Shown here one piece after another: positions 1-64,000 of a DNA stretch of 64,000 nucleotides. The notes under the pieces are model-generated. The model saw nothing but the letters and a program-made list of their open reading frames with translations. It was not told the DNA's origin and made no database searches. This DNA comes from Adhaeribacter pallidiroseus (GTDB taxonomy: Bacteria > Bacteroidota > Bacteroidia > Cytophagales > Hymenobacteraceae). Each line of letters begins with the position of its first letter. Position 1 is the first letter of the stretch. Made by a program: the position numbers and the translations under genes. The stretch is from contig NZ_QASA01000001.1 of NCBI RefSeq assembly GCF_003340495.1, positions 3,038,001 to 3,102,000 of the forward strand, in the 5' to 3' direction.

Positions 1-275
1 TAAATACATGAAATGCTTTTTATCAGAATGAAAATCAGGTAATACCTGGTTTATAATTTTTTATTACTTTACAAAAGTAAGCTAATTATTTAAGAATTAA
101 TGAACAGCAAGCAAGGTTAGTTCTTTTACTTCTTACGGACCTCGTCTAATAAAATTTAAAATTTTACCGATAGGTTGAGTTCCTGATGCGGCAGGGAATC
201 TTTCATTTTAATTTTTATTTGATATTGCGCTTTCCTTCGAGCCGGTTAAATTTATCCGGTAAAAACTTATTTCTG
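1..275. other. AT-rich intergenic leader before sucD
   Basis: No credible gene lies here. The only local structure I see is a short perfect palindrome at 35-47 (CAGGTA-A-TACCTG). An upstream extension of the sucD reading frame begins at 186, but it lies upstream of and across the predicted promoter and encodes a non-conserved leader, so it is not treated as coding. Confidence 0.5.
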
Positions 276-306
276 TTTGGAGCAGACTTAAAAAAAACTA
301 TTTTTG
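276..306 (+). promoter_or_regulatory. Bacteroidota-type promoter of sucD
   Basis: TTTG at 276-279 is followed after 19 bases by TATTTTTG at 299-306. This matches the known Bacteroidota primary-sigma consensus (-33 TTTG, -7 TAnnTTTG). A transcript would start near 313, about 45 bases before the ATG at 357. This independently favours 357 over the upstream in-frame ATG at 186. Confidence 0.65.
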
Positions 307-356
307 CAGCACCTATTGCAGCACACCCCATACCTTTTAATATTAAACTTACTAAC

Positions 357-1247
357 ATGAGTGTTTTAGTAAATAAAGATTCAAGAGTAATTGTCCAGGG
401 CTTTACCGGCTCCGAAGGTTCGTTTCATGCCCAGCAAATGATTGAATACGGCACGAACGTAGTAGGCGGGGTAACCCCGGGGAAAGGCGGCAGCACCCAC
501 CTGGATCGGCCTGTTTTTAATACGGTGGTTGATGCCGTGCGCGAAACCGGGGCCAACGTAACCATTATTTTTGTACCCCCGGCGTTTGCCGCTGATGCGA
601 TTATGGAAGCCGCCGATGCCGGCATTAGCGTGATTGTTACCATCACCGAAGGTATTCCAACCAAAGACATGATATTTGTGAAGGAGTATATCAGCCATAA
701 ACCTTTAACCTTAATTGGTCCGAATTGCCCCGGCGTAATTACTCCCGGCGAAGCCAAAGTGGGCATTATGCCGGGCTTTGTTTTTGCTCCCGGTCGCATT
801 GGTATAGTGTCTAAATCAGGTACGTTAACGTACGAAGCCGCCGACCAGATTGTAAAAGCGGGTTTAGGTATTTCCACGGCAATTGGCATTGGCGGTGACC
901 CCATTATTGGTACGCCTACCAAAAACGCGGTAGAACTATTAATGAACGACCCCGATACCGACGCCATTGTCATGATTGGCGAAATTGGCGGCAACTACGA
1001 AGCCATGGCCTCGCAGTATATCAAAGAAACCGGTAACAAAAAACCAGTGGTAGGCTTTATCGCGGGTCAAACGGCCCCGAAAGGTCGCCGGATGGGCCAC
1101 GCGGGCGCTATTATTGGCGGAGCAGACGACACAGCCGAAGCGAAAATGCGGATTATGCAGGAGTGCGGCATTCACGTGGTAAAATCGCCGGCCAACATTG
1201 GGGAAACCATGGCCAAAGTTTTAAAAGGCGAAACAATTGAAGCGTAA
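357..1247 (+). CDS. sucD: Succinate--CoA ligase (ADP/GDP-forming) subunit alpha
   Basis: TCA-cycle enzyme subunit that binds CoA and carries the phosphohistidine while succinyl-CoA and succinate interconvert with nucleotide phosphorylation; cytoplasmic, partner of SucB/SucC beta. The 296-residue product starts [21 protein letters not shown], with the CoA-binding Rossmann fold at the N-terminus ([14 protein letters not shown]) and the active-site histidine in [11 protein letters not shown] near residue 245. Length fits the family (about 290). The frame is open back to 186, but the 57 extra residues have no family counterpart and overlap the promoter, so 357 is chosen. No beta-subunit gene is adjacent, a common arrangement in Bacteroidota. 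It stands alone, followed by a palindromic element and a terminator. Confidence 0.96.
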
Positions 1248-1258
1248 ATCAGATAATT

Positions 1259-1461
1259 AACGTGCGTTCGAGAAAAGCCCTTAACAACATAAAAACATCC
1301 CTGAATTAGCCAAAAAGATAAAACGACTGTGTTTCCCGTCTATTAGAGTCATTCTGGAAGAATCTAACCCGTAAGTAACCGGTTAGATTCTTCCAGAATG
1401 ACTCTAATACAGAAGATTAGCTAATATTTCAGGTAGGGTTTGCTTATCTCAAACGCACGTT
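1259..1461. repeat. Palindromic (MITE-like) element with nested inverted repeats
   Basis: A perfect 28-bp inverted repeat (1342-1369 against 1381-1408, 11-nt loop) lies inside an outer inverted repeat (1259-1273 against 1447-1461, one mismatch in 15). The arms between outer and inner repeats also show degenerate complementarity (for example CCTGAATTAGC against CCTGAAATATTAGC on the opposite strand). The whole 203-bp segment could fold as one long imperfect hairpin. It has no coding capacity. Either a non-autonomous mobile element or a decayed long hairpin is possible. Confidence 0.6.
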
Positions 1462-1464
1462 ATT

Positions 1465-1492
1465 TAGTATCTAGATTTTAGACGCTAGACTT
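1465..1492 (+). repeat. Heptamer array, TAGANNN family (4 units)
   Basis: Four consecutive 7-mers TAGTATC, TAGATTT, TAGACGC, TAGACTT fill exactly 28 bp. The same period and motif occur at 10553-10580 and, inverted, at 10669-10696. It sits just outside the palindromic element and before a terminator. Confidence 0.55.
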
Positions 1493-1500
1493 ACTTTTTT

Positions 1501-1532
1501 AAAAAAGAGATGCTTTAGGGCATCTCTTTTTT
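1501..1532 (+). terminator. Intrinsic terminator downstream of sucD
   Basis: A perfect stem 1501-1513 pairs with 1520-1532 (AAAAAAGAGATGC / GCATCTCTTTTTT) around a 6-nt loop and ends in a T run, the classic Rho-independent shape on the plus strand. Confidence 0.75.
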
Positions 1533-1644
1533 TGTGTTTTGCTCCGCTAAGAAAATTTTTCGGAAAAGTTTTCTTAAACCTTAAAGGGTATTTGCAGGTT
1601 TAAAACGTACGTAAGAAAGAACAACTAAGTAATTCTATAAAACT

Positions 1645-2121
1645 ATGCAAGACTTAACCGTAACCGGCCTGGAGAAAAAGAGCAATCAGGAACTGGCTAC
1701 CAAGCTAAACGAACTCCTGGCCAACTATCATATTTATTACCAAAATGTACGTGGCTTTCACTGGAACATTAAAGGCAGTAATTTTTTTCAGTTGCACGCC
1801 AAGTTTGAGGAATTGTATACCAATGCCCTCACCCGCATTGATGAAATAGCCGAACGCATCTTAACTCTGGGTTATACACCCTTACACAGCTTTTCAGAAT
1901 TTATCGGTAATTCCTCCATTAAAGAAACGCATAATCTGACTTCCGACCGCGAAACCGTAGGAACTACTATTGAAAATATTACTTTATTAATTAAACTGGA
2001 GCGGGAAATTCTAAAATTGGCGGACGAAAGTGGTGATGAAGGTACCGAGGATCTTTTAAGCACGGACCTGAACGAAAACGAAAAAACCCTATGGATGCTC
2101 AATGCTTTTCTGAACGGGTAA
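1645..2121 (+). CDS. dps: Dps-family DNA-binding/ferritin-like protein
   Basis: Mini-ferritin of starved cells: a dodecameric shell that oxidises Fe(II) with peroxide, stores iron and shields DNA; cytoplasmic. The 158-residue product has the usual size. The diagnostic ferroxidase region is visible: YYQNVRGFHWNIKGSNFFQLH followed by FEELY and RIDEIAERI, supplying the His, Asp and Glu ligands shared across the dimer interface. The start at 1645 gives the normal short helical N-terminus. It is monocistronic, with terminators on both sides (1501-1532 and 2132-2187). An OxyR/PerR-type operator is not evident by eye. Confidence 0.93.
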   Translation: MQDLTVTGLEKKSNQELATKLNELLANYHIYYQNVRGFHWNIKGSNFFQLHAKFEELYTNALTRIDEIAERILTLGYTPLHSFSEFIGNSSIKETHNLTSDRETVGTTIENITLLIKLEREILKLADESGDEGTEDLLSTDLNENEKTLWMLNAFLNG

Positions 2122-2131
2122 GAACTTGAAA

Positions 2132-2187
2132 AATTTAAAAAAAGCAAAAGCAGGAAGGAATCTTCCCGCTTTTGCTTTTTTTAAATT
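2132..2187. terminator. Terminator downstream of dps
   Basis: A-rich left arm AAAAAAAGCAAAAGC pairs with GCTTTTGCTTTTTTT, capped by a second stem GGAAG/CTTCC with a GAAT loop. The A/T-run symmetry would let it act on either strand. Confidence 0.75.
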
Positions 2188-2329
2188 TTGCTTGTGATAC
2201 TTCGCTGTGTTTAGCAGTAGTGGTGGCAGTCTCTACCCATAATCTCTTCTAAGGATAAAATGTTTTTAGATCATTATCTGCCAGCATTCACTTTTAAATC
2301 TTGTATCTGGGTTACTCCTATCTGTTCAC

Positions 2330-3907
2330 TTATTTCACTACCACTTTCTTGCTAAAAAAATGGCCGTTGCCCGTTACGGATAGAAGAAATACGCCGGGCG
2401 GGAAGTGCTGCGTTTTAGTTAATTGCAGGGTTTGCCCGGCTTTTCCGGTAATTACTTTGCCCATGTAATAACGCTGCCCAACTAAATCGGTTAATACCAC
2501 CAGATATTCCTGATTATTGGTGCCCGAAATAGAAATATTTAAAATTTCTTCGGTTGGGTTAGGGTATACTTGCACAGCAAATACCGTTTTCTCGGCTACA
2601 TTTACTGCTACTACTTCGGAATAAGTACTTTTCTGGTTAGCCTTGGTTTGCTTTAGACGGTAGTACGATAAACCACCGTGCGGTTTTTTATCCTGCACTT
2701 TATACAAATTTGCCGGTTGAATATTGCCTGAACCTTTCACAGCAGCTACTGATTCGTAATGCACCAGATCGCGGGTTCTTTCAATGGCAAAAATAGAACC
2801 TGCTGTTTCGGCCGCAGTTTGCCAGTGCAAGTCTACCCACGATTGATTTACTGCCGCGGAAAAATGAACAAGTTCTGCGGGCAAAGGCGAGTTATTACCA
2901 GATAAAGTCCAGGGCGAAAAGTTGGTAACGCCCGGCACCATAGCGGTATTTGCCGTATTGCTTTGCCCGGGTAAAGGAATGTCCCAAAGCTGCCGGGCAC
3001 TGTTCCAGCGTTGCGCCCGTAGTAAAGTTACGGCACCTACTTCGGCCGTTGTAGCGGTAAAAGTAAGCGTAGCGGTGCCGCTAATTCCGTCTTTATCAAT
3101 TTGCCAGAACCGGTCTACGGTATTGGCACTATTATCTTTACCATCCCAGCCATTTACATTGGTAACGGCGTTAGGCGTAACGGGATAAGGTTGATTAGCG
3201 GCATTGCTCGGGTAGGTGGCCACCGTTACATTGCCGATGGTACCGGCCGTTAAATTAAATGTAAAAGGAATATAACTACCCGCAACGGTACCAAATGGAA
3301 AAATATGCGCTCCGGTAGTACTGCCCATATTCCAGATTACTTTGCCCGAATTATTGGTTTGCTCACTCACCACATAACCTGCCGTACGGCTCACCGCTGC
3401 CGGATTATTGTTGGTTATAGTTAAAGAGCGCCCGTTTAACAATAAAGGTCCTTGCGTTAACGAAAGCGCATTAGTAACGGTGTTCTGTTGCAACGTAAGC
3501 CCTGCGGCGTTATTTACAATAAAGCGCTCAAATACCGTAAGAGCCGACCCTGCAACGGCTTGCCCGGTAGTACCGGTAAAAACCACATCGCCTATGCCGT
3601 TTGGGTTAATAAATACATTATTACCCGCGTTATTCGTTAAAGTACCCGCCAAGGTAATAGCACCGTTATTATCGATGCTACCATTTGTGCCCGCTGCTGT
3701 GGTATTGGTGAGATTGGCATTGTTGCCCGCAATAGTGAGATAAGCGCCTGTACCTACTACTATTTTACCGCCGTTGTTTGCTATACCTTGTGCTACACTC
3801 ATGAAAGGCATTATACAAAGCAAACCCAGTATTAAAACCTGTCCAGAAGAGTTTAACATAAACCGCATATCCTTTTTCCGCATAATTTTAAATTTTAAGG
3901 CCCCCAT
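2330..3907 (-). CDS. Secreted T9SS type A sorting-domain protein
   Basis: A 525-residue predicted exported protein. A basic N-terminus and hydrophobic core ending around ...MSVAQ/G (about residue 40) form a signal peptide. A Ser/Thr/Asn-rich, beta-rich passenger (repeated NNGAITLAGTLTNN-like stretches) runs to about residue 345, then LPAELVHFSA begins the spacer commonly preceding Bacteroidota sorting domains. The C-terminus (YPNPTEEILNISI ... GVFLLSVTGNG ... KKVVVK) is a type A T9SS signal. The start codon at 3907 shares its A with the TAA of the upstream gene (TAATG), so translation may be coupled. An alternative in-frame ATG at 3883 (MRKKDMRF) would give a more conventional signal peptide. 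Ligand or enzymatic function is unknown. Confidence 0.85.
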   Translation of the reverse strand: MGALKFKIMRKKDMRFMLNSSGQVLILGLLCIMPFMSVAQGIANNGGKIVVGTGAYLTIAGNNANLTNTTAAGTNGSIDNNGAITLAGTLTNNAGNNVFINPNGIGDVVFTGTTGQAVAGSALTVFERFIVNNAAGLTLQQNTVTNALSLTQGPLLLNGRSLTITNNNPAAVSRTAGYVVSEQTNNSGKVIWNMGSTTGAHIFPFGTVAGSYIPFTFNLTAGTIGNVTVATYPSNAANQPYPVTPNAVTNVNGWDGKDNSANTVDRFWQIDKDGISGTATLTFTATTAEVGAVTLLRAQRWNSARQLWDIPLPGQSNTANTAMVPGVTNFSPWTLSGNNSPLPAELVHFSAAVNQSWVDLHWQTAAETAGSIFAIERTRDLVHYESVAAVKGSGNIQPANLYKVQDKKPHGGLSYYRLKQTKANQKSTYSEVVAVNVAEKTVFAVQVYPNPTEEILNISISGTNNQEYLVVLTDLVGQRYYMGKVITGKAGQTLQLTKTQHFPPGVFLLSVTGNGHFFSKKVVVK

Positions 3908-6336
3908 TAACTACCAATTCTTCTCCAGTTAGTACCATCCGAAATGATTTCAATGGCGTTACCAGCGGCTACAGAGTTAGTAGAGGTGTTGACAGCTGTT
4001 ATAACGTTTGCGGATAAGGTAACAGTGGTACTTCCATGATTTACAACCCGGTAGATTCTGCCGCGGCAGGTATTAGCCGCCGGTAAAGTAAAAGTAGCGC
4101 CAAACATAATGCCCGTGTGAATTACTACATGGTCAGCTGCGGTAAGCGTATAGTTACCCGTTTCTGTAGTAACGGCCATACTTAAAGATCCATCAACAGA
4201 TAATGTAGAATTAGGAGTGGTGGTTTCAATACCTACATTACCGGCAGGAGTAATAATCATGCGGGTATTTAAACCAGCAGGTTGCGACTCGGCGTTGGCT
4301 AGCGTACTATTCGCATCGGAGTTAAAGTTCTGAAAGCGAATTTCTTCCGCTACCATCCGGATCCGATCGGGCCCAAAAGCATTAGCCGGATCATTTCCTA
4401 CGTAAAAAAGCATTTCTTGCTGCTCCGTAGCTCCTCCGGGCCTGACTTCAATAACAGCATCCGGATCGGCACCAGTATTGGCAAATACCAATCTTCGGGG
4501 TGTAGTAGCAGCTGCGGCGTTAATTTTTAAATTTCCATTTATTTCTAATTTTTCGGTAGGCGTGGCCGTGTTGATACCCACATTACCAGTAGACAAAATA
4601 CGCATCTTTTCGGTATTGCTGGTGATGAAAGGTAAATCAAAAGCCGTAGTGGTTCCTAAGGTGTTTAGGGCAGCTACACTGTTGCCCCCAAGCGCCCACC
4701 CCGAAAAAGCACCTGCTGCTACCCAAACCGGCGACGCATTAACACCAGCTGATTGCAAAACTTGCCCGGCCGTACCGGCATTCCCATTCGGCATAAAAGC
4801 GCCGGTTAATCTAAAATTACCAGCTACATCTAACTTTTGCGATGGAGCGGTTACGCCAAGTCCTAAATTTCTGGCCGCGGTTAACCGCATGGCTTCATTA
4901 ACCGCGGCAGTTCCTCCGGTTGTAAAAATCATATCCCGGGTAGCGTTACTATTAACAATATGAAAATTATTACCCGCCGACAGCAAATAGCCATCGTTGG
5001 CCCCACCCGTTTCAATTAAATTGTTTGCCGGATCATACACAAAGCCACTTCCATTAATACCTAAATTCACAAAAAAAGTGGTTTCGGTTCCGTTATTGGC
5101 CGTAGCCACTATATCGGAACTAGCCTGGTTGCCAGTTGATAGATTTTGAATGTTAGTTTGAAAATATTTATTGATATTACCCCGGGACACAAAGGCATTC
5201 ACGGAGGTAGTAGTACCGGCGTTTACTAAAAACTTCTCCGGGTTGGTAGCATCAAAAGTAGTAGCACCCACGCCAATGTTCCCAGTTGCCGAAATCCGCA
5301 TTTTTTCAGTATTGTTTGTAATAAGAGGCAAATCAAAATTGGTGGTTGTGCCTAAATTACGAATACCAGAAAGGTTATTACCTCCGAGAGTCCAACTAAG
5401 AGCGCTAGTTGCCACACTCAAATCGGCCCACACGGGAGCAGCATTTGCACCGGCTGATTGCAAAACATAACCGGTGGTACCGGGCTGATCATTCGGCATA
5501 AAGGCCCCGGTTAACTTAAAATTGCCGGCAACATCCAGTTTTTGCGTTGGTGCGATTACTCCCAGCCCCAAGTTGCCTGCATTATTTACCACGTTGATGG
5601 CTGTGCCAGCCGAATTTAACCACTCGGTGAGATTGGCCGTTTGACTAGCCGAAGCGCCCTGAATAGAAAGTGGGATACTAGCAATCCGGGAGCTACTAAT
5701 TACAACCGATCGATTAGGATAAGTGGTGCTCGGTATAAAACCAGGAAAGCCACCCGCCTGGCGGTCACCGTAAATAACAGTAGCATGAAAAGATCCCATT
5801 TGCAAGCTGCGGCTACCCCCACCCTGCCAGAAAAAATCGCCACCATCGCTGCCAATCCGGAAATCACCCGAACCGGAGGTATTTGTAAAAAGTAACTGCG
5901 AAACCGCCCCGGTTACGGTGGGCCGGCGAATTTCTAATGTACTGTTAACTACAAACTGATTACCCGGATTCGTAACCCCAACGCCTACAAACCCCGATGC
6001 ATAATAGATGTCAGTGGTATTGGGCACCAAGCTCCAGCGGCTGCCGCTACCCGAGGCAATGGGAGTCCAGGTGGTGCCGGTATAATAATAAAAGCCCGGA
6101 GTGGTACCATTGGTTTGGTAAACGAGTAAACCTAAGGCTGGAGTCGCAATCGCCGTTCGTTGCGCTTCCGTTACCCGGGGTACTAACAGGCCTTTAGAAG
6201 TAGAGTACACATCCAACACCGCCGATGCATCCGGCGTACGGGCTTCATCGCTCACCCCGGTGTTTTGGGCCAATAACAATTTACTACTCAGGAGGAATAC
6301 TAAAACAATTCCAAATTTTACTTTTGAAAAATTCAT
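3907..6336 (-). CDS. Secreted repeat-containing surface protein, tail-fibre-like
   Basis: An 809-residue exported protein with a signal peptide ending near LLAQ/NTG (residue 23). It has the composition of Bacteroidota cell-surface proteins related to tail-fibre/S74-chaperoned proteins: ASAVLDVYSTSKGLLVPRVT near the N-terminus and repeated N(L/V)GLGV..PSQKLDVAGNF units. A block of about 100 residues is duplicated: residues 255-358 (DNA 5574-5263) and 490-591 (DNA 4869-4564) share KLDVAGNF(K/R)LTGAFMPN, VLQSAG.NA.PVW and NTEKMRI. I see no T9SS sorting domain and no S74 peptidase at the C-terminus (ends ISDGTNWRRIGS), so its anchoring is unclear. The downstream T9SS gene overlaps its stop codon by one base, suggesting co-expression and possibly a shared structure. 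Confidence 0.85.
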   Translation of the reverse strand: MNFSKVKFGIVLVFLLSSKLLLAQNTGVSDEARTPDASAVLDVYSTSKGLLVPRVTEAQRTAIATPALGLLVYQTNGTTPGFYYYTGTTWTPIASGSGSRWSLVPNTTDIYYASGFVGVGVTNPGNQFVVNSTLEIRRPTVTGAVSQLLFTNTSGSGDFRIGSDGGDFFWQGGGSRSLQMGSFHATVIYGDRQAGGFPGFIPSTTYPNRSVVISSSRIASIPLSIQGASASQTANLTEWLNSAGTAINVVNNAGNLGLGVIAPTQKLDVAGNFKLTGAFMPNDQPGTTGYVLQSAGANAAPVWADLSVATSALSWTLGGNNLSGIRNLGTTTNFDLPLITNNTEKMRISATGNIGVGATTFDATNPEKFLVNAGTTTSVNAFVSRGNINKYFQTNIQNLSTGNQASSDIVATANNGTETTFFVNLGINGSGFVYDPANNLIETGGANDGYLLSAGNNFHIVNSNATRDMIFTTGGTAAVNEAMRLTAARNLGLGVTAPSQKLDVAGNFRLTGAFMPNGNAGTAGQVLQSAGVNASPVWVAAGAFSGWALGGNSVAALNTLGTTTAFDLPFITSNTEKMRILSTGNVGINTATPTEKLEINGNLKINAAAATTPRRLVFANTGADPDAVIEVRPGGATEQQEMLFYVGNDPANAFGPDRIRMVAEEIRFQNFNSDANSTLANAESQPAGLNTRMIITPAGNVGIETTTPNSTLSVDGSLSMAVTTETGNYTLTAADHVVIHTGIMFGATFTLPAANTCRGRIYRVVNHGSTTVTLSANVITAVNTSTNSVAAGNAIEIISDGTNWRRIGS

Positions 6337-7056
6337 AACAACCAGGTTTTAAAGTATATAAGTATGTAGAGCGGTTTGCCTTGCTATTACAATTAAGAAT
6401 GACAAGGCGGGAGCAGAAGAAACAAAAAACAGCTTGTAGCAGCATAGAACTAAAATAGTCAATTAATTAGAAAAATGTTAGCCTTAGCACTAGAAATGAA
6501 AAACAAATAAAATGAATTTACAACTCTAATTCTGGTTTACCAAGAATTTCTAAATTCTTTGTTGTGCCATTTCTTTTCTATTTGGTATGGTACAATCATT
6601 AACCAGGGCCAGATCTAAAATTAGAAGAGTTTGTTCAAAAGCCCAGATGATACCGGCCTCCTGCTGGGTTAAAACTTAAATCAAACAAACGGGTTGGTAA
6701 ATGAAAGAGCAGGAGAAATTTTAAATTTAGAAAGAATTGCTTCCAATAAAATTACAGGGTTTTTTAACAACCAGGTGAGTTCCCTTTAAAAATTTGCCTT
6801 CGTATACGTTTTAGCTTTCTACTACCTGCTGCTTGTTAATAATAAGACATAAACCGCTTTAAAATTAATTTTTAAATTTTACCTGGGTTGCTGCTTTATT
6901 TTCCGCTATCCCGATCGTTTTCGGTTAGTTTTAAATCTTATTCCGAATTAGTAGTTATTAAGTTCAACTTATAAATAAATTAAAAGTAAGACAATAGTAG
7001 CTTTGCCTTGTAAATGCCTGTTACTTGTTGTTAAACCTTATTTATTTAAAACTATT
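6337..7056. other. 720-bp divergent intergenic region
   Basis: AT-rich spacer between the minus-strand surface-protein pair and the plus-strand kelch gene. No ORF with recognisable content and no RNA gene seen. It contains a plausible -7 element for the kelch gene at 6998-7005 and TTTAAA-centred A/T tracts (for example near 6870). Confidence 0.5.
6998..7005 (+). promoter_or_regulatory. Candidate -7 element of the kelch/malectin gene
   Basis: TAGCTTTG matches TAnnTTTG and lies about 50 bases before the ATG at 7057. No good TTTG is present at the expected -33 distance, so this is a half match. It overlaps the beginning of the longest possible reading frame (7003), which supports starting translation at 7057. 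Confidence 0.4.
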
Positions 7057-8802
7057 ATGTCACATTTTTACCTGGTTAAAAACCAGAAGCTGGTTCGTAA
7101 CTTGCCATTTTTTTACCGCTTTCTTTTTTTATTGCTGTTACTGCTGCAGGCGCCGTATTCTTTCGCCCAATGGACCCGGCAGCAAAATGCGTATAAACCA
7201 CGCGCCGAAATGGTGAATGTATTGTACCAAGATAAAATGTATTCTTTTGGGGGAATTGGTACCTGGCCTTTGGTAGAACCTGTGCCGGAGGTGTACGATC
7301 CAGTTCAAAATAAATGGCAATTATTGGCACCGATGCCCACCGGAAAAACCGTTACGCACCAGGGCATTGTGGTTGTGGATGATAAAATCTGGCACATTGG
7401 CGGCCGTTTAGATAGCACCTTGGGGCCCCTCACCAGCGAAGTCTGGATTTATAATGTAACTCAGAATAACTGGACAAAAGGCCCCGAGCTAAAGCATCCG
7501 GTAACCGGCAAACCAATTCCGTGGGGAGGTGGCGGCGCAGCCCTCATCGGGCGCACCATTCACGTTGTAGGTGGTTTTATTTATACTACCTGCAAAAGCG
7601 ACCAAGATCAGTATCATCTAACGCTGGACGTAGATAAATGGCTGGCTAACCCGCAGCGTACCACCTGGGAAAGCAAGTTGGCCCCAATGCCTATCAAACG
7701 GAATCATTTTAGTACCATTGTATTTAATGGCAGGATGTACGTGCTCGGCGGGCAGTTCGGGCACGATTGCGGGGGCGGTCAGGACCAGAAATATTCGCAC
7801 GTATACAATCCGCTTACGGATAAATGGACCCAATTAGCCGATTTACCGACGGTTCGGTCGCATTGTGAAGCGAGTACTTTTGCAGCCGACGGAAAAATTT
7901 ACCTGGTTTCTGGTGATGGAGGTCCTAAAAACTTTACCCGTTTTAACCCGGAGGCGAATAATGGCCGGGGTTCCTGGACCGATCTGCCGTCCTTTACTTT
8001 ACCGCGGGCGTTTACGGCCGTATCGGCCAAAGTAATAGGTAAACAATTAATTTTGGCGGGCGGCCGGCCTTATAATAAGCACCTTCCGCTTATCGAAACG
8101 TATAGTGCGCCATTTGGCCGGCATAATGCTTTAAAATTAGGCTTTCTGGAAAATTGCTTTACCCGGCAGGTAGAAAGTAAGGAGGAAATAAAAGTCAAGA
8201 ATCTACTGTTTACCCTGGAAGGCGAAAAACAATACCGCTTATCATCGAGCGCCTCGTGGCTTAAAATTACGAAAAACGCCGCTGGAACCGCTTTGCCCTC
8301 GGGTACTTACGTAGAAGCAACCATCGCGGCGGCCGGTTTAGCTCCCGGCTCGTATCAGGCTGTTATTACGGCCAAAGGATTTGGCAGCGGCAAGGCCTAT
8401 GCCGACGCGCAGTTTTGCGTAAATTTAAAAATTACCAAAGGATCTTCGCTTTTAGCTGTAACCAAAACCGGCAACGGCTCCGTTACGACATCGCCAAGTA
8501 AAAAAATTTATGACTATGGCGAAAAAGTAAAGCTAACGGCCAAAGCCGCCAACGGTTACACTTTTGTTAATTGGTCCGGTGATGCCTCAGGTAGTCAAAA
8601 CCCTTTAACTATTTTTTTAAAAGGAGATCGTAAAATAACCGCCCATTTCCGGCAAAAAGAGCCGGAATTAACTACCGTCCGGATTAATGCGGGCGGCTAT
8701 ACCCAAACAATAAAAGGAATAATCTGGGGGGCTGCCCTACTGGTAGTAATTGCAAAAACTACGTGGAGAGAGGTTCTGCCGGCAGTCAGAATTCAAATTT
8801 AA
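7057..8802 (+). CDS. Kelch-repeat/InlB-repeat/malectin protein, N-terminal part (frameshifted)
   Basis: Secreted protein with a signal peptide (FLFLLLLLLQAPYSFAQ, cut near residue 38). About six kelch motifs follow (VLYQDKMYSFGGIG, DDKIWHIGGR, GRTIHVVGGF, NGRMYVLGGQFG, DGKIYLVSGDGG, GKQLILAGGRP), predicted to form one beta-propeller. Next come a BACON-like stretch (SSASWLKITKNAAG) and an InlB B-repeat-like unit (GNGSVTTSPSKKIYDYGEKV ... FVNWSGDA). The last recognisable residues are the first strand of a malectin domain (TTVRINAGGYTQTIKGIIWG). The frame is then lost at six G (8726-8731) and the last 25 or so codons are nonsense. One extra G would join it to the next ORF, giving about 928 residues. 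Start 7057 is chosen because the upstream extension overlaps the promoter. Confidence 0.85.
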   Translation: MSHFYLVKNQKLVRNLPFFYRFLFLLLLLLQAPYSFAQWTRQQNAYKPRAEMVNVLYQDKMYSFGGIGTWPLVEPVPEVYDPVQNKWQLLAPMPTGKTVTHQGIVVVDDKIWHIGGRLDSTLGPLTSEVWIYNVTQNNWTKGPELKHPVTGKPIPWGGGGAALIGRTIHVVGGFIYTTCKSDQDQYHLTLDVDKWLANPQRTTWESKLAPMPIKRNHFSTIVFNGRMYVLGGQFGHDCGGGQDQKYSHVYNPLTDKWTQLADLPTVRSHCEASTFAADGKIYLVSGDGGPKNFTRFNPEANNGRGSWTDLPSFTLPRAFTAVSAKVIGKQLILAGGRPYNKHLPLIETYSAPFGRHNALKLGFLENCFTRQVESKEEIKVKNLLFTLEGEKQYRLSSSASWLKITKNAAGTALPSGTYVEATIAAAGLAPGSYQAVITAKGFGSGKAYADAQFCVNLKITKGSSLLAVTKTGNGSVTTSPSKKIYDYGEKVKLTAKAANGYTFVNWSGDASGSQNPLTIFLKGDRKITAHFRQKEPELTTVRINAGGYTQTIKGIIWGAALLVVIAKTTWREVLPAVRIQI

Positions 8803-9842
8803 AGGTAACGGGGGCTGAATATAATTATTTAAATCAAGCTATCTACCAAACCGAATGGACTACTACTGGAACCGGGCCAGGCCCTAATAATTATTTTACA
8901 TACCGGGTTCCTGTTACAAACGGTAAATACCTGGTGCAGTTGTATTTTGTGGAATCCAGTAAAACCCGGCCTAATACGCGGGAATTTGATGTGAAACTAG
9001 AAGGCCAAATTGTATTGCCCAACTTTGATATTTACGCAGCGGCCAACGGTAAAAACAAAACCATTGTCCGGAGTTTTCCGGTAACCATTACGGATGGTTC
9101 CGTTCAGTTAGATTTTATAAACCAGATTGATAAAGCCAAAATAAATGCTATTGCCATTATACCCTACAAAAACGCTACTCTAAATAAAGAACCTGTAGCC
9201 AAGATTGGCGGCTCCCGGGTAGTAACGGCAAACGCCGCGGGTGAAGCGGAAGTTACCTTAAACGGCACGCCTTCTTATGATAAAGATGGATACCTGGTGT
9301 TACACCAATGGTACGTAAATAACCGGTATCTGGCAAATGGAATGACCCATCCGGTAAGCCTGAAAGTAGGTACGCATCAAATTAAACTGCTGGTAAAAGA
9401 TAATGCCCGCGCCATTCATACGGTTACCACTACCATTACGGTTAAAGCGGGCTTGTTACCCGTAAAACCTGATACCATAACCACTACTACTTACGAAGCT
9501 GTAGCGAAAGCAGAAGCCATGGCTCCCGTAAATCTGGATTCAGCCATTACCCAGCAGGAACCCATTGGAAAAAAAGCCTTGACTATACAGGTATTTCCAA
9601 ATCCAAGCTCTGTCGGCGATAAAACTATTTTAGAGCTTACCAACGCCGCGCAGCAGCAGGAAATTAACGTAACTATTTACGATATGGCCGGGCAGCTTAT
9701 GCATACCACCATTTTAAAGCCCGATGAATTTGGCACTGCCCGTACGGAGTACCAGCTTACCGGTAAACTTAGTGCCGGTACTTATTTGATTCGGGCCTTT
9801 AACCAAACAGGTTCCGCCCAAACCAAGTTGCTGATACGGTAA
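8763..9842 (+). CDS. C-terminal part of the same gene: malectin, PKD-like and T9SS sorting domains
   Basis: Continuation of the kelch gene in the neighbouring frame. The nominal GTG start at 8763 is artificial; the frame is homologous from 8727 onward (GGCPTGSNCKNYVERGSAGS). It completes the malectin domain (NYFTYRVPVTNGKYLVQLYF, EFDVKLEGQ, VRSFPVTITDGSVQLDF), which in this family binds di- or oligosaccharides. A PKD/Ig-like domain (ANAAGEAEVTLNGTPSYDKDG) and a T9SS sorting domain (VFPNPSSVGDKT ... LSAGTYLIRAFNQTG ... KLLIR) follow. If the frameshift is real, the fragment has neither signal peptide nor normal start, and the N-terminal half loses its sorting signal, so the locus would be a pseudogene. 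If it is a sequencing slip, one intact gene is present. Confidence 0.85.
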   Translation: MERGSAGSQNSNLKVTGAEYNYLNQAIYQTEWTTTGTGPGPNNYFTYRVPVTNGKYLVQLYFVESSKTRPNTREFDVKLEGQIVLPNFDIYAAANGKNKTIVRSFPVTITDGSVQLDFINQIDKAKINAIAIIPYKNATLNKEPVAKIGGSRVVTANAAGEAEVTLNGTPSYDKDGYLVLHQWYVNNRYLANGMTHPVSLKVGTHQIKLLVKDNARAIHTVTTTITVKAGLLPVKPDTITTTTYEAVAKAEAMAPVNLDSAITQQEPIGKKALTIQVFPNPSSVGDKTILELTNAAQQQEINVTIYDMAGQLMHTTILKPDEFGTARTEYQLTGKLSAGTYLIRAFNQTGSAQTKLLIR

Positions 9843-9873
9843 TTTTTAAAAATTCGGCCTAACTCACCGGAAT

Positions 9874-9916
9874 AAAAACAACCCTTGCTTTTAAAAAAGC
9901 AGCAAGGGTTGTTTTT
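9874..9916. terminator. Terminator after the kelch/malectin gene
   Basis: A 16-bp perfect stem, 9874-9889 with 9901-9916 (AAAAACAACCCTTGCT / AGCAAGGGTTGTTTTT), loop 11 nt, with a T run. Confidence 0.8.
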
Positions 9917-10054
9917 TGTTTATCACAGCATTAACAATTAAAAATTTTTAAATTTTATATCTGGTAACAGCCAAACCCACTTGGTGTAATCAGAAACTAC
10001 CCTTGCGGGAATATGTTGGCCGGAAGCAAAAACTGATTAGAGAAATTTATATAT

Positions 10055-10062
10055 TAGTTTTG
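10055..10062 (+). promoter_or_regulatory. Candidate -7 element of the small lipoprotein gene
   Basis: TAGTTTTG matches TAnnTTTG and sits 13 bases before the ATG at 10076, implying a very short leader. No matching -33 TTTG was seen. Confidence 0.35.
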
Positions 10063-10075
10063 AAATTAGAATATT

Positions 10076-10549
10076 ATGAAACCACTTTACTCTTATTTAA
10101 TAGTGATTGTTTTTTTAAATTTTATGGTTGATAGCGGTTGTGTCAGTCAAAAGGCCCGAACGGCTTCGGCAACAAACCAAGCGGAGGCTCCCGGCTCCGG
10201 AAACAGCCAACCCGCCGAACACGCTGAGTTGAGCGGCACGTGGGAATACACCATGACCAACGAGCAGCAAGAGCCGGTAACGGGCTTGTTAACCATTCAG
10301 CGAGGCGGCAATGCCGGTTACACCGGTTCCATTACTTTAAACGGCATGCGCTCCGAAAATGAAATGGCCATTAAAAAAGCCCAACTTAATGGCTCTAATT
10401 TTATTTACGAAGGAGAAGTAATTACGCCCGAAGGCAATATTCCTTTTACTTTAATCGGTACCATTCAGGGCCGCAACATGACCGGACAGAATACGGTGGT
10501 TTACCGAAGCCAACCTGTTTTGTGGCAAGTAAAAGCTACCCGTAAGTAG
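10076..10549 (+). CDS. Hypothetical small lipoprotein
   Basis: A 157-residue protein with a hydrophobic N-terminus and lipobox-like VDSGC at residues 18-22, so it is predicted to be lipidated and attached to the outer membrane or its periplasmic face. The mature part begins with a Ser/Thr/Ala/Glu-rich linker and continues with a compact beta-rich domain (LSGTWEYTMTNEQQ, GLLTIQRGG, GYTGSITLNGM, YEGEVITPEG, TLIGTIQGRNMTGQNTV). This resembles the lipocalin-like 'small beta-barrel' families common in Bacteroidota. I recognise no ligand site. It is monocistronic and followed by paired heptamer arrays. Confidence 0.75.
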   Translation: MKPLYSYLIVIVFLNFMVDSGCVSQKARTASATNQAEAPGSGNSQPAEHAELSGTWEYTMTNEQQEPVTGLLTIQRGGNAGYTGSITLNGMRSENEMAIKKAQLNGSNFIYEGEVITPEGNIPFTLIGTIQGRNMTGQNTVVYRSQPVLWQVKATRK

Positions 10550-10552
10550 TAT

Positions 10553-10580
10553 TAGACACTAGACACTAGATGCTAGAATT
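10553..10580 (+). repeat. Heptamer array, TAGANNN family (4 units)
   Basis: TAGACAC, TAGACAC, TAGATGC, TAGAATT in exact 7-bp register, 3 bases after the lipoprotein stop codon. Faces an inverted array at 10669-10696. Confidence 0.6.
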
Positions 10581-10668
10581 ATTGTTTAAATACTTATAAA
10601 TTACATTAAAATAATAAGTAGCCGTTTTGAAGTAAGCCATGCACAGATGCCTAAAGTTTTTAAATCCA

Positions 10669-10696
10669 GGGTCTAGCATCTAAAAGCAAGCATCTA
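10669..10696 (-). repeat. Inverted heptamer array, TAGANNN family (4 units)
   Basis: Read on the minus strand: TAGATGC, TTGCTTT, TAGATGC, TAGACCC, in 7-bp register. It abuts the 3' end of corA. With 10553-10580 it forms inverted flanks of a 144-bp spacer and includes the exact complement of TAGATGCTAGA from the left array. Confidence 0.6.
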
Positions 10697-10699
10697 ACA

Positions 10700-11653
10700 T
10701 TAAAGCCATTTTTTGCGCCTGAAATACCATAAAAACGCTAGCGACGAGAGCACCATTAAGGCTAAAGCGTAGGGATAGCCGGCTTGCCAGGCTAGTTCGG
10801 GCATGTGCTGAAAGTTCATGCCGTAAATACTGGCAATCAGCGTAGGCGGCATAAATATAACGGTAACTACCGTAAAAATTTTAATTACCTGGTTTTGTTC
10901 TATATTCACCAAACCCAGAAAAGTATTCTGCAAGTACTCCAGTCGTTCAAAACTAAATTGCGTGTGCTGCAACAAAGAGTTTATATCTTTTATAACAATG
11001 CGCAGCCTTTCTTTTTCCGGTTCTTCCACCTGAAAGCTTTTGATCATCGACGAAACCAGGCGTTGTTTATCCACGATACTTTCCCGAATCAGAATGGTGT
11101 TTTCCTGCAGTTCCGTAATGCGCAATAGGTTTTCTTCCTGCACCGATTTTTCTTTTACCAATTTTCTACTAACTGTATTGGTGGTGCGGGTCAGGTATTC
11201 AATAAAATCGGCATCGTAATCTATTTGGGTTTCCAGGAGCAGTAACCAGATTTGAATGGCTTTGGTAGTGGTACCTTTTTTAAAAGTTTTAATTTTCCGG
11301 ACGGTTTCGGCAAACGATTTTAAATCAGCCCGGCGCAACGTAAACAGTAAATCGTCTTTTAAAATAAAAGAAACCTGCCGGGTAGTATACGATGCGCCTT
11401 CGTACACCACAAAAGCACTGTTGGCTTCAAAACCGCTGCTGTCTTCAAAATAACGCGAGCTACTTTCAATTTCGGCGGCTTCCTGAGCCGTAAAAAACTC
11501 AATGCCAAAATGTTTCTCCACTTGCTTCATTTCTTCCGCCGAAGGAGACTGCAAATCTACCCAAACAATTTCTTTATCACCGTCGGGGAAAAATTTAGTT
11601 GGATTTTTCTCCCAGTGCAATTCGTTATCCTGTATGTAAAAGCTTCTGATCAT
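10700..11653 (-). CDS. corA: CorA-family magnesium/divalent cation transporter
   Basis: Inner-membrane homopentameric channel for Mg2+ (possibly Co2+/Ni2+). The 317-residue protein has the standard layout: an N-terminal cytoplasmic alpha/beta domain, a long helical region (KIKTFKKGTTTKAIQ through FERLEYLQNTFL), and two C-terminal membrane helices. The signature YGMNF (in SIYGMNFQHMPEL) closes the first membrane helix and forms the selectivity loop; the tail RRKKWL is the usual basic end. Start 11653 gives the expected MIRSFYIQDN. It is a single gene. A palindrome 54 bp upstream (11707-11721) could be an operator. Confidence 0.93.
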   Translation of the reverse strand: MIRSFYIQDNELHWEKNPTKFFPDGDKEIVWVDLQSPSAEEMKQVEKHFGIEFFTAQEAAEIESSSRYFEDSSGFEANSAFVVYEGASYTTRQVSFILKDDLLFTLRRADLKSFAETVRKIKTFKKGTTTKAIQIWLLLLETQIDYDADFIEYLTRTTNTVSRKLVKEKSVQEENLLRITELQENTILIRESIVDKQRLVSSMIKSFQVEEPEKERLRIVIKDINSLLQHTQFSFERLEYLQNTFLGLVNIEQNQVIKIFTVVTVIFMPPTLIASIYGMNFQHMPELAWQAGYPYALALMVLSSLAFLWYFRRKKWL

Positions 11654-12183
11654 GACATACGTCTGATTGTAAAAAGGCCATTATTAGGGTAGACTTTAGA
11701 TTACCTCCTTTCTAAGAAAGGTATATTGGAAAGGCTGTCAAGCAGTAAATTTCCAATAAACTTAAATGCCAAAAATCTGCCGCAAACTTATTCATTTTTG
11801 AGTTAAGTTTGCCAAATTACTCTGGAAATTCCCAAAGTACTGGATATTTTTAACAACCGGAATGGCCCTTTATGTTGTCTTAAATTTAACTTTACAAATT
11901 AACCGGGCGGTTTAAATATCCCCAGTAAATTATGGCAGCTGTTTGTTCGAGTATTTTTACCGAAATAAATGGAATAAACCTTATTGTATTATTTCAAACT
12001 AGTCTTCCGAAAAGAGCTAATTGCCCGTATTTAAAACTTATTCTGTACACTTTAACGAGCAAAGCATTTTTTTAAATTTTTAAAGGTCAACCTATTTCCA
12101 CCCTGGTATAACCTGTTTTTCCTTCCGGAAAATCGCAGTATCTTTCCTTTATCAAATTAGCATTTAGTCGTAAGCGCATCTAT
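11654..12183. other. 530-bp divergent spacer between corA and the permease
   Basis: AT-rich with no gene. It holds a perfect 15-bp palindrome CCTTTCT-A-AGAAAGG at 11707-11721 upstream of corA. A weak -7-like TATCTTTC at 12139-12146 lies before the permease; its last base deviates from TAnnTTTG. Confidence 0.45.
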
Positions 12184-13644
12184 ATGGCAGAAAATTCCCC
12201 TGGTTTTAAACGAGAAATTAAATTATTCGACGCAGTAATGATTGTTACCGGTGGCATGATTGGCTCCGGTATTTTTATTGTGAGCGCCGATATTGCCCGT
12301 CTGGTAGGCTCGGCGGGTTGGCTGCTGGTGGTCTGGTTGCTGGCCGGTTTTATTACCATCATTGCGGCGCTTAGCTACGGCGAGCTTTCATCCATGTTTC
12401 CGAATGTGGGCGGACAGTACGTGTACCTGCGCGAGGCTTATAATAAAATGGTGGCCTTTTTGTACGGCTGGACCCTTTTTCTGGTAATTCAAACCGGCGT
12501 TATTGCGGCAGTTGCCATGGCCTTTGCCCGTTTTACCGGCGTTTTTTTGCCTTGGTTTTCCGAAACCAACGTTTTGTTTACGGTTGGCGAGTTTCCGTTT
12601 ACTACCGTGCAGTTGTTAGCGGTTGGCGTATTGCTGTTGCTTAACTTTATTAACGCGCGTGGGGTAAAAAGCGGAAAATGGATTGCAAACATATTTAGTA
12701 GTACCAAAATTCTGGCTTTGCTGGCCTTAATAGTGCTGGGTATTGCCTTCGGGATGGATGCCAATGTTGTACAGACAAATTTTGCGAATTTGTGGCAAGC
12801 CAATCAGGTAACCAATGCGGCTCCTACCCCACTGCCTTTGGCTGGTTCGGGATTGTTAATTGCCATTGGCCTGGCCATGATTGGTTCTATGTTTTCGAGC
12901 GATTGCTGGAACGTCATCGGGTTTTCGGGCGATGAAATTGTCAATCCCAAACGTACCATTGTTTTAAGCATGGTGATCGGTACCATTGTGGTTACGGTAC
13001 TTTACGTATTGGTAAATGTGGTTTACTTGCTGGTGCTGCCTTTGCAGGGTTCGCCCGAAGGAACTACCGTAATGAGCCGCGGCATTCAGTTTGCCGCCGA
13101 CGACCGCGTGGGAACAGCCGTAGCCGAAGCGGTGGGTGGCCCCAAAGCTACCTTGTTTATTGCATTTTTAATTATGGTGTCCACGTTTGGTTGCATTAAT
13201 ACCGTTATGCTTTCCGGGGCGCGCGTATACTACACCATTGCCCGCGATGGTTTATTTTTCCCGCAGTTGGCGCGTTTAAATAAAAATGGCGTACCCGCCG
13301 TAGCTTTGTATTGCCAAACCGCCTGGGCTTGTTTACTCTGCGTTTCGGGTAAGTACGGCGACATGTTAAACTACGTGATGTTTGCCGTATTGCTTTTTTA
13401 CATAATCACCATTATCGGGATTTTTGTTTTACGCCGCACCCAACCCGACCGGCCCCGCCCTTACAAAGCCTTAGGTTACCCCGTATTACCGGCTTTATAC
13501 GTAGTGCTTACCTCTGGTATTTGCTTGGTTTTATTGCTATTTCAACCAGCTTACGCGGGCGCAGGGCTAATTCTGGTAGCTTTAGGCGTGCCGGTTTATT
13601 ACATTTTCCGGAAGCAATTTAAAGAAGTGCCGGTAGTTAATTAA
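12184..13644 (+). CDS. APC-superfamily amino acid permease
   Basis: A 486-residue inner-membrane secondary transporter with about twelve hydrophobic helices. The first helix carries the APC motif GGMIGSGIFIVSADIA, where the unwound GSG segment binds the amino-acid backbone. The loop FPNVGGQYVYLREAY after helix 2 is typical of the LAT/PotE branch. Helix 6 region FSSDCWNVIGFSGDEIVNPKRTI and VSTFGCINTVMLSGARVYY in helix 8 also fit the family. Substrate cannot be read from sequence, though the LAT-like features suggest neutral amino acids or exchange. It is monocistronic with a strong terminator (13664-13709). Confidence 0.9.
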   Translation: MAENSPGFKREIKLFDAVMIVTGGMIGSGIFIVSADIARLVGSAGWLLVVWLLAGFITIIAALSYGELSSMFPNVGGQYVYLREAYNKMVAFLYGWTLFLVIQTGVIAAVAMAFARFTGVFLPWFSETNVLFTVGEFPFTTVQLLAVGVLLLLNFINARGVKSGKWIANIFSSTKILALLALIVLGIAFGMDANVVQTNFANLWQANQVTNAAPTPLPLAGSGLLIAIGLAMIGSMFSSDCWNVIGFSGDEIVNPKRTIVLSMVIGTIVVTVLYVLVNVVYLLVLPLQGSPEGTTVMSRGIQFAADDRVGTAVAEAVGGPKATLFIAFLIMVSTFGCINTVMLSGARVYYTIARDGLFFPQLARLNKNGVPAVALYCQTAWACLLCVSGKYGDMLNYVMFAVLLFYIITIIGIFVLRRTQPDRPRPYKALGYPVLPALYVVLTSGICLVLLLFQPAYAGAGLILVALGVPVYYIFRKQFKEVPVVN

Positions 13645-13663
13645 ATTGGCCAAATTATAGCCA

Positions 13664-13709
13664 ATAACAAAAAGGCCCGCTACTAAACAGTAGCGGGCCT
13701 TTTTGTTAT
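13664..13709. terminator. Strong bidirectional terminator after the permease
   Basis: A 19-bp perfect stem, 13664-13682 with 13691-13709 (GC core GGCCCGCTA/TAGCGGGCC flanked by A5 and T5), 8-nt loop. Confidence 0.85.
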
Positions 13710-13758
13710 GTATTTTTAAATTTATAGCGGCAATAATTACTAGAACTCACAAACGTAG

Positions 13759-13965
13759 TTAGTTTAAGCAATTAACCTTGGCTAATTTTTTATCCGCAAC
13801 AGTAGAAGATACTTCCGAAAAGTAAAGAAACTTATTGGCGGGTTGATAATCTTCGTTCCAGCCAGATCCCGAAACCGGTACGGCGTTTATTTCCTGCACA
13901 AACAACCAATTTTTAGTAATGGTTTTAGTAAGGTTTTTCGAGTCGGAGTCCAAAAGACTAGTCAT
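13759..13965 (-). CDS. Small hypothetical protein
   Basis: A 68-residue ORF, convergent with the permease and divergent from the next gene. It has no signal peptide or membrane segment (begins MTSLLDSDSKNLTKTITKNW) and is moderately polar, with WLFVQEINAVPVSGSGW in the middle and a lone Cys near the C-terminus. I do not recognise a family. Support comes from its isolated position with a 270-bp upstream spacer, ordinary codon use and no better frame in the interval. Confidence 0.5.
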   Translation of the reverse strand: MTSLLDSDSKNLTKTITKNWLFVQEINAVPVSGSGWNEDYQPANKFLYFSEVSSTVADKKLAKVNCLN

Positions 13966-14208
13966 AATTTTCCTGTTTTTAGAGAAATATTCTTATTCTG
14001 GATTATACTTTATTTTTCTGACTTGGTTTTACAAAGATACAAACTATTCCAAAGAATTTTATAATATATCTAAGTATTCCCTAATAAACCTATATTTTTT
14101 ATAATTAATTCCATTTACCTAAATAAAATTTCGAATAAATAGAGCAGCTTAGTAAAAAAAATATAAACGCGTATTTAGCCCTATTCTACTTTGCAAAAAA
14201 TAAATAGT

Positions 14209-14216
14209 TAATTTTG
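14209..14216 (+). promoter_or_regulatory. Candidate -7 element of the secreted hypothetical gene
   Basis: TAATTTTG matches TAnnTTTG, with TTTG at 14190-14193 only 15 bases upstream (shorter than the usual 17-23). It lies 20 bases before the ATG at 14237, so the leader would be short. Confidence 0.35.
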
Positions 14217-14236
14217 CCCGAAACAGACGAAAGCAA

Positions 14237-14722
14237 ATGGGGAAGACTCGATTTTTTAAATGGCTGCTAATAGCCTGCTTTATTCCGATGTATACGGCTT
14301 CGGGCCAAACAATAACGCAGTTAGAAAAGAAAAATGGTTTCCGGGATGCTCGATTTGGAGCCTCGGTAAAGTCGTTCCGGAACCTGGTGCTTACCGAACA
14401 AGAAGGGAATACCAAATACTACCGGCGCAAAACCGATGTAATGACCATGAAAGGCGTGGAGTTTGCCGACATAACTTACGCCTTTTACAAAGACCGGCTG
14501 AGTCACGTTTTTATCACTTTAAACGGCGTGGAAAACAGCCGCGAGTTTGTAACCTTACTCGAATCTTTATACGGCGAAGGAGAACGCCTTTACCCTTGGG
14601 TAGAATCTTTTGATAATGTACTGGAATGGAACGGCGAAAACATTACGCTTACCTACGGCGAAATTGCCAATACCAAAGAAGGCATTGTGCATTATTACAG
14701 CAATACTACTAAATTTAATTAG
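14237..14722 (+). CDS. Hypothetical secreted protein
   Basis: A 161-residue protein with a Sec signal peptide (FFKWLLIACFIPMYTASG/Q, cut near residue 23). The mature part begins with a conserved-looking segment (KKNGFRDARFGASVKSFRNL) typical of small Bacteroidota periplasmic proteins of unknown role, followed by an alpha/beta region with YYRRKTDVMTMKGVEFADI, FYKDRLSHVFITL and LYGEGERLYPWVE. No catalytic motif is evident. The predicted Cys count after cleavage is zero. Its 3' end is 191 bp before the CmoA-like gene, without an obvious terminator, so co-transcription is possible but not shown. Confidence 0.75.
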   Translation: MGKTRFFKWLLIACFIPMYTASGQTITQLEKKNGFRDARFGASVKSFRNLVLTEQEGNTKYYRRKTDVMTMKGVEFADITYAFYKDRLSHVFITLNGVENSREFVTLLESLYGEGERLYPWVESFDNVLEWNGENITLTYGEIANTKEGIVHYYSNTTKFN

Positions 14723-14913
14723 CCCGCGGTAACCGACAATATTTTAAAGCATTCGCCTTGGCTACCACAAAATTTACTTAAATTGCCAACTTTCCGAATG
14801 GCAGCCAGAGTTTTATGGTGTTTAAATAATGCCTCCGTTGGGCCATTTTTTTAAATTTTTAAGCAGTTTAACACTAGTAATCAGCTCTTAATTTATTTTT
14901 CCGGATAATAATT

Positions 14914-15660
14914 ATGTCTTCAGAAGTAAAAAAGGAAAAAGACGAAGTCTTTAAAGACGAAATCAATAAAGTATCGGATTTTAAATTTAGCGCCAAGGTA
15001 GCCGGCGTTTTCGACGATATGGTAAACCGGTCGGTGCCTTTTTACGGCGAAATGCAGCGCATGACGGCCGAACTGGCCGCTGATTTTGTGCAACCCGGCA
15101 CCAACGTATACGACCTGGGCTGCTCCACTGGTACCACCATGATTGGCATGAATACCCTGATACCACCGGATATAAAATTTATTGGCGTAGACGATGCCGT
15201 AGAAATGCTGGAGAAGTGTGATTCTAAGCTAAAAGAAGCCGGTTTTGAAAGACCTTACGATTTGCAAGTAGCGGATTTAAACGTAAACGTAGATATCCAA
15301 AAGGCGTCGGTAGTCGTGCTTTGCTTAACCTTGCAGTTTGTGCGGCCGATATTCCGCGAAAAATTAGTAAAAACCATTTTAAACGGTTTAGTGCCCGGCG
15401 GGGCGTTAATTCTGGTGGAGAAAATTCTGGCCGAGGACAGCGTGTTTAACCGGGAGTTTATTAAGTATTATTACAACCACAAACGCCGTAACCAATACAG
15501 CGAACTGGAAATTTCGCAGAAACGCGAAGCGCTCGAAAACGTGCTTATTCCTTATAAGTTATCCGAAAACATACACATGCTGCGCGATGCTGGCTTTGCG
15601 CACTGCGAAGTTTTTTTTAAATGGTATAATTTCTCGGGCCTGATTGCGGTAAAAAAATAA
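14914..15660 (+). CDS. cmoA: CmoA-like carboxy-S-adenosyl-L-methionine synthase
   Basis: SAM-dependent enzyme of the CmoA family. The Proteobacterial member uses prephenate to convert SAM to Cx-SAM, the donor CmoB uses to make cmo5U34 in tRNA. The 248-residue product matches the family along its length: KVSDFKFSAKVAGVFDDMVNR at the N-terminus, VYDLGCSTGT for SAM binding (about residues 66-75), the LTLQF(V)RP strand, GLVPGGALILVEKI, and the hallmark RRNQYSELEISQKREALENV in the C-terminal part that holds Cx-SAM and dimer contacts in E. coli. Slightly unusual is the Lys-rich N-terminal 25 residues. No cmoB is adjacent; instead the next gene, 9 bp downstream, encodes a membrane methyltransferase. 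Annotation as a generic class I methyltransferase is the alternative. Confidence 0.85.
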   Translation: MSSEVKKEKDEVFKDEINKVSDFKFSAKVAGVFDDMVNRSVPFYGEMQRMTAELAADFVQPGTNVYDLGCSTGTTMIGMNTLIPPDIKFIGVDDAVEMLEKCDSKLKEAGFERPYDLQVADLNVNVDIQKASVVVLCLTLQFVRPIFREKLVKTILNGLVPGGALILVEKILAEDSVFNREFIKYYYNHKRRNQYSELEISQKREALENVLIPYKLSENIHMLRDAGFAHCEVFFKWYNFSGLIAVKK

Positions 15661-15669
15661 CATCTGAAC

Positions 15670-16392
15670 ATGGTAACCATAGGTAATTTCTTTTTTAAAT
15701 ACCGCAACCTGCTTTTTATATTTTTATATCTGGCTTTGTTTATTCCGTCGCCGGATATTTTTACCCCCGATATGTTCGGGGACAATTATTATTGGTGGCC
15801 GATTATTCTGGGATTAACCGTAACCATTGCGGGCCAGGCGATCCGGGGTGCCACCATTGGTCTAGCTTATATAATCCGGGGCGGAAAAGATAAAAAAGTA
15901 TACGCCGAAGAATTAGTTACCCAAGGCATTTTTAATCATTGCCGCAATCCATTGTACGTGGGTAATATTTTAATGCTCTTGGGAGTCGGGATCTTATCTA
16001 ATTCTCTCATTTATGTAGGCATCCTGATTCCGCTTTTCCTGTTTATTTACCAGGCGATTGTGCTGGCCGAGGAAAACTTTTTGCGGAATAAATTTGGATC
16101 TCAGTTTGATGCGTATTGCCGCCGCGTAAACCGTTGGATACCGAACTTTAAAGGAATAAGCAAAACTTTTGAGGGCATGCACTTTAACGCGAATCGCTGG
16201 ATTTTAAAAGAATACAATACGCAATTTGTGTGGTTGGTTGGTATTACGTTAATCTTACTATTTAAGTACCCACAATTAACCGACTTCAGCACCGATACGC
16301 GTAATGGTTTGCTTTACATTATTTTACCGGTATTATTAGTTGTTTACTTGTTTGTGAAATACCTGAAGAAAACCGGGAAAATGGTTGCCTGA
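15670..16392 (+). CDS. Membrane methyltransferase of the ICMT/PEMT family
   Basis: A 240-residue integral membrane protein starting 9 bp after the CmoA-like gene, so almost certainly co-transcribed. Hydrophobic helices surround the family signature LVTQGIFNHCRNPLYVGN (about residues 78-95), where RNPLY and the later acidic AEENFLRNKFG and YCRRVNRWIP bind SAM in isoprenylcysteine carboxyl methyltransferase and phospholipid N-methyltransferases. Two more helices follow at the C-terminus (FVWLVGITLILLF, LYIILPVLLVVYLFV). The acceptor in bacteria is generally unknown: lipids, isoprenoids or modified peptides are possible. The neighbour's potential product Cx-SAM raises the idea of an unusual methyl donor; this is inference only. 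Confidence 0.8.
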   Translation: MVTIGNFFFKYRNLLFIFLYLALFIPSPDIFTPDMFGDNYYWWPIILGLTVTIAGQAIRGATIGLAYIIRGGKDKKVYAEELVTQGIFNHCRNPLYVGNILMLLGVGILSNSLIYVGILIPLFLFIYQAIVLAEENFLRNKFGSQFDAYCRRVNRWIPNFKGISKTFEGMHFNANRWILKEYNTQFVWLVGITLILLFKYPQLTDFSTDTRNGLLYIILPVLLVVYLFVKYLKKTGKMVA

Positions 16393-16734
16393 TAACTTCC
16401 GGTTTAGTTAAGCTTTTTTTAAATTTCAGATATTTTTACCCAGGTTTAACAAACAATTTAAGCCGAAGCATTTTTACATTTCTGGAAAGTGTTTCGGCTT
16501 ACTTTTTTAATATTTTTTAAATTTTTGCACTTTTAATTCGCTAGAACTTGTAAAAGCCAGTGGTATAAAGATCAGGATTAATGAAATTTCGTATTTCGCC
16601 CATTTAATTTTTCCGTGGTTAATACGTTCCTTCTCATGTCTTACTGGCGTATACCCACCTATTTAAGTTTTAGTTTTCTGCTTTTGATTCTTGAATTAAA
16701 TTACCGGAAAGCAAAAATAAGAGCAACAACGCAC
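16393..16734. other. Spacer with terminator; 5' region of the LEA-like gene
   Basis: Contains the terminator at 16459-16510 and a TTTAAA-centred A/T tract at 16513-16526. The downstream reading frame is open from a GTG at 16615, but the encoded 40 residues look unlike a leader and are excluded. Confidence 0.5.
16459..16510 (+). terminator. Terminator after the CmoA/methyltransferase pair
   Basis: TAAGCCGAA at 16459-16467 pairs with TTCGGCTTA at 16493-16501, followed by CTTTTTTAA. The loop is long (25 nt), which lowers certainty. Confidence 0.6.
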
Positions 16735-17598
16735 ATGAGAAAAGTTTGGCAAATACTGGGGTTTGTACTGGTACTGGTTATACTAACTGGTTTAGGTACT
16801 TACGCCTTTATGCCCCGAACACAATTGCTCAGTTACTTTGCGCCGGAAATAAGTTTTGTAAGAATAAGCAACCTGCTGGTTAAAGATAACCAAGCATCGT
16901 GGCAACTACATTTAAGCGCCAATGCGCCCTTATTGCCGGTACAGATCAATTCGCTGCAATACACTTTAAGTTTGTACAACAAACGCTTGGCCCAGGGAAA
17001 TCAACCGGTTACAACCCAACCGCGTAACAAAATGCAGCCCATAATTTTAACCGGTAACTTAAACTATACCCAGGCGCTTCCCGCGATCCAACACCAATTA
17101 CAAGACAATCAACCGGTAAATGCTGGTTTTAAAATGCAGTGTCAGATTCCGTTTATTGGTAAATGTTCAATCAATACGCAGGAAGTTTTACCATTTTCCA
17201 TTCCGGTGCTGGTAGCCCCCCAAATTACAAACCTGGCTACCGAAGAAATTGGCTTTCAGCATTTGCAAGTTGTGTTCACGGTGCAAGTAGCCAATCCGAA
17301 TAAATTTGATTGTTACCTCCGCCATTTATCCGTAAAGGCGCAATTTCCCGAGTACCTGGCGGTAGCAAATAATATCCGGGAAGATTATTTGATTAAAGCG
17401 AACCAGGTAATACCAATTAAAATCTACTCCGCAAAAGCTATTACTAAAACCAATAAAGATATTCTGTTCCAGGTAAGCAGCACCTTAACTTATAACCTAC
17501 AAACCGCCATGCTCCTGGAACCCGTGAACGCTCCAGTAGACCAAATAAATTTCCAGGCCACCCGCGCTGGTTCGGTTACCGTAGCTCAGAAAATTTAA
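16735..17598 (+). CDS. Membrane-anchored LEA type 2/WHy-like protein
   Basis: A 287-residue protein beginning MRKVWQILGF, with one N-terminal hydrophobic helix (VLVLVILTGLGTYAF) serving as anchor or uncleaved signal. The rest is beta-rich with two similar units, each with 'VxFxVxNPNxxxxxLxxLxxxLxxxxxxLA'-like patterning (ISFVRISNLLVKDNQASWQL ... LQYTLSLYNKRLAQG, and LQVVFTVQVANPNKFDCYL ... KAQFPEYLAVAN). This is the layout of LEA14/WHy domains in Bacteroidota envelope proteins. The exact role is unknown. Start 16735 is preferred because the preceding 40 in-frame codons (GTG at 16615) contain a second, unrelated hydrophobic stretch and lack support. A decayed catalase gene follows. Confidence 0.75.
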   Translation: MRKVWQILGFVLVLVILTGLGTYAFMPRTQLLSYFAPEISFVRISNLLVKDNQASWQLHLSANAPLLPVQINSLQYTLSLYNKRLAQGNQPVTTQPRNKMQPIILTGNLNYTQALPAIQHQLQDNQPVNAGFKMQCQIPFIGKCSINTQEVLPFSIPVLVAPQITNLATEEIGFQHLQVVFTVQVANPNKFDCYLRHLSVKAQFPEYLAVANNIREDYLIKANQVIPIKIYSAKAITKTNKDILFQVSSTLTYNLQTAMLLEPVNAPVDQINFQATRAGSVTVAQKI

Positions 17599-17640
17599 AA
17601 TAACACTTCCATATTTTTTAATTACTAAACCCACTCAACT

Positions 17641-17946
17641 CTGTTTTACCATTACAGTACACTGTTAAGGTAGACAAATTAAAACCTACGTTCGCCCGCA
17701 TGTTAAAACAAGCCATTGGCGGCATTAAAGGAGAACTCCGCGTTAGTTTATTTACGGTACTTGTTTCAAGCCTGGGGAACCGGAGGCCCGGTAAAATACC
17801 GCGACATGCTCCTGGAAACCAGTCCCGCAGAAATTGGGCACATTAAAATGCTGGCTACCGCCGTGGCTCTAAACCTGGAAGGTGCACCCATGAGTTTAAA
17901 AATTGAAATGGCAAAAGACAGTGTTATCGTTTGTTCTAAAAAGTAA
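17641..17946 (+). pseudogene. Manganese catalase remnant (multiply frameshifted, truncated)
   Basis: Pieces of a di-Mn catalase can be read across frames. CTG-TTT-TAC-CAT at 17641 looks like a mutated ATG start (FYH). LQYTVKVDKLKPTFAR then MLKQAIGGIKGELRVSL runs to about 17743 in one frame. After a one-base shift near 17747, the adjacent frame continues YLFQAWGTGGPVKYRDMLLE, EIGHIKMLATAVALNLEGAP. These include the expected metal-ligand sites (Glu of GEL, Glu and His of EIGH) of the N-terminal third. The protein then ends in SKK at 17946, whereas intact enzymes continue for about 200 more residues. The 76-residue ORF at 17716-17946 is part of this remnant, not an independent gene. Confidence 0.8.
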
Positions 17947-18067
17947 CCTGTAAAAATAAACTAAGCAAGAACTCAGATCCACCAAGATTAAGAATTTAAG
18001 TAACAGGACAAAATTAAGTTGATAAAAACCTAAGTTTAAGCATTTAATAATCAACTTCTTAACGATC

Positions 18068-18095
18068 GAACAACGAACAACTAAAAACGAACAAC
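18068..18095 (+). repeat. Heptamer array, GAACAAC family (4 units)
   Basis: GAACAAC, GAACAAC, TAAAAAC, GAACAAC in 7-bp register. A related array lies inverted at 27981-28008. Confidence 0.55.
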
Positions 18096-18126
18096 TACTT
18101 ATTTATTCAGGTATTTTTAAAATTTA

Positions 18127-18194
18127 GCAAATTTCCGTTAAAAAAACACCTCTTCTAAAATTACCATAGAGGTGCTTTTTTAACGGAAATTTGC
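18127..18194. terminator. Long terminator-like hairpin
   Basis: The arms 18127-18153 and 18168-18194 are 27 bp and complementary except at one position, around a 14-nt loop. The centre (A7-CACCTCT ... AGAGGTGC-T6) has the form of a bidirectional terminator, and the outer GCAAATTTCCGTTA arms extend it well beyond usual size. Confidence 0.65.
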
Positions 18195-18457
18195 GGTAAA
18201 TAATAATATAGCGATTTTAAAACTTACATCCCGTTTATATCGCATATTATTCTTTTAAAAGTACTATTCTGGAACTAGCAAAACCCGGATAACCGCTAAA
18301 CTTTTTAGGTTTATATCACAAATCAGCACCTTTCTTTAAATTTTTGCGTAGAAAGCTTGATTTCTTCCAGCTAATTTAAACATTTAAACCTATTTCACCT
18401 TTAAGTAAAACTCCGCGACGGCTTTTAAAAGCCCTACTATGGGTAATCAGTGTACCT

Positions 18458-21400
18458 TTGGTGCTGGTTATCCTGTTGGTTATTGCCCTACAAATTCCGG
18501 GGGTACAACGGTTTGCGGCTCAAAAAGGAGCCAATTATCTCGCTAAAACCTTAAACACGAAAGTTACTATTGGCGGTTTTACCACCGACTGGCGCAATAG
18601 TTTGGTGCTAAAAGAATTTTACCTCGAAGATCAAAAACGCGATACTTTGGTGTATGCCGGTCGGTTGGGCGTTGATATCAACATCTTCGGGTTGTTAAAA
18701 AATCAAATTACGGTAAGTTCGGTTAAACTCGATGATGCTACGGTGCACATTAGTTCCACCATGCCGGACAGCGTAAATAATTACGATTTTATTATTGCGG
18801 CTTTTGCCGGTGATACTACCGCCGCCCCGGTAGATACTACCGCCAGTACTCCCTTTGCCTACAAAGTTGGTACGCTGCAGTTGAACAACATTTTCTTTAC
18901 CATGGCCGACGAGGTAGGTGGTAACGATATTCGCACCCGAATTGGTTTTGCTTCGGCCAACATGGACGAATTTAATCCGACCAAATCGTTGTACCACATC
19001 GGGGAAGTGAACCTCCGGAACAGCTATGCTACTATTACGCAAAGCAAAGTAGTAACCGATACTACCACCACCGACTCTACTGCTTTAGACCTGGGCTTGC
19101 GCAAAGTTAACTTAGAAAACGTTAAAGTTAATTTCAACAACAAGGTAGCCGCGCAGCGCATTATTGTAGATGTAAAAAAATCAGAGTTGGGTGCAAATAA
19201 AATTGACTTGAAAAACGCCCGCATCGATCTGAAAAACTTTGATTTAAACAACGCTTACTTTGCTTATTTTCAAGATAAAAACACTTCTCCCGATTCGCTG
19301 GCCATAAACCCTGCTGAAACAGCGGCGAAGATTGACAGTGCCGCGGAAGCAGAAGCAGGCCAGCCGGTAAATTGGGTGGTTACACTCGGTAACTTAAACG
19401 TGGGTAACCTGAACGTAGATTTTGGTAATTACAACACGCCGGAACAAAAAACCGGGATGGACTTCAACCACTTATCTTTTAAAAACATTAACCTGGATTT
19501 AAATGATCTGTATTATAGTTCCGATAAAATAACCGCCGACTTAAATCAATTAACCTTACAGGAAAAAAGCGGATTTCGGGTAAATAATTTTGCGGCTAAT
19601 ATCAACGTAGATTCCACCCGGGCCTCCCTAACCGATTTAGATTTACAAACCGGCGAAAGCCATTTGCGGCCCAGCTTTGCTTTGGGTTATCCTTCGTTAG
19701 CTACCATTGGCGAAGACATTAACCAGTTACGCCTGGATGCCGATCTAGAAAATTCAAAAATCGGCTTGCAGGATGTTTTGTATTTTGCTCCTACCCTGGC
19801 CGAAAATCCTTCATTCCGAAAAATCACCAATCGGTTTATAACCCTGGATGGTCGTTTATTTGGCCGTATGGATAATTTAAATGCCGAAAGCCTGCGTTTA
19901 CAAGGTTTGGCGGGCACCTCTATTAACCTGACCGGTAATTTAAAGCAAATGCTGGATTTTGTAAACAAAGGTGCCTTGGATTTGCGCGTGAACGAATTTA
20001 CCACTACCCGCACCGATATCTTGGCTTTAGTGCCGGCAGGTACCATTCCCAAAACAATCTCTTTACCAGCGCGAATTTCGCTATCGGGCGGCGTACGGGG
20101 TACCCTGAAAAATTTAAATTTAAATAATTTTCGGGCTAATGCTTCGGGCGGTACGGCTTTGGCCATGAGTGGTTCCATTATAAACGCGACTGACCCGGAC
20201 CGGCTACGCATGAATTTGCATATTAACAACTTTGCCACTACCCGCAGCGCACTTGAAAATTTATTACCTAAAGGCACTTTACCTACCGCCATCCGGATTC
20301 CCGAAAACTTACGTCTGGCTGGTAGCTTTAATGGCTCCCTGGAAAACTTTATTACCAATGCCAACATTAATACATCCTTTGGAGATGGCCGCGTAGAAGC
20401 GCAATTACAACCCGGTGAGCGGTTTAATGCTACTGCGCGATTAATTAAGTTTAACGTGGGCCGCTTGTTAAAACAAGAACCAACTTTAGGTACGGTTACC
20501 GCGTCGGCTACTGCTGCTGGTAGCGGCTTTAGCCCCGAGGTGATGCGGGCTGATTTTACGGCTACGGTACAGGAAGCTTTTTACAACAAGTACCGGTACA
20601 ACAATGTAAACCTGAAAGGCAACATCGACCGGAATATCTATGCCGTAACGGGCAACATGAAGGATACTAATCTGGCTTTTAACCTAGATGGAAATTTTAA
20701 TTTACGCGATGAAAAAGTACCTGTTTACCGGGCCAACCTGGATATTGCTAACGCTAACTTAAAAGCTTTACATTTTTATCCTACCGATTTTCAACTACGC
20801 GGCGTAATTAACGCGGATTTAAGCGGCGCATCGCCCGACGAAATGAAAGGCACCTTAGGCATCAGCAACTTATTAATGCGCCAGAACAAACGTAACTACC
20901 CGATTGATACCCTGCAATTACAACTAAATAATGCCATTGGCCGCACCGATATCCGCTTACAATCCAATATCTTATCGGGCTTTTTCCGGGGCAATAACAG
21001 CGTGTCGGATTTACCGGTAGCTTTGCAGAAATTTATCGATAGTTATTTTGATATTCAGGAGGCGCCTTTTACCACGGCCGTTAATTTACAGGATTTCGAA
21101 TTTAATTTTAAATTATTACGCTCCCGCGCTATTCGGGCTTTTGTACCGGATTTAAAAAGGCTGCGTCCCAGTTCCTTTGCCGGTTCCTACACTGCCGCTA
21201 ACCAAAACCTGCGGGTAAACGCTAATGTACCCGGCATGAAATACCTGAGTTACAACATTGATACCGCTCGGGTAAACATTAACAGCGACCGCGAAAAAAT
21301 TGCCTTTGCCTTGAACGTAATGGAACTGGCCGATTCATCGATGCAGGTTCGTAACATTGCTTTAACAACCGATTTGCAAAACAATACCTTACGCACACGG

Positions 21401-23677
21401 GCCCAAGTTTTAAATAATAATGGTCAGCCTCGGTTTGGTTTAGGCGGCTTATTAAGTACTATCTCCAAAGGGTATCGCTTTAGCTTTGCCCCCAATGAAC
21501 TCATCATTAATGGCGAACAGTGGACCGTTACCCCGGACAACTACATCCAGTACCAGGACAATAATATTTTTGCCCGCAACGTGCGTTTAGCTTACGGTAA
21601 TAGCTCTTTGGCCATCAACAGCCAAGGTACCAACCCGGTGAATGCTCCCTTGGAGGTAACTTTTGGTAATTTCGATCTAGGTTACATTTCGCGTTCTATC
21701 CAGCAAAATCCGGATACTTTGCTGGTTGCCGGCGTACTTAATGGCAACGTGGTTTTACGCGATATTATGAAGGCACTGCGCTTTACTTCGGATGCTTCGG
21801 TTACCAACCTGGCCTACATGGGCACGCCCATTGGTAACATCGCCGTACAAGCCAGTAATCCCGAAACTACCCGGTACAACGTTAACGCCAACTTAAGCGG
21901 TAACGGCAATAATGCTTCAGTTACGGGCTACTATCTGGCCCAGGATACCACCAACGCTTTAAATTTAACGGCCACTATTGGCAGTATAAATATGGCCATG
22001 GTCCAAGGCTTTAGCGCCGGCATGCTCAAACGGGTATCGGGCAATGTAGGCGGTAACTTTACCATTAACGGCAGTACTTCTAAACCCATCATCCGGGGAG
22101 CGGCTACGTTTACCAATGCCGGATTTACCGTGGCTATGTATAATTCGGCTTACCGGTTAGTTAACGAAACCATTTCTTTAAACGAACAGGGTATTAATTT
22201 TAATAATTTTACCATTCTGGATTCTTTAAATAACAAGGCTGTCATTACTGGTTCGGTATTTACGACCGATTACACGTATTACCGTTTTGATTTAACCGCC
22301 ACTACCGATGATTTTCTGGCCATTAATTCTTCGGCTAGAGATTATGATTTGTACTATGGCAAACTTATTCTGGATAGCCGCACCCGCATCCAGGGCGATA
22401 TTGTTACCCCTATCATTAACTCGGATGTTACCGTGGTAAATGGCTCCCGTTTAACCATGGTTTTACCTAACGAAGCCACGGAGCAAAGCCAAGAAGGTAT
22501 TGTACAGTTTGTAAATATGCGTCGCCGGGGAAATCAATTAGTGGAAGCCGAAGAAGACACGCTGCAAGATGCCGCCATGAGTGGTTTTGAATTAACCGCC
22601 AATATAAACTTAACCGACGAAACCTTATTTACGGTAATTATAGACCCTATCACCGGCGACTTTTTGGATGTGCGGGGTAATACCCGCCTTAGCTTTGGCA
22701 TGGACCCAGGCGGCAGCATGGATTTAACCGGAACCTACACCGTAAAAGAAGGAAAATACCGCTTAAGCTTCCTGAACGTAAAACGCGAATTGGAATTTGC
22801 CGAAGGTGGCACTATTACCTGGCTGGGTGACCCCTTAGAAGCAAATGCTGATTTACGCGCCATTTATCGCATAGAAGCACCCGTGCGGGAATTAGTAGCT
22901 ACCCAAATACCCAACAGCTCTAACGACCCGACCTTAAAGCAAAAGGTACCCTTTTTGGTTTATGTTAACGTAAAAAATGCCTTACTCAAACCCGATATAA
23001 CTTTTGATATTGATATTCCGGAAGAAGATAAAGGATCGAATGCGGCGGCAACTACCGCTAATACTGCCATACAACAATTGCGGAGTGAACCATCCGAGAT
23101 GAACAAGCAAGTGTTTGCTTTATTGGTACTGGGTCGGTTCTTAGCTCCGGATCCGCTGCAATCGTCGGGGGGCGGTGGCTTGGAAGGTACCATCCGCAAC
23201 AGTTTAAGCGACGTGTTGAACGACCAACTCGATAACTTAACCAACCGTTATGCGGGCGGCTTAGGGCTGGAATTAGGGTTAAATACCTACGAAGATTACT
23301 CCCAAGGTTCGGCCCAAAACCGGACTGATTTAAACGTAGCGGTTCGCCAGCAATTCCTAAACGACCGGTTACAGTTTCGGGTAGGTACCAACGTGGGAGT
23401 AGAAGGCGGCGGCAGTCCTAATAGCGAAGGTAATAGTAAGAGTGGTTTTGCGGGCAACTTTTCGGTGGAGTATTTAGTATTACCCGACGGACGTTTGCGG
23501 GTGCGGGGATTTAAACAAGAAGCCTACGAATCTTTCACCGAAACCCAGGTGCAGGAAACCGGAGCGGCTGTGGTATACCAACGGGATTATAATAGCTTTG
23601 CTGAGCTTTTCCGGCGAATATCGAAGGCGCAACGACGCACCAAACAGCAAGTTCCGGACGTGAGCGCTCAGAAATAA
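18458..23677 (+). CDS. tamB: TamB-like translocation and assembly module protein (DUF490)
   Basis: A very large (at least 1,739-residue) envelope protein of the AsmA/TamB family: N-terminal inner-membrane helix, long periplasm-spanning beta-taco built of AsmA-like repeats, and the conserved C-terminal TamB domain (ELTANINLTDETLFTVIIDPITG ... LTGTYTVKEGKYRLSFL ... RAIYRIEAPVRELV). It helps insert outer-membrane proteins and/or moves phospholipids. The TamL-like gene follows 119 bp downstream, as expected. The canonical start available is TTG 18458 (VLVILLVIALQIPGVQRF), but the frame is open upstream to 18380 and encodes a plausible basic leader plus more of the membrane helix (KTPRRLLKALLWVISVPL). 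That would require a rare ATT start (18392) or an undetected error. Confidence 0.9.
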   Translation: MVLVILLVIALQIPGVQRFAAQKGANYLAKTLNTKVTIGGFTTDWRNSLVLKEFYLEDQKRDTLVYAGRLGVDINIFGLLKNQITVSSVKLDDATVHISSTMPDSVNNYDFIIAAFAGDTTAAPVDTTASTPFAYKVGTLQLNNIFFTMADEVGGNDIRTRIGFASANMDEFNPTKSLYHIGEVNLRNSYATITQSKVVTDTTTTDSTALDLGLRKVNLENVKVNFNNKVAAQRIIVDVKKSELGANKIDLKNARIDLKNFDLNNAYFAYFQDKNTSPDSLAINPAETAAKIDSAAEAEAGQPVNWVVTLGNLNVGNLNVDFGNYNTPEQKTGMDFNHLSFKNINLDLNDLYYSSDKITADLNQLTLQEKSGFRVNNFAANINVDSTRASLTDLDLQTGESHLRPSFALGYPSLATIGEDINQLRLDADLENSKIGLQDVLYFAPTLAENPSFRKITNRFITLDGRLFGRMDNLNAESLRLQGLAGTSINLTGNLKQMLDFVNKGALDLRVNEFTTTRTDILALVPAGTIPKTISLPARISLSGGVRGTLKNLNLNNFRANASGGTALAMSGSIINATDPDRLRMNLHINNFATTRSALENLLPKGTLPTAIRIPENLRLAGSFNGSLENFITNANINTSFGDGRVEAQLQPGERFNATARLIKFNVGRLLKQEPTLGTVTASATAAGSGFSPEVMRADFTATVQEAFYNKYRYNNVNLKGNIDRNIYAVTGNMKDTNLAFNLDGNFNLRDEKVPVYRANLDIANANLKALHFYPTDFQLRGVINADLSGASPDEMKGTLGISNLLMRQNKRNYPIDTLQLQLNNAIGRTDIRLQSNILSGFFRGNNSVSDLPVALQKFIDSYFDIQEAPFTTAVNLQDFEFNFKLLRSRAIRAFVPDLKRLRPSSFAGSYTAANQNLRVNANVPGMKYLSYNIDTARVNINSDREKIAFALNVMELADSSMQVRNIALTTDLQNNTLRTRAQVLNNNGQPRFGLGGLLSTISKGYRFSFAPNELIINGEQWTVTPDNYIQYQDNNIFARNVRLAYGNSSLAINSQGTNPVNAPLEVTFGNFDLGYISRSIQQNPDTLLVAGVLNGNVVLRDIMKALRFTSDASVTNLAYMGTPIGNIAVQASNPETTRYNVNANLSGNGNNASVTGYYLAQDTTNALNLTATIGSINMAMVQGFSAGMLKRVSGNVGGNFTINGSTSKPIIRGAATFTNAGFTVAMYNSAYRLVNETISLNEQGINFNNFTILDSLNNKAVITGSVFTTDYTYYRFDLTATTDDFLAINSSARDYDLYYGKLILDSRTRIQGDIVTPIINSDVTVVNGSRLTMVLPNEATEQSQEGIVQFVNMRRRGNQLVEAEEDTLQDAAMSGFELTANINLTDETLFTVIIDPITGDFLDVRGNTRLSFGMDPGGSMDLTGTYTVKEGKYRLSFLNVKRELEFAEGGTITWLGDPLEANADLRAIYRIEAPVRELVATQIPNSSNDPTLKQKVPFLVYVNVKNALLKPDITFDIDIPEEDKGSNAAATTANTAIQQLRSEPSEMNKQVFALLVLGRFLAPDPLQSSGGGGLEGTIRNSLSDVLNDQLDNLTNRYAGGLGLELGLNTYEDYSQGSAQNRTDLNVAVRQQFLNDRLQFRVGTNVGVEGGGSPNSEGNSKSGFAGNFSVEYLVLPDGRLRVRGFKQEAYESFTETQVQETGAAVVYQRDYNSFAELFRRISKAQRRTKQQVPDVSAQK

Positions 23678-23796
23678 TTTTAAAAAACTAGTTCGTTCGA
23701 GAATCAAAATAAAGATATTGGCAAGTAGACAGGAATTTAATTCCAGGCTTTCATCAACATCTTAAACCCAGATAAACCGAATTTTTAATTTAATTA

Positions 23797-26150
23797 ATGA
23801 TACGACTCTATTTTCTGCGCTTAGTAGTTCTTCGCCGTTTAATACTGGTAGCAATTGGGCTGTTGTTGCTGCTATTAGCAAGTTGCAGCAGCACCAAAAC
23901 GTTGCCGCCCGGCCGGAAATTATACATTGGCCATAAACTGGAACTGCAATCCGATACCCTTATTCCGACCAAAAAAACGCTGGAACCCGAATTAGAAAGT
24001 GTTATTACACCTAAACCAAATACTTCTTTTTTGGTATCCGGCCAACTTTGTGGATTAATAACATTGGCAATCCCAATAAGAAGAAAGGTTTAGCGGCCTG
24101 GATCCGGCGTAAATTTGGCCAGGAGCCCGTTTTACTGGATTCTGTGAAAACAAAGAATGTAGTAAGTTTACTAAGTAACCGTTTAAGTAATAATGGATAT
24201 TTTGGTTCGCGGGTGACCTACGAAGTGAAAGAAGAAAAAGAGCGCATGGTTCGGGTTATTTACCGGGCTCAGGTGAGCGCTCCTTATCGCATAAAAGAAA
24301 TTATCTGGCCCTCCGGCGATTCCATCAGTGAGGCTTCCAAAGCCATGGCCGCTACTCAAAAAACTTCCCTTATTAAAGTTGGTCAGGTTTATAATTTAGA
24401 CAATTTAATTGCGGAGCGCACCCGCATCGATGGAGAATTAAAAAATCAAGGCTTTTTCTACTTCGGTCCCGATGTAATTATTTTTAAAGCCGACAGCATG
24501 CGCCACGATCGTACCATTAATTTGTACGTGCAATTAAAACCCGAAACACCGGCCCGGGCTAAACGCGCTTATCGCTTAAACGATATTTCTATTTTCACCG
24601 ATTACCAGGTAGGTTACGAAAATCCTCCCAAAACGCCACCAGTAGAAATACAAGGTTATAAATATTTCCCCAACGAGTTAACTTTAAAAGCCAAGCGCAT
24701 GTTGCCTTCGGTTTTCTTAATGCCGGATTCGTTGTACACCCGCCGCGATCATGCCCTAACCTTAAGCCGGTTAATGGGCTTAGGCACTTTTCAGTACGTG
24801 GATTTAAAGTTTTTTGAAGTAGATGCCGAGCCTAATTTATTAAACGCCGAAATGCGCTTAACGCCGGTAGTAAACCAAAGTTTGCGAGCCGAAGCCGAAT
24901 TTACCAGTAATAATAACAGCTTTGTGGGGCCAGGCATTAATTTAAACTACCGGCACCGGAACTTAGGACGCGGCGCCGAACTTTTTGTGCTGAGTTTAAG
25001 TGCGAACCAATTAACGCAGGTAGGTGGCAATAAAAAAGACGAACAAAAAGCGGGTACCGAAACGAATACCGCAAACTCGGCACTTAACTCTTTTTCCGTG
25101 GGGCTAACTGCCGATTTATACGTGCCTCGTATTATTTCGCCTATTAAAGGTTTGCGCAACGTACGCAGTGAATTTGTACCGAAAACCCGTTTCCGGCTGG
25201 GAGCTAATTACATGAACCGGGTTGGTTTTTTCCAGATGACTGGCTACAATGCCAGTTACAGTTATATCTGGAAACCCAAAGCAACCATTACCCACGAACT
25301 CACACCAATTAATTTGCAATACACGAACCTGGCCAATGTATCCACAGAATTCCAAACCCGGTTAGATACCAGCGCTTACTTACGACAAAGTTTCCAGAGC
25401 CAGTTTATTTTGGGTGGAATTTATAATTTTAATTACAACGACCAGGCCCGTTCTGATTTGCGTAATCACTTTTACTTTAACGCTAACCTGGATGCCTCGG
25501 GTAATTTATTTAGCTTAGTAAATAAAAGCGGTACTATTTTTAACCAGGCTTATTCGCAATATACCCGGGTAGACTTAGATACGCGCTATTATTTAAAATT
25601 AACGAAAGGCAGCATGGTGGCTATGCGTTTGCTCACAGGTGTGGGCTTTACGTATGGCAATTCGCAAACCTTACCGTATGTGAAACAATTTTTTATTGGT
25701 GGCCCCAACAGTTTGCGGGCTTTCCGGTCGCGGGCCGTGGGCCCGGGTAATTACCAGGATACTAGTGCTACCAGCTTCTTCGACCAAACCGGCGATATTC
25801 GCTTTGAAGCCAACGTGGAATACCGCGTTGATTTGTTCCCGTACGTAAAAGGCGCTTTATTTGTGGATGCCGGTAATATTTGGCTATCGCGCGAAATAAA
25901 AGATGAAAAAACAGGGCGACCCGAAAAGCCAGGGGGGAAATTTGCCGCCAATCGGTTTTTCGAGCAATTAGCCGTAGGTGCCGGCCCCGGAATCCGGATT
26001 GATGCCCAGGTAATTGTATTGCGGTTTGATGTAGGTTTTCCGTTACGGATACCGGCGCTCCAACCCGAAGACTTATTACCTAACCAAGAACCGTTTCCGA
26101 AACCCAGCCGAAAACCCATCTTGAATATTGCTATCGGCTACCCGTTCTAA
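23797..26150 (+). CDS. tamL: TamL/TamA-like Omp85-family outer-membrane lipoprotein (frameshifted)
   Basis: Outer-membrane BamA/TamA-type barrel paired with TamB in Bacteroidota, where the TamA equivalent (TamL) is a lipoprotein. The first 77 codons give a lipoprotein signal LLLLLASC and CSSTKTLPPGRKLYIG. The frame then breaks at six T (24027-24032); one additional T restores SFFGIRPTLWINNIGNPNKK and the rest, about 784 residues in total. Nominally it splits into 23797-24093 and 24048-26150. The second part shows POTRA-like segments (YRIKEIIWPSGDSISE; YRLNDISIFTDYQVG) and the Omp85 barrel (NYRHRNLGRGAELF, QFFIGGPNSLRAFRSRAVGPG, RFDVGFPLRIPA, NIAIGYPF). The GGxxSLRGF-like motif marks the L6 loop. 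Function depends on whether the frameshift is genuine. Confidence 0.88.
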
Positions 26151-26169
26151 ACTACGGGTAACCGATAGC
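26130..26169. terminator. Hairpin overlapping the tamL stop codon
   Basis: GCTATCGGCTACCCGT (26130-26145) pairs with ACGGGTAACCGATAGC (26154-26169) with one mismatch, loop 8 nt. It lies between convergent genes. The immediate T run is weak, but A/T tracts follow at 26181-26200. Confidence 0.55.
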
Positions 26170-26194
26170 CATCTTGGTCTAATTTTTAAATTTT

Positions 26195-27289
26195 TTATTC
26201 GGTTGCAACCGGGTTTAGCCAAAGATCGATGGGTTTTTTAACCTGCGGTGCAAAAGGCAAGGTTACTTTTTTACCAGAACCGGCTGAGGCATAAGCCGCA
26301 TAAATAATTTCCAGCACCGCCCGGCCATCTTCTCCGGTAACTACAGGCGTTTTATCTTCGCGCACGCATTCGATAAAATGTTTTAACTCGTGCGGATAGC
26401 CCTGGTTAAATACTTCTTCGAAAACGGTGAAGCTCCAGCCTTGGGTAGTATCGGCTTTTTCCATGGCGTAGCCATACCCATTTTTGCTGTAAGTTACGGC
26501 CGAATTGCCCATAAATAAATCGGCGTAAATAACTCCACCCGTACCGTAAATTTCGCTGCGATCGTCCATGCCACCGTGCTTGGCCCAGCTATCTTCGGCA
26601 ATGCAGGTCACCTTATTTTCAAATTCTACAATCACCACCGAGTTATCTTCGCCTAGCGTACGGCCTTGGTGCAATACGGTATTCATGGTGGCATAAACGC
26701 TGCTTACCCGGGCGTTCCCCAACATCCACCGAAACCAACCTAAGGCGTGGCAGCCCATATCCATCAGTACTCCCCCACCCGACAAGTTCACGTCGTAAAA
26801 CCAATCGGAATGTGGACCGGAATGTTTCTCCGAATTTTTCAGCATGTAAATCTCTCCCACGGCTCCCTCCTGCACTAAACGGCGAGCCCGTTCGTATTTG
26901 GGCGCAAAACATAGTTCTTCGGCGTACATCAGCTTAACGTTATTCTGCTGGCAGGCCGCAATCATGGCGTCCGCTTCTTCTAAGGTTATGGCCAATGGTT
27001 TTTCAATAATCACGTGTTTACCCGCTGCCGCGGCTAGTAAAGTAGCTTTGGCGTGTAAAAAATTAGGCAGGCAAATATCCACTACATCACAGCCTGATTC
27101 CACAATCGCTTTTTCGAAATTATCATAATGCTGGGCAATGTGGTGTTTCTCGGCAAAAGCCTGGGCTTTGTTGCGGTTGCGGGCATAAACCGCCACTACT
27201 TCGGCTTCCGGTATAAATCGATGGTAACACTCTAAATGAATATCCGAAATAAACCCGGCTCCCAAAATTGCTACTTTGGTTTTGTTCAT
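26195..27289 (-). CDS. Gfo/Idh/MocA-family oxidoreductase
   Basis: Cytoplasmic NAD(P)-dependent dehydrogenase of 364 residues acting on sugars, inositols or keto-sugars. The N-terminal Rossmann motif is VAILGAGFISDIHLECYHRF; the family EKP signature is in HVIIEKPLAITLEEADAM (about residues 93-110). The substrate domain contains GGGVLMDMGCHALGWFRWML with the usual D..CH/GxH catalytic region, and the C-terminal half includes GYPHELKHFIECVREDKTPV. No signal peptide, so it acts in the cytoplasm. It lies 113 bp downstream of the subunit-3-like gene and in the same direction, suggesting a sugar-oxidation cluster. The substrate is not evident. Confidence 0.92.
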   Translation of the reverse strand: MNKTKVAILGAGFISDIHLECYHRFIPEAEVVAVYARNRNKAQAFAEKHHIAQHYDNFEKAIVESGCDVVDICLPNFLHAKATLLAAAAGKHVIIEKPLAITLEEADAMIAACQQNNVKLMYAEELCFAPKYERARRLVQEGAVGEIYMLKNSEKHSGPHSDWFYDVNLSGGGVLMDMGCHALGWFRWMLGNARVSSVYATMNTVLHQGRTLGEDNSVVIVEFENKVTCIAEDSWAKHGGMDDRSEIYGTGGVIYADLFMGNSAVTYSKNGYGYAMEKADTTQGWSFTVFEEVFNQGYPHELKHFIECVREDKTPVVTGEDGRAVLEIIYAAYASAGSGKKVTLPFAPQVKKPIDLWLNPVATE

Positions 27290-27402
27290 AGTTTTAAGAA
27301 GTAGATTTTTTTAAATTTTTAAAATTCAGGTGGCTTTTGCCTTAACCATAAATAATTGGAGCTGGCAAAAAGCTATTCTATTTAACATAATATTAAAACT
27401 TT

Positions 27403-27972
27403 TTACATCGCCCACGCTTTCGTACCACTTTCGTAAGGCATACAGCCAATGTAACGGCCAGGCACTGGTAAGTAGCGCAGCGCTTTGGTGGCGCCAGGCT
27501 CCGAGGTAAAATAGCCCAAAAGCGTGAGTTGTTTTAAATTGGTAAAGTAATGATTAGGTTGGCCTTCGGCTTTTTCTTTTTGGTACTTTTTAGCTTCTTG
27601 GTCCAGGTTTACTATAAAATCATGCTTTTGGGCTGGCTCTAAATCCAGAAAGCTTTGGTTAAATTTGGCCTGACTGGCTTCCTGCAACTGCGTTAAGCCA
27701 TCGGTAAAGGTTTTCTGGTCAGTGGGTTCGTAACAATCCGTTACCATTGTTTTTATAAAATCGCCCAGATTCGCTTCTTTAGCGCCCGGTGAATTAGCCG
27801 TACCTGGTAAAATAGTTTCGGCGACCTCATTTAATAAGGCAATAGCCTTAGGCGAAAACAAGGCTTCGGTGGAAGACGAAGATTGCTGACAACCTATTAA
27901 AAAGGCTTGGGCTCCTACTACGGCACCCCCCATTAAAAAAGCAACGGCCGATAAAGCTTCTCTGCGGTTCAT
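27403..27972 (-). CDS. Gluconate 2-dehydrogenase subunit 3-like protein
   Basis: A 189-residue small subunit that accompanies periplasmic GMC sugar dehydrogenases. The N-terminus MNRREALSAVAFLMGGAVVG has a twin-arginine pair and a hydrophobic segment with a lipobox-like LIGC at about residues 25-28, fitting export as a folded complex and possible lipid attachment. The body matches the family (LFSPKAIALLNEVAETILPG, GAKEANLGDFI, LTLLGYFTSEPGATKAL, YIGCMPYE). It lies 151 bp downstream of the GMC gene on the same strand. The usual cytochrome c subunit is absent from the cluster. Confidence 0.9.
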   Translation of the reverse strand: MNRREALSAVAFLMGGAVVGAQAFLIGCQQSSSSTEALFSPKAIALLNEVAETILPGTANSPGAKEANLGDFIKTMVTDCYEPTDQKTFTDGLTQLQEASQAKFNQSFLDLEPAQKHDFIVNLDQEAKKYQKEKAEGQPNHYFTNLKQLTLLGYFTSEPGATKALRYLPVPGRYIGCMPYESGTKAWAM

Positions 27973-27980
27973 ACACAGTA

Positions 27981-28008
27981 GTGGTTAATTATTAGTTGTT
28001 CGTTATTA
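27981..28008 (-). repeat. Heptamer array, GAACAAC family (4 units, inverted)
   Basis: Read on the minus strand: TAATAAC, GAACAAC, TAATAAT, TAACCAC, in 7-bp register. It starts 9 bases upstream of the subunit-3-like gene's start codon, between that gene and the GMC gene. Confidence 0.5.
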
Positions 28009-28123
28009 GGATTGTAAAAATTCCCTATCTAGTAAATAAACATTCAGTAAACGCTAACAGTATTTTGTGGAAGTAATTAGCTGATTTTTTTAAATTTTTT
28101 TGTTTCTGGGAGCCAGTTACTGC

Positions 28124-29851
28124 TTATAAATTGCCTTTCTTCATTTCGGCAGCAGCGTGGCTCGCCGCGCGAGCCGTAAGCGCCATGTACAGAATAGACG
28201 GACTTTGGTTACCAGTACTCGTCATGCAGGCGCCATCCGTTACAAAAACATTCGGGCAGTGGTGCAATTGGTTGTATTTGTTTAGCAACGAAGTTTTAGG
28301 GTCGTGGCCCATGCGCACTCCACCCATTTCGTGAATATCTAATCCGGGAGGTTGCTTGCTATCGTTTGGTTTAATGTTGGTACAACCCGCTTTTTCGAGC
28401 ATGGCGGTACTCTGGGTTAAAAAGTCTTTAATCATTTTCTCGTCGTTATCGTCGTAGGCCACCGAAGTAATCAGCAGCGGTATGCCCCATTGGTCTTTTT
28501 CGGTGGTACTTAAACGCACGTGGTTGCTTTCTTTCGGAATGGTTTCGCCTTGCATGTACATGTACACGCGCCAATTACCCGGTTGGGTAAGGGCATCTTG
28601 GTAGGCAGCCCCAATTTCTTCGGTTAAACCGGCGGTATTGCCGCGCGGCCGGAAAGCGCCCATAAAAGTAGTGTAGCCACCTACGTAGTCCGTGTCTTGT
28701 TGGTGTAAATTGCGGTAATTAGCAATAATGGGTTCGGTAGGGTTGCGGCCATAATAATACTGGTCTTCAAACCCCGCAATATCGGCATTAACATTGGCGC
28801 GGTAGTTATGGAAAGCCACGAATTTCCCCATTAAGTTATTGTCGTTTCCTAAACCATTCGGAAAGCGATTAGACGTAGAATTGAGCAAAACCAGGTTGGT
28901 ATTTAAGGCCGAAGCATTTACAAAAATTACGCGGGCAAAGTAATCCTGGGTAGTTTTGGTTTGCGCGTCTATAATTCTTACTCCTGTTGCTTTGTTTTTC
29001 TGCTCATCGTAAATAACGGAATGCACCACCGAAAAAGGACGTACCGTTAAGTTACCCGTGCGGGCCGCCCAGGGCAAGGTAGCTGAAACCGAACTAAAAT
29101 AAGCCCCGTACGGACAACCCCGCATGCACAAATTACGCGCCTGGCATTTACCCCGGCCCAGTTTTAAATGGGTTTCGGTGGGTTGCGTAATGTGGGCCCA
29201 GCGGGCTTGTACCAAGTGCCGGTCCGGGAAATAGTCTTTTATCTTTTTTTGAACGTGCGCTTCTACACAATTTAAATCAAAGGGGGGCAGAAACTCCCCG
29301 TCCGGCATGGCTTCAATGCCATCTTTATGGCCGCACACGCCAGCGAATTTTTCAACGTGCGAGTACCAGGGAGCCACATCATCGTAACGAATGGGCCAGT
29401 CCAGACCATAACCGTACTTGGCGGGGGCAGTAAATTCAAAATTACTCCACCGCTGGCAGGCCCGGCCCCAGGTCAACGATTTGCCGCCCACCTGGTATCC
29501 TCGGATCCAGTCGAAGGGCTTTTCCTGCACGTACGGGTGGTCTTTATCTTTAATAAAAAAATGAGCGGTATCTTCCCCAAATCCGGCGGCTTTGCTGATA
29601 ATGGGATTGTCTTTTAAAAATTGCCGCGTCATGCCCCCCCGGTGCGGGAATTCCCACAAATCCAGGTTGGCGGTAGGATAATCTTTATTATGTTCCACGT
29701 TGCGGCCCCGTTCCAGCACCAAGGTTTTTAATCCTTTGTCGCATAGTTCCTTAGCGGCCCAGCCGCCACTAATCCCGGACCCGATGACAATTACATCGTA
29801 GGTATTTTGGGCTCGGCCCTTGGTATTTAAATTAGGTGCTGTTACCGCCAT
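28124..29851 (-). CDS. GMC-family FAD oxidoreductase (sugar dehydrogenase type)
   Basis: A 575-residue flavoenzyme related to gluconate 2-dehydrogenase/glycoside 3-oxidase large subunits. FAD-binding GSGISGGWAAKELCDKGLK follows the start, with the adenine-ribose acidic residue in LVLERGRN. RGYQVGGKSLTWGRACQRWS and the Cys-rich CQARNLCMRGCPYGAYF (possible iron-sulfur or disulfide cluster in this subfamily) are next. The C-terminal GMC domain has DIHEMGGVRMGHDPKTS and CPNVFVTDGACMTSTGNQSPS with the active-site His/Asn region. No own signal peptide is seen, so it probably hitchhikes through Tat with the subunit-3-like protein encoded downstream. Likely substrate: sugars or glycosides in the periplasm. 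Confidence 0.9.
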   Translation of the reverse strand: MAVTAPNLNTKGRAQNTYDVIVIGSGISGGWAAKELCDKGLKTLVLERGRNVEHNKDYPTANLDLWEFPHRGGMTRQFLKDNPIISKAAGFGEDTAHFFIKDKDHPYVQEKPFDWIRGYQVGGKSLTWGRACQRWSNFEFTAPAKYGYGLDWPIRYDDVAPWYSHVEKFAGVCGHKDGIEAMPDGEFLPPFDLNCVEAHVQKKIKDYFPDRHLVQARWAHITQPTETHLKLGRGKCQARNLCMRGCPYGAYFSSVSATLPWAARTGNLTVRPFSVVHSVIYDEQKNKATGVRIIDAQTKTTQDYFARVIFVNASALNTNLVLLNSTSNRFPNGLGNDNNLMGKFVAFHNYRANVNADIAGFEDQYYYGRNPTEPIIANYRNLHQQDTDYVGGYTTFMGAFRPRGNTAGLTEEIGAAYQDALTQPGNWRVYMYMQGETIPKESNHVRLSTTEKDQWGIPLLITSVAYDDNDEKMIKDFLTQSTAMLEKAGCTNIKPNDSKQPPGLDIHEMGGVRMGHDPKTSLLNKYNQLHHCPNVFVTDGACMTSTGNQSPSILYMALTARAASHAAAEMKKGNL

Positions 29852-30240
29852 GTTTTATACTTTAACCCGCTGGATGGATCTACTGGAATATAAAAAATTT
29901 AAAAATTTGATGAATAGCTACCGCTCGTGGCTTTTTGCAATGAGTAATGTAAGTTATTTTTAATAATAAAACTTGGCCGGGATAAAAAATAATTCATTGT
30001 TCAAACCAGAATTTAAATCATTCCAATCTAGTCGTAGGGCTTGTTGATATAATTAAAAAAAAGTTTATGCCAGCGCATTCATCCGAGCAAGAGGGGAGTC
30101 AACCTTGACTGAATTGAACAACTCTTATCATTTTTTAAAAATTTTTGATTGCGGCCGCTCTTTTCCAAGTAAATATCTTCCAAAATGACTGGGTGGGGCT
30201 TTCTAACTTCTTTTATCTATTTTCTAGCGCAAGCCGAATC

Positions 30241-30302
30241 AGTAGCCACCCTTGCCTGTCCGGTAACTAACCCGGCAGGGTAGCTTGCACCCTCTGGCTA
30301 CT
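30241..30302. other. Candidate structured RNA or small mobile-element remnant
   Basis: A perfect 8-bp outer stem AGTAGCCA (30241-30248) / TGGCTACT (30295-30302) encloses two mutually exclusive inner pairings. One is CCTG-t-CCGG (30255-30263) with CCGG-CAGG (30272-30279). The other uses AGGGT (30277-30281), either with ACCCT (30289-30293) or with ACCCT at 30248-30252. GC content is 37 of 62. I match it to no RNA family I know. On the minus strand it would lie about 390 nt upstream of the GMC gene; on the plus strand it would be orphan. Confidence 0.4.
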
Positions 30303-30530
30303 TGGGTTAATATTGACGGAATTAAAATTTAGGAAGAGTAAAACTAAAATTTTTGATTTAAAGACCGAGTATTACTTTATATCAAATTGTTTCCCGATAT
30401 AATAAAACTATTTACCGCAAGGATGATGGGCGGGAAGTAATTGATAAAAAATCTTGGTAGAACCAGGAGTTTTCGAGTATTATTTTCCGCGGTTTTAACT
30501 GACAAGGTTGCTAACTTATCAAAAATTTAA

Positions 30531-30564
30531 AAAAAGCCAGCCAGATTGTATCGGACTGGCTTTT
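30531..30564 (-). terminator. Terminator of the 30588-35135 gene
   Basis: On the minus strand AAAAGCCAG pairs with CTGGCTTTT (30556-30564 with 30532-30540), followed by further T residues and a TTTAAATTTTT tract. Confidence 0.7.
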
Positions 30565-30587
30565 ACGGACAAAAATTTAATTTATAA

Positions 30588-33500
30588 TTATTTAATTAAT
30601 AGTAGTTTTTGTTGTTGCTTTCCAGTAGGCGTTTGTAGTTGCAGAATATACAAGCCTGCTGCCTGGTTGTAAGCTTTCCACTCAACCTCGTACGGCTGAT
30701 TGGCTTTCACCTCGCCATTAAATAAAGTAGCTACTTCACGGCCTTGACTGTCGTATACTTTTAGGCTGGCTGCTTGCATGTGCGGTAAAGTAAAGCGGAT
30801 AGTAGCTTTCTGCTGAAAGGGATTTGGATAAGCTTGTACCTGTACCGCTTGTACCTGGCTTCCGGTTTCGGGCTGCAAAGCTACCCGGGCCGCTACAGGA
30901 TTACTACTTTCCGGGTTTACCTTAATCAACCAGTAATCGGTACTTCCTTGGCTCAGCTGAGTTCTATCGCCACTTACCCCCGAATCAGATTTACCTCCCA
31001 GTACAAAACCACCATCTTCAGTCAATACCATTGCCCGTAACTCTTCTGGGCCACTGCCGCCAAATGTACGACCGTACTGTTGGGTGCCAACAGCATTAAT
31101 GCGCACTGCCCAATACTCGCTGCCATTCGGTCCGTCTGCCACAGCACCGCTATGTACGTTTAAGGTGCCCGCCAATAGATAATCTCCTTGCTTAGTTTGT
31201 ACTACCGACTGCAGCTCATCTTTGCCCCCAAAACCGTAGCTATTTTCCCGTACCAGGTTGCCATTGCTTTTTATTTGTAAAAACCAGTAGTCGCTTCCAC
31301 CTTTATTCGCCTGTTTTTTGTCGCCGCTTACCTGCGAACTGCTGTAACCACCCACGTAGTAATCGCCGTCTTCGTTGGTTTGCGGGCTATATTCCCGGTT
31401 CATGCCTACTGTGGTCAGCACATCTGCGTAATTACCTCCGTAGCGTTTATCCCAAATCTTATTGCCTTGGGCATCAACCCGTATCAGCCAGAAGTCTTCT
31501 TCGCCCCAGCTGGCCTGTGTTTTGTCGCCGCTGATGCCCGAAGAAGAAGTACCACCCAGAATAAAACCGTTGGTAGCCGTTAAGGTAAAACTGGCTAGGT
31601 TATCGTTTGCACTACCGCCATAGCGCTTATCCCAAACTTTATTTCCCTGGGCACTTATTTTTACCAGCCAGTAATCGTTACGTCCTTGGCTGGGTTGGCT
31701 CTTGTCGCCGCTTACCGGCGAGTCACTGTATCCCGCTAATACGTATTCGCCGCTGGCTAGTCGGAGCACTTGCTTGAGTTCATCATTACCGCTCCCCCCA
31801 AAACGCTTATCCCATTGTTTGTTACCCAAAGCATCAATTTTAACGACCCAGTAGTCGCGCCCACCCCGGCTAGCCTGGCTCTTGTCGCCACTATTATTTG
31901 AAAAAGAGGAACCGGCCAGTAAATAACCGCCATCCTGGGTGGAGATTACCTGATTAAGAAAGTCGTCCTGGGAGCCGCCAAAGGATTTGTCCCATAATTT
32001 TTTGCCATTCTTATCGGATTTTACGATCCAGTAATCGTTTTTACCCTGGCCGCGCTGGCCTTTGTCGCCACTAATGCCCGAGTTGGTGTAACCCCCGCTT
32101 AGGTAGCCCCCATCGGTAGTCTTTATCAAGGTAGTAAAATTATCCCGACCGGAGCCGCCGTAACGCATGTCCCAGGCAGTGGCCCCCGGTTCATTGGGCC
32201 GGCTCTCCGCATTTGCTTGTACTTGTACTACCCAGTAATTGGTGCCCCCCTCGCTGGCGGTACTCTTATCCAAACCGATTTTTGAAACAGAGGTGCCACC
32301 CAGTAAATAACTGCCATCCGGGGCTGGTACCAACGCCGACAGATAATCATTAGCGGTGCCTCCTATAATTTTATCACCTATCTTCTTGCCTTGTTCATTG
32401 ATTTTTACCAGCCAGTAGTTGTTCCCGGCCTGGTATGCTTCGCTGATATCCCCGCCACTACCATCGGTAGAACCACCCAGCAAATAGCCGCCTTCGGGTA
32501 GCGCGGCCACCCTACTTAAAGTGGAAAATCCCCCACCGTAAAAATAGTCAGCTTCGATACTGCCGTAAAAATTATCCCATGCTTTCGTGCCTTGTCCATC
32601 TATTTTGACGACCCAGTAGTCGGAAATATAATGGGTCTCATAATCATCTTCTTCAGAAGCACCTTGCCGGCCTTCGCTGCGTTCTCCTCCTTTTGAGGCG
32701 TTTGAGGTGCCGGCCAATAAAAAGCCTCCATCGGGGGTTGCTACCAAGCCCTGGAGCAAGGATATTCCCTTGCCAAAACTAGCACTGTTGTTTTTTAAAC
32801 CACCATAAGTTTTCTCCCAGATTTTAGTGCCGTCTTTCCGGATGCGCAGCACCCAGTAATCTTTGCTCCCTCGCTGGGCCTGGCCTTTATCCCCGGAAAT
32901 GCCCGAGGCAGAACTACCGCCCACTAAGTACCCATCCGGAGTGGCTAATAGTGCGGCTAAGTGGTCGCTGCCGCTACCGCCAAAAGTTTTGTCCCAGAGT
33001 TTATTACCATTCCCATCTATTTCCAAGATCCAGTAATCGGTGGCACCTTTACCAGCTTGGCTTTTATCACCCGAAACCCCGGAAGCCGAGGTACCGCCCA
33101 GCAGATAACCCTTCGGGGTAGTTATGATGGTCGCCAGGCTATCCTTTTCCGGACCGCCAAAAGATTTATCCCATTGCTTGGTACCTTTGGCATCTATTTT
33201 TATTAGCCAATAATCTTCTTTGCCTTTTCCAGTTTGGCTCTTATCCCCGGAAATACCCGTAGTAGAAGTACCCCCCAGCAGGTAACCGCCATCGGGAGTA
33301 GCCACCATAGTGGTAAGGCGATCCGACTGATTACCGCCAAAGGCTTTATCCCATACTTTCTTACCGGTATTATCGGTTTTTACCACCCAGTAATCGTACT
33401 TGCCTTTACCGGCCTGGCTTTTCGTACCGGTAGCTTCCGAATCTGACATTCCGCCCGCCAGATACCCACCATCCGGGGTGGCCAGCAACGCGGTTAACGT

Positions 33501-35135
33501 TTCGGACTGGCTGCCCCCAAAACTTTGGTCTTGTTGCTTACTGACTAGGGTTGCCACAAAGCTCTGCGCCACCTCTATGGCATTATAGGTCGCATTGCCG
33601 GTTTGCCGCGCTTTTATTACTACTTCGCCCGGTCCGGTTAAGGTAAGTTTATTGCCCTTCACGGTGGCGGCGCCAGAGATTACCTGATAAGATACCGGTA
33701 AACCGGAACCGGCCTGGGCCTGCAACGTTAGAGGCTGTTGGGTGTAGGGTTGCGTTTTAAGGGGCGCAAAACTAAGCGTTTGGTTTTGGCGGATATTGTT
33801 ATCCAGCTTTACTAGCCAGTAATCATCATCATAGCCCGCAAAATATTTTGCCTGGTGCGAATTTTCTGTTTTCTCAAACCCAATGTTGGACCCGGAAGTA
33901 CCAGCTAAGAGGTAATTGCCGTCTTTGGTTTGATAGGCAGCAATCAGGTTGTCCCCGTTCAGGCTGCCAATGGTTTTGTCCCAAAGCTGCGTACCATCGG
34001 CCTTTAACTTTATCAGCCAGTAATCCGCGTAACCTCTATTGGCCTCCGACTTTATACCACCGATCTCGGCGGAAGAAGTGAGACCAAGCAAATAACCCCT
34101 GTCGGTAGTTGCCTGGATCGTGCGGAGCCCGCTGTGGTTGCCATCACCCAAATCATTCGGAATGGTTTTATCCCATACCTTGTTGCCGGCTGCGTTTAAC
34201 TTTACCAACCAAGTTCCGGTTATGTAAGCTGATTTATCACCGGTTTTTCTCGATAAAGAAGAACCACCCAGAATAAAGCTTCCATCATTGGATTGTTTTA
34301 CCGCAATAAGCTCATCCGTAAAGTCCCCACCCAAGGTTTTATCCCAGGCCGGGGTACCATCCGCCTTTAGTTTAAGTATCCAGTAATCATAATCGCCTTT
34401 AGAAGACTGGGTTTTAGCACCGCTCACCCCAGACTTAGAGCTACCCCCTAAAATATAGCCGCCATCTGTCGTTTGCTGAATAGACTCTAATTTATCATCA
34501 TTCGAACCGCCAAAGGTTTTATCCCATACTTTGTTGCCGCTAGCGTCGAGTTTTACCGCCCAGTAATCATTAACTGGATAGCCGTAGTTATCCTTGCCAA
34601 CAATTGCGGAACCTCCCAAGATAAAGCCGCCATCTTGAGTCTGAAGAATGGCGCTCAGATCATCGTCATATTTCCGGCCAAAAGTTTTAACCCAGACTTG
34701 GGTGCCATCCTCCTGCAGCTTGATGATCCGGCAATCATACTTGCCTTGGGTATAAACATTACCCCCCACCAGGTAACCCCCTTCGGCTACTTCCTGGATA
34801 GCGGTAACGTGAAAAGAAGGATCATCCAGACCTTTACTCCAGATTTTACTGCCATCAGCGCCTACCTTGATTATCTCTTCTTTATAGGTAAGTTCATAGC
34901 TTCCCATACGAATAGTGCCCGCTAAAAGAGACCCTCCATCCCGGGTGGGAATAGCTGCATTTAAAGATTCAGAATTGTTGCTGCCAATGGTTTTATCCCA
35001 GATTTTAGATTGGGCTGCGGCCAATTGAGTCAGGCTAAAGCAAAAAAGAAAAGCTGCTCCCAAGCGACGCCACTTTGGGTTCAGACCTGGCGCTAGGGTC
35101 TGAGGCTCGGACAAAAAAGAGTAAGTTTTTTTCAT
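30588..35135 (-). CDS. Giant triple seven-bladed propeller T9SS protein (paralogue 1)
   Basis: A 1,515-residue secreted protein, signal peptide to about residue 41 (FCFSLTQLAAAQ). It contains 21 blade repeats resembling the beta-propeller SBBP type, each like xKxWDKxFGGSxxDxLxxxxxTxDGGYLLGGTSxSGxSGDKSQxxxGxxDYWxVKxD. Seven precede an Ig-like domain (residues about 447-531, LSFAPLKTQPYTQQPLTLQA). Fourteen follow, interrupted after the seventh by a short linker (QANAESRPNEPGA). The C-terminus is a type A T9SS signal (AYPNPFQQKATIRFTL ... GLYILQLQTPTG ... KLLLIK). Predicted: three tandem propellers displayed at or released from the cell surface; ligand unknown. It shares promoter architecture with its upstream paralogue. 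Confidence 0.88.
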   Translation of the reverse strand: MKKTYSFLSEPQTLAPGLNPKWRRLGAAFLFCFSLTQLAAAQSKIWDKTIGSNNSESLNAAIPTRDGGSLLAGTIRMGSYELTYKEEIIKVGADGSKIWSKGLDDPSFHVTAIQEVAEGGYLVGGNVYTQGKYDCRIIKLQEDGTQVWVKTFGRKYDDDLSAILQTQDGGFILGGSAIVGKDNYGYPVNDYWAVKLDASGNKVWDKTFGGSNDDKLESIQQTTDGGYILGGSSKSGVSGAKTQSSKGDYDYWILKLKADGTPAWDKTLGGDFTDELIAVKQSNDGSFILGGSSLSRKTGDKSAYITGTWLVKLNAAGNKVWDKTIPNDLGDGNHSGLRTIQATTDRGYLLGLTSSAEIGGIKSEANRGYADYWLIKLKADGTQLWDKTIGSLNGDNLIAAYQTKDGNYLLAGTSGSNIGFEKTENSHQAKYFAGYDDDYWLVKLDNNIRQNQTLSFAPLKTQPYTQQPLTLQAQAGSGLPVSYQVISGAATVKGNKLTLTGPGEVVIKARQTGNATYNAIEVAQSFVATLVSKQQDQSFGGSQSETLTALLATPDGGYLAGGMSDSEATGTKSQAGKGKYDYWVVKTDNTGKKVWDKAFGGNQSDRLTTMVATPDGGYLLGGTSTTGISGDKSQTGKGKEDYWLIKIDAKGTKQWDKSFGGPEKDSLATIITTPKGYLLGGTSASGVSGDKSQAGKGATDYWILEIDGNGNKLWDKTFGGSGSDHLAALLATPDGYLVGGSSASGISGDKGQAQRGSKDYWVLRIRKDGTKIWEKTYGGLKNNSASFGKGISLLQGLVATPDGGFLLAGTSNASKGGERSEGRQGASEEDDYETHYISDYWVVKIDGQGTKAWDNFYGSIEADYFYGGGFSTLSRVAALPEGGYLLGGSTDGSGGDISEAYQAGNNYWLVKINEQGKKIGDKIIGGTANDYLSALVPAPDGSYLLGGTSVSKIGLDKSTASEGGTNYWVVQVQANAESRPNEPGATAWDMRYGGSGRDNFTTLIKTTDGGYLSGGYTNSGISGDKGQRGQGKNDYWIVKSDKNGKKLWDKSFGGSQDDFLNQVISTQDGGYLLAGSSFSNNSGDKSQASRGGRDYWVVKIDALGNKQWDKRFGGSGNDELKQVLRLASGEYVLAGYSDSPVSGDKSQPSQGRNDYWLVKISAQGNKVWDKRYGGSANDNLASFTLTATNGFILGGTSSSGISGDKTQASWGEEDFWLIRVDAQGNKIWDKRYGGNYADVLTTVGMNREYSPQTNEDGDYYVGGYSSSQVSGDKKQANKGGSDYWFLQIKSNGNLVRENSYGFGGKDELQSVVQTKQGDYLLAGTLNVHSGAVADGPNGSEYWAVRINAVGTQQYGRTFGGSGPEELRAMVLTEDGGFVLGGKSDSGVSGDRTQLSQGSTDYWLIKVNPESSNPVAARVALQPETGSQVQAVQVQAYPNPFQQKATIRFTLPHMQAASLKVYDSQGREVATLFNGEVKANQPYEVEWKAYNQAAGLYILQLQTPTGKQQQKLLLIK

Positions 35136-35225
35136 TAGTTAGTATTGGTTGTAAGAAAACTCCAGGATTAGCCATCTTAGCAAATCAAAGTGAATCCATT
35201 TTTTTGGAGTATAGGTATAGATCAA

Positions 35226-35275
35226 CGAAAGATACGGGTTCAAATAACTTGGTACAATACCTAAACTTAGGTATT
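35226..35275 (-). promoter_or_regulatory. Palindrome-plus-promoter module of propeller paralogue 1
   Basis: The inverted repeat AATACCTAAACTTAGGTATT (35256-35275, plus-strand reading; 2-nt spacer between ATACCTAA arms) lies 121 bp upstream of the start codon. On the minus strand, 21 bases after it, comes TATCTTTCG (35234-35226), close to the TAnnTTTG -7 element. The identical palindrome with identical 21-base spacing precedes the paralogue. Confidence 0.65.
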
Positions 35276-35348
35276 TTATTATATATAAGAGTAATAGTAT
35301 TGTTACCAATTAAGATTTTATATAAACCTGCTCCTATAATCTTTCTAA

Positions 35349-35385
35349 AAACAGGAAGCCGAGCAGAAGTACTCTGACCGGCTTC
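35349..35385 (-). terminator. Terminator of the 35409-40019 gene
   Basis: On the minus strand GAAGCCG (35385-35379) pairs with CGGCTTC (35361-35355) across a 17-nt loop and is followed by CTGTTTTTAG. Confidence 0.6.
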
Positions 35386-35408
35386 GGGAAATAAAAAAAT
35401 TTAAAAAA

Positions 35409-38400
35409 TCACTTGGTTAAGAGTAGTTTTTGGGTGTATTGGTGGGTAGGAGTTTGTAACTGTAACAAGTACATCCCGGCTTCTTGCTTACTAGCTTGCC
35501 ATTCCAGCTCGTAGGGCTGATTGGCTTGTGCTTCCTCTTGCCCTAAGGTGGTGATGACGCGCCCTTGGCTATCAAGTACCCGCAAGATAACCGCTTGTGT
35601 TTCCGGTAAAGTAAAGCGCACGGTTACTTTTTTCTGGAACGGATTCGGGTAGGCTAGCAAGGTTGTTAATTCTGCAGGAGTAACCGAGGCTTCTGGTTCA
35701 AAAGCCGTTCTGTTCGCAATTACCCTATCAGCTTCTCTGCTACCTTTCACCAGCCAGTAATCTTTTACGCCTTGGCTCGGTTGCGTTCTATCGCCACTTA
35801 CCGCCGAAATGGAGCGACCAGCCAACAGGTAGCCGCCATCATTAGTGAGGACCATGGCCCGGAGTTCCTCGTCTTGGCTCCCGCCATAACGTTTATCCTG
35901 AACTACCCCGGAACGATTGGCTTCCACTACCCAGTAATCACTGCCCCCTTGACTATCTTGCGTTTTATCCAGCCACTTACCCGAGCGGGAAGTACCGGCC
36001 AGTAAATAGTTACCGTCGTTGGTTACCTGCACCGCTCGTAGTTCCTCTTCTAAGTTGCCTCCGAATAGCCGATCCCACACTTTGGTGCCCGTACTGGTAA
36101 TTTCTAGCAGCCAGTAGTCGGTTAAACCTCTACTGCGGTAAGTCAAATCCCCTCCAGACTGGGAAGCCGTGGTACCCGCTAAATACAGGTTGCCGGTAGG
36201 CGTTGTACCCAAGGCCATCAGCTTATCATCCCGGGAACCGCCAAAGCGCCGGTCCCAGATTTTCTCTCCGTTGCCTCCCAGGCGTACCACCCAGAAATCA
36301 CTCATACCCCGGTTACCTTGCGTGCGATCCCCTCCGGAACTAGACTGCGAGCTGCCGCCCACCAGCAAGTTACCATCCGGAGCTAAAGCTAAGTCTTCCA
36401 GAATGTCATCGGCACTACCGCCGTAACTCCGATCCCAGACTTTCTGGCCATCGGGGTTGATTTTGAGTACCCAGTAATCCTGACCACCTTTACCCGCCTG
36501 GCTCTTGTCGCCACTTTGGGGCGAGTTGCTGCTGCCGGCTAACAGGTAGCGCCCCGAGGCCAGTTGAATCACTTTCTTTAATTCATCGTCACCGGTACCG
36601 CCGTAACGTTGGTCCCAAAGCTTATTACCTTGGGCGTCCGTTTTCACGATCCAGTAATCCCGGCCACCTCTACTTACCTGGCTTTTATCCCCGCTCTGCT
36701 GCGAATAAGAAGAACCAGCCAGTAAGTAACCACCATCCTGCGTCTGGATGACAGTATTGAGGTAATCATCCGAGTAACCACCAAAGCGTTTATCCCACTG
36801 TTTCTTACCGTTCTTGTCCGATTTCACAATCCAGTAGTCGTTTTTACCCTGGCTAATTTGGGTTTTATCACCGATTGCTCCCGAGTTGGTGTAACCACCA
36901 GATAAATAGCCGCCATCCTGCGTTTTGATCACCGAGGTTAGATTATCCGTGCCAGATCCCCCGTACCGCATATTCCAGGTGCTGGCAACTAGCGGAGTTT
37001 TATCTTTTATTTTGATGATCCAATAATCCTTGAGGCCTTTTAACTCTTCGGCCCGGTCAACGCCAGCGGGGGAATCCGTAACGCCGCCAATTAAGTAGCT
37101 ATTATCCGGGTTAGCGATTAAGGCTTTAAATTCTTCTTCGTGGCCTGTTCCGCCAAAAGTTTTGTCCCACAGTTTCTGACCAGCACCATCCAACTTTACT
37201 ACCCAGTAATCTTCCTCATACTTGCCTCCCCGATTGGCTTCACTCTTATCACCGTAAATGCCGGAACGGGAATTACCACCTAGTAAGTAACCGCCATCTG
37301 CGGTAGCCGCTATTTTAACCAAAATATCCCAACTGTTTCCCCCAATGGTTTTATCCCATTGTTTTTTACCCGTGGCATCTACTTTCAATACCCAATAGTC
37401 CCCAGTAACAAAATTTCCTTCCGGCAGCCCTTTATTGCCTTCACTTTTATCGCCACCGGCCCCGGATTGGGAAGTCCAACCGAGCAAGTACCCGCCATCT
37501 AACGTAGAAATTACCTGTACCAAGGATTCTACACCGCCACCTTTGTAGATTTTATTCCAAAGCTTATGGCCATTCGCATCGATCTTCATAATACCTTGTC
37601 CGAGGTATTTAGGCTCCTTAGTACCAGAGTTAGTTTCCTGGAATGCCCCGCCTAGTATGTATCCTCCATCGGCCGTAGCTAATAAAGAGCTAAATACGGT
37701 AGAAAACTTTATTCCCCAGACTTGCTTACCCGCTGCATCCAGCTTTAACACCAAATTCGTATTTCTTCCTAAATCTCCATCCTCAAAATTCAGCAAGAAG
37801 CCGCCGTCCGGGCCAATTATCAGGTTCTTCAACCGGTCTCGTCCAAACTGTCTGCGCAGGCTTTTATCCCATAACTTATTTCCCTGGGCATCAATCCGGA
37901 CTATCCAGTAATCAAAACAGCTGTTGGCACTCGCACAAGCTTCGCTTTTATCGCCAGTTTTGCCGGAGTTTGAGTTACCAGCTAGTAAAAAGCCGCCGTC
38001 AGGCGTAGCTACCATGGCGGCTAGTTCCTCCCAGCCATCTCCTCCGAAGGTTTTATCCCATAACCGATGACCATTGGCATCTACTTTTACTACCCAATAA
38101 TCTAAGTATCCTTCGTTAGGATACGGATAAGCACAAAATCTTTCTGGTCCCCGCAGATTTTCACTTTTATCGCCACCTTTCTTTGAATCAGAACTACCCC
38201 CCAGCAGGTAACCACCATCCGCCGAAGCAACCATGGTAGTAAAGATAGATGTGCCAAAATCATTACAATCCGACTCGGGAGCTTGCGGAGTTATTGTTAC
38301 CACTCCGCCGTATGTTTTATTCCAAACTTGGGTAATGGGTAAATTATATACTTCAAATTTTTCAATTATTTCCCGTGCCGCATCGTAAGTAGCATTGCCC

Positions 38401-40019
38401 GCTTGGCTAGCTTTCACGGTTACCAGACCCAGGCCAGTAAAGGTAAGCTGATTGTTTTTAATCTTAGCCGGACCAGAAACTACGGTAAAGCTAACGGGTA
38501 AACCAGAAGTAGAAGTAGCTTGCAAGGTAATAGAAGCAGTTGCTATATCCTGATTCGGGATGTTTTTAAAGGTAATCGCTTGTTCTTTACCCGTGTTGAT
38601 GTTATTATCCAGTTTAACGATCCAATAGTCTAACGAACCTCTGGAGGTTTCTGATTTATCACCTTTTACTCCAGAGTTAGAAGCGCCGGCGAGTACGTAA
38701 TGACCATCCCGAAGTTGGATAGCGGCGGCCATTTTATCATCATATTCACTGCCAATGGTTTTGTCCCAGGCTTTGCTGCCGTTAGCATTTAGTTTTACAA
38801 TCCAATAATCATAGATGGGCGATTCATCCGTGTAATAATTTAAACCCTGATTGCCTTCTCTTTTGTCACCCGAAGCATCGGAATTAGAAGAACCCCCAAT
38901 CAGATAACCTCCATCTGTGGTTTGCAGGACAGTGGTTAAGCCTTCATAAGCATTTCCGCCTAAAGTCTTATCCCACACTTTGGTACCATCGGCTTTGAGC
39001 TTAATAACCCAATAGTCCATATAACCATTTTTTGCTTCCGACTTGTCGCCGCTAATATCTGAGTAAGAAGTACCACCTAAAATATACCCTCCGTCCTGGG
39101 TTTGCACCAAAGAAAATAGCGTATCAGAACTGTTACCACCAAAAGTTTTATCCCATTCTTTATTTCCATCAGCATTTATTTTTATTACCCAGTAGTCCTC
39201 ATCACCTTTACTGGCTTGTGTTTTATCTCCGCTAATGCCGGAATAAGATTCTCCCCCTAAAATATAGCCGCCATCGCTGGTTTTTTGCAGCGAAAGTAAG
39301 CCATCATAACTATTGCCGCCAAAGGTTTTGTCCCAAGCTTTACTGCCATCGGCATTTACTTTTACGATCCAGAAATCATAAGAAGCCACCTTGCCTCCTT
39401 TATCCGGATCTGACTTTGAACCGGATACGGGCGAATTAGAGGTGCCTCCCAGTAGAAAGCCGCCATCGTTGGTTAGCACTAAACTCGAAAAACGATCTAT
39501 ATCGCTGCCACCAAAAGTTCGGTCCCACATTTTTACCCCATTGGCATTGAGCTTAACCAGCCAATAATCATTGGGGCCAAACGAAGCCTGGCTTTTTACG
39601 CCGCTAATCGGCGATGCTGAAGTGCCCCCCAGAATATAACCGCCATCGGGTGTTTGCTGTACAGTTTTCAACTCATCGCGTTCTTTACCGCCAAAAGCAT
39701 TATCCCAGGCTTTTGTGCCATCGGCATTTAATTTTACGACCCAATAATCGACATCCCCGCGGCTGATGCTGGTTCTATCGCCTCCTTTTCCGGAGCGAGA
39801 AGTACCTCCCAAAATAAAACCACCATCGCGGGTTTGTTCAATCGAACTGATCTCGTCTTCTTCGGAACCACCGTAGGTTTTATCCCAAACTTTATGTTGA
39901 GCCGAAGCAAAATTTAAAAAATTAAAGTAAATAAGTAAAAACACTCCGAAAGAACGCCACCACGGCTTCGTATCTCGAGTGGTTAGCAGTCGGTGCACTA
40001 GGGTAATTTTTGTTTTCAT
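35409..40019 (-). CDS. Giant triple seven-bladed propeller T9SS protein (paralogue 2)
   Basis: A 1,536-residue secreted protein with signal peptide cut after FASA/Q (residue 40). Organisation parallels paralogue 1: seven WDKTFGG...GDK...DYWIVK blades (residues 41-470), an Ig-like domain (about 478-560, AITFKNIPNQDIATASITLQ), seven blades, a linker (KIKDKTPLVAS), seven blades, then a type A sorting domain (AYPNPFQKKVTVRFTLPE ... GMYLLQLQTPTHQ ... KLLLTK) from about 1452. Blades 3 and 4 of the second propeller are divergent (SLRRQFGRDR; GIKFSTVFSS). Tandem, same-direction arrangement and shared upstream motif suggest gene duplication. Function unknown; surface adhesion or glycan/protein binding is plausible. 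Confidence 0.88.
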   Translation of the reverse strand: MKTKITLVHRLLTTRDTKPWWRSFGVFLLIYFNFLNFASAQHKVWDKTYGGSEEDEISSIEQTRDGGFILGGTSRSGKGGDRTSISRGDVDYWVVKLNADGTKAWDNAFGGKERDELKTVQQTPDGGYILGGTSASPISGVKSQASFGPNDYWLVKLNANGVKMWDRTFGGSDIDRFSSLVLTNDGGFLLGGTSNSPVSGSKSDPDKGGKVASYDFWIVKVNADGSKAWDKTFGGNSYDGLLSLQKTSDGGYILGGESYSGISGDKTQASKGDEDYWVIKINADGNKEWDKTFGGNSSDTLFSLVQTQDGGYILGGTSYSDISGDKSEAKNGYMDYWVIKLKADGTKVWDKTLGGNAYEGLTTVLQTTDGGYLIGGSSNSDASGDKREGNQGLNYYTDESPIYDYWIVKLNANGSKAWDKTIGSEYDDKMAAAIQLRDGHYVLAGASNSGVKGDKSETSRGSLDYWIVKLDNNINTGKEQAITFKNIPNQDIATASITLQATSTSGLPVSFTVVSGPAKIKNNQLTFTGLGLVTVKASQAGNATYDAAREIIEKFEVYNLPITQVWNKTYGGVVTITPQAPESDCNDFGTSIFTTMVASADGGYLLGGSSDSKKGGDKSENLRGPERFCAYPYPNEGYLDYWVVKVDANGHRLWDKTFGGDGWEELAAMVATPDGGFLLAGNSNSGKTGDKSEACASANSCFDYWIVRIDAQGNKLWDKSLRRQFGRDRLKNLIIGPDGGFLLNFEDGDLGRNTNLVLKLDAAGKQVWGIKFSTVFSSLLATADGGYILGGAFQETNSGTKEPKYLGQGIMKIDANGHKLWNKIYKGGGVESLVQVISTLDGGYLLGWTSQSGAGGDKSEGNKGLPEGNFVTGDYWVLKVDATGKKQWDKTIGGNSWDILVKIAATADGGYLLGGNSRSGIYGDKSEANRGGKYEEDYWVVKLDGAGQKLWDKTFGGTGHEEEFKALIANPDNSYLIGGVTDSPAGVDRAEELKGLKDYWIIKIKDKTPLVASTWNMRYGGSGTDNLTSVIKTQDGGYLSGGYTNSGAIGDKTQISQGKNDYWIVKSDKNGKKQWDKRFGGYSDDYLNTVIQTQDGGYLLAGSSYSQQSGDKSQVSRGGRDYWIVKTDAQGNKLWDQRYGGTGDDELKKVIQLASGRYLLAGSSNSPQSGDKSQAGKGGQDYWVLKINPDGQKVWDRSYGGSADDILEDLALAPDGNLLVGGSSQSSSGGDRTQGNRGMSDFWVVRLGGNGEKIWDRRFGGSRDDKLMALGTTPTGNLYLAGTTASQSGGDLTYRSRGLTDYWLLEITSTGTKVWDRLFGGNLEEELRAVQVTNDGNYLLAGTSRSGKWLDKTQDSQGGSDYWVVEANRSGVVQDKRYGGSQDEELRAMVLTNDGGYLLAGRSISAVSGDRTQPSQGVKDYWLVKGSREADRVIANRTAFEPEASVTPAELTTLLAYPNPFQKKVTVRFTLPETQAVILRVLDSQGRVITTLGQEEAQANQPYELEWQASKQEAGMYLLQLQTPTHQYTQKLLLTK

Positions 40020-40402
40020 TGTTAGGTTTTAAGAAGTAGCAAGTAAATACAGCGAAACTTATCAATAGCTTAATAAATAAAGTTCGGCTTTTTACGAATC
40101 GAATAAATCAGCAAAAGGTAGGGCTTCCGCAATCATAACACAATACCTAAACTTAGGTATTTAGTGGTGTATTGAGTTAGATTTTGGTTATTAAGCCTGA
40201 CTGGGAGGTACTAAATTTACAATTTTTGTTTGTCATTCATCAGTTTTCAAAATGGGAAAATAGACTAGATTTTCTGAAGATAAGCAGGTTAGTTACAATT
40301 GTAAATCGTTTTTAGCTAAAAATACAGGTAATTAAACTTATTCGGATGCAACTAAATTGTTTTGGCTGGAATCTTAATGATAACTACCAACCTAAAAAAG
40401 CT
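40020..40402. other. Divergent spacer between propeller paralogue 2 and the lipoprotein
   Basis: Contains the palindrome/promoter module at 40112-40161 for the minus-strand gene. I see no ORF of merit. The plus-strand frame of the lipoprotein is open back to 40346 but without a convincing leader. Confidence 0.5.
40112..40161 (-). promoter_or_regulatory. Palindrome-plus-promoter module of propeller paralogue 2
   Basis: The same 20-bp palindrome AATACCTAAACTTAGGTATT at 40142-40161, 123 bp upstream of the start codon at 40019. On the minus strand the -7-like TACCTTTTG (40120-40112) follows after exactly 21 bases. The sequence between palindrome and -7 differs between the two copies while the spacing is conserved, which argues for function. 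Confidence 0.65.
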
Positions 40403-40828
40403 ATGAAAAAGATACTTGTATTTGTAACCGCCTTATTTTGGATTACTGCCTGTGAACAAGAAGAAATTTTAAATAACTCTGGAAAAGAGCAAGAAGCTTC
40501 TACTAAATCTATAATTGGTAAATGGAATTGGATTCGTACGGATGGCGGCTTAGCTTTTCACATTCATGAAACGCCCAAAACTACCGGCAAAGAAATTACA
40601 TTAGAATTTAAAGCAAATAATCAGTTTCGGAAGTATGTGAATGGCGTTCTCGAATCTCAAGGAACTTATTCGCTTAGTAGCCGGACCTGTATTCATACCC
40701 ACGAGGAAAAACAAGTGATTAGCATTCCATCCGAAATGGACATGATGATTGAAAGTATGGATGCTAACAACTTACAATTATCCGACGAAAACTTTGATGG
40801 ATTAGGTAGTCAATACCAGAGAAAGTAG
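40403..40828 (+). CDS. Lipocalin-like small lipoprotein
   Basis: A 141-residue protein starting MKKILVFVTALFWITAC, with the lipobox WITAC placing the lipidated Cys at residue 17. The mature part has SIIGKWNWIRTDGGLAFHIHE and FKANNQFRKYVNGVLESQGTY, the pattern of Bacteroidota lipocalin-like (DUF4923/Lipocalin_4-type) proteins that form a small beta-barrel. Two Cys remain, the lipidated one and one in SRTCIHTHEEK. Ligand unknown. The longer frame from 40346 adds 19 residues upstream that would bury the signal peptide, so 40403 is preferred. Confidence 0.8.
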   Translation: MKKILVFVTALFWITACEQEEILNNSGKEQEASTKSIIGKWNWIRTDGGLAFHIHETPKTTGKEITLEFKANNQFRKYVNGVLESQGTYSLSSRTCIHTHEEKQVISIPSEMDMMIESMDANNLQLSDENFDGLGSQYQRK

Positions 40829-40934
40829 AACGTAACTAACAGATATTTACTATGCGTAAAAAGTAATACCTTTGCTTTACTCCTAGCGTTTTAGCGGTGC
40901 CAATTGCTACGGACATCAAACAAAGAAACAGACT

Positions 40935-40969
40935 AAGCCTAGCCAAACAGTGCTTGGTTGGCTAGGCCT
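40935..40969. terminator. Hairpin between lipoprotein and trehalase genes
   Basis: AAGCCTAGCCAA (40935-40946) pairs with TTGGCTAGGCCT (40958-40969) with one mismatch, between convergent genes. There is no T run, so it may be a pause site or a weak bidirectional terminator. Confidence 0.4.
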
Positions 40970-41054
40970 CCATCGCTTTCAGACTGCTACTTTAACCCGA
41001 TCAAAGCCCGGAGCATGCCAAAAATTTAAAAAATTTGGGTGAGTGCTGCTCTTT

Positions 41055-42695
41055 TTATTCCACTATAACCGGATCTATCGGATCGTTTTTACCCTCCGAA
41101 AGTAGTTTTAACAATACGCCATTGGTCCAGCCAAAGCCATCCTGTAAAGGATACTCCCCTCCTCCGGCCTCCGATTCGCTATTTTCAACATTATATTTTT
41201 CTACGAGCTTGCCCGTGGTTTTAAATACTTCAATGTTTAACTGAATCCAGCTTTGTTTTATTTTTTCGGCTAAGTCGTGGTGGCCGTAGTTCCGGAGAGC
41301 CACGATGCTGATGTATTGCAAAGGGGCCCAGGCATTGGGAGCATCCCATTGCTCGTGGGTGTAGTTCAGCGTAGTAATTAATCCGCCGGGTTTTAAGAAA
41401 TCTGTCTCCAGTTTCTCGGCTACGCAATTAGCTTGTTTGGGCAGCACCATATTAAAAAAAAGCGGAAAACAGGCAGCCAAAGTAAAGGCCGGGGTATTTT
41501 GCCGGGCTACAAAATCGTAGTCCATAAAAAAGTTTTCTTTTGTATTCCAGCAGTAGCGCAACAAGGTTTTCTTTCTTTTTTGGGCCAATTCTTTATAATG
41601 GTCGGCCTGCTCAATGTTTTGTTCCAGTTGGGCAATATGGGCTAAAGTTACCTCTACATTATAAAGCAAAGCGTTTAAATCTACCGGAATAATATCGGTG
41701 GTATGAATGGTTTTCATGGTTTGGCCATCGGCAAACCACCGGCTGCTGAAATCCCAGCCCGACTCGGCGGCAGCCCGGATGTGGCGGTATAAATCTTCTG
41801 GTTGCTGCGCGCTTAACTTAGCCAGATCTACGTCTTCGATGTACGACTCGGGCCGCGGATCGGGGCAATCGTCCCAGTACCGGTTGAGCATGCAGCCATC
41901 GGGCATACGCACCACGCGGCGGTAAGTAGGCTTTTCCTCCGACAAACTTAAAGCTCCATCCATCCAGTAATGATATTCTTTTTTTAAAGCGGGCGCGTAC
42001 GCAGGCCATATTTCGTCGCCTTTAATTTCGCTGAGTAATTGCAGCATTAAGGCGTAAAAAGGCGGCTGAGACCGGGTGGTGTAATAGCTGCGGTTCCCGT
42101 TGGGGATATGGCCCACCGATTCGATGAGAAAAGTAAAGTTATTTACCATTTCTTCTATTAACTGGTAAGAGCCGTTTTCTTTTAAGCCCAACATACTAAA
42201 ATAGCTATCCCAGTAATAAATTTCGCGGAAACGGCCACCCGGCACCAAGTACGGATTTGGTAAGTCAATGCGGGAACTAAAATCATTAATTGCCTGCCGG
42301 GTGAGCAAGGGCCATAATTTATTAATATGTTCCGTAACCGGTAAAGTAGTATCGGAGGTAAAATTAGCGGCCGGAGTGGCCGGTAATTTAAAATTTTGCA
42401 GCACAAAAGCTTTTAAGTCAAAATCGGGTTTGTCTTTTTCGCTGTTATAAGCTTCCCGAATAAGTTCTGGCGCCAGTACCGGAATACAATCCGGAAAAGT
42501 TTTAGAATCCGGGAAAATACCCTGGCTTTGTACTGCCTTAAAAAGTTCGGGGTATTGTTCCTGGGGTTTTAATTGTTCGTCCTGAGCCAGGTAGCCCCAC
42601 AAAAACAAAGAACTACTGGTAAAAGCTACAAGCAGCGTATAAAGAATGTTTATTTTTTCAAAATCAAGCAGTGTTAATGCGTGGAGCCAGGTCAT
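41055..42695 (-). CDS. treA: Alpha,alpha-trehalase, GH37
   Basis: Hydrolyses trehalose to two glucoses; 546 residues. A hydrophobic N-terminal segment (INILYTLLVAFTSSSLFLWGYLA) acts as signal or membrane anchor, implying periplasmic location. Both GH37 signatures are visible: PGGRFREIYYWDSYF (about residue 152) and QWDAPNAWAP (about residue 450). The catalytic acid Asp is expected in ESGWDFSSRWF and the base Glu near the C-terminal EAGGGEYPLQDGFGWTNGV. Both regions look intact. The gene is monocistronic and convergent with the lipoprotein gene. In the periplasm it would feed glucose uptake from external trehalose. Confidence 0.95.
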   Translation of the reverse strand: MTWLHALTLLDFEKINILYTLLVAFTSSSLFLWGYLAQDEQLKPQEQYPELFKAVQSQGIFPDSKTFPDCIPVLAPELIREAYNSEKDKPDFDLKAFVLQNFKLPATPAANFTSDTTLPVTEHINKLWPLLTRQAINDFSSRIDLPNPYLVPGGRFREIYYWDSYFSMLGLKENGSYQLIEEMVNNFTFLIESVGHIPNGNRSYYTTRSQPPFYALMLQLLSEIKGDEIWPAYAPALKKEYHYWMDGALSLSEEKPTYRRVVRMPDGCMLNRYWDDCPDPRPESYIEDVDLAKLSAQQPEDLYRHIRAAAESGWDFSSRWFADGQTMKTIHTTDIIPVDLNALLYNVEVTLAHIAQLEQNIEQADHYKELAQKRKKTLLRYCWNTKENFFMDYDFVARQNTPAFTLAACFPLFFNMVLPKQANCVAEKLETDFLKPGGLITTLNYTHEQWDAPNAWAPLQYISIVALRNYGHHDLAEKIKQSWIQLNIEVFKTTGKLVEKYNVENSESEAGGGEYPLQDGFGWTNGVLLKLLSEGKNDPIDPVIVE

Positions 42696-43100
42696 AATTC
42701 AAATAAATATTATTTTGGGATGTTTTACGAAGTAAGTACCCGGAAACAAAAAAATTAGTTCGGTTTTTTAAGAAGCTCTGTTTAAAGTTTAAATATTAAT
42801 AAAGTTATTGCAATTACACATATGAGCTAAGGCGCCATACCGGATAAGGAGGCATGGGTTGGTAGAAATTACCCTAGAATATGGCTTATTGTTAGTAGAA
42901 AAAATTAGTAACGGCCAAGAGGGCTTTTTGAAAAATACTGGAGCTATACCGGGTAAGATGTAAGGTGATTTTTTAATTTTTTTCGGCCTTTAAGCCCGAA
43001 ATTTTTATGGTATACTGAGAATTATTAACTAGAAGCTGTTATTTATTGTTTGTTTGCTTATACCCTACGGATATTAACTCTTCCATTAAAAATTAAAAAA
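42696..43100. other. 405-bp divergent spacer
   Basis: AT-rich region between trehalase and the LprI-like gene. I see no ORF, no clear TAnnTTTG match and no strong inverted repeat. Confidence 0.4.
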
Positions 43101-43493
43101 ATGAAAAAGATTCTCACCGTATTCTTTACATTAATGGTTACCTGGGCTTATGGGCAAACCCAAGCCCAAATGAGCAATAAGGCTTATGCCAGTTACCAGA
43201 AAGCCGACCTGGAATTAAATAAAGTTTATAAAAGTATTTTGGTAAAGTATAAAGCCGATGTCGAATTTTTAAAAAATTTAAAAGCGTCGCAACGTATTTG
43301 GGTGAGTTTTCGGGATGCAGAATTAAAAATGAAATATCCCAACCGGGAGCCCGGATATTACGGCTCTATCCATCCGGTTTGCCGAGCCAGTTACCTCGAA
43401 AACTTAACCCTGGAAAGAACCCGAAAGCTCCGGGAATGGCTGAAAGAGGTAAACGAAGGTGATGCTTGTACGGGATCTGTTCAAGCCAAATAA
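43101..43493 (+). CDS. LprI/DUF1311-family secreted protein
   Basis: A 130-residue protein with a signal peptide (MKKILTVFFTLMVTWAYGQ). The mature part matches the lysozyme-inhibitor LprI N-terminal/DUF1311 family: SNKAYASYQKADLELNKVYK, LKNLKASQRIWVSFRDAELK and CRASYLENLTLERTRKLREW, with two Cys probably disulfide-bonded (CRAS ... DACTG). Known members inhibit lysozyme or are uncharacterised small envelope proteins. Start 43101 follows directly after an A-rich stretch and places the signal peptide at the very N-terminus; the open frame upstream to 43050 is excluded. Confidence 0.85.
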   Translation: MKKILTVFFTLMVTWAYGQTQAQMSNKAYASYQKADLELNKVYKSILVKYKADVEFLKNLKASQRIWVSFRDAELKMKYPNREPGYYGSIHPVCRASYLENLTLERTRKLREWLKEVNEGDACTGSVQAK

Positions 43494-43520
43494 TGCCGCA
43501 TTTCTCCTGCACAAAATCAA

Positions 43521-43550
43521 AAAAAAGGGCTACCAATGGTAGCCCTTTTT
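43521..43550. terminator. Bidirectional terminator between LprI-like and giant genes
   Basis: GGGCTACC (43527-43534) pairs with GGTAGCCC (43538-43545), flanked by A6 on the left and T5 on the right, so it serves both convergent genes. Confidence 0.85.
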
Positions 43551-43567
43551 CTAATTTTTTAAAATTA

Positions 43568-46500
43568 TTACCGGACAACAAGTCGGGTACTTACTTTATT
43601 TGATCTGGAAATTGCCGTGATCATGTAAACTCCGGAGCTTAAGCGTTTCGTAAACACCAGGTTGGTTCTTAAATCACCGTCGGCATTAGTCGTTGCTTTC
43701 TCTTTTTGAATTACACTACCCTGGGCATCGTACAACAGAATGGTTACTTCTTCATTCGCCATAAAATTGCTTCCTTCCACATTGGTCTGATCTCCCGGAT
43801 TTGGGTTTGGATATACCGTTAGCACAGAAGTAACAAGTTCACCAACACCACTTTCCCGAACAGATCCGGCCACCGTAGTTGCCAATCGGGTGGTAGTTTG
43901 TGGCAGTACTTCAATGGCTGATATGGTTGGCATATCGACGGAACCACTCATAAAGTTGATATTCAAAACCCCGTCGGTGATAGTTACCGGAATGGTTTCC
44001 TGAACTAAACGCATGCCACCACCGGCTTTCGCATATACATCGTAGTTAGTAAACTTGCGGCTGCCTTCTACATCTACGTTAAATTGGCGGCGACCAGCGG
44101 CAGTGTGATAAATTTCCACAAAGTGCAGCATCACATTATAGGTGCCGTTGCTTACCGGTATGTTGTAGTTAAACGAAGCCGCAGAACGCTCATTGCGGTA
44201 CATCACGTCATCGGTGGTATTTAAAATATCGCCGCTGGCAATGGAGAAGGTCCGGTTCATGCCCCCAAAATACTGGTCAGCAATAAACTGACGGTTTCCG
44301 GAAGCTAAATAGGCGGTACCACCGGCATTGATGCGAATAGCGTTAGCGGCTACCACGTTGTTTACCGTTACCGTAATTTGCTCGTCATCCATCATGGCGG
44401 GTGTTCCATTATCGGTTACCCGAACCGTAAAGGTATACGTTCCGGCTGTAGCTGGTGTCCAGGTGAAGGCGCCCGTGGAAGCGTTGATGGTGGCTCCGGT
44501 AGGTTGACCTACTAAAGAGAATGCTCGTGTTTGGTTCGCATTGGCGTCGGTAGCGGTAGCCGTGAAAGTCAAGGCTTGGTTTACGTTTACCGTTTTGTTG
44601 CCAATGGCGGCTAATACCGGAGCTACGTTGGTTGTTGTAATTGGCAGTACTTCAATAGCCGAAACTTTAGGTAAGTTGGCCGCTCCTGAAGTAAAGTTAA
44701 TATTCAACACTCCGTCGGTGATAGTTACCGGAATGGTTTCCTGAATAGCCCGTAACGAACCACCAGCTTTAGCAAACACATCGTAATTGGTAAGTTTACG
44801 ACTGCCTTCCACGTCTACGTTAAACTGTCGGCTTCCTACTCCACCCGCTCCCCGGCCCGAAACGCCGAACCAGATTTCCGCAAAGTGTAGTACCACATTT
44901 ACCTGGCCATTTTGTACCGGAATGCTGTAGGTAAAGGCGGCCGATGAACGTTCCGTACGATATAATACATCATCCGTTGTGTTCAAAATATCTCCACTAG
45001 CTATGGATGAAGTACCGGCGGTACCCCCGAAGTACTGATCAGCAATAAACTGGCGGTTGTTCGTAGCTAAATAAGCCGCTCCGCCCGCGTTGATCCGAAT
45101 ACCATTTCCGGCTACCACGTTGTTTACCGTTACGGTAATTTGCTCGTCGTCCATCATGGCGGGTGTTCCATTGTCGGTTACCCGTACCGTAAAGGTATAC
45201 GTTCCGGCTGTAGCTGGTGTCCAGGTGAAGGCGCCCGTGGAAGCGTTGATGGTGGCTCCGGTAGGTTGACCTACTAAAGAGAATGCTCGTGTTTGGTTCG
45301 CATTGGCGTCGGTAGCGGTAGCCGTGAAAGTCAAGGCTTGGTTTACGTTTACCGTTTTGTTGCCAATGGCGGCTAATACCGGGGCTACGTTGGTTGGGGT
45401 TACCGATAATACTTCAATGGCCGAGATTGTTGGCTGATTCGCCGTTCCCGTCGTGAAGTTAATATTCAATATTCCATCCGTAACGGTTACCGGAATAGTT
45501 TCCTGTACCGCGCGCATACCACCACCTGCTTTGGCGAAGATGTCGTAGTTGGTCAGCTTGCGGCTGCCTTCCACATCCACGTTAAACATCCGGTTACCAT
45601 TTCCGGCCGGGCCGCGACCCGCTGCACCCGTAAACCAGATCTCGGCAAAGTGTAACACTACGTTTACTGGTCCGTTGGTTACCGGAATGCTGTAGGTAAA
45701 GGCGGCGGCTGACCGCTCATTGCGATACAGTTCATCATCGGTAGTGTTCAAAATATCGCCGCTGGCAATAGAAGATACAGTGTTGGTACCTCCAAAATAC
45801 TGATCGGCAATAAACTGGCGGTTGTTAGATGCCAGGAAGGCACCTCCTGCCGCATTTATCCGGATGCCGCTGGCCACTGGGCAGTTTTGTTCGCGGGTTA
45901 CCGTTACTTGCTGCGTTCTGCTGCATCCCGAAACATCCAACACAGTTACCGTGTAAACGCCCGGTTGCAAATTAGTAGCCGTAGCGCCGGTTTGAGCTGG
46001 GGTAGTACTCCAGGTTATGGTGTAGTTACCAGTTCCACCGGTAATGTTACTTACGGTAGCGGTGCCCGAGGCGGCCGTACACGTCATAACCGGTGCATTT
46101 ACGATAAAGGCCAAATTGTTACGCTCCGGAATGGTAAATACTTTCGCAGTTTCGCAACCATTGCTTACATTTTCTTTCACGTAGAAAGTAAACGAACCGG
46201 CGGTTAAATTAGTAAATACCGGCGAAGTTTGGTAAGTACCGTTTGGTCCTAATTTGTACAAGTAAGAACCAACTGTAGAGTTGCTTACTCCGAAGGTAAT
46301 GGATCCGTTAGCTACTCCGCATTCCGCACCTACTACTGTTTGCTGCGTCAGCGTAACTGCGTTTGGATTGGCTGAGGCCGCAAATACTTCCATACCCGCT
46401 AGAGCTACCCGGTTCACACTCGGATTAAAGGTCACGTCGAGTTTGCCATCGGTTATATTTACCACAAAATCTTTCACCAGGGCTGCTTTATAACCAGCCT

Positions 46501-49500
46501 CCCGGAAGATATCCAGGTTTGACTGCCGGGTTTGATTTTCCAGTTTAATACCGAATACGCGGGATCCTTCTGCCGTAAAGAAGTTTTCTACAAAGTGCAT
46601 GCGTACCATGTAATTACCATTTGCTAAAGGTACCGAGTAGCGGGTTTCGCCTAAATCAGCGGCCGCTGACAAGTAAGTCTGATACAGCGCATCTTCATCG
46701 GTGCCGGCAATTGGGGTAACAGCTGGCCGGTCTAGTTGCACTGATCCGGCGCGGTAAGTACGGTCTGCTTCCCATACTTTACCGTTTATGGTTACGTTTG
46801 CGTCCGCGCCGCCTTTAATGCGTTTTACAGCGGTAATCAGGTTGCAATTATCATCGGCAATGCCGTACAGCGGAATCCGGAGTGGTGATAAGCCATTGTT
46901 GTAATGCACCAACAGGGCAGCATTTTTAATTCCCTGGCTGTTCGACCGGAAAGTAACCGTAAGGTTAGTGGTAGCCTGCGGAGCTAGCGTTGTTACTGCC
47001 GGAGCAGCTACGGCAAACTCATTCAGGTTGGCCCCCACTATTTCTACACTCTTAATAGTAACAACCGGATCGGTGGTACCATTGGCATACGTTTGTCCCA
47101 GGTTTTTCAGTTCTACGGTGCGGGTTAAAGCCGCGCCAATTTGCCGCGAACCAAAATCAACCGCCGAAGGAGTTGCCGCCAGTTCGGAGTAATTCAATGA
47201 ACCGGTTTCGGGTTTAATGTTACTCACGTAGAAAACATTATCCTGGTAGTCGTAATTGGTTACGTCGGGGTTACCAATGTAATCGTGGCCAATGATGTAC
47301 GCGTTCGGAATTATGTTTCCGTTGGCGTCAATGGCTTTCCAAACCCGCATACCTATTTTGCCTTCGGAGTTACGGGTCCGGTCGGAGTAAGAGCCACTAA
47401 TTTTAAATCCAAAGCTACCGGTTGGGTTAAAATTACCTTCGGCAATGGTGCCGGCAGTGCCATTCCGTAAAGGCAGCAACGATTGGCCGTCCAGTGGATG
47501 ATGGGTAAACACGGTTGCATTGCTGGTAGAACCTTTCGTGTAGTACTGGAAGGATTCGGTAGCGGCGCAGCAGCCATGGTAAGCACCCATCTGCACTACA
47601 TAAACCGGCTTGCTGGCATCGGCCCGGGTAAAGAACGAAGAAAGTATTTCATCGGTGTTCAATACCAAAGTGTTACCGGTGTTCGTGCCGTCGTTGGTGT
47701 TAAAGCCTACGGTAGATTTAAAGCCGAATGCCCGGATTATTTCCTGTGCATGGGGTTCATTACTACCTTCCCCGCGGGCTTGCCACATACCATGCAGTAC
47801 AATTTTCTTTTTCGGAGATAAATCGTCGTTGGTTGCAATTTGCAAGGTATCGTTCAGAATCCGGATTCTTCCGGAAGTAAACTGCGCGATAAACTGCACA
47901 CTTACTTCTACCGAACTACCTGCATTTACCGTGATTGGAGCAGCCGTAATGGGGTCATAATCTACATTATTTACTTTTGCTACTTTCCAGCCGGTAGGGT
48001 TAGAAAGCGTTAAGCCGTTAATGGTTAAGGCACCGGTTCCTTTATTGCTAATCCGCATTTTAACAACGTCGTGATTGCGGTTAAAAGGAGTAAAAGTACC
48101 GTCCTCATTTTCTCGCCGCCATGGCGTTTGAATCAGGGAAGCTACCAACCGGTCGTTGGCCGGGAATTTATCCAGATTCTCCACTAACATATTAGCATTG
48201 CTAGGCTCTGGCTGCACAACGGTAAAAGTAATGGCATTGGTGATAGTTTCATTTTTGTTGCCATCAATTGCCTTACCTCGTAAGGTATAGCTGCCCGGCG
48301 TATTTACTAATATTGGGGCATAGTATTCCTTATACGGTTCGTTGTTCAGGCTGTACTGCACTTGCGCCAGATTTGATCCACCAGCATCCGTAGCGTTTAC
48401 CGTAGCAATTACCTGATTGCGGTACACACCCGTTGCTTGTAAAGTGCCTTTTAACTGCACGGTAGCCATTGGTGGCAAGAAGTCACTCTCTGCCGTAGCC
48501 GGATCCACAATTACAAAGGTGATCTTCGTGTTGGTACCGCCATTAGCGTCAATGGTTAGTTTGCCATCCGTAACCGTAACCGTGGTCGTAACAATCTGAT
48601 GCGGCACTTGCGCCGTTGGCACAAAGTTGTTAATAGCCGTTACACCTTCCACGTTAATCCGGTGATTACTATCAAAGAAATCATTATCACCAGCCCCAAC
48701 CGTTACGTTGTATTGACCATTAGTTACTTTTAATTCCCAGGCACCCGGAGTTTGCGGCGCTGTTCCTTGCATTAAGGCCAAGGTTTTTAACCGCAGATCG
48801 GCATTAGCGGAAGTCCGTTCGCGCATACTGGCGGTGTGATCCTTGGGTTCTTTGGTTGTTGGATTTATCCAGCCATAACCCCGGGTATCGTTGTAAAGCA
48901 AACCGGCATCTACGGCATAACCAGCCGGAGTAGTTGCCGTAGCAGTAGTAGCTACCTGGAAGTTAATTTTAATTGCATTGGCACTGGCATCGCCTATGCG
49001 CAGGTTAACCGTCATTACAGAATTAGTAAAGCCACTGGCACTAGCCGTTACCGTAGTGGTATATACTCCAGCCGTTAAGCCAGCAGTGTTGATGCCAAAT
49101 GATAAGTTACCTACCGCCGCAGTTGGTAAAATCAGCCAATTGCTGTTAGCTGATTTTGTTAAGGTAATTACAGTTGGTGTGCCATTTAAAGCTTCCAGGG
49201 TTATTGTTTTAGCTGCTGCAGTGCCATTTACCGGGGCGGTATAATTAAGCGTGCTAGTGTTAAAAGCTAAAGTTTTACGCGTTCCGGCGGCCACCACGTT
49301 TCTTAATACAAACATGTAATCCTGATAATCGCCGTTAGAAGCATCCTCGAAGCAGACCAGGTAGCTGTTCGGTACCAGTTCGCCCTTCCGGTTTTTCAAC
49401 GGGTATGTCCGAACCGCGTGTACTGCTGGCGCACCGGCGTTCAACAAGTCTTCGGTATAAGATATCCGGTTTTCTAAGCCCACTACGTAAATACCAAACG

Positions 49501-52500
49501 CAGCGGTTGCAGGATTAAATTGGTCGGAGCCAGCTACAATCTGCGGGTATAAAGCATTATGCTGGCCAAACACTCCCGAAAGAGTTCCCACGGAGGAGCG
49601 TACCGGGGTGTTATTAGTTTTAGTATAATACCCGAATGGTAACTCTTGATTCGGTGAATAGCGGGCAACCGGTGTAATTGTTACCGCCCCATCGCCGGCT
49701 TTTTCAAAAAATTGTACCGCCACTTCTTCTCCCTTCAGCGTGGATTGAATGCCGCCGGCTAAACCAGTCCATCCTACATTAATGTTATAACCTAAGGTAT
49801 TAACCACGGTTTGCAACGGTGGCTCGTTATTGCCTTCATACGCGTTTAAGGACATAGCATATAAACCAACTGAAAGCGCCGGTGTATTTACAGCGTTGCT
49901 GTTGATGGTTAATGCAGCATTAAAAGTACTCACAACACTTAAATTGCCAGGAGCAAAAGTTACCTGCAAAGTTTTTGTTTCCTCTGGCGCTAAAGAATTA
50001 CCAATTGGTTCTCCTTCCACGGTTATTGCCTGTACACTAAAGTTGGAAGCATTTGCTCCACTTATGGCAAGGTTACCTAAATTTAAGGCACTGGTACCAG
50101 TATTGGTTATGGTCAGACGTTTGGTAACTGTGGTATTTTTAAGACCATCAAACACTAGCTCTTCGCTGCTGGCAGCAATGGTAGCAGCCGATACCGGATT
50201 ATTTACGGTAAGACTTACCGGCAGCGTGGCGCTGGTGTAACCATCGGCTGATACCGTAACAGTAGCATTATAGGTGCCTGGTAATAAACCGGCTTCGTTG
50301 ATACTAAATGTTAAGGAACCAAGCGCAGCCGTTGGCAAGGTTAGCCAGTTGCTGCTTGCCGATTTCGTGATAGTTAAGGCCGGAGTTCCGGTGCTGGCCG
50401 AAAGAATTACCGTCTGCGGAGCCGTAGTAGTGCCGGGAGTAAAAGCGAATGCCAAAGAAGGACTGGCAAAGGTTAATTGTTTGGCTACCACTTGGCCGAA
50501 AGGTTTCACATTCCGGACAATCACGGCAATGTCCTGGTAGTCGTAGCCACTGATATGTTCTTCCGTAGCAATTACATAAGAGTTTTCTATTACGGTTCCT
50601 TCGGCATCTTTTAACGGATATACCCGAACATGATGCGGTACGGCGCCAGTAAAGTTATTCAGGGCATCTTCGCTGTATAAATGACGGTTCGCAAAGAACG
50701 GCCAACGCGAGTAGAAACCAAACGACGTAATACCTGGGTCAAAAGAAAGCGACCCGGCTGTTTGCACATCTACGGTTTGATAATTACTATTATCCACTGT
50801 GAACAACTCATTTTTATCATTGGCATTTCCGGTAGTATACCAGCCAAAGGCAGTAACAATACCAGATGGATCCTGCGGACCAAATACCGATAGAGGCTCA
50901 ATGAGCACTAAACCATCAGTAGCCCGTTGGAAGGCCTGAATAGATACTTCTTCTCCTAAAAGAGCGGCTTTAAAATTAGTGCTATGGATGATATTTGTAG
51001 ATCTATTATCATCGCCAACGTTCACATTAATGCCGTGTACGTCCAGAACAGCTTGTAGCGAAGGTTCATTTGTGCCCGACAAGCCAATGGTCCCTAAACC
51101 GTTCAGTTTTACTTCTTTTACCGGATTGTTGGTGCTGCTTACTAATAAGCTAGCTGTTTTTACTCCGGTAGTAGTAGGATTAAATGCTACGTTAAAGGTA
51201 ATAGCACTACCCCGAGCTACAGTAACTGGAGCAGCAACACTTGGTGTAGGTGCTCCTACCACCTGGAACTGAGCTTTATCTACACCATCAAGGGTAATGC
51301 CTGTTACTGTTAAGTTACTATTACCTGTATTGGCAATTGTAATGGTATGGTTTTTACCAGCCGAGCCGCCAACTACATCATTGTCCACTATTTCGCTTGG
51401 GCTCACACTTGCAATACCAACTTGCGCGGATGGAGCTGTTGCTTTCAGTAATACAATCTGGGCGGTTTTACCAGCGGTGTTATTCCAGTTATATTCAATT
51501 ACGTACAAGTTACCAGTTTCTACGTCTTCGGTTATATCCAAGGGGTTAGTAAATCCGGAAAGTCCTGTAATTCCATTTGTACCAGAACCCGTTTGAGCTC
51601 CAATAATGTCGTAAATTTTGTCATCACTATCGGCTGAGTTTACAGCTGGATCTTTTGCCATTGAACCTGGTTCTAACACAATAATGTCACTTCCACCACT
51701 AAAGCGGCAAACGAGGATTCTACCTTTTAAAGCACCGCCAAAAGCGTTACTCTTATACTCAATGGCTCCGTTTGGCGATTTGTTTAGTTCAAAATTGTAA
51801 GCGGCGCCCCGGTAATTCGCATCCGGTCCTTGCGTAGTTGCATACTTCGGATTATCTAAATATCCCCGATTTGCAACATACTCACCCCGAAGCGGGTTTG
51901 GATGACCATAGTAGCCTACTGGTTTTAACGGATTAATCCGGAATAACCAATCGTTCTGTACTTTCACGCCGGTGGTGGCAGGTACTACTGGTCCGTTATA
52001 GAAGGTTCCATTTGGCCGGCGAGTGCCTGCTATAGAAGCAGGAGAATTTCCGCCGGCAGCCGAACCATTGGCAGGTACATATAACTGACCGTTTGAATGC
52101 CATACCAAATCAACGGCATTCCGGACACCTGAAGCATAAATAGTTAAAGGCGAGTTAGTGGCATATGGGTTATATGTGCCGTCAGATAAACGAATATTAT
52201 CCGTAGGTGCATTGTTAATTAAAGCCTGGTTGGCTGTAGTCCGAACATCTAATGGCAATGTTAGTCCAGAAAGCTTACTTAAATCCAAACGTAACACGGT
52301 AGCGGCTAATAAACTTTCATCGCGTTGCCAAGTACCGTCGTAGCTACCCATAGAACTCAAACTTCCTTGATTGAAATACAAGGCACCGTCTGGTCCAAAA
52401 GCTATACTGTTTACCAGGTGATCTGCTTTAGAACGCGGCAACTTGGTCAGTATTAGTTCTTCTGTGGCTAAGTCCGGGCCACTAAGCCGGGATATGTTCC

Positions 52501-55500
52501 CATCAAACTCAGGTGCATTGGTAAGACCAGCACTGCAATGCGATACATAAGCAATCAGGTTAGTAGCCGTGGCATTAGGAGCAAAAGTTAAACCTACTGA
52601 AGAACGCAAGCCGTATTTGTTAGTTAAGGATTTAATTTCTACCACTCCGGACAGCATACCGGTTGTCCGGTCTATGTTAAAGCGTTCGATTACTCCATCT
52701 AAACGTAAGGCATAGAATTTACCATCTGGCCCAAAAGTTAAGCAGGTGTATTTCTTACCCACTGTTCCCGGGATAACCTGCTTTGGTGCAAACTCAGCCG
52801 CAACCGGGTTTGGTGTTCCGGCAGTAGTACCACCGGTAGTAAACGTAGCTTCGTATGGCAAGAAGGCCGCACCGCTGTGCGATTTAACTTGGTTGGTGAT
52901 AACAAACCGGTACTTGGTATTAGGTTCCAGAGCAAACGCCGGTGAGAAACTAATAGCATCACCACCGCCAGTTCCTTGTACCACTCCTTGAATTTCTGTG
53001 GTAGTAGTACCGCTTATTTTTAAAACTTTTACGGTATTTACGGTCAGCGTAGAATTATCAACCCCACCTTTAAAACCAGCTACCTCTGGTACGTAAAGGC
53101 TATTTGCAGCAATGCTGGAGGTATTTACACTAACATTAACAGCTCCGTTGGCGGGAGTAGAAGATATTACATAGGGCTGGTTACTGCCGGGAGCTAATAC
53201 TGTAATTTGAATTAAAGTACTGGCCGGAGTATAACCTGTAGCAGCCGCCGTAATAGTAGCAGTGTAAGTGCCTACCGCTAAAGCTTTAGCAGTAGTATAA
53301 TCAAAAGTTACGTTTGGTTCACTGCTGTTGTGCGTGGCATCAAAGCTTAACCAATTAGTTGCTCCGGCCCCATAAGTAGCAGTTAAAGCAATTGGTAAAT
53401 TATCCAGATCAGCAGAGTTGCCTAAATCCAGCGAGAAGGTTTTATTTGTCTCGGTAGTTCCTCTTTCAATTACCAGGCTGTGGTCACTAGCCGACCAGAT
53501 CAGGTAAGGTGCTACACTAATTGGTGTAATAAGTGCCGAGTTGATTTTGGTGTTAATACCGCCATCTGCGTTAATGGTTAGGAACCCATCGGCTACGGTT
53601 ACCCGTACTTTAGCCGATTTAAAACGAGTAGCTGTTCCGGCTGTTCCAGTAGGCACAAAGTTCGAGAATGCATTTACGCCTTCTACGTTTAAGGTATGAC
53701 TTTCCGGTACGGTTCCCGGATCAGAATCGCCGGCAGAAACAGTAACGTCGTACGAACCATTTGGCACTTTAATTTCCCAATAGCCTTCGATTTTGGTACC
53801 ATTAAAAGTACCATCAATGGTATTTGCCTGCATATGCATTAGGGTAGCCTGCAACACATCGGCTGGAGTGGTACGTTTACGACCATTGCCCGGCGTAGTA
53901 CCTCCCACGGATAAATCCAACAAAGAACCATCGGAACGTCTTCTCCAACCATATTCTAAGTTAGTTCCTTGATTAGTGCCGGTTTTTAAACCAAATGGTT
54001 GCCCGTAATCTTTTATCCAACCAGTGGGTGGTACCGTTACCGGATCCTGGAAGTTTACTTTGATTTCCTGCGCTGCAACTGGCGAATTAATAGTTAAATT
54101 AATTAACAAGGTTGCTGGCTCATATCCTTGGGCCGTAGCCGTAACAGTGGCTTCGTAAATACCAGGAGCTAAAGTCGAACTAAAATTATTGGCACCAAAG
54201 GCCACATTACCTAAAGTAGCAGCTGGTAAGGTGAGCCAGCTAGCCGGTGTACTGGTAAAAGTAACAGCAGGTGATCCTTCACTGGCGGCTAAAACCGCGA
54301 GTTTAGTGGCAACAGCCTGACCTTGTATCGCTGTAAAATCAAGAGCATTTGGCGCAAAAGCCAACATTTTACCAGTTGCATTCTCCTTTGTTAAAGCAAA
54401 ATTTTCGAAGGTGAAGGTTACCGGGTTGGCGGCATTCCGGTACGTAGCAAAAATACCAGCGTACGCTACTTTTCCGGCCAAAGTTAAATTAGCAATGTCC
54501 AAAGAAGGTGTAGCATATCGGGCTCCAACATTTAAATAGGTAATACCATCGGTAGAGTAGAAACCTTCTAATTTATTGTTTACCAAGTCAACTACTAAAC
54601 GTAGGCGTACTGTTTGGCTGTTCAACCCAGAAATTGCCGTTAATAAAATTCGTTGATCGGGGTTGTTTAAACCATTGTTGGTGGCATCGGTAGAAGAAAC
54701 ATCATTTAATTCCCGACGCATTTCAATCTTATTACCTGAAACATCCAGTTTTACAAATGTTTTATCGTTTAAACCTAACCATAAACCTGCTTGTTCAGAG
54801 TTTGATCCATTAAAAGGATTAACGATCGTTGTTTCCAGGGTAAGTTTACCATTAGCCAGAACTCCCACTCCTAAAGTATTGACCTGGTTATTGTTAGCCA
54901 GGAAGGAGATACCTTTGTTAGTTTGAACGCTCAACCTACCATTAGCTACTGTTAACCGAGATGGTTCATAACCGGTTACAGCGGTAGATGAGGTTCCATC
55001 AACTGCCAGGCGGGTACCCGAATATGCTTCTACCATAGTAAAGCCTGTTTGAGCGCTATTTTTGTCGATCAAACCACCTTCCGTACCATCAAAGTTGAGT
55101 ACAAACGGTAAAGGCACATTAATTTGCTCGCAAGGTAAAGTGCTTATAGGTGAACAAGGGACCACCACGGGGGCAGCTTCAACATTAATAGTGAAAGAAG
55201 CATTAGCAGCAGCCAGAGCTTTATCAGTAGCCGTAATGCGTACCACGATACTTGTGGCAATAACCGGAGCTGTGCCACTAAAAGTCTGGGTATTGGCATC
55301 AAACTGTAACCAAGTAGGCAAATCGCTGTTGTTAGCTAGTGAAGCGCTATACGTCAACACATCTCCTGCATTCGGATCTGAGAAAGAGCCGGTAAGAAAG
55401 GAGAAAGGCTGGCCAGCCGTGATCGTTTGGGTTTCTGGAGCTGACACCACTCTAGGCGCTTCGTTGGCCGCTTGTACCGTAAGCGTAAATTCGGTACTCA

Positions 55501-58500
55501 CGGTTGCCTGGCCATCTGAGGCAGTAACCTTAATCGGATAAATTGCTGTACTTACCGGGGTACCATTAAACGTATTTGTAGTAGCGTTAAAAGATAACCA
55601 GGCAGGCAAAACATTGCCATTCGTTAAAGTTGCGATTAAAGTCAACGGATTATTATCAGCATCGGAGAAAGTATTAGCAGGCACTGCAAAATTAAAAATC
55701 GAGCCAGTGGTTGTCGTTTTATCGCTAATAACTGTGGCTACTACCGGAGCCTCATTGGTCGGAGTAGTTTGAGGAGCAATGCTAAAATTTTCAAAGTTAT
55801 AAGTTACCGGACTAGTTCCGTTACGTAGTGTGCCAAAAATGCCAGCATACACTTTGTTTCCGGTAAGCCCCATTCCTGCAATGCTTAGGCCTTTTTCTGG
55901 ATAACCTTCGCCCACATTTATGTAGGTTGTTCCGTTTACTGAATAAAATCCTTCAACTGTATTTGCTGTAGGATCTACAACTAAACGTAAACGTACAATT
56001 TCTTTATCCAGATTACTGATGGCCGAAGTATTACGACGACTAGGATCAGTAAGGTCTGCAGTTATAGGTGATTGATCATTTAATTCCTTCCGTAATACAA
56101 CCCGGTTGTTATTGATAGCCAACCTTACAAAGGATTTATCATTTAACCCGTACCATAAACCACCTTGCTCATCGTTACTGCCCCGGAAAGGATTAACAAG
56201 GGTAGTTTCGATCATAAAATGGTTAGTGCCAGTACTAAATTCAACACCTAAGCCATTAATCTGATTGTTGTTGCCTACAATAGAAATACCTTTGTTGGTA
56301 GCAATAGCTAATTTACCATTAGCTATAGATAATTTTGAAGGTTCATATCCTCTGATTTCGGAAGAAGCCACCCCATCAGCAATTACCCGGGTGCCAGTGA
56401 AAGCATCGGCCATCGTAAATCCGGTTCCTTTACCGTCTTTATCAACCAAGCCACCTTCTGCACCGTTAAAAGTTATACTAAATGGCAAAACAACGGCAAG
56501 TTGATTACAAGGTAAGGTACTGTTAGGTGGACATCCAGCTACCGGAGTCGCTTCTATGGATAAGTTAAAAACAGTACTTACGGAAGCTTTACCGTCGCTG
56601 GCAATTAGTTTAATAGAATAATTGGAGGCACTTACGGGTGTACCGCTGAATAAGCTACCATTAAAGTTTAACCAGGTAGGCAGGGCACTACCATTAGCTA
56701 AAGTAGCGGTTAAAGTTAAAGGATCATTATCCGCATCTGAGAAAGCAGTGGCAGGTATTTCAAACGAGAAAGCTGAACCTACAGTAATTGTTTTGGCGCT
56801 AATCACATGGGCAACCACCGGAACCGTATTAGCGGGTACCAAGTCGTTCACCGAAATACTAACCTGGGTTGTAGCAGATTGCACCGGAGTACCGTTGTCA
56901 GTAGCTTGTACGGTTAAGGTATAGGATGATGCCACGGCATAGTCTAAAGCACTAACCAAAGTAATCACGCCTGAACCCGGGTTAATGGCAAATTTACCAG
57001 CTTCATTGCCGGCCGTAATGCTGTAAGCTATAGCATTATTTTCGGCATCGGTAGCCGAAACTGTGCCGATCTCTACCCCAACACTGGCATTCTCATCTTT
57101 ACTGAAGCTATAAGCAGAACTGGCAAAAACCGGAGTTTGATTAACAGGAACTACAGCTTCTACCGTTAGATTGAATTCAGTAGTAACAGATGCTTGACCA
57201 TCATTCGCAGTAACTTTAATAGAATAAGTAGTTGCGCTTTCGGGAATACCGCTAAAATTGCTTCCGTCAAAGTTTAACCAGGTTGGTAAGGGATTGCCAT
57301 TAGTTAATGTCGCAGTTAGTGTTAGTGCATCATTGTTTGAATCAGTAAAGGTGTTAGCGGGTACTTTAAAAGAAAAAGCCGTACCTACAATACCGGTTTT
57401 GTTGCTAATAAGGTTTGCTACCACTGGTACAGTATTACCAGGCACTTGCTCGGTTATATTAATGGTAACCTGCGTAGTTGCAGAAAGAATAGGCGAACCA
57501 TTATCAATAGCTTGTACCGTTAAATTGTAGGCAGTAGTAGAAGCATCCTGTAAACCAGCGATAAGTTTTATTTCTCCTGAAACAGCATCAATCGCAAATT
57601 TAGCGGCCTCATTGCCAGCGTTAATACTGTATACAATGGTTTGATCCACCGCATCGGTAGCTTTAACACTACCAATAATGGCATTTACTGGAGCACTTTT
57701 ATCTTGATTGAAAGTATAAGCAGAACTGGCAAATACGGGTGCCTGGTTTATTGGAGCAGCTGCCTCTACAGATAAATTAAAGACGGTACTTATCGAAGCA
57801 TTTCCGTCGTTGGCTGTTACTTTAATAGCATAATTTGCTGCACTTTCGGGAGTACCGCTGAATATGCTACCATTAAAGCTTAACCAAGTTGGCAACGCAT
57901 CCCCATTGGCCAGTGTTGCAGTTAATGCTAGCGGATCATTATCTAAGTCGGAGAAGGTAGCAGCCGGCACTTCAAAAGTGAAAGCCGTACCAACAGTAGC
58001 TATTTTGCTGCTGATCACATTCGCCACTACCGGCGCATTGTTCGCTGGTACTACATCATTCACCGAAATAGTTACCTGCGCCGTAGCTGCTTGTACCGGA
58101 TTACCATTATCCGTTGCTTGAACCGTTAAGGTGTAAGTAGATGCAACAGCATAGTCCAGCGCACCAGCCACGGTAATAAGTCCAGAACCAGCGTTAATAG
58201 CAAATTTACCAGCTTCGTTGCCGGCCGTAAAGGTGTAGGTTAAAGTATTATTCTCCCCATCTGTAGCTGATACGGTACCAATCTCAGTACCAATGCTGGC
58301 ATTCTCGTCTTTACTGAAAGTGTAGCTCGAACTGGCAAATACCGGCGCTGTGTTTACTATTGCTGGTAAAATTTCGATCGCGTTGATTATTGCTTTATCC
58401 TTAGAAGCGGCAAAATCAATATTCAATGCGTCATCCGTAATCTCCACATCAAAACTCCGAGTAACAACAACTTTGTTTTTATTGCCACCAGCTACGTACA

Positions 58501-59917
58501 AGTCCAAATCATCAAGAACTGTACTTCCTTCTAAGGCTACGTCAAAAAGTCTACTATTGGCGGCTGAATGAAAATTCTCCACCATGTGAAGTTTTACAAT
58601 GTATTTACCTGTGGCAATCGGAATTTTATATCCAATATTAACACCAAAACGCCGCTCATAATACAATTCCGGAACGGACACACCCGTCATGCTGTAGTTA
58701 GTAGCACTAACTTCACCGGGTATTAAGGCATAGTAGGTGTCAGCACTATAAACATCGCCAGAAACGCTGCGCTGGATACCGCCAGCATTTATTCGGTAGG
58801 GGGCAGTTACTAACGGCAGCAGAATGGCTTCTCGGCTAACAGAAAAATTATCGAAGGTAAAAGTAGGCGGAACGGCAGGAGCAGTAATGGTTGCATTCCG
58901 GTAAGTACTATAAATTCCACCATAGGTAGCCTTACCGGCAAACTCCATGCTGGCAATATTTATGTACGAAGGATTAGTAGTAGTGGTATAGCGCGCTCCT
59001 GCATTCAGATAGGTGACCCCATCCGTAGAATAAAAACCTTCTAATTTACCATTCAGTAAATCTACAACCATCCGGAGCCGAACAGTTTGCGTGTTTAATC
59101 CGGATATAACAGTAGTCACCCGCAAATCCGGGTTCGTTAAATCAGAGCTTGCTGCGGTATTGGAAACATCTGCGACTTCCCGCCGCATTTCTATTTTGTT
59201 TCCGGTAATTGACAATTTAAAATAATTTTTGTCATTTAATCCGAACCACAAACCTCCTTGTTCTGAGTTTGCCCCATTGTAAGGATTAATCAGCGTTGTT
59301 TCTAAGGTAAGCTTGCCCATTGCGGGGATAGCTACTCCCAAAGCGTTAATTTGATTATTGTTGGTATTAAAAGCAATCCCTTTATTGGAAACAATACTCA
59401 ATTTGCCATCCGCAACGGTTAACTTGGAAGGCTCATAACTTGGCCGGCTAGGATCAGTAGCCGTACCATCAGCAATACTACGGGTGCCGGAATAAGGATC
59501 AACCATTGTAAATCCCGTTCCAGCTACCCCGGTTTTATCGGCTAAGCCTCCTTCTGTACCATCAAAAGTCAGGTTAAAAGGTAAAGCCACTTCATTAGCC
59601 AGTGCTGCTTCCTGACCATATAAAGGTATTAAATTGTTGTTCCTGCTCCGTTTCCGGACCGGCTTAACCTGAAGCTTGGAATCTTTTTCTGCCTGTTTTA
59701 AAGCAACAGGTAAAATCTCAGCGGAAGGTACCGTTAAGTTCCACAATTTATTATTCGTGAAAGCTTGCTGGATGTTCCAGGCTAGAATACTAATATCCCG
59801 GGTATATTCGAGGGCATAAACTTGCCAACTCAAAAATAATCCCAGGATAGTCATTAGTGGCCAAGACCGAGCAAATACGCGCGGGGGACCAAAAAGAGAT
59901 TTGCGGTTTTTCTCCAT
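43568..59917 (-). CDS. 5,449-residue multidomain T9SS adhesin-like protein (malectin/cadherin/Ig/propeller)
   Basis: Predicted exported surface protein (signal region residues about 15-36, SWPLMTILGLFLSWQVYA). Rough order: LamG/DUF1349-like domain (110-370); malectin (370-519); three cadherin+Ig pairs (520-1125, starting xxPVFASSxYxFxxD); two further LamG-like domains (1127-1380, 1590-1840) with Ig units between; BACON-like (1850-1945); malectin-like (1950-2130); SbsA/Big_5 Ig (2245-2360); sorbosone-dehydrogenase-like propeller (2370-2825); choice-of-anchor-D domains alternating with three 'NEP' modules (2945-3140, 3362-3545, 4048-4242); malectin (4358-4515); SprB-like repeats (4520-4675); three malectin domains separated by Ig units (4680-5330); T9SS sorting domain (VYPNPNPGDQTNVEGSNF ... 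LSSGVYMITAI ... RLVVR). Malectins suggest glycan binding. Positions are estimates. Confidence 0.87.
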   Translation of the reverse strand: MEKNRKSLFGPPRVFARSWPLMTILGLFLSWQVYALEYTRDISILAWNIQQAFTNNKLWNLTVPSAEILPVALKQAEKDSKLQVKPVRKRSRNNNLIPLYGQEAALANEVALPFNLTFDGTEGGLADKTGVAGTGFTMVDPYSGTRSIADGTATDPSRPSYEPSKLTVADGKLSIVSNKGIAFNTNNNQINALGVAIPAMGKLTLETTLINPYNGANSEQGGLWFGLNDKNYFKLSITGNKIEMRREVADVSNTAASSDLTNPDLRVTTVISGLNTQTVRLRMVVDLLNGKLEGFYSTDGVTYLNAGARYTTTTNPSYINIASMEFAGKATYGGIYSTYRNATITAPAVPPTFTFDNFSVSREAILLPLVTAPYRINAGGIQRSVSGDVYSADTYYALIPGEVSATNYSMTGVSVPELYYERRFGVNIGYKIPIATGKYIVKLHMVENFHSAANSRLFDVALEGSTVLDDLDLYVAGGNKNKVVVTRSFDVEITDDALNIDFAASKDKAIINAIEILPAIVNTAPVFASSSYTFSKDENASIGTEIGTVSATDGENNTLTYTFTAGNEAGKFAINAGSGLITVAGALDYAVASTYTLTVQATDNGNPVQAATAQVTISVNDVVPANNAPVVANVISSKIATVGTAFTFEVPAATFSDLDNDPLALTATLANGDALPTWLSFNGSIFSGTPESAANYAIKVTANDGNASISTVFNLSVEAAAPINQAPVFASSAYTFNQDKSAPVNAIIGSVKATDAVDQTIVYSINAGNEAAKFAIDAVSGEIKLIAGLQDASTTAYNLTVQAIDNGSPILSATTQVTINITEQVPGNTVPVVANLISNKTGIVGTAFSFKVPANTFTDSNNDALTLTATLTNGNPLPTWLNFDGSNFSGIPESATTYSIKVTANDGQASVTTEFNLTVEAVVPVNQTPVFASSAYSFSKDENASVGVEIGTVSATDAENNAIAYSITAGNEAGKFAINPGSGVITLVSALDYAVASSYTLTVQATDNGTPVQSATTQVSISVNDLVPANTVPVVAHVISAKTITVGSAFSFEIPATAFSDADNDPLTLTATLANGSALPTWLNFNGSLFSGTPVSASNYSIKLIASDGKASVSTVFNLSIEATPVAGCPPNSTLPCNQLAVVLPFSITFNGAEGGLVDKDGKGTGFTMADAFTGTRVIADGVASSEIRGYEPSKLSIANGKLAIATNKGISIVGNNNQINGLGVEFSTGTNHFMIETTLVNPFRGSNDEQGGLWYGLNDKSFVRLAINNNRVVLRKELNDQSPITADLTDPSRRNTSAISNLDKEIVRLRLVVDPTANTVEGFYSVNGTTYINVGEGYPEKGLSIAGMGLTGNKVYAGIFGTLRNGTSPVTYNFENFSIAPQTTPTNEAPVVATVISDKTTTTGSIFNFAVPANTFSDADNNPLTLIATLTNGNVLPAWLSFNATTNTFNGTPVSTAIYPIKVTASDGQATVSTEFTLTVQAANEAPRVVSAPETQTITAGQPFSFLTGSFSDPNAGDVLTYSASLANNSDLPTWLQFDANTQTFSGTAPVIATSIVVRITATDKALAAANASFTINVEAAPVVVPCSPISTLPCEQINVPLPFVLNFDGTEGGLIDKNSAQTGFTMVEAYSGTRLAVDGTSSTAVTGYEPSRLTVANGRLSVQTNKGISFLANNNQVNTLGVGVLANGKLTLETTIVNPFNGSNSEQAGLWLGLNDKTFVKLDVSGNKIEMRRELNDVSSTDATNNGLNNPDQRILLTAISGLNSQTVRLRLVVDLVNNKLEGFYSTDGITYLNVGARYATPSLDIANLTLAGKVAYAGIFATYRNAANPVTFTFENFALTKENATGKMLAFAPNALDFTAIQGQAVATKLAVLAASEGSPAVTFTSTPASWLTLPAATLGNVAFGANNFSSTLAPGIYEATVTATAQGYEPATLLINLTINSPVAAQEIKVNFQDPVTVPPTGWIKDYGQPFGLKTGTNQGTNLEYGWRRRSDGSLLDLSVGGTTPGNGRKRTTPADVLQATLMHMQANTIDGTFNGTKIEGYWEIKVPNGSYDVTVSAGDSDPGTVPESHTLNVEGVNAFSNFVPTGTAGTATRFKSAKVRVTVADGFLTINADGGINTKINSALITPISVAPYLIWSASDHSLVIERGTTETNKTFSLDLGNSADLDNLPIALTATYGAGATNWLSFDATHNSSEPNVTFDYTTAKALAVGTYTATITAAATGYTPASTLIQITVLAPGSNQPYVISSTPANGAVNVSVNTSSIAANSLYVPEVAGFKGGVDNSTLTVNTVKVLKISGTTTTEIQGVVQGTGGGDAISFSPAFALEPNTKYRFVITNQVKSHSGAAFLPYEATFTTGGTTAGTPNPVAAEFAPKQVIPGTVGKKYTCLTFGPDGKFYALRLDGVIERFNIDRTTGMLSGVVEIKSLTNKYGLRSSVGLTFAPNATATNLIAYVSHCSAGLTNAPEFDGNISRLSGPDLATEELILTKLPRSKADHLVNSIAFGPDGALYFNQGSLSSMGSYDGTWQRDESLLAATVLRLDLSKLSGLTLPLDVRTTANQALINNAPTDNIRLSDGTYNPYATNSPLTIYASGVRNAVDLVWHSNGQLYVPANGSAAGGNSPASIAGTRRPNGTFYNGPVVPATTGVKVQNDWLFRINPLKPVGYYGHPNPLRGEYVANRGYLDNPKYATTQGPDANYRGAAYNFELNKSPNGAIEYKSNAFGGALKGRILVCRFSGGSDIIVLEPGSMAKDPAVNSADSDDKIYDIIGAQTGSGTNGITGLSGFTNPLDITEDVETGNLYVIEYNWNNTAGKTAQIVLLKATAPSAQVGIASVSPSEIVDNDVVGGSAGKNHTITIANTGNSNLTVTGITLDGVDKAQFQVVGAPTPSVAAPVTVARGSAITFNVAFNPTTTGVKTASLLVSSTNNPVKEVKLNGLGTIGLSGTNEPSLQAVLDVHGINVNVGDDNRSTNIIHSTNFKAALLGEEVSIQAFQRATDGLVLIEPLSVFGPQDPSGIVTAFGWYTTGNANDKNELFTVDNSNYQTVDVQTAGSLSFDPGITSFGFYSRWPFFANRHLYSEDALNNFTGAVPHHVRVYPLKDAEGTVIENSYVIATEEHISGYDYQDIAVIVRNVKPFGQVVAKQLTFASPSLAFAFTPGTTTAPQTVILSASTGTPALTITKSASSNWLTLPTAALGSLTFSINEAGLLPGTYNATVTVSADGYTSATLPVSLTVNNPVSAATIAASSEELVFDGLKNTTVTKRLTITNTGTSALNLGNLAISGANASNFSVQAITVEGEPIGNSLAPEETKTLQVTFAPGNLSVVSTFNAALTINSNAVNTPALSVGLYAMSLNAYEGNNEPPLQTVVNTLGYNINVGWTGLAGGIQSTLKGEEVAVQFFEKAGDGAVTITPVARYSPNQELPFGYYTKTNNTPVRSSVGTLSGVFGQHNALYPQIVAGSDQFNPATAAFGIYVVGLENRISYTEDLLNAGAPAVHAVRTYPLKNRKGELVPNSYLVCFEDASNGDYQDYMFVLRNVVAAGTRKTLAFNTSTLNYTAPVNGTAAAKTITLEALNGTPTVITLTKSANSNWLILPTAAVGNLSFGINTAGLTAGVYTTTVTASASGFTNSVMTVNLRIGDASANAIKINFQVATTATATTPAGYAVDAGLLYNDTRGYGWINPTTKEPKDHTASMRERTSANADLRLKTLALMQGTAPQTPGAWELKVTNGQYNVTVGAGDNDFFDSNHRINVEGVTAINNFVPTAQVPHQIVTTTVTVTDGKLTIDANGGTNTKITFVIVDPATAESDFLPPMATVQLKGTLQATGVYRNQVIATVNATDAGGSNLAQVQYSLNNEPYKEYYAPILVNTPGSYTLRGKAIDGNKNETITNAITFTVVQPEPSNANMLVENLDKFPANDRLVASLIQTPWRRENEDGTFTPFNRNHDVVKMRISNKGTGALTINGLTLSNPTGWKVAKVNNVDYDPITAAPITVNAGSSVEVSVQFIAQFTSGRIRILNDTLQIATNDDLSPKKKIVLHGMWQARGEGSNEPHAQEIIRAFGFKSTVGFNTNDGTNTGNTLVLNTDEILSSFFTRADASKPVYVVQMGAYHGCCAATESFQYYTKGSTSNATVFTHHPLDGQSLLPLRNGTAGTIAEGNFNPTGSFGFKISGSYSDRTRNSEGKIGMRVWKAIDANGNIIPNAYIIGHDYIGNPDVTNYDYQDNVFYVSNIKPETGSLNYSELAATPSAVDFGSRQIGAALTRTVELKNLGQTYANGTTDPVVTIKSVEIVGANLNEFAVAAPAVTTLAPQATTNLTVTFRSNSQGIKNAALLVHYNNGLSPLRIPLYGIADDNCNLITAVKRIKGGADANVTINGKVWEADRTYRAGSVQLDRPAVTPIAGTDEDALYQTYLSAAADLGETRYSVPLANGNYMVRMHFVENFFTAEGSRVFGIKLENQTRQSNLDIFREAGYKAALVKDFVVNITDGKLDVTFNPSVNRVALAGMEVFAASANPNAVTLTQQTVVGAECGVANGSITFGVSNSTVGSYLYKLGPNGTYQTSPVFTNLTAGSFTFYVKENVSNGCETAKVFTIPERNNLAFIVNAPVMTCTAASGTATVSNITGGTGNYTITWSTTPAQTGATATNLQPGVYTVTVLDVSGCSRTQQVTVTREQNCPVASGIRINAAGGAFLASNNRQFIADQYFGGTNTVSSIASGDILNTTDDELYRNERSAAAFTYSIPVTNGPVNVVLHFAEIWFTGAAGRGPAGNGNRMFNVDVEGSRKLTNYDIFAKAGGGMRAVQETIPVTVTDGILNINFTTGTANQPTISAIEVLSVTPTNVAPVLAAIGNKTVNVNQALTFTATATDANANQTRAFSLVGQPTGATINASTGAFTWTPATAGTYTFTVRVTDNGTPAMMDDEQITVTVNNVVAGNGIRINAGGAAYLATNNRQFIADQYFGGTAGTSSIASGDILNTTDDVLYRTERSSAAFTYSIPVQNGQVNVVLHFAEIWFGVSGRGAGGVGSRQFNVDVEGSRKLTNYDVFAKAGGSLRAIQETIPVTITDGVLNINFTSGAANLPKVSAIEVLPITTTNVAPVLAAIGNKTVNVNQALTFTATATDANANQTRAFSLVGQPTGATINASTGAFTWTPATAGTYTFTVRVTDNGTPAMMDDEQITVTVNNVVAANAIRINAGGTAYLASGNRQFIADQYFGGMNRTFSIASGDILNTTDDVMYRNERSAASFNYNIPVSNGTYNVMLHFVEIYHTAAGRRQFNVDVEGSRKFTNYDVYAKAGGGMRLVQETIPVTITDGVLNINFMSGSVDMPTISAIEVLPQTTTRLATTVAGSVRESGVGELVTSVLTVYPNPNPGDQTNVEGSNFMANEEVTILLYDAQGSVIQKEKATTNADGDLRTNLVFTKRLSSGVYMITAISRSNKVSTRLVVR
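44424..44620 (-). repeat. Exact 197-bp intragenic repeat, copy 1
   Basis: Identical base for base to 45186-45382 at a constant 762-bp offset. It encodes the Ig-like unit between the C-terminal malectins (PVLAAIGNKTVNVNQALTF). Flanking malectin sequence diverges more. Confidence 0.75.
45186..45382 (-). repeat. Exact 197-bp intragenic repeat, copy 2
   Basis: Partner of 44424-44620; the 762-bp (254-codon) offset defines one malectin+Ig unit. Exact identity in a region free to drift at synonymous sites points to recent duplication or gene conversion. Confidence 0.75.
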
Positions 59918-60689
59918 TTAATTTAAAAAGTAATGTAAGTTGGTTAGGGTAGATTTTTTAATGATTGGGTTGGAATAAAATGTTACTAATAATTTAATTA
60001 TCTATATATATTTATTTTTTAATTAATTTGGATATGACTTTATAGCTGATTAATCCAAACAGCTATGATTTTTCAAATTTTAGTAATGCTGATTTATTAA
60101 AAGAACCCTCAGCAAAGGTCTTAATCAACTAGGCAACCGTTTTGTATAACTTTTTACTTGGGTTGTTATATTGTAGATTTATGCTGAATGGATTTACTTC
60201 TAAACTGTACTTACTTATATTAATTTTTTAAAAAATTTTTAAAATTTTAATCAAACTTGTTTATATCAATAATTTAAACTTCATAAACCTTTATTCGATT
60301 TTTCAGAAATACTCAGTTTTTAATAGCAATAAAATTCATAATCAAACAAAATTGATTCTTTTAACCTAAAAAAGTAAAACATTATGAAGGCTAAATACCA
60401 TTTCTGGTTGATTGTGTAAATATAATAAAAGGTTTATATATTAAACAAATGTTATATATTAATATTTAATATTATTTTTTTTGGCTTCCGTAATTAGTTA
60501 CCCGTTCTTTTAAATGTTGAGTATGCCTTTTATAATGCTTTAATCAGGACTGACTCTATTTTAAATTTAATTATTAGGCGAGCTTTTCTGGTATTTTAAA
60601 TTTTTAATGGTTTTAAAACTATATAGAACCATAGCAAGGCATTTGGAGTAAAGTTTACATCAATAAACAATAGTGTTATTTCTTATTCT
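59918..60689. other. 772-bp AT-rich divergent intergenic region
   Basis: Between the giant gene and the aldehyde dehydrogenase. It is rich in T/A runs and TTTAAA-centred tracts (60229-60250, 60595-60610) with short TATATATTAA repeats near 60430-60470. No RNA gene, ORF or clear -33/-7 pair recognised. Confidence 0.45.
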
Positions 60690-62054
60690 ATGGCTATCCA
60701 ATCGATTAATCCGGCTACAAAGGAAGTATTGAAAACTTTTAACCCACACTCACCCGCGGAATTAGAGACACTTTTAAAAAATGCCGACCATGTTTTTGAA
60801 AAATGGCGAGCTACCTTGTTTACAGAGCGGGCCGAGCTGATGCGGAAAGCAGCTCAAGAGTTGCGGGAGAATGTTTCGTATTATGCCGAAATAATAACTT
60901 TAGAGATGGGAAAACCCATCCGAGAAGCTAAAGCCGAAATAAATAAATGCGCTCTTTGCTGTGATTTCTATGCCGAAAACGCGGAAACCTACTTACAAAA
61001 CGAAGAAATCACTTCGGATGCTTCTATTAGCTACATTACCTACGAACCACTCGGAATTATTCTGGCCGTTATGCCTTGGAACTTTCCCTTTTGGCAAGTT
61101 TTCCGGTTTGCAGCCCCCAGCTTAATGGCCGGAAATGTTGGTTTGCTTAAACATGCCTCTAATGTTCCGCAATGCGCTTTGGCTATAGAAGATGTATTTC
61201 GAAAAGCTGGTTTTCCGGAAGGCGTATTTACCAGCACCCTACTCGAATCGGCCGCCGTGGAAAATTTAATAAAAGACGACCGCATTAAAGCAATTACCCT
61301 CACGGGGAGCGAAGGAGCAGGAGCAAGCGTAGCGGCCGTAGCGGGTAGTCAAATTAAAAAAACGGTGTTGGAGTTAGGTGGCAGTGATGCGTTTATAGTA
61401 CTAAGCGATGCTGATGTAGAAGAAACCGCAAAAATGGCGGCTAAAGCCCGCATGATTAATACCGGCCAAAGCTGCATTGCAGCGAAACGTTTTATTGTGG
61501 TCGAAGCCATTGCATCTCCTTTTACTGATCGCATGAAGTTCTACCTGGAACAGTTAAAGACTGGAAACACGCTGGAAGATAGCACTGATTATGGACCACT
61601 TGCCCGTCAGGATTTAGCCGTTAGCGTACAAAAGCAGGTGAATGAATCGGTGGCTAAAGGAGCGCGAATAATTTTAGCAGGTGGCCAACCTGATCCCCAG
61701 AGTGCCTATTTTCACCCCATGATGCTAACCGATATACCGCCGGACACTCCTGCGCACGATGAGGAAATATTTGGGCCAGTTGCCTGTATTTTTGTCGTGC
61801 AGGATGCTGCAGAAGCTATTCGGGTAGCAAACAATTGCCGCTACGGTTTAGGCGCGTCCATCTGGTCGAGTAACGTACCGGAAGCCCGGCGATTGGCCCG
61901 GCAAATTGAATCTGGGGCTGTATTTATCAACGGCATCGTGCAATCGCACCCCGCCCTACCTTTTGGTGGTATCAAGAAATCGGGTTATGGCCGGGAATTA
62001 TCTTATGTGGGTATCCGCGAGTTTGTGAATCAAAAAACCATTTGGGTAGCGTAA
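60690..62054 (+). CDS. NAD(P)-dependent aldehyde dehydrogenase, succinate-semialdehyde dehydrogenase type
   Basis: A 454-residue cytoplasmic enzyme oxidising succinate semialdehyde or a related aldehyde to the acid. Family motifs are in order: IITLEMGKPIREAKAEI, PWNFPFWQVFRFAAPSLMAGN (cofactor and oxyanion Asn), TGSEGAGASVAAVAG (NAD-binding loop), catalytic Glu in VLELGGSDAFIV, catalytic Cys in MINTGQSCIAAKR, EEIFGPVACIF and PFGGIKKSGYGRE. The short GabD/YneI-like size and GGSDAFIVLSDAD wording favour the succinate-semialdehyde branch, but substrate is not proven. Start at 60690 gives MAIQSINPATKEVL, the family N-terminus. It is monocistronic with a strong terminator. Confidence 0.9.
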   Translation: MAIQSINPATKEVLKTFNPHSPAELETLLKNADHVFEKWRATLFTERAELMRKAAQELRENVSYYAEIITLEMGKPIREAKAEINKCALCCDFYAENAETYLQNEEITSDASISYITYEPLGIILAVMPWNFPFWQVFRFAAPSLMAGNVGLLKHASNVPQCALAIEDVFRKAGFPEGVFTSTLLESAAVENLIKDDRIKAITLTGSEGAGASVAAVAGSQIKKTVLELGGSDAFIVLSDADVEETAKMAAKARMINTGQSCIAAKRFIVVEAIASPFTDRMKFYLEQLKTGNTLEDSTDYGPLARQDLAVSVQKQVNESVAKGARIILAGGQPDPQSAYFHPMMLTDIPPDTPAHDEEIFGPVACIFVVQDAAEAIRVANNCRYGLGASIWSSNVPEARRLARQIESGAVFINGIVQSHPALPFGGIKKSGYGRELSYVGIREFVNQKTIWVA

Positions 62055-62072
62055 TTTTTAAATTTAAAAATA

Positions 62073-62109
62073 AAAAAGCGGGATGAAAGCAACCTCCATC
62101 CCGCTTTTT
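62073..62109. terminator. Bidirectional terminator after the aldehyde dehydrogenase
   Basis: AAAAAGCGGGATG (62073-62085) pairs perfectly with CATCCCGCTTTTT (62097-62109), 11-nt loop, between convergent genes. Confidence 0.85.
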
Positions 62110-62123
62110 GAAAACAAGCTTTC

Positions 62124-64000
62124 TTACTGTTTTACAATTTTACTAAAGTTAACTTGGTTGCCTGTTTGTAAGCGGTAGATATACACTCCTTTCGCTAACG
62201 AAGAACCATTTAAAGGTACGGCATGTACCCCAGCGGATTGTTTCTCATCAACTAATACTTTTAACTGCTGACCTTGTAAAGAATAAAGAGCCAACTTTAC
62301 GGGTACCTCTTCGGCTAGCGTATACGAAATGGTAGTAAAGTCGGCAAAAGGGTTCGGATAGGCTATATGCTCTTTCACGGAGTTAACTGCTTTTTCCTGA
62401 TGGTTAGCAAAAGCACCCGCCGTTCCAGTTCTGGCAAGTAAAGGTTCCGGAGCCGCGGAGAGGTAACTAAGCGATAGATAATCCACGTTAGGACCACTTT
62501 GTCCTATGGCAGTTGCCCGGATTAAATGGGTACCCGGCGTAAGAAAAACCTTTGCGCCCCCAAAAAACGACCACAATTCCCAAGTGCCACTGGGAGTAAA
62601 TGAATGCGTGGCAACGCCTACTCCATCTACAGTAATATGCAAAGCTCGATTAGACTCGACACCTAACGAATAAACTAATCCTAAGCTGTATGAACCAGGG
62701 GTTTGAATTTTCACCGTCCATTCAATGTAATCACCGGAAGGATTGATAAAATCTACAAAACCAGCGCCGCTATACCCCATATGATTAATAGCAACCTGAG
62801 CTCCTTTTAAAGTAGCATATTCGGCTTCGTACCTAGCGGGGGCTGGTACCTCTACGGCAGCAATGAGATAATTGGAACGAGCACCCATTGCCGGAATGGC
62901 CATATTACCACCTATCTGAAAAGGTTCTGGATAGATATAAGGATCTTCAACTAATTTACTGTAAACATTTAAATAGCTGTTGGCCGGATCGTTGGTTTCA
63001 ATAATGTCACCGGTTTTTTTCCAGTCGCTGAGCCATGCTGGTAAACTAGTAGCTTTGGGATCATAAGCTACATAAACCACAACTGCTTTTTTCTTCAAAA
63101 ACATGGTAAGAAAAGTGCGGCTGGTATCTAATCTGTCTTCGGCCGCGGTTTGGATAAAAGAAGCTCCTTTTAAATAATCCGGTACCGACGTAATGGTATA
63201 AAGCTGATCGGCGTACGACTTCTCACCAACTTGTAACTTGGCAACCGTGTAAGAACGGTTACTGGCCGCTGCTACTTGCGTTATTATATCATCCGGGATA
63301 GGCTTCTCCCGCTCGGCTGGTTTTTCCATATCGGGTTTCCGGACTTCGATCCAATCCACGAAAAAGTCTTCGGGGCTGGTTTGGGTATCAATTTGCCAAC
63401 CAAAATAACTAAGCGTTTTGTACGTGTCATCGATGGCTTCCAAAACAGGTACGCTGGGGTAGCCTCTACCCCGGTCTAAGTAAACCTGTATCAGACCACT
63501 TTTATAACGGGCAATCTTAAAACGAGACCACCGGTTAGTTTCTAAATCTGGGTAAATGCTTACCTCATCTAAAACTTCCGGGTAAAAAATGTTATCGGTA
63601 GCTTTTGATAATGTTAACTGGCCTCCCGCGTACGGCGTGTAACTTAATACGTAAGCACTGTCGGTGCCATTGCCTAGAGTCTGGTCTTTTTGCCCAAAAA
63701 TAATCCGGAATTCGCGCTGGTAACTAGAAGTAAATCCCCGAGCAGGGGTTTCCAGGATATACGAAGTCGCGGAATAATTCCGAGACGTTATTAAAGCACC
63801 GTTACTGCCTTCAACAGCATTATAAGCATAGCCGGATTGAATAGACCAGCCATCAGCCTGACCCCAATCATTGCCCAATTCAGATCTATCAAAATCGTCT
63901 CTAAAAATTATGGGGTTGGTTTGCGCTGAAACCGTAGCAACCTGAATAGAAGTAAATAAGAATAAACAAACTCCTAATACTTTAGCTTTAAGTTTATGCT
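62124..64000 (-). CDS. Secreted CBM35-like T9SS protein, 5' end beyond the window
   Basis: The coding frame runs off the right edge. On the minus strand it reads HKLKAKVLGVCLFLFTSIQV then ATVSAQTNPIIFRDDFDRSE, an intact signal peptide whose start codon lies just outside; the TTG at 63878 is internal. Visible length is 624 residues. An N-terminal LamG/DUF1349-like domain (GWSIQSGYAYN ... FFVDWIEVRK, to about residue 235) is followed by a linker domain (YTVAKLQVGEKSYADQLYTI). Next is a CBM35/CBM6-like module (ARYEAEYATLKGAQV ... GFVDFINPSGDYIEW ... VDYLSLSY) that in this family binds sugars. The T9SS sorting domain is YPNPFADFTTISYTL ... LAKGVYIYRLQTGN ... KIVKQ. No catalytic domain recognised. 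Confidence 0.85.
   Translation of the reverse strand, partial: HKLKAKVLGVCLFLFTSIQVATVSAQTNPIIFRDDFDRSELGNDWGQADGWSIQSGYAYNAVEGSNGALITSRNYSATSYILETPARGFTSSYQREFRIIFGQKDQTLGNGTDSAYVLSYTPYAGGQLTLSKATDNIFYPEVLDEVSIYPDLETNRWSRFKIARYKSGLIQVYLDRGRGYPSVPVLEAIDDTYKTLSYFGWQIDTQTSPEDFFVDWIEVRKPDMEKPAEREKPIPDDIITQVAAASNRSYTVAKLQVGEKSYADQLYTITSVPDYLKGASFIQTAAEDRLDTSRTFLTMFLKKKAVVVYVAYDPKATSLPAWLSDWKKTGDIIETNDPANSYLNVYSKLVEDPYIYPEPFQIGGNMAIPAMGARSNYLIAAVEVPAPARYEAEYATLKGAQVAINHMGYSGAGFVDFINPSGDYIEWTVKIQTPGSYSLGLVYSLGVESNRALHITVDGVGVATHSFTPSGTWELWSFFGGAKVFLTPGTHLIRATAIGQSGPNVDYLSLSYLSAAPEPLLARTGTAGAFANHQEKAVNSVKEHIAYPNPFADFTTISYTLAEEVPVKLALYSLQGQQLKVLVDEKQSAGVHAVPLNGSSLAKGVYIYRLQTGNQVNFSKIVKQ

Follow-up and report, generated by a model that had tools for sequence, protein, structure and literature searches.

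Two neighbouring open reading frames on the minus strand of the window (the whole stretch of 64,000 nucleotides of Adhaeribacter pallidiroseus DNA that was analysed) encode, according to the ORF list and the translations, paralogous proteins of 1515 (P1) and 1536 (P2) amino acids. When the translations were split at the WDK and DYW anchors, both proteins yielded 21 units of approximately 60 residues in the same layout: seven units, an Ig-like domain, seven units, a short linker, seven units and a T9SS type A sorting domain. The features are listed below in window coordinates, with the supporting evidence in parentheses.

35409..40019, minus strand: P2, 21-bladed putative T9SS cargo of 1536 aa, upstream paralogue (ORF, translation, 21 units)
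39900..40019, minus strand: P2 putative signal peptide, residues 1-40, ending ...FASA before Q41 (read by eye)
38595..39899, minus strand: P2 propeller 1, seven blades, residues 41-475 (unit split, HMM, seams, 28 strands in the model)
38331..38594, minus strand: P2 Ig-like spacer, residues 476-563 (non-repeat sequence between blocks; beta strands in the model)
37005..38330, minus strand: P2 propeller 2, seven blades, two of them degenerate, residues 564-1005 (unit split, HMM, 28 strands in the model)
36984..37004, minus strand: P2 linker DKTPLVA between propellers 2 and 3 (unit split, seam scoring)
35742..36983, minus strand: P2 propeller 3, seven blades, residues 1013-1426 (unit split, HMM; homologous to the CylK propeller)
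35421..35651, minus strand: P2 T9SS type A C-terminal sorting domain (PF18962 E 4.6e-10, TIGR04183 E 2.6e-9, both above cut-off)
30588..35135, minus strand: P1, 21-bladed putative T9SS cargo of 1515 aa, downstream paralogue (ORF, translation, 21 units)
35013..35135, minus strand: P1 putative signal peptide, residues 1-41, ending ...LAAA before Q42 (read by eye)
33801..35012, minus strand: P1 propeller 1, seven blades, residues 42-445 (unit split and HMM, from the sequence alone)
33546..33800, minus strand: P1 Ig-like spacer, residues 446-530 (unit split; beta strands in the model)
32217..33545, minus strand: P1 propeller 2, seven blades, residues 531-973 (unit split, HMM, 28 strands in the model)
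32181..32216, minus strand: P1 linker ANAESRPNEPGA between propellers 2 and 3 (unit split, seams; low pLDDT in the model)
30915..32180, minus strand: P1 propeller 3, seven blades, residues 986-1407 (unit split, HMM, 28 strands in the model)
30600..30830, minus strand: P1 T9SS type A C-terminal sorting domain (PF18962 E 1.9e-7, TIGR04183 E 5.2e-9, both above cut-off; seven strands in the model)

Independently of the anchor split, an iterated HMM search that started from the units and took in relatives detected 21 units in P1 and 21 in P2. The two degenerate blades in propeller 2 of P2 (residues ~717-820) could be counted, as they retain a WDK-like start and a recognisable strand C. In many paralogues blades 5 and 6 of propeller 2 (blades 12-13 of the protein) carry long variable insertions in the loop between strands D and A. 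The sequence-only reading had counted 21 blades per protein, arranged as 7 + Ig + 7 + 7, with a non-repeat linker after the 14th blade. The count was borne out by the anchor split and by the independent HMM, and the linker was found at that place in both proteins.

Elsewhere in the window, genes for a Gfo/Idh/MocA oxidoreductase, a gluconate 2-dehydrogenase subunit 3 and a GMC oxidoreductase stand in a row downstream of P1 and P2 (26195-29851, minus strand), with no evident link to the propeller proteins. At 43568-59917, also on the minus strand, there is an ORF of 5449 aa in which repeated cadherin-like and malectin-like stretches were recognised by eye, and whose C-terminal tail is sorting-domain-like.

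The C-terminal domains (CTD) scored 36.0 (P1) and 36.9 (P2) bits with TIGR04183, for which the cut-off is 23, and 31.7 and 40.1 bits with PF18962, for which it is 27. The N termini of both proteins display, by eye, a hydrophobic stretch and an Ala-x-Ala motif before a Gln, and are putative Sec signal peptides. Of the T9SS components, PorU is intact in the same genome (1402 bits). The translocon gene sprA (C1:3969468-3976525; L216 ~1500-1513) is present as two adjacent frames, split near a run of G, and in six other near-complete genomes of the genus it occupies one frame of 2418-2442 aa. The split is either an assembly indel or a real lesion. If it is real, export would fail in this strain, which counts against the secretion reading.

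The order of the strands within a unit, as read from P1 and P2, is D (WDKTYGG), A, B and C (DYWxVK), and every block of both proteins has strand D first and strand C last. If cleavage precedes the Gln, the mature N terminus falls almost at the first strand D. Propellers are usually closed by a velcro, in which the first strand of the block completes the last blade. Because the blocks of P1 and P2 run from D to C, their first strand is left over to complete the last blade, which amounts to velcro closure. In P1 and P2 the hairpin between strands C and D is absent at the two block ends. The seams were located by scoring this hairpin at each junction of 93 proteins in which 14, 21 or 28 units had been detected, and which are related and do not represent independent draws. 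The hairpin was broken at junction 7 in 29 of 32 proteins with 14 units, and at both junctions 7 and 14 in 59 of 60 proteins with 21 units. At the other junctions of the same 93 proteins the frequency of broken hairpins was 0-25%, and the arrangement in blocks is not put down to chance.

One AlphaFold model covers propeller 1, the Ig domain and propeller 2 of P2 (residues 42-1012), and the other the part of P1 from the Ig domain through propellers 2 and 3 to the CTD (residues 450-1515). These overlapping pieces together span every domain type, and both were modelled with alignments of 46 in-register relatives. Mean pLDDT was 88.5 for the P2 model and 86.0 for the P1 model; at pTM values of 0.62 and 0.54, respectively, the models do not give the placement of one ring relative to another. 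Both models contained 28 strands per propeller, four in each blade, and the CTD of the P1 model had seven. The open solenoid, which the sequence-only reading had named as one outcome contradicting closed rings, did not appear in either model.

A Foldseek search of the PDB returned CylK first for both models. CylK is a solved, closed seven-bladed propeller (PMC8916777). The P2 model was superposed on four of the five CylK entries with an rmsd of 2.5-2.8 A over 432-441 columns, and on the fifth with 3.3 A (the match does not specify whether propeller 1 or 2 is concerned). The TM scores of 0.55-0.56 are normalised by the whole CylK chain of 633-653 residues, of which the propeller makes up about two thirds, and thus the number of superposed columns corresponds to a whole ring. 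The superposition of the P1 model, with an rmsd of ~15 A over ~520 columns crossing domains, is less informative. Homology between the repeats and CylK was also detected by phmmer (E 4e-24) and by a profile search (E 1e-40).

CylK (PDB 7ron, 7roo, 7fh6-8), the cylindrocyclophane alkylating enzyme, shares with P1 and P2 a homologous propeller and the unit pattern W..x..G - D/E - G - D.W..K.D..G. It differs from them in being a cytoplasmic biosynthetic enzyme with one propeller and an N-terminal Ca2+-binding domain, whereas P1 and P2 have three propellers, an Ig spacer and a T9SS tail. Inspection of the sequences and Pfam and NCBIfam searches revealed no N-terminal Ca2+-binding domain of the CylK type in P1 and P2. 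The activity of CylK needs Arg105, contributed by this N-terminal domain, and substitution of the propeller residues Glu374, Leu438, Asp440 and Tyr473 left little or no activity (PMC8916777). In the unit model these four residues align with repeat positions 12, 10, 12 and 46, respectively. CylK holds Ca2+ in a loop at every blade junction (PMC8916777). In 57 proteins of the present family the acidic position 11 of the repeat, located in the blade-junction loop, is D in 74%, and by analogy it is a fair guess that P1 and P2 would also carry Ca2+ at each blade junction.

The number of units was determined in two sets of relatives. The first set, drawn from the own genome and from genomes of its genus, family and order, contained 53 intact ORFs with 21 units, 31 with 7, 20 with 14 and one with 28. 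The second set consisted of 75 named loci from a GTDB genome scan and 30 loci from a phylum-wide search, which gave a match in 125 of 297 genomes. It contained 99 ORFs with 7 units, 12 with 14, four with 21 and four exceptions; in reading these numbers it should be taken into account that L105 and L114, as well as L107 and L121, appear to be the same loci, from one Pontibacter assembly, and that some ORFs were counted in both sets. Genera with WDK/DYW propellers obeying the rule of seven include Hymenobacter, Pontibacter, Rufibacter, Adhaeribacter, Dyadobacter, Runella, Emticicia and Chitinophaga.

Counts that deviated from the rule were inspected individually. Five apparent counts of 20 or 22 resolved to 7+7+7, the cause being HMM splits or degenerate blades, and the odd counts of another 16 ORFs are apparently those of fragments, mostly neighbouring ones, of genes that a frameshift or stop has disrupted (L013, L052, L054, L064, L077, L094, L103). 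In two divergent ORFs four (L045) and six (L047) units were detected. The four exceptions of the second set had counts of 13, 13, 12 and 10; L112, L118 and L171 have 14 units by eye, and L140 has seven units plus a distant propeller of eight. In this Pontibacter mangrovi protein (L140:5899-9678) the distant SBBP-type propeller, with eight YNGP-type units by eye, is N-terminal and fused to a seven-unit WDK/DYW propeller. A Thermoplasmata archaeon MAG (CP070751; L178:5611-13263) encodes 21 detected units of ~52 residues in one run, which has no visible seams and could not be divided, and the adjoining frame has at least 16 units. The expectation that homologues would occur in multiples of seven thus holds for the WDK/DYW subfamily, whose intact close relatives have 7, 14, 21 or 28 units. 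Because L140 carries an eight-unit SBBP-type propeller, the rule is a property of this subfamily and not of all SBBP-like propellers.

Three closed seven-bladed propellers in series, as proposed in the sequence-only reading, is the arrangement that best fits the block ends in D and C, the 28 strands per block, the CylK fold as top match and the occurrence of relatives in sevens. This architecture of P1 and P2 is well supported and we regard it as very probable. The closure of each of the six rings taken separately is predicted from the strand count, the seams and the match of the P2 model to CylK.

The repeats of P1 and P2 were not recognised by Pfam at E values up to 1. The best NCBIfam repeat matches were NF047494 (SBBP/LipL53; E 5e-27 to 4e-34) and TIGR02608 (delta-60; E 9e-9). 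The NF047494 scores, 94.6 and 118.3 bits, are below the equivalog cut-off of 400, and TIGR02608 gave 35.1 bits with P2 and no match with P1, the domain cut-off being 76.5. Unlike P1 and P2, LipL53 is a Leptospira lipoprotein and not a T9SS cargo. The T9SS proteins with a single propeller found in Hymenobacter, Pontibacter, Rufibacter, Adhaeribacter and others are built from the same WDK/DYW blades, seven in number, and mostly have a C-terminal tail of the length of a sorting domain; in contrast to P1 and P2 with three rings, they have one ring (or two) and mostly lack an Ig spacer. Three seven-bladed propellers in one polypeptide have been described in CPSF160 and DDB1, in which the third is assembled from three discontinuous stretches (PMC5760199). 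These are intracellular eukaryotic proteins of the WD40 type with a non-linear arrangement, whereas in P1 and P2 each ring is one continuous stretch. Pereira and Lupas (2022) described blade runs folding into several rings, and in their WD40-like set the histogram of blade numbers peaks at 7 and 14 (PMC9218822). That set is a continuum of blade numbers with peaks, whereas the WDK/DYW subfamily shows multiples of seven with visible seams.

The sequence-only reading had called three propellers in series a design not known to it among described T9SS cargo classes. This stands in part: in the literature searched, mostly without subscription papers, no account was found of T9SS cargo in which three or four of these rings follow one another linearly, or of the expansion of such a class. 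However, single seven-bladed T9SS propellers are widespread in Bacteroidota and triple propellers are known in eukaryotes (PMC5760199). The blade type, the fold, the secretion route and the one-propeller T9SS cargo are known, and what is unusual is the fixed multi-ring assembly together with the expansion.

In the genome of A. pallidiroseus 126 stretches match the repeats, including about 15 intact members with three or four propellers, broken copies and shorter members. Roughly 15 paralogues form a tandem array of ~69-70 kb (C1:4211842-4280901; L050-L054), on one strand and with hardly anything between them; most are 21-bladed, one is 28-bladed, one is 14-bladed and several are broken by a frameshift or stop. 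The 28-unit paralogue, of 1999 aa (C1:4230603-4236603; L051:11565-17600), has the layout 7, Ig, 7, Ig, 14, corresponding to four propellers. Further copies are scattered in the genome, with a 21-unit copy located on a 103-kb contig (C2:37518-41912; L108). A copy with 51.5% identity was found on plasmid NZ_CP055155.1 of Adhaeribacter swui, and the family may travel on plasmids. Matching stretches number 116-199 in four of the eight genomes of the genus and 2-12 in the other four, and thus the size of the family differs more than tenfold between genomes of one genus. In a promoter scan the matches were moderately in excess, and no transcript structure emerged clearly from them.

To compare the three propellers, identities were calculated for 57 in-register 21-bladed proteins. 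Median identity was 0.59 for propeller 3, 0.50 for propeller 1 and 0.47 for propeller 2. Between paralogues, blades of propeller 3 were 0.585 identical at the same position and 0.463 at different positions. The corresponding values for propeller 1 were 0.515 and 0.505, with 0.523 between blades within one protein. Within one ring of P1 or P2 the blades are only 41-52% identical, which sets them apart from the highly repetitive propeller proteins surveyed by Pereira and Lupas. Judged by these identities propeller 3 appears to be a settled module, conserved position by position, which propellers 1 and 2 are not, and the blades of propeller 1 look interchangeable, through either blade copying or weak positional constraint. 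When propellers were rotated against each other, a slight preference for the same register was seen, which is weak evidence on the order of whole-propeller duplications.

In the same 57 proteins the four most variable of the 60 repeat positions were 10, 31, 12 and 46 (entropy 3.74-3.76 bits). Three of these four (10, 12 and 46) are the positions that hold essential residues in CylK; the cleft residues Tyr473 and Asp440 are not kept in this family, their equivalents, positions 46 and 12, being near-maximally variable. dN/dS was estimated from nine close pairs, 67-84% identical and not all independent, in which dS is near saturation. The ratio was ~0.12 over the repeats, 0.24 at positions 10, 12 and 46, 0.23 at other top-loop positions and 0.13 in the loops of the bottom face. 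The value over the repeats indicates that proteins of this type are under clear constraint, and the value at positions 10, 12 and 46 that the cleft positions, although they differ between paralogues, are preserved within a lineage. This pattern would suit divergence of binding specificity. It may also reflect the relaxed constraint of exposed loops, as dN/dS is raised but below 1 and the other top-loop positions behave alike.

Taken together, P1 and P2 are probably T9SS-secreted, and probably surface-attached, binding proteins made of three closed CylK/SBBP-like rings. The sequences and models themselves show the number of units, the seams, the homology to CylK, the fold, the sorting domain, the size of the family and the pattern of variation. 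Secretion, surface display, ligand binding and any particular ligand are what we infer; the binding role by itself comes close to an even chance and falls slightly short of it.

Several other explanations were weighed. Least probable, and strongly disfavoured, is an open solenoid, or rings with a number of blades other than seven, for example with a 14-blade run split as 6+8 or falling into 7+7 by chance. Linear arrays of other kinds of repeats do form solenoids, runs of 15 WD40-like blades have been modelled as 7+8 (PMC9218822), and the SBBP-type propeller of L140 has eight units, but the D and C ends of the blocks, the seams, the counts in relatives, the 28 strands per block and the superposition on CylK all speak against this possibility. 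An enzymatic role of the propellers, whole or partial, such as the CylK propeller has, is quite unlikely; the substrates would in this case be secreted or environmental ones. Such a role would agree with the closest solved relative being an enzyme and with the position-by-position conservation of propeller 3 across paralogues, as would be expected of a catalytic domain. Against it, the domain supplying Arg105 in CylK (PMC8916777) is absent, the positions essential in CylK are the least conserved ones in this family, and Pfam and NCBIfam searches detected no other catalytic domain in P1 and P2. On account of the variable essential positions and the missing N-terminal domain, a CylK-based enzymatic function was dropped as first choice.

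A structural role, in which the proteins serve as long, stiff, Ca2+-stabilised spacers or as a surface coat, the repeats being kept for their shape and the variation being neutral, is unlikely, if less so than an enzymatic one. The very high copy number, the large size, the interchangeable blades of propeller 1 and the conserved acidic position 11, which matches the Ca2+ at every junction of CylK (PMC8916777), are compatible with it. However, three closed rings of one set size, with one of them conserved position by position, are more than a pure spacer would require, and the cleft positions are conserved within lineages. Slightly less probable than the enzymatic explanation is that the expansion is selfish or non-adaptive, the array growing and decaying by unequal recombination and most copies having little function. 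The tandem arrangement, the several broken copies and the more than tenfold difference in matches within the genus are what such a process would produce, but the low dN/dS over the repeats of close pairs and the intactness of frames of ~1500 codons in most copies argue against it.

In the preferred explanation, a secreted surface protein with binding rings, the T9SS would export the chain and the CTD would serve attachment. Propeller 3, the conserved module, would lie nearest to the anchor or sorting domain, and propellers 1 and 2 would be further out, with ligand clefts on their top faces. Strand D (WDK) of each block would complete the last blade, which ends in DYWxVK, and this would keep the units in sevens. 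The differences between paralogues at the positions lining the cleft in CylK would provide a repertoire of specificities, for glycans, matrix or other cells. That a Bacteroidota lineage has in this way derived a surface recognition repertoire from one seven-bladed propeller, in which each chain has three or four rings, the base ring is conserved, the clefts of the outer rings are diversified between some 15-20 paralogues and the size of the family swings more than tenfold between species of one genus, is a tentative proposal, which we think clearly less likely to be true than false.

The number of blades in propellers usually drifts through blade copying, and the WDK/DYW subfamily departs from this drift. 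In propeller 1 the blades look interchangeable, yet their number stays a multiple of seven and the seams lie exactly between the rings, which would make these proteins a clean natural example of closure limiting the copying of repeats. Should different ligands be bound by the outer rings, these proteins would represent a bacterial recognition repertoire built on one scaffold and open to paralogue-by-paralogue study, and a gene expansion that ranks among the largest in these genomes would thereby be given a function.
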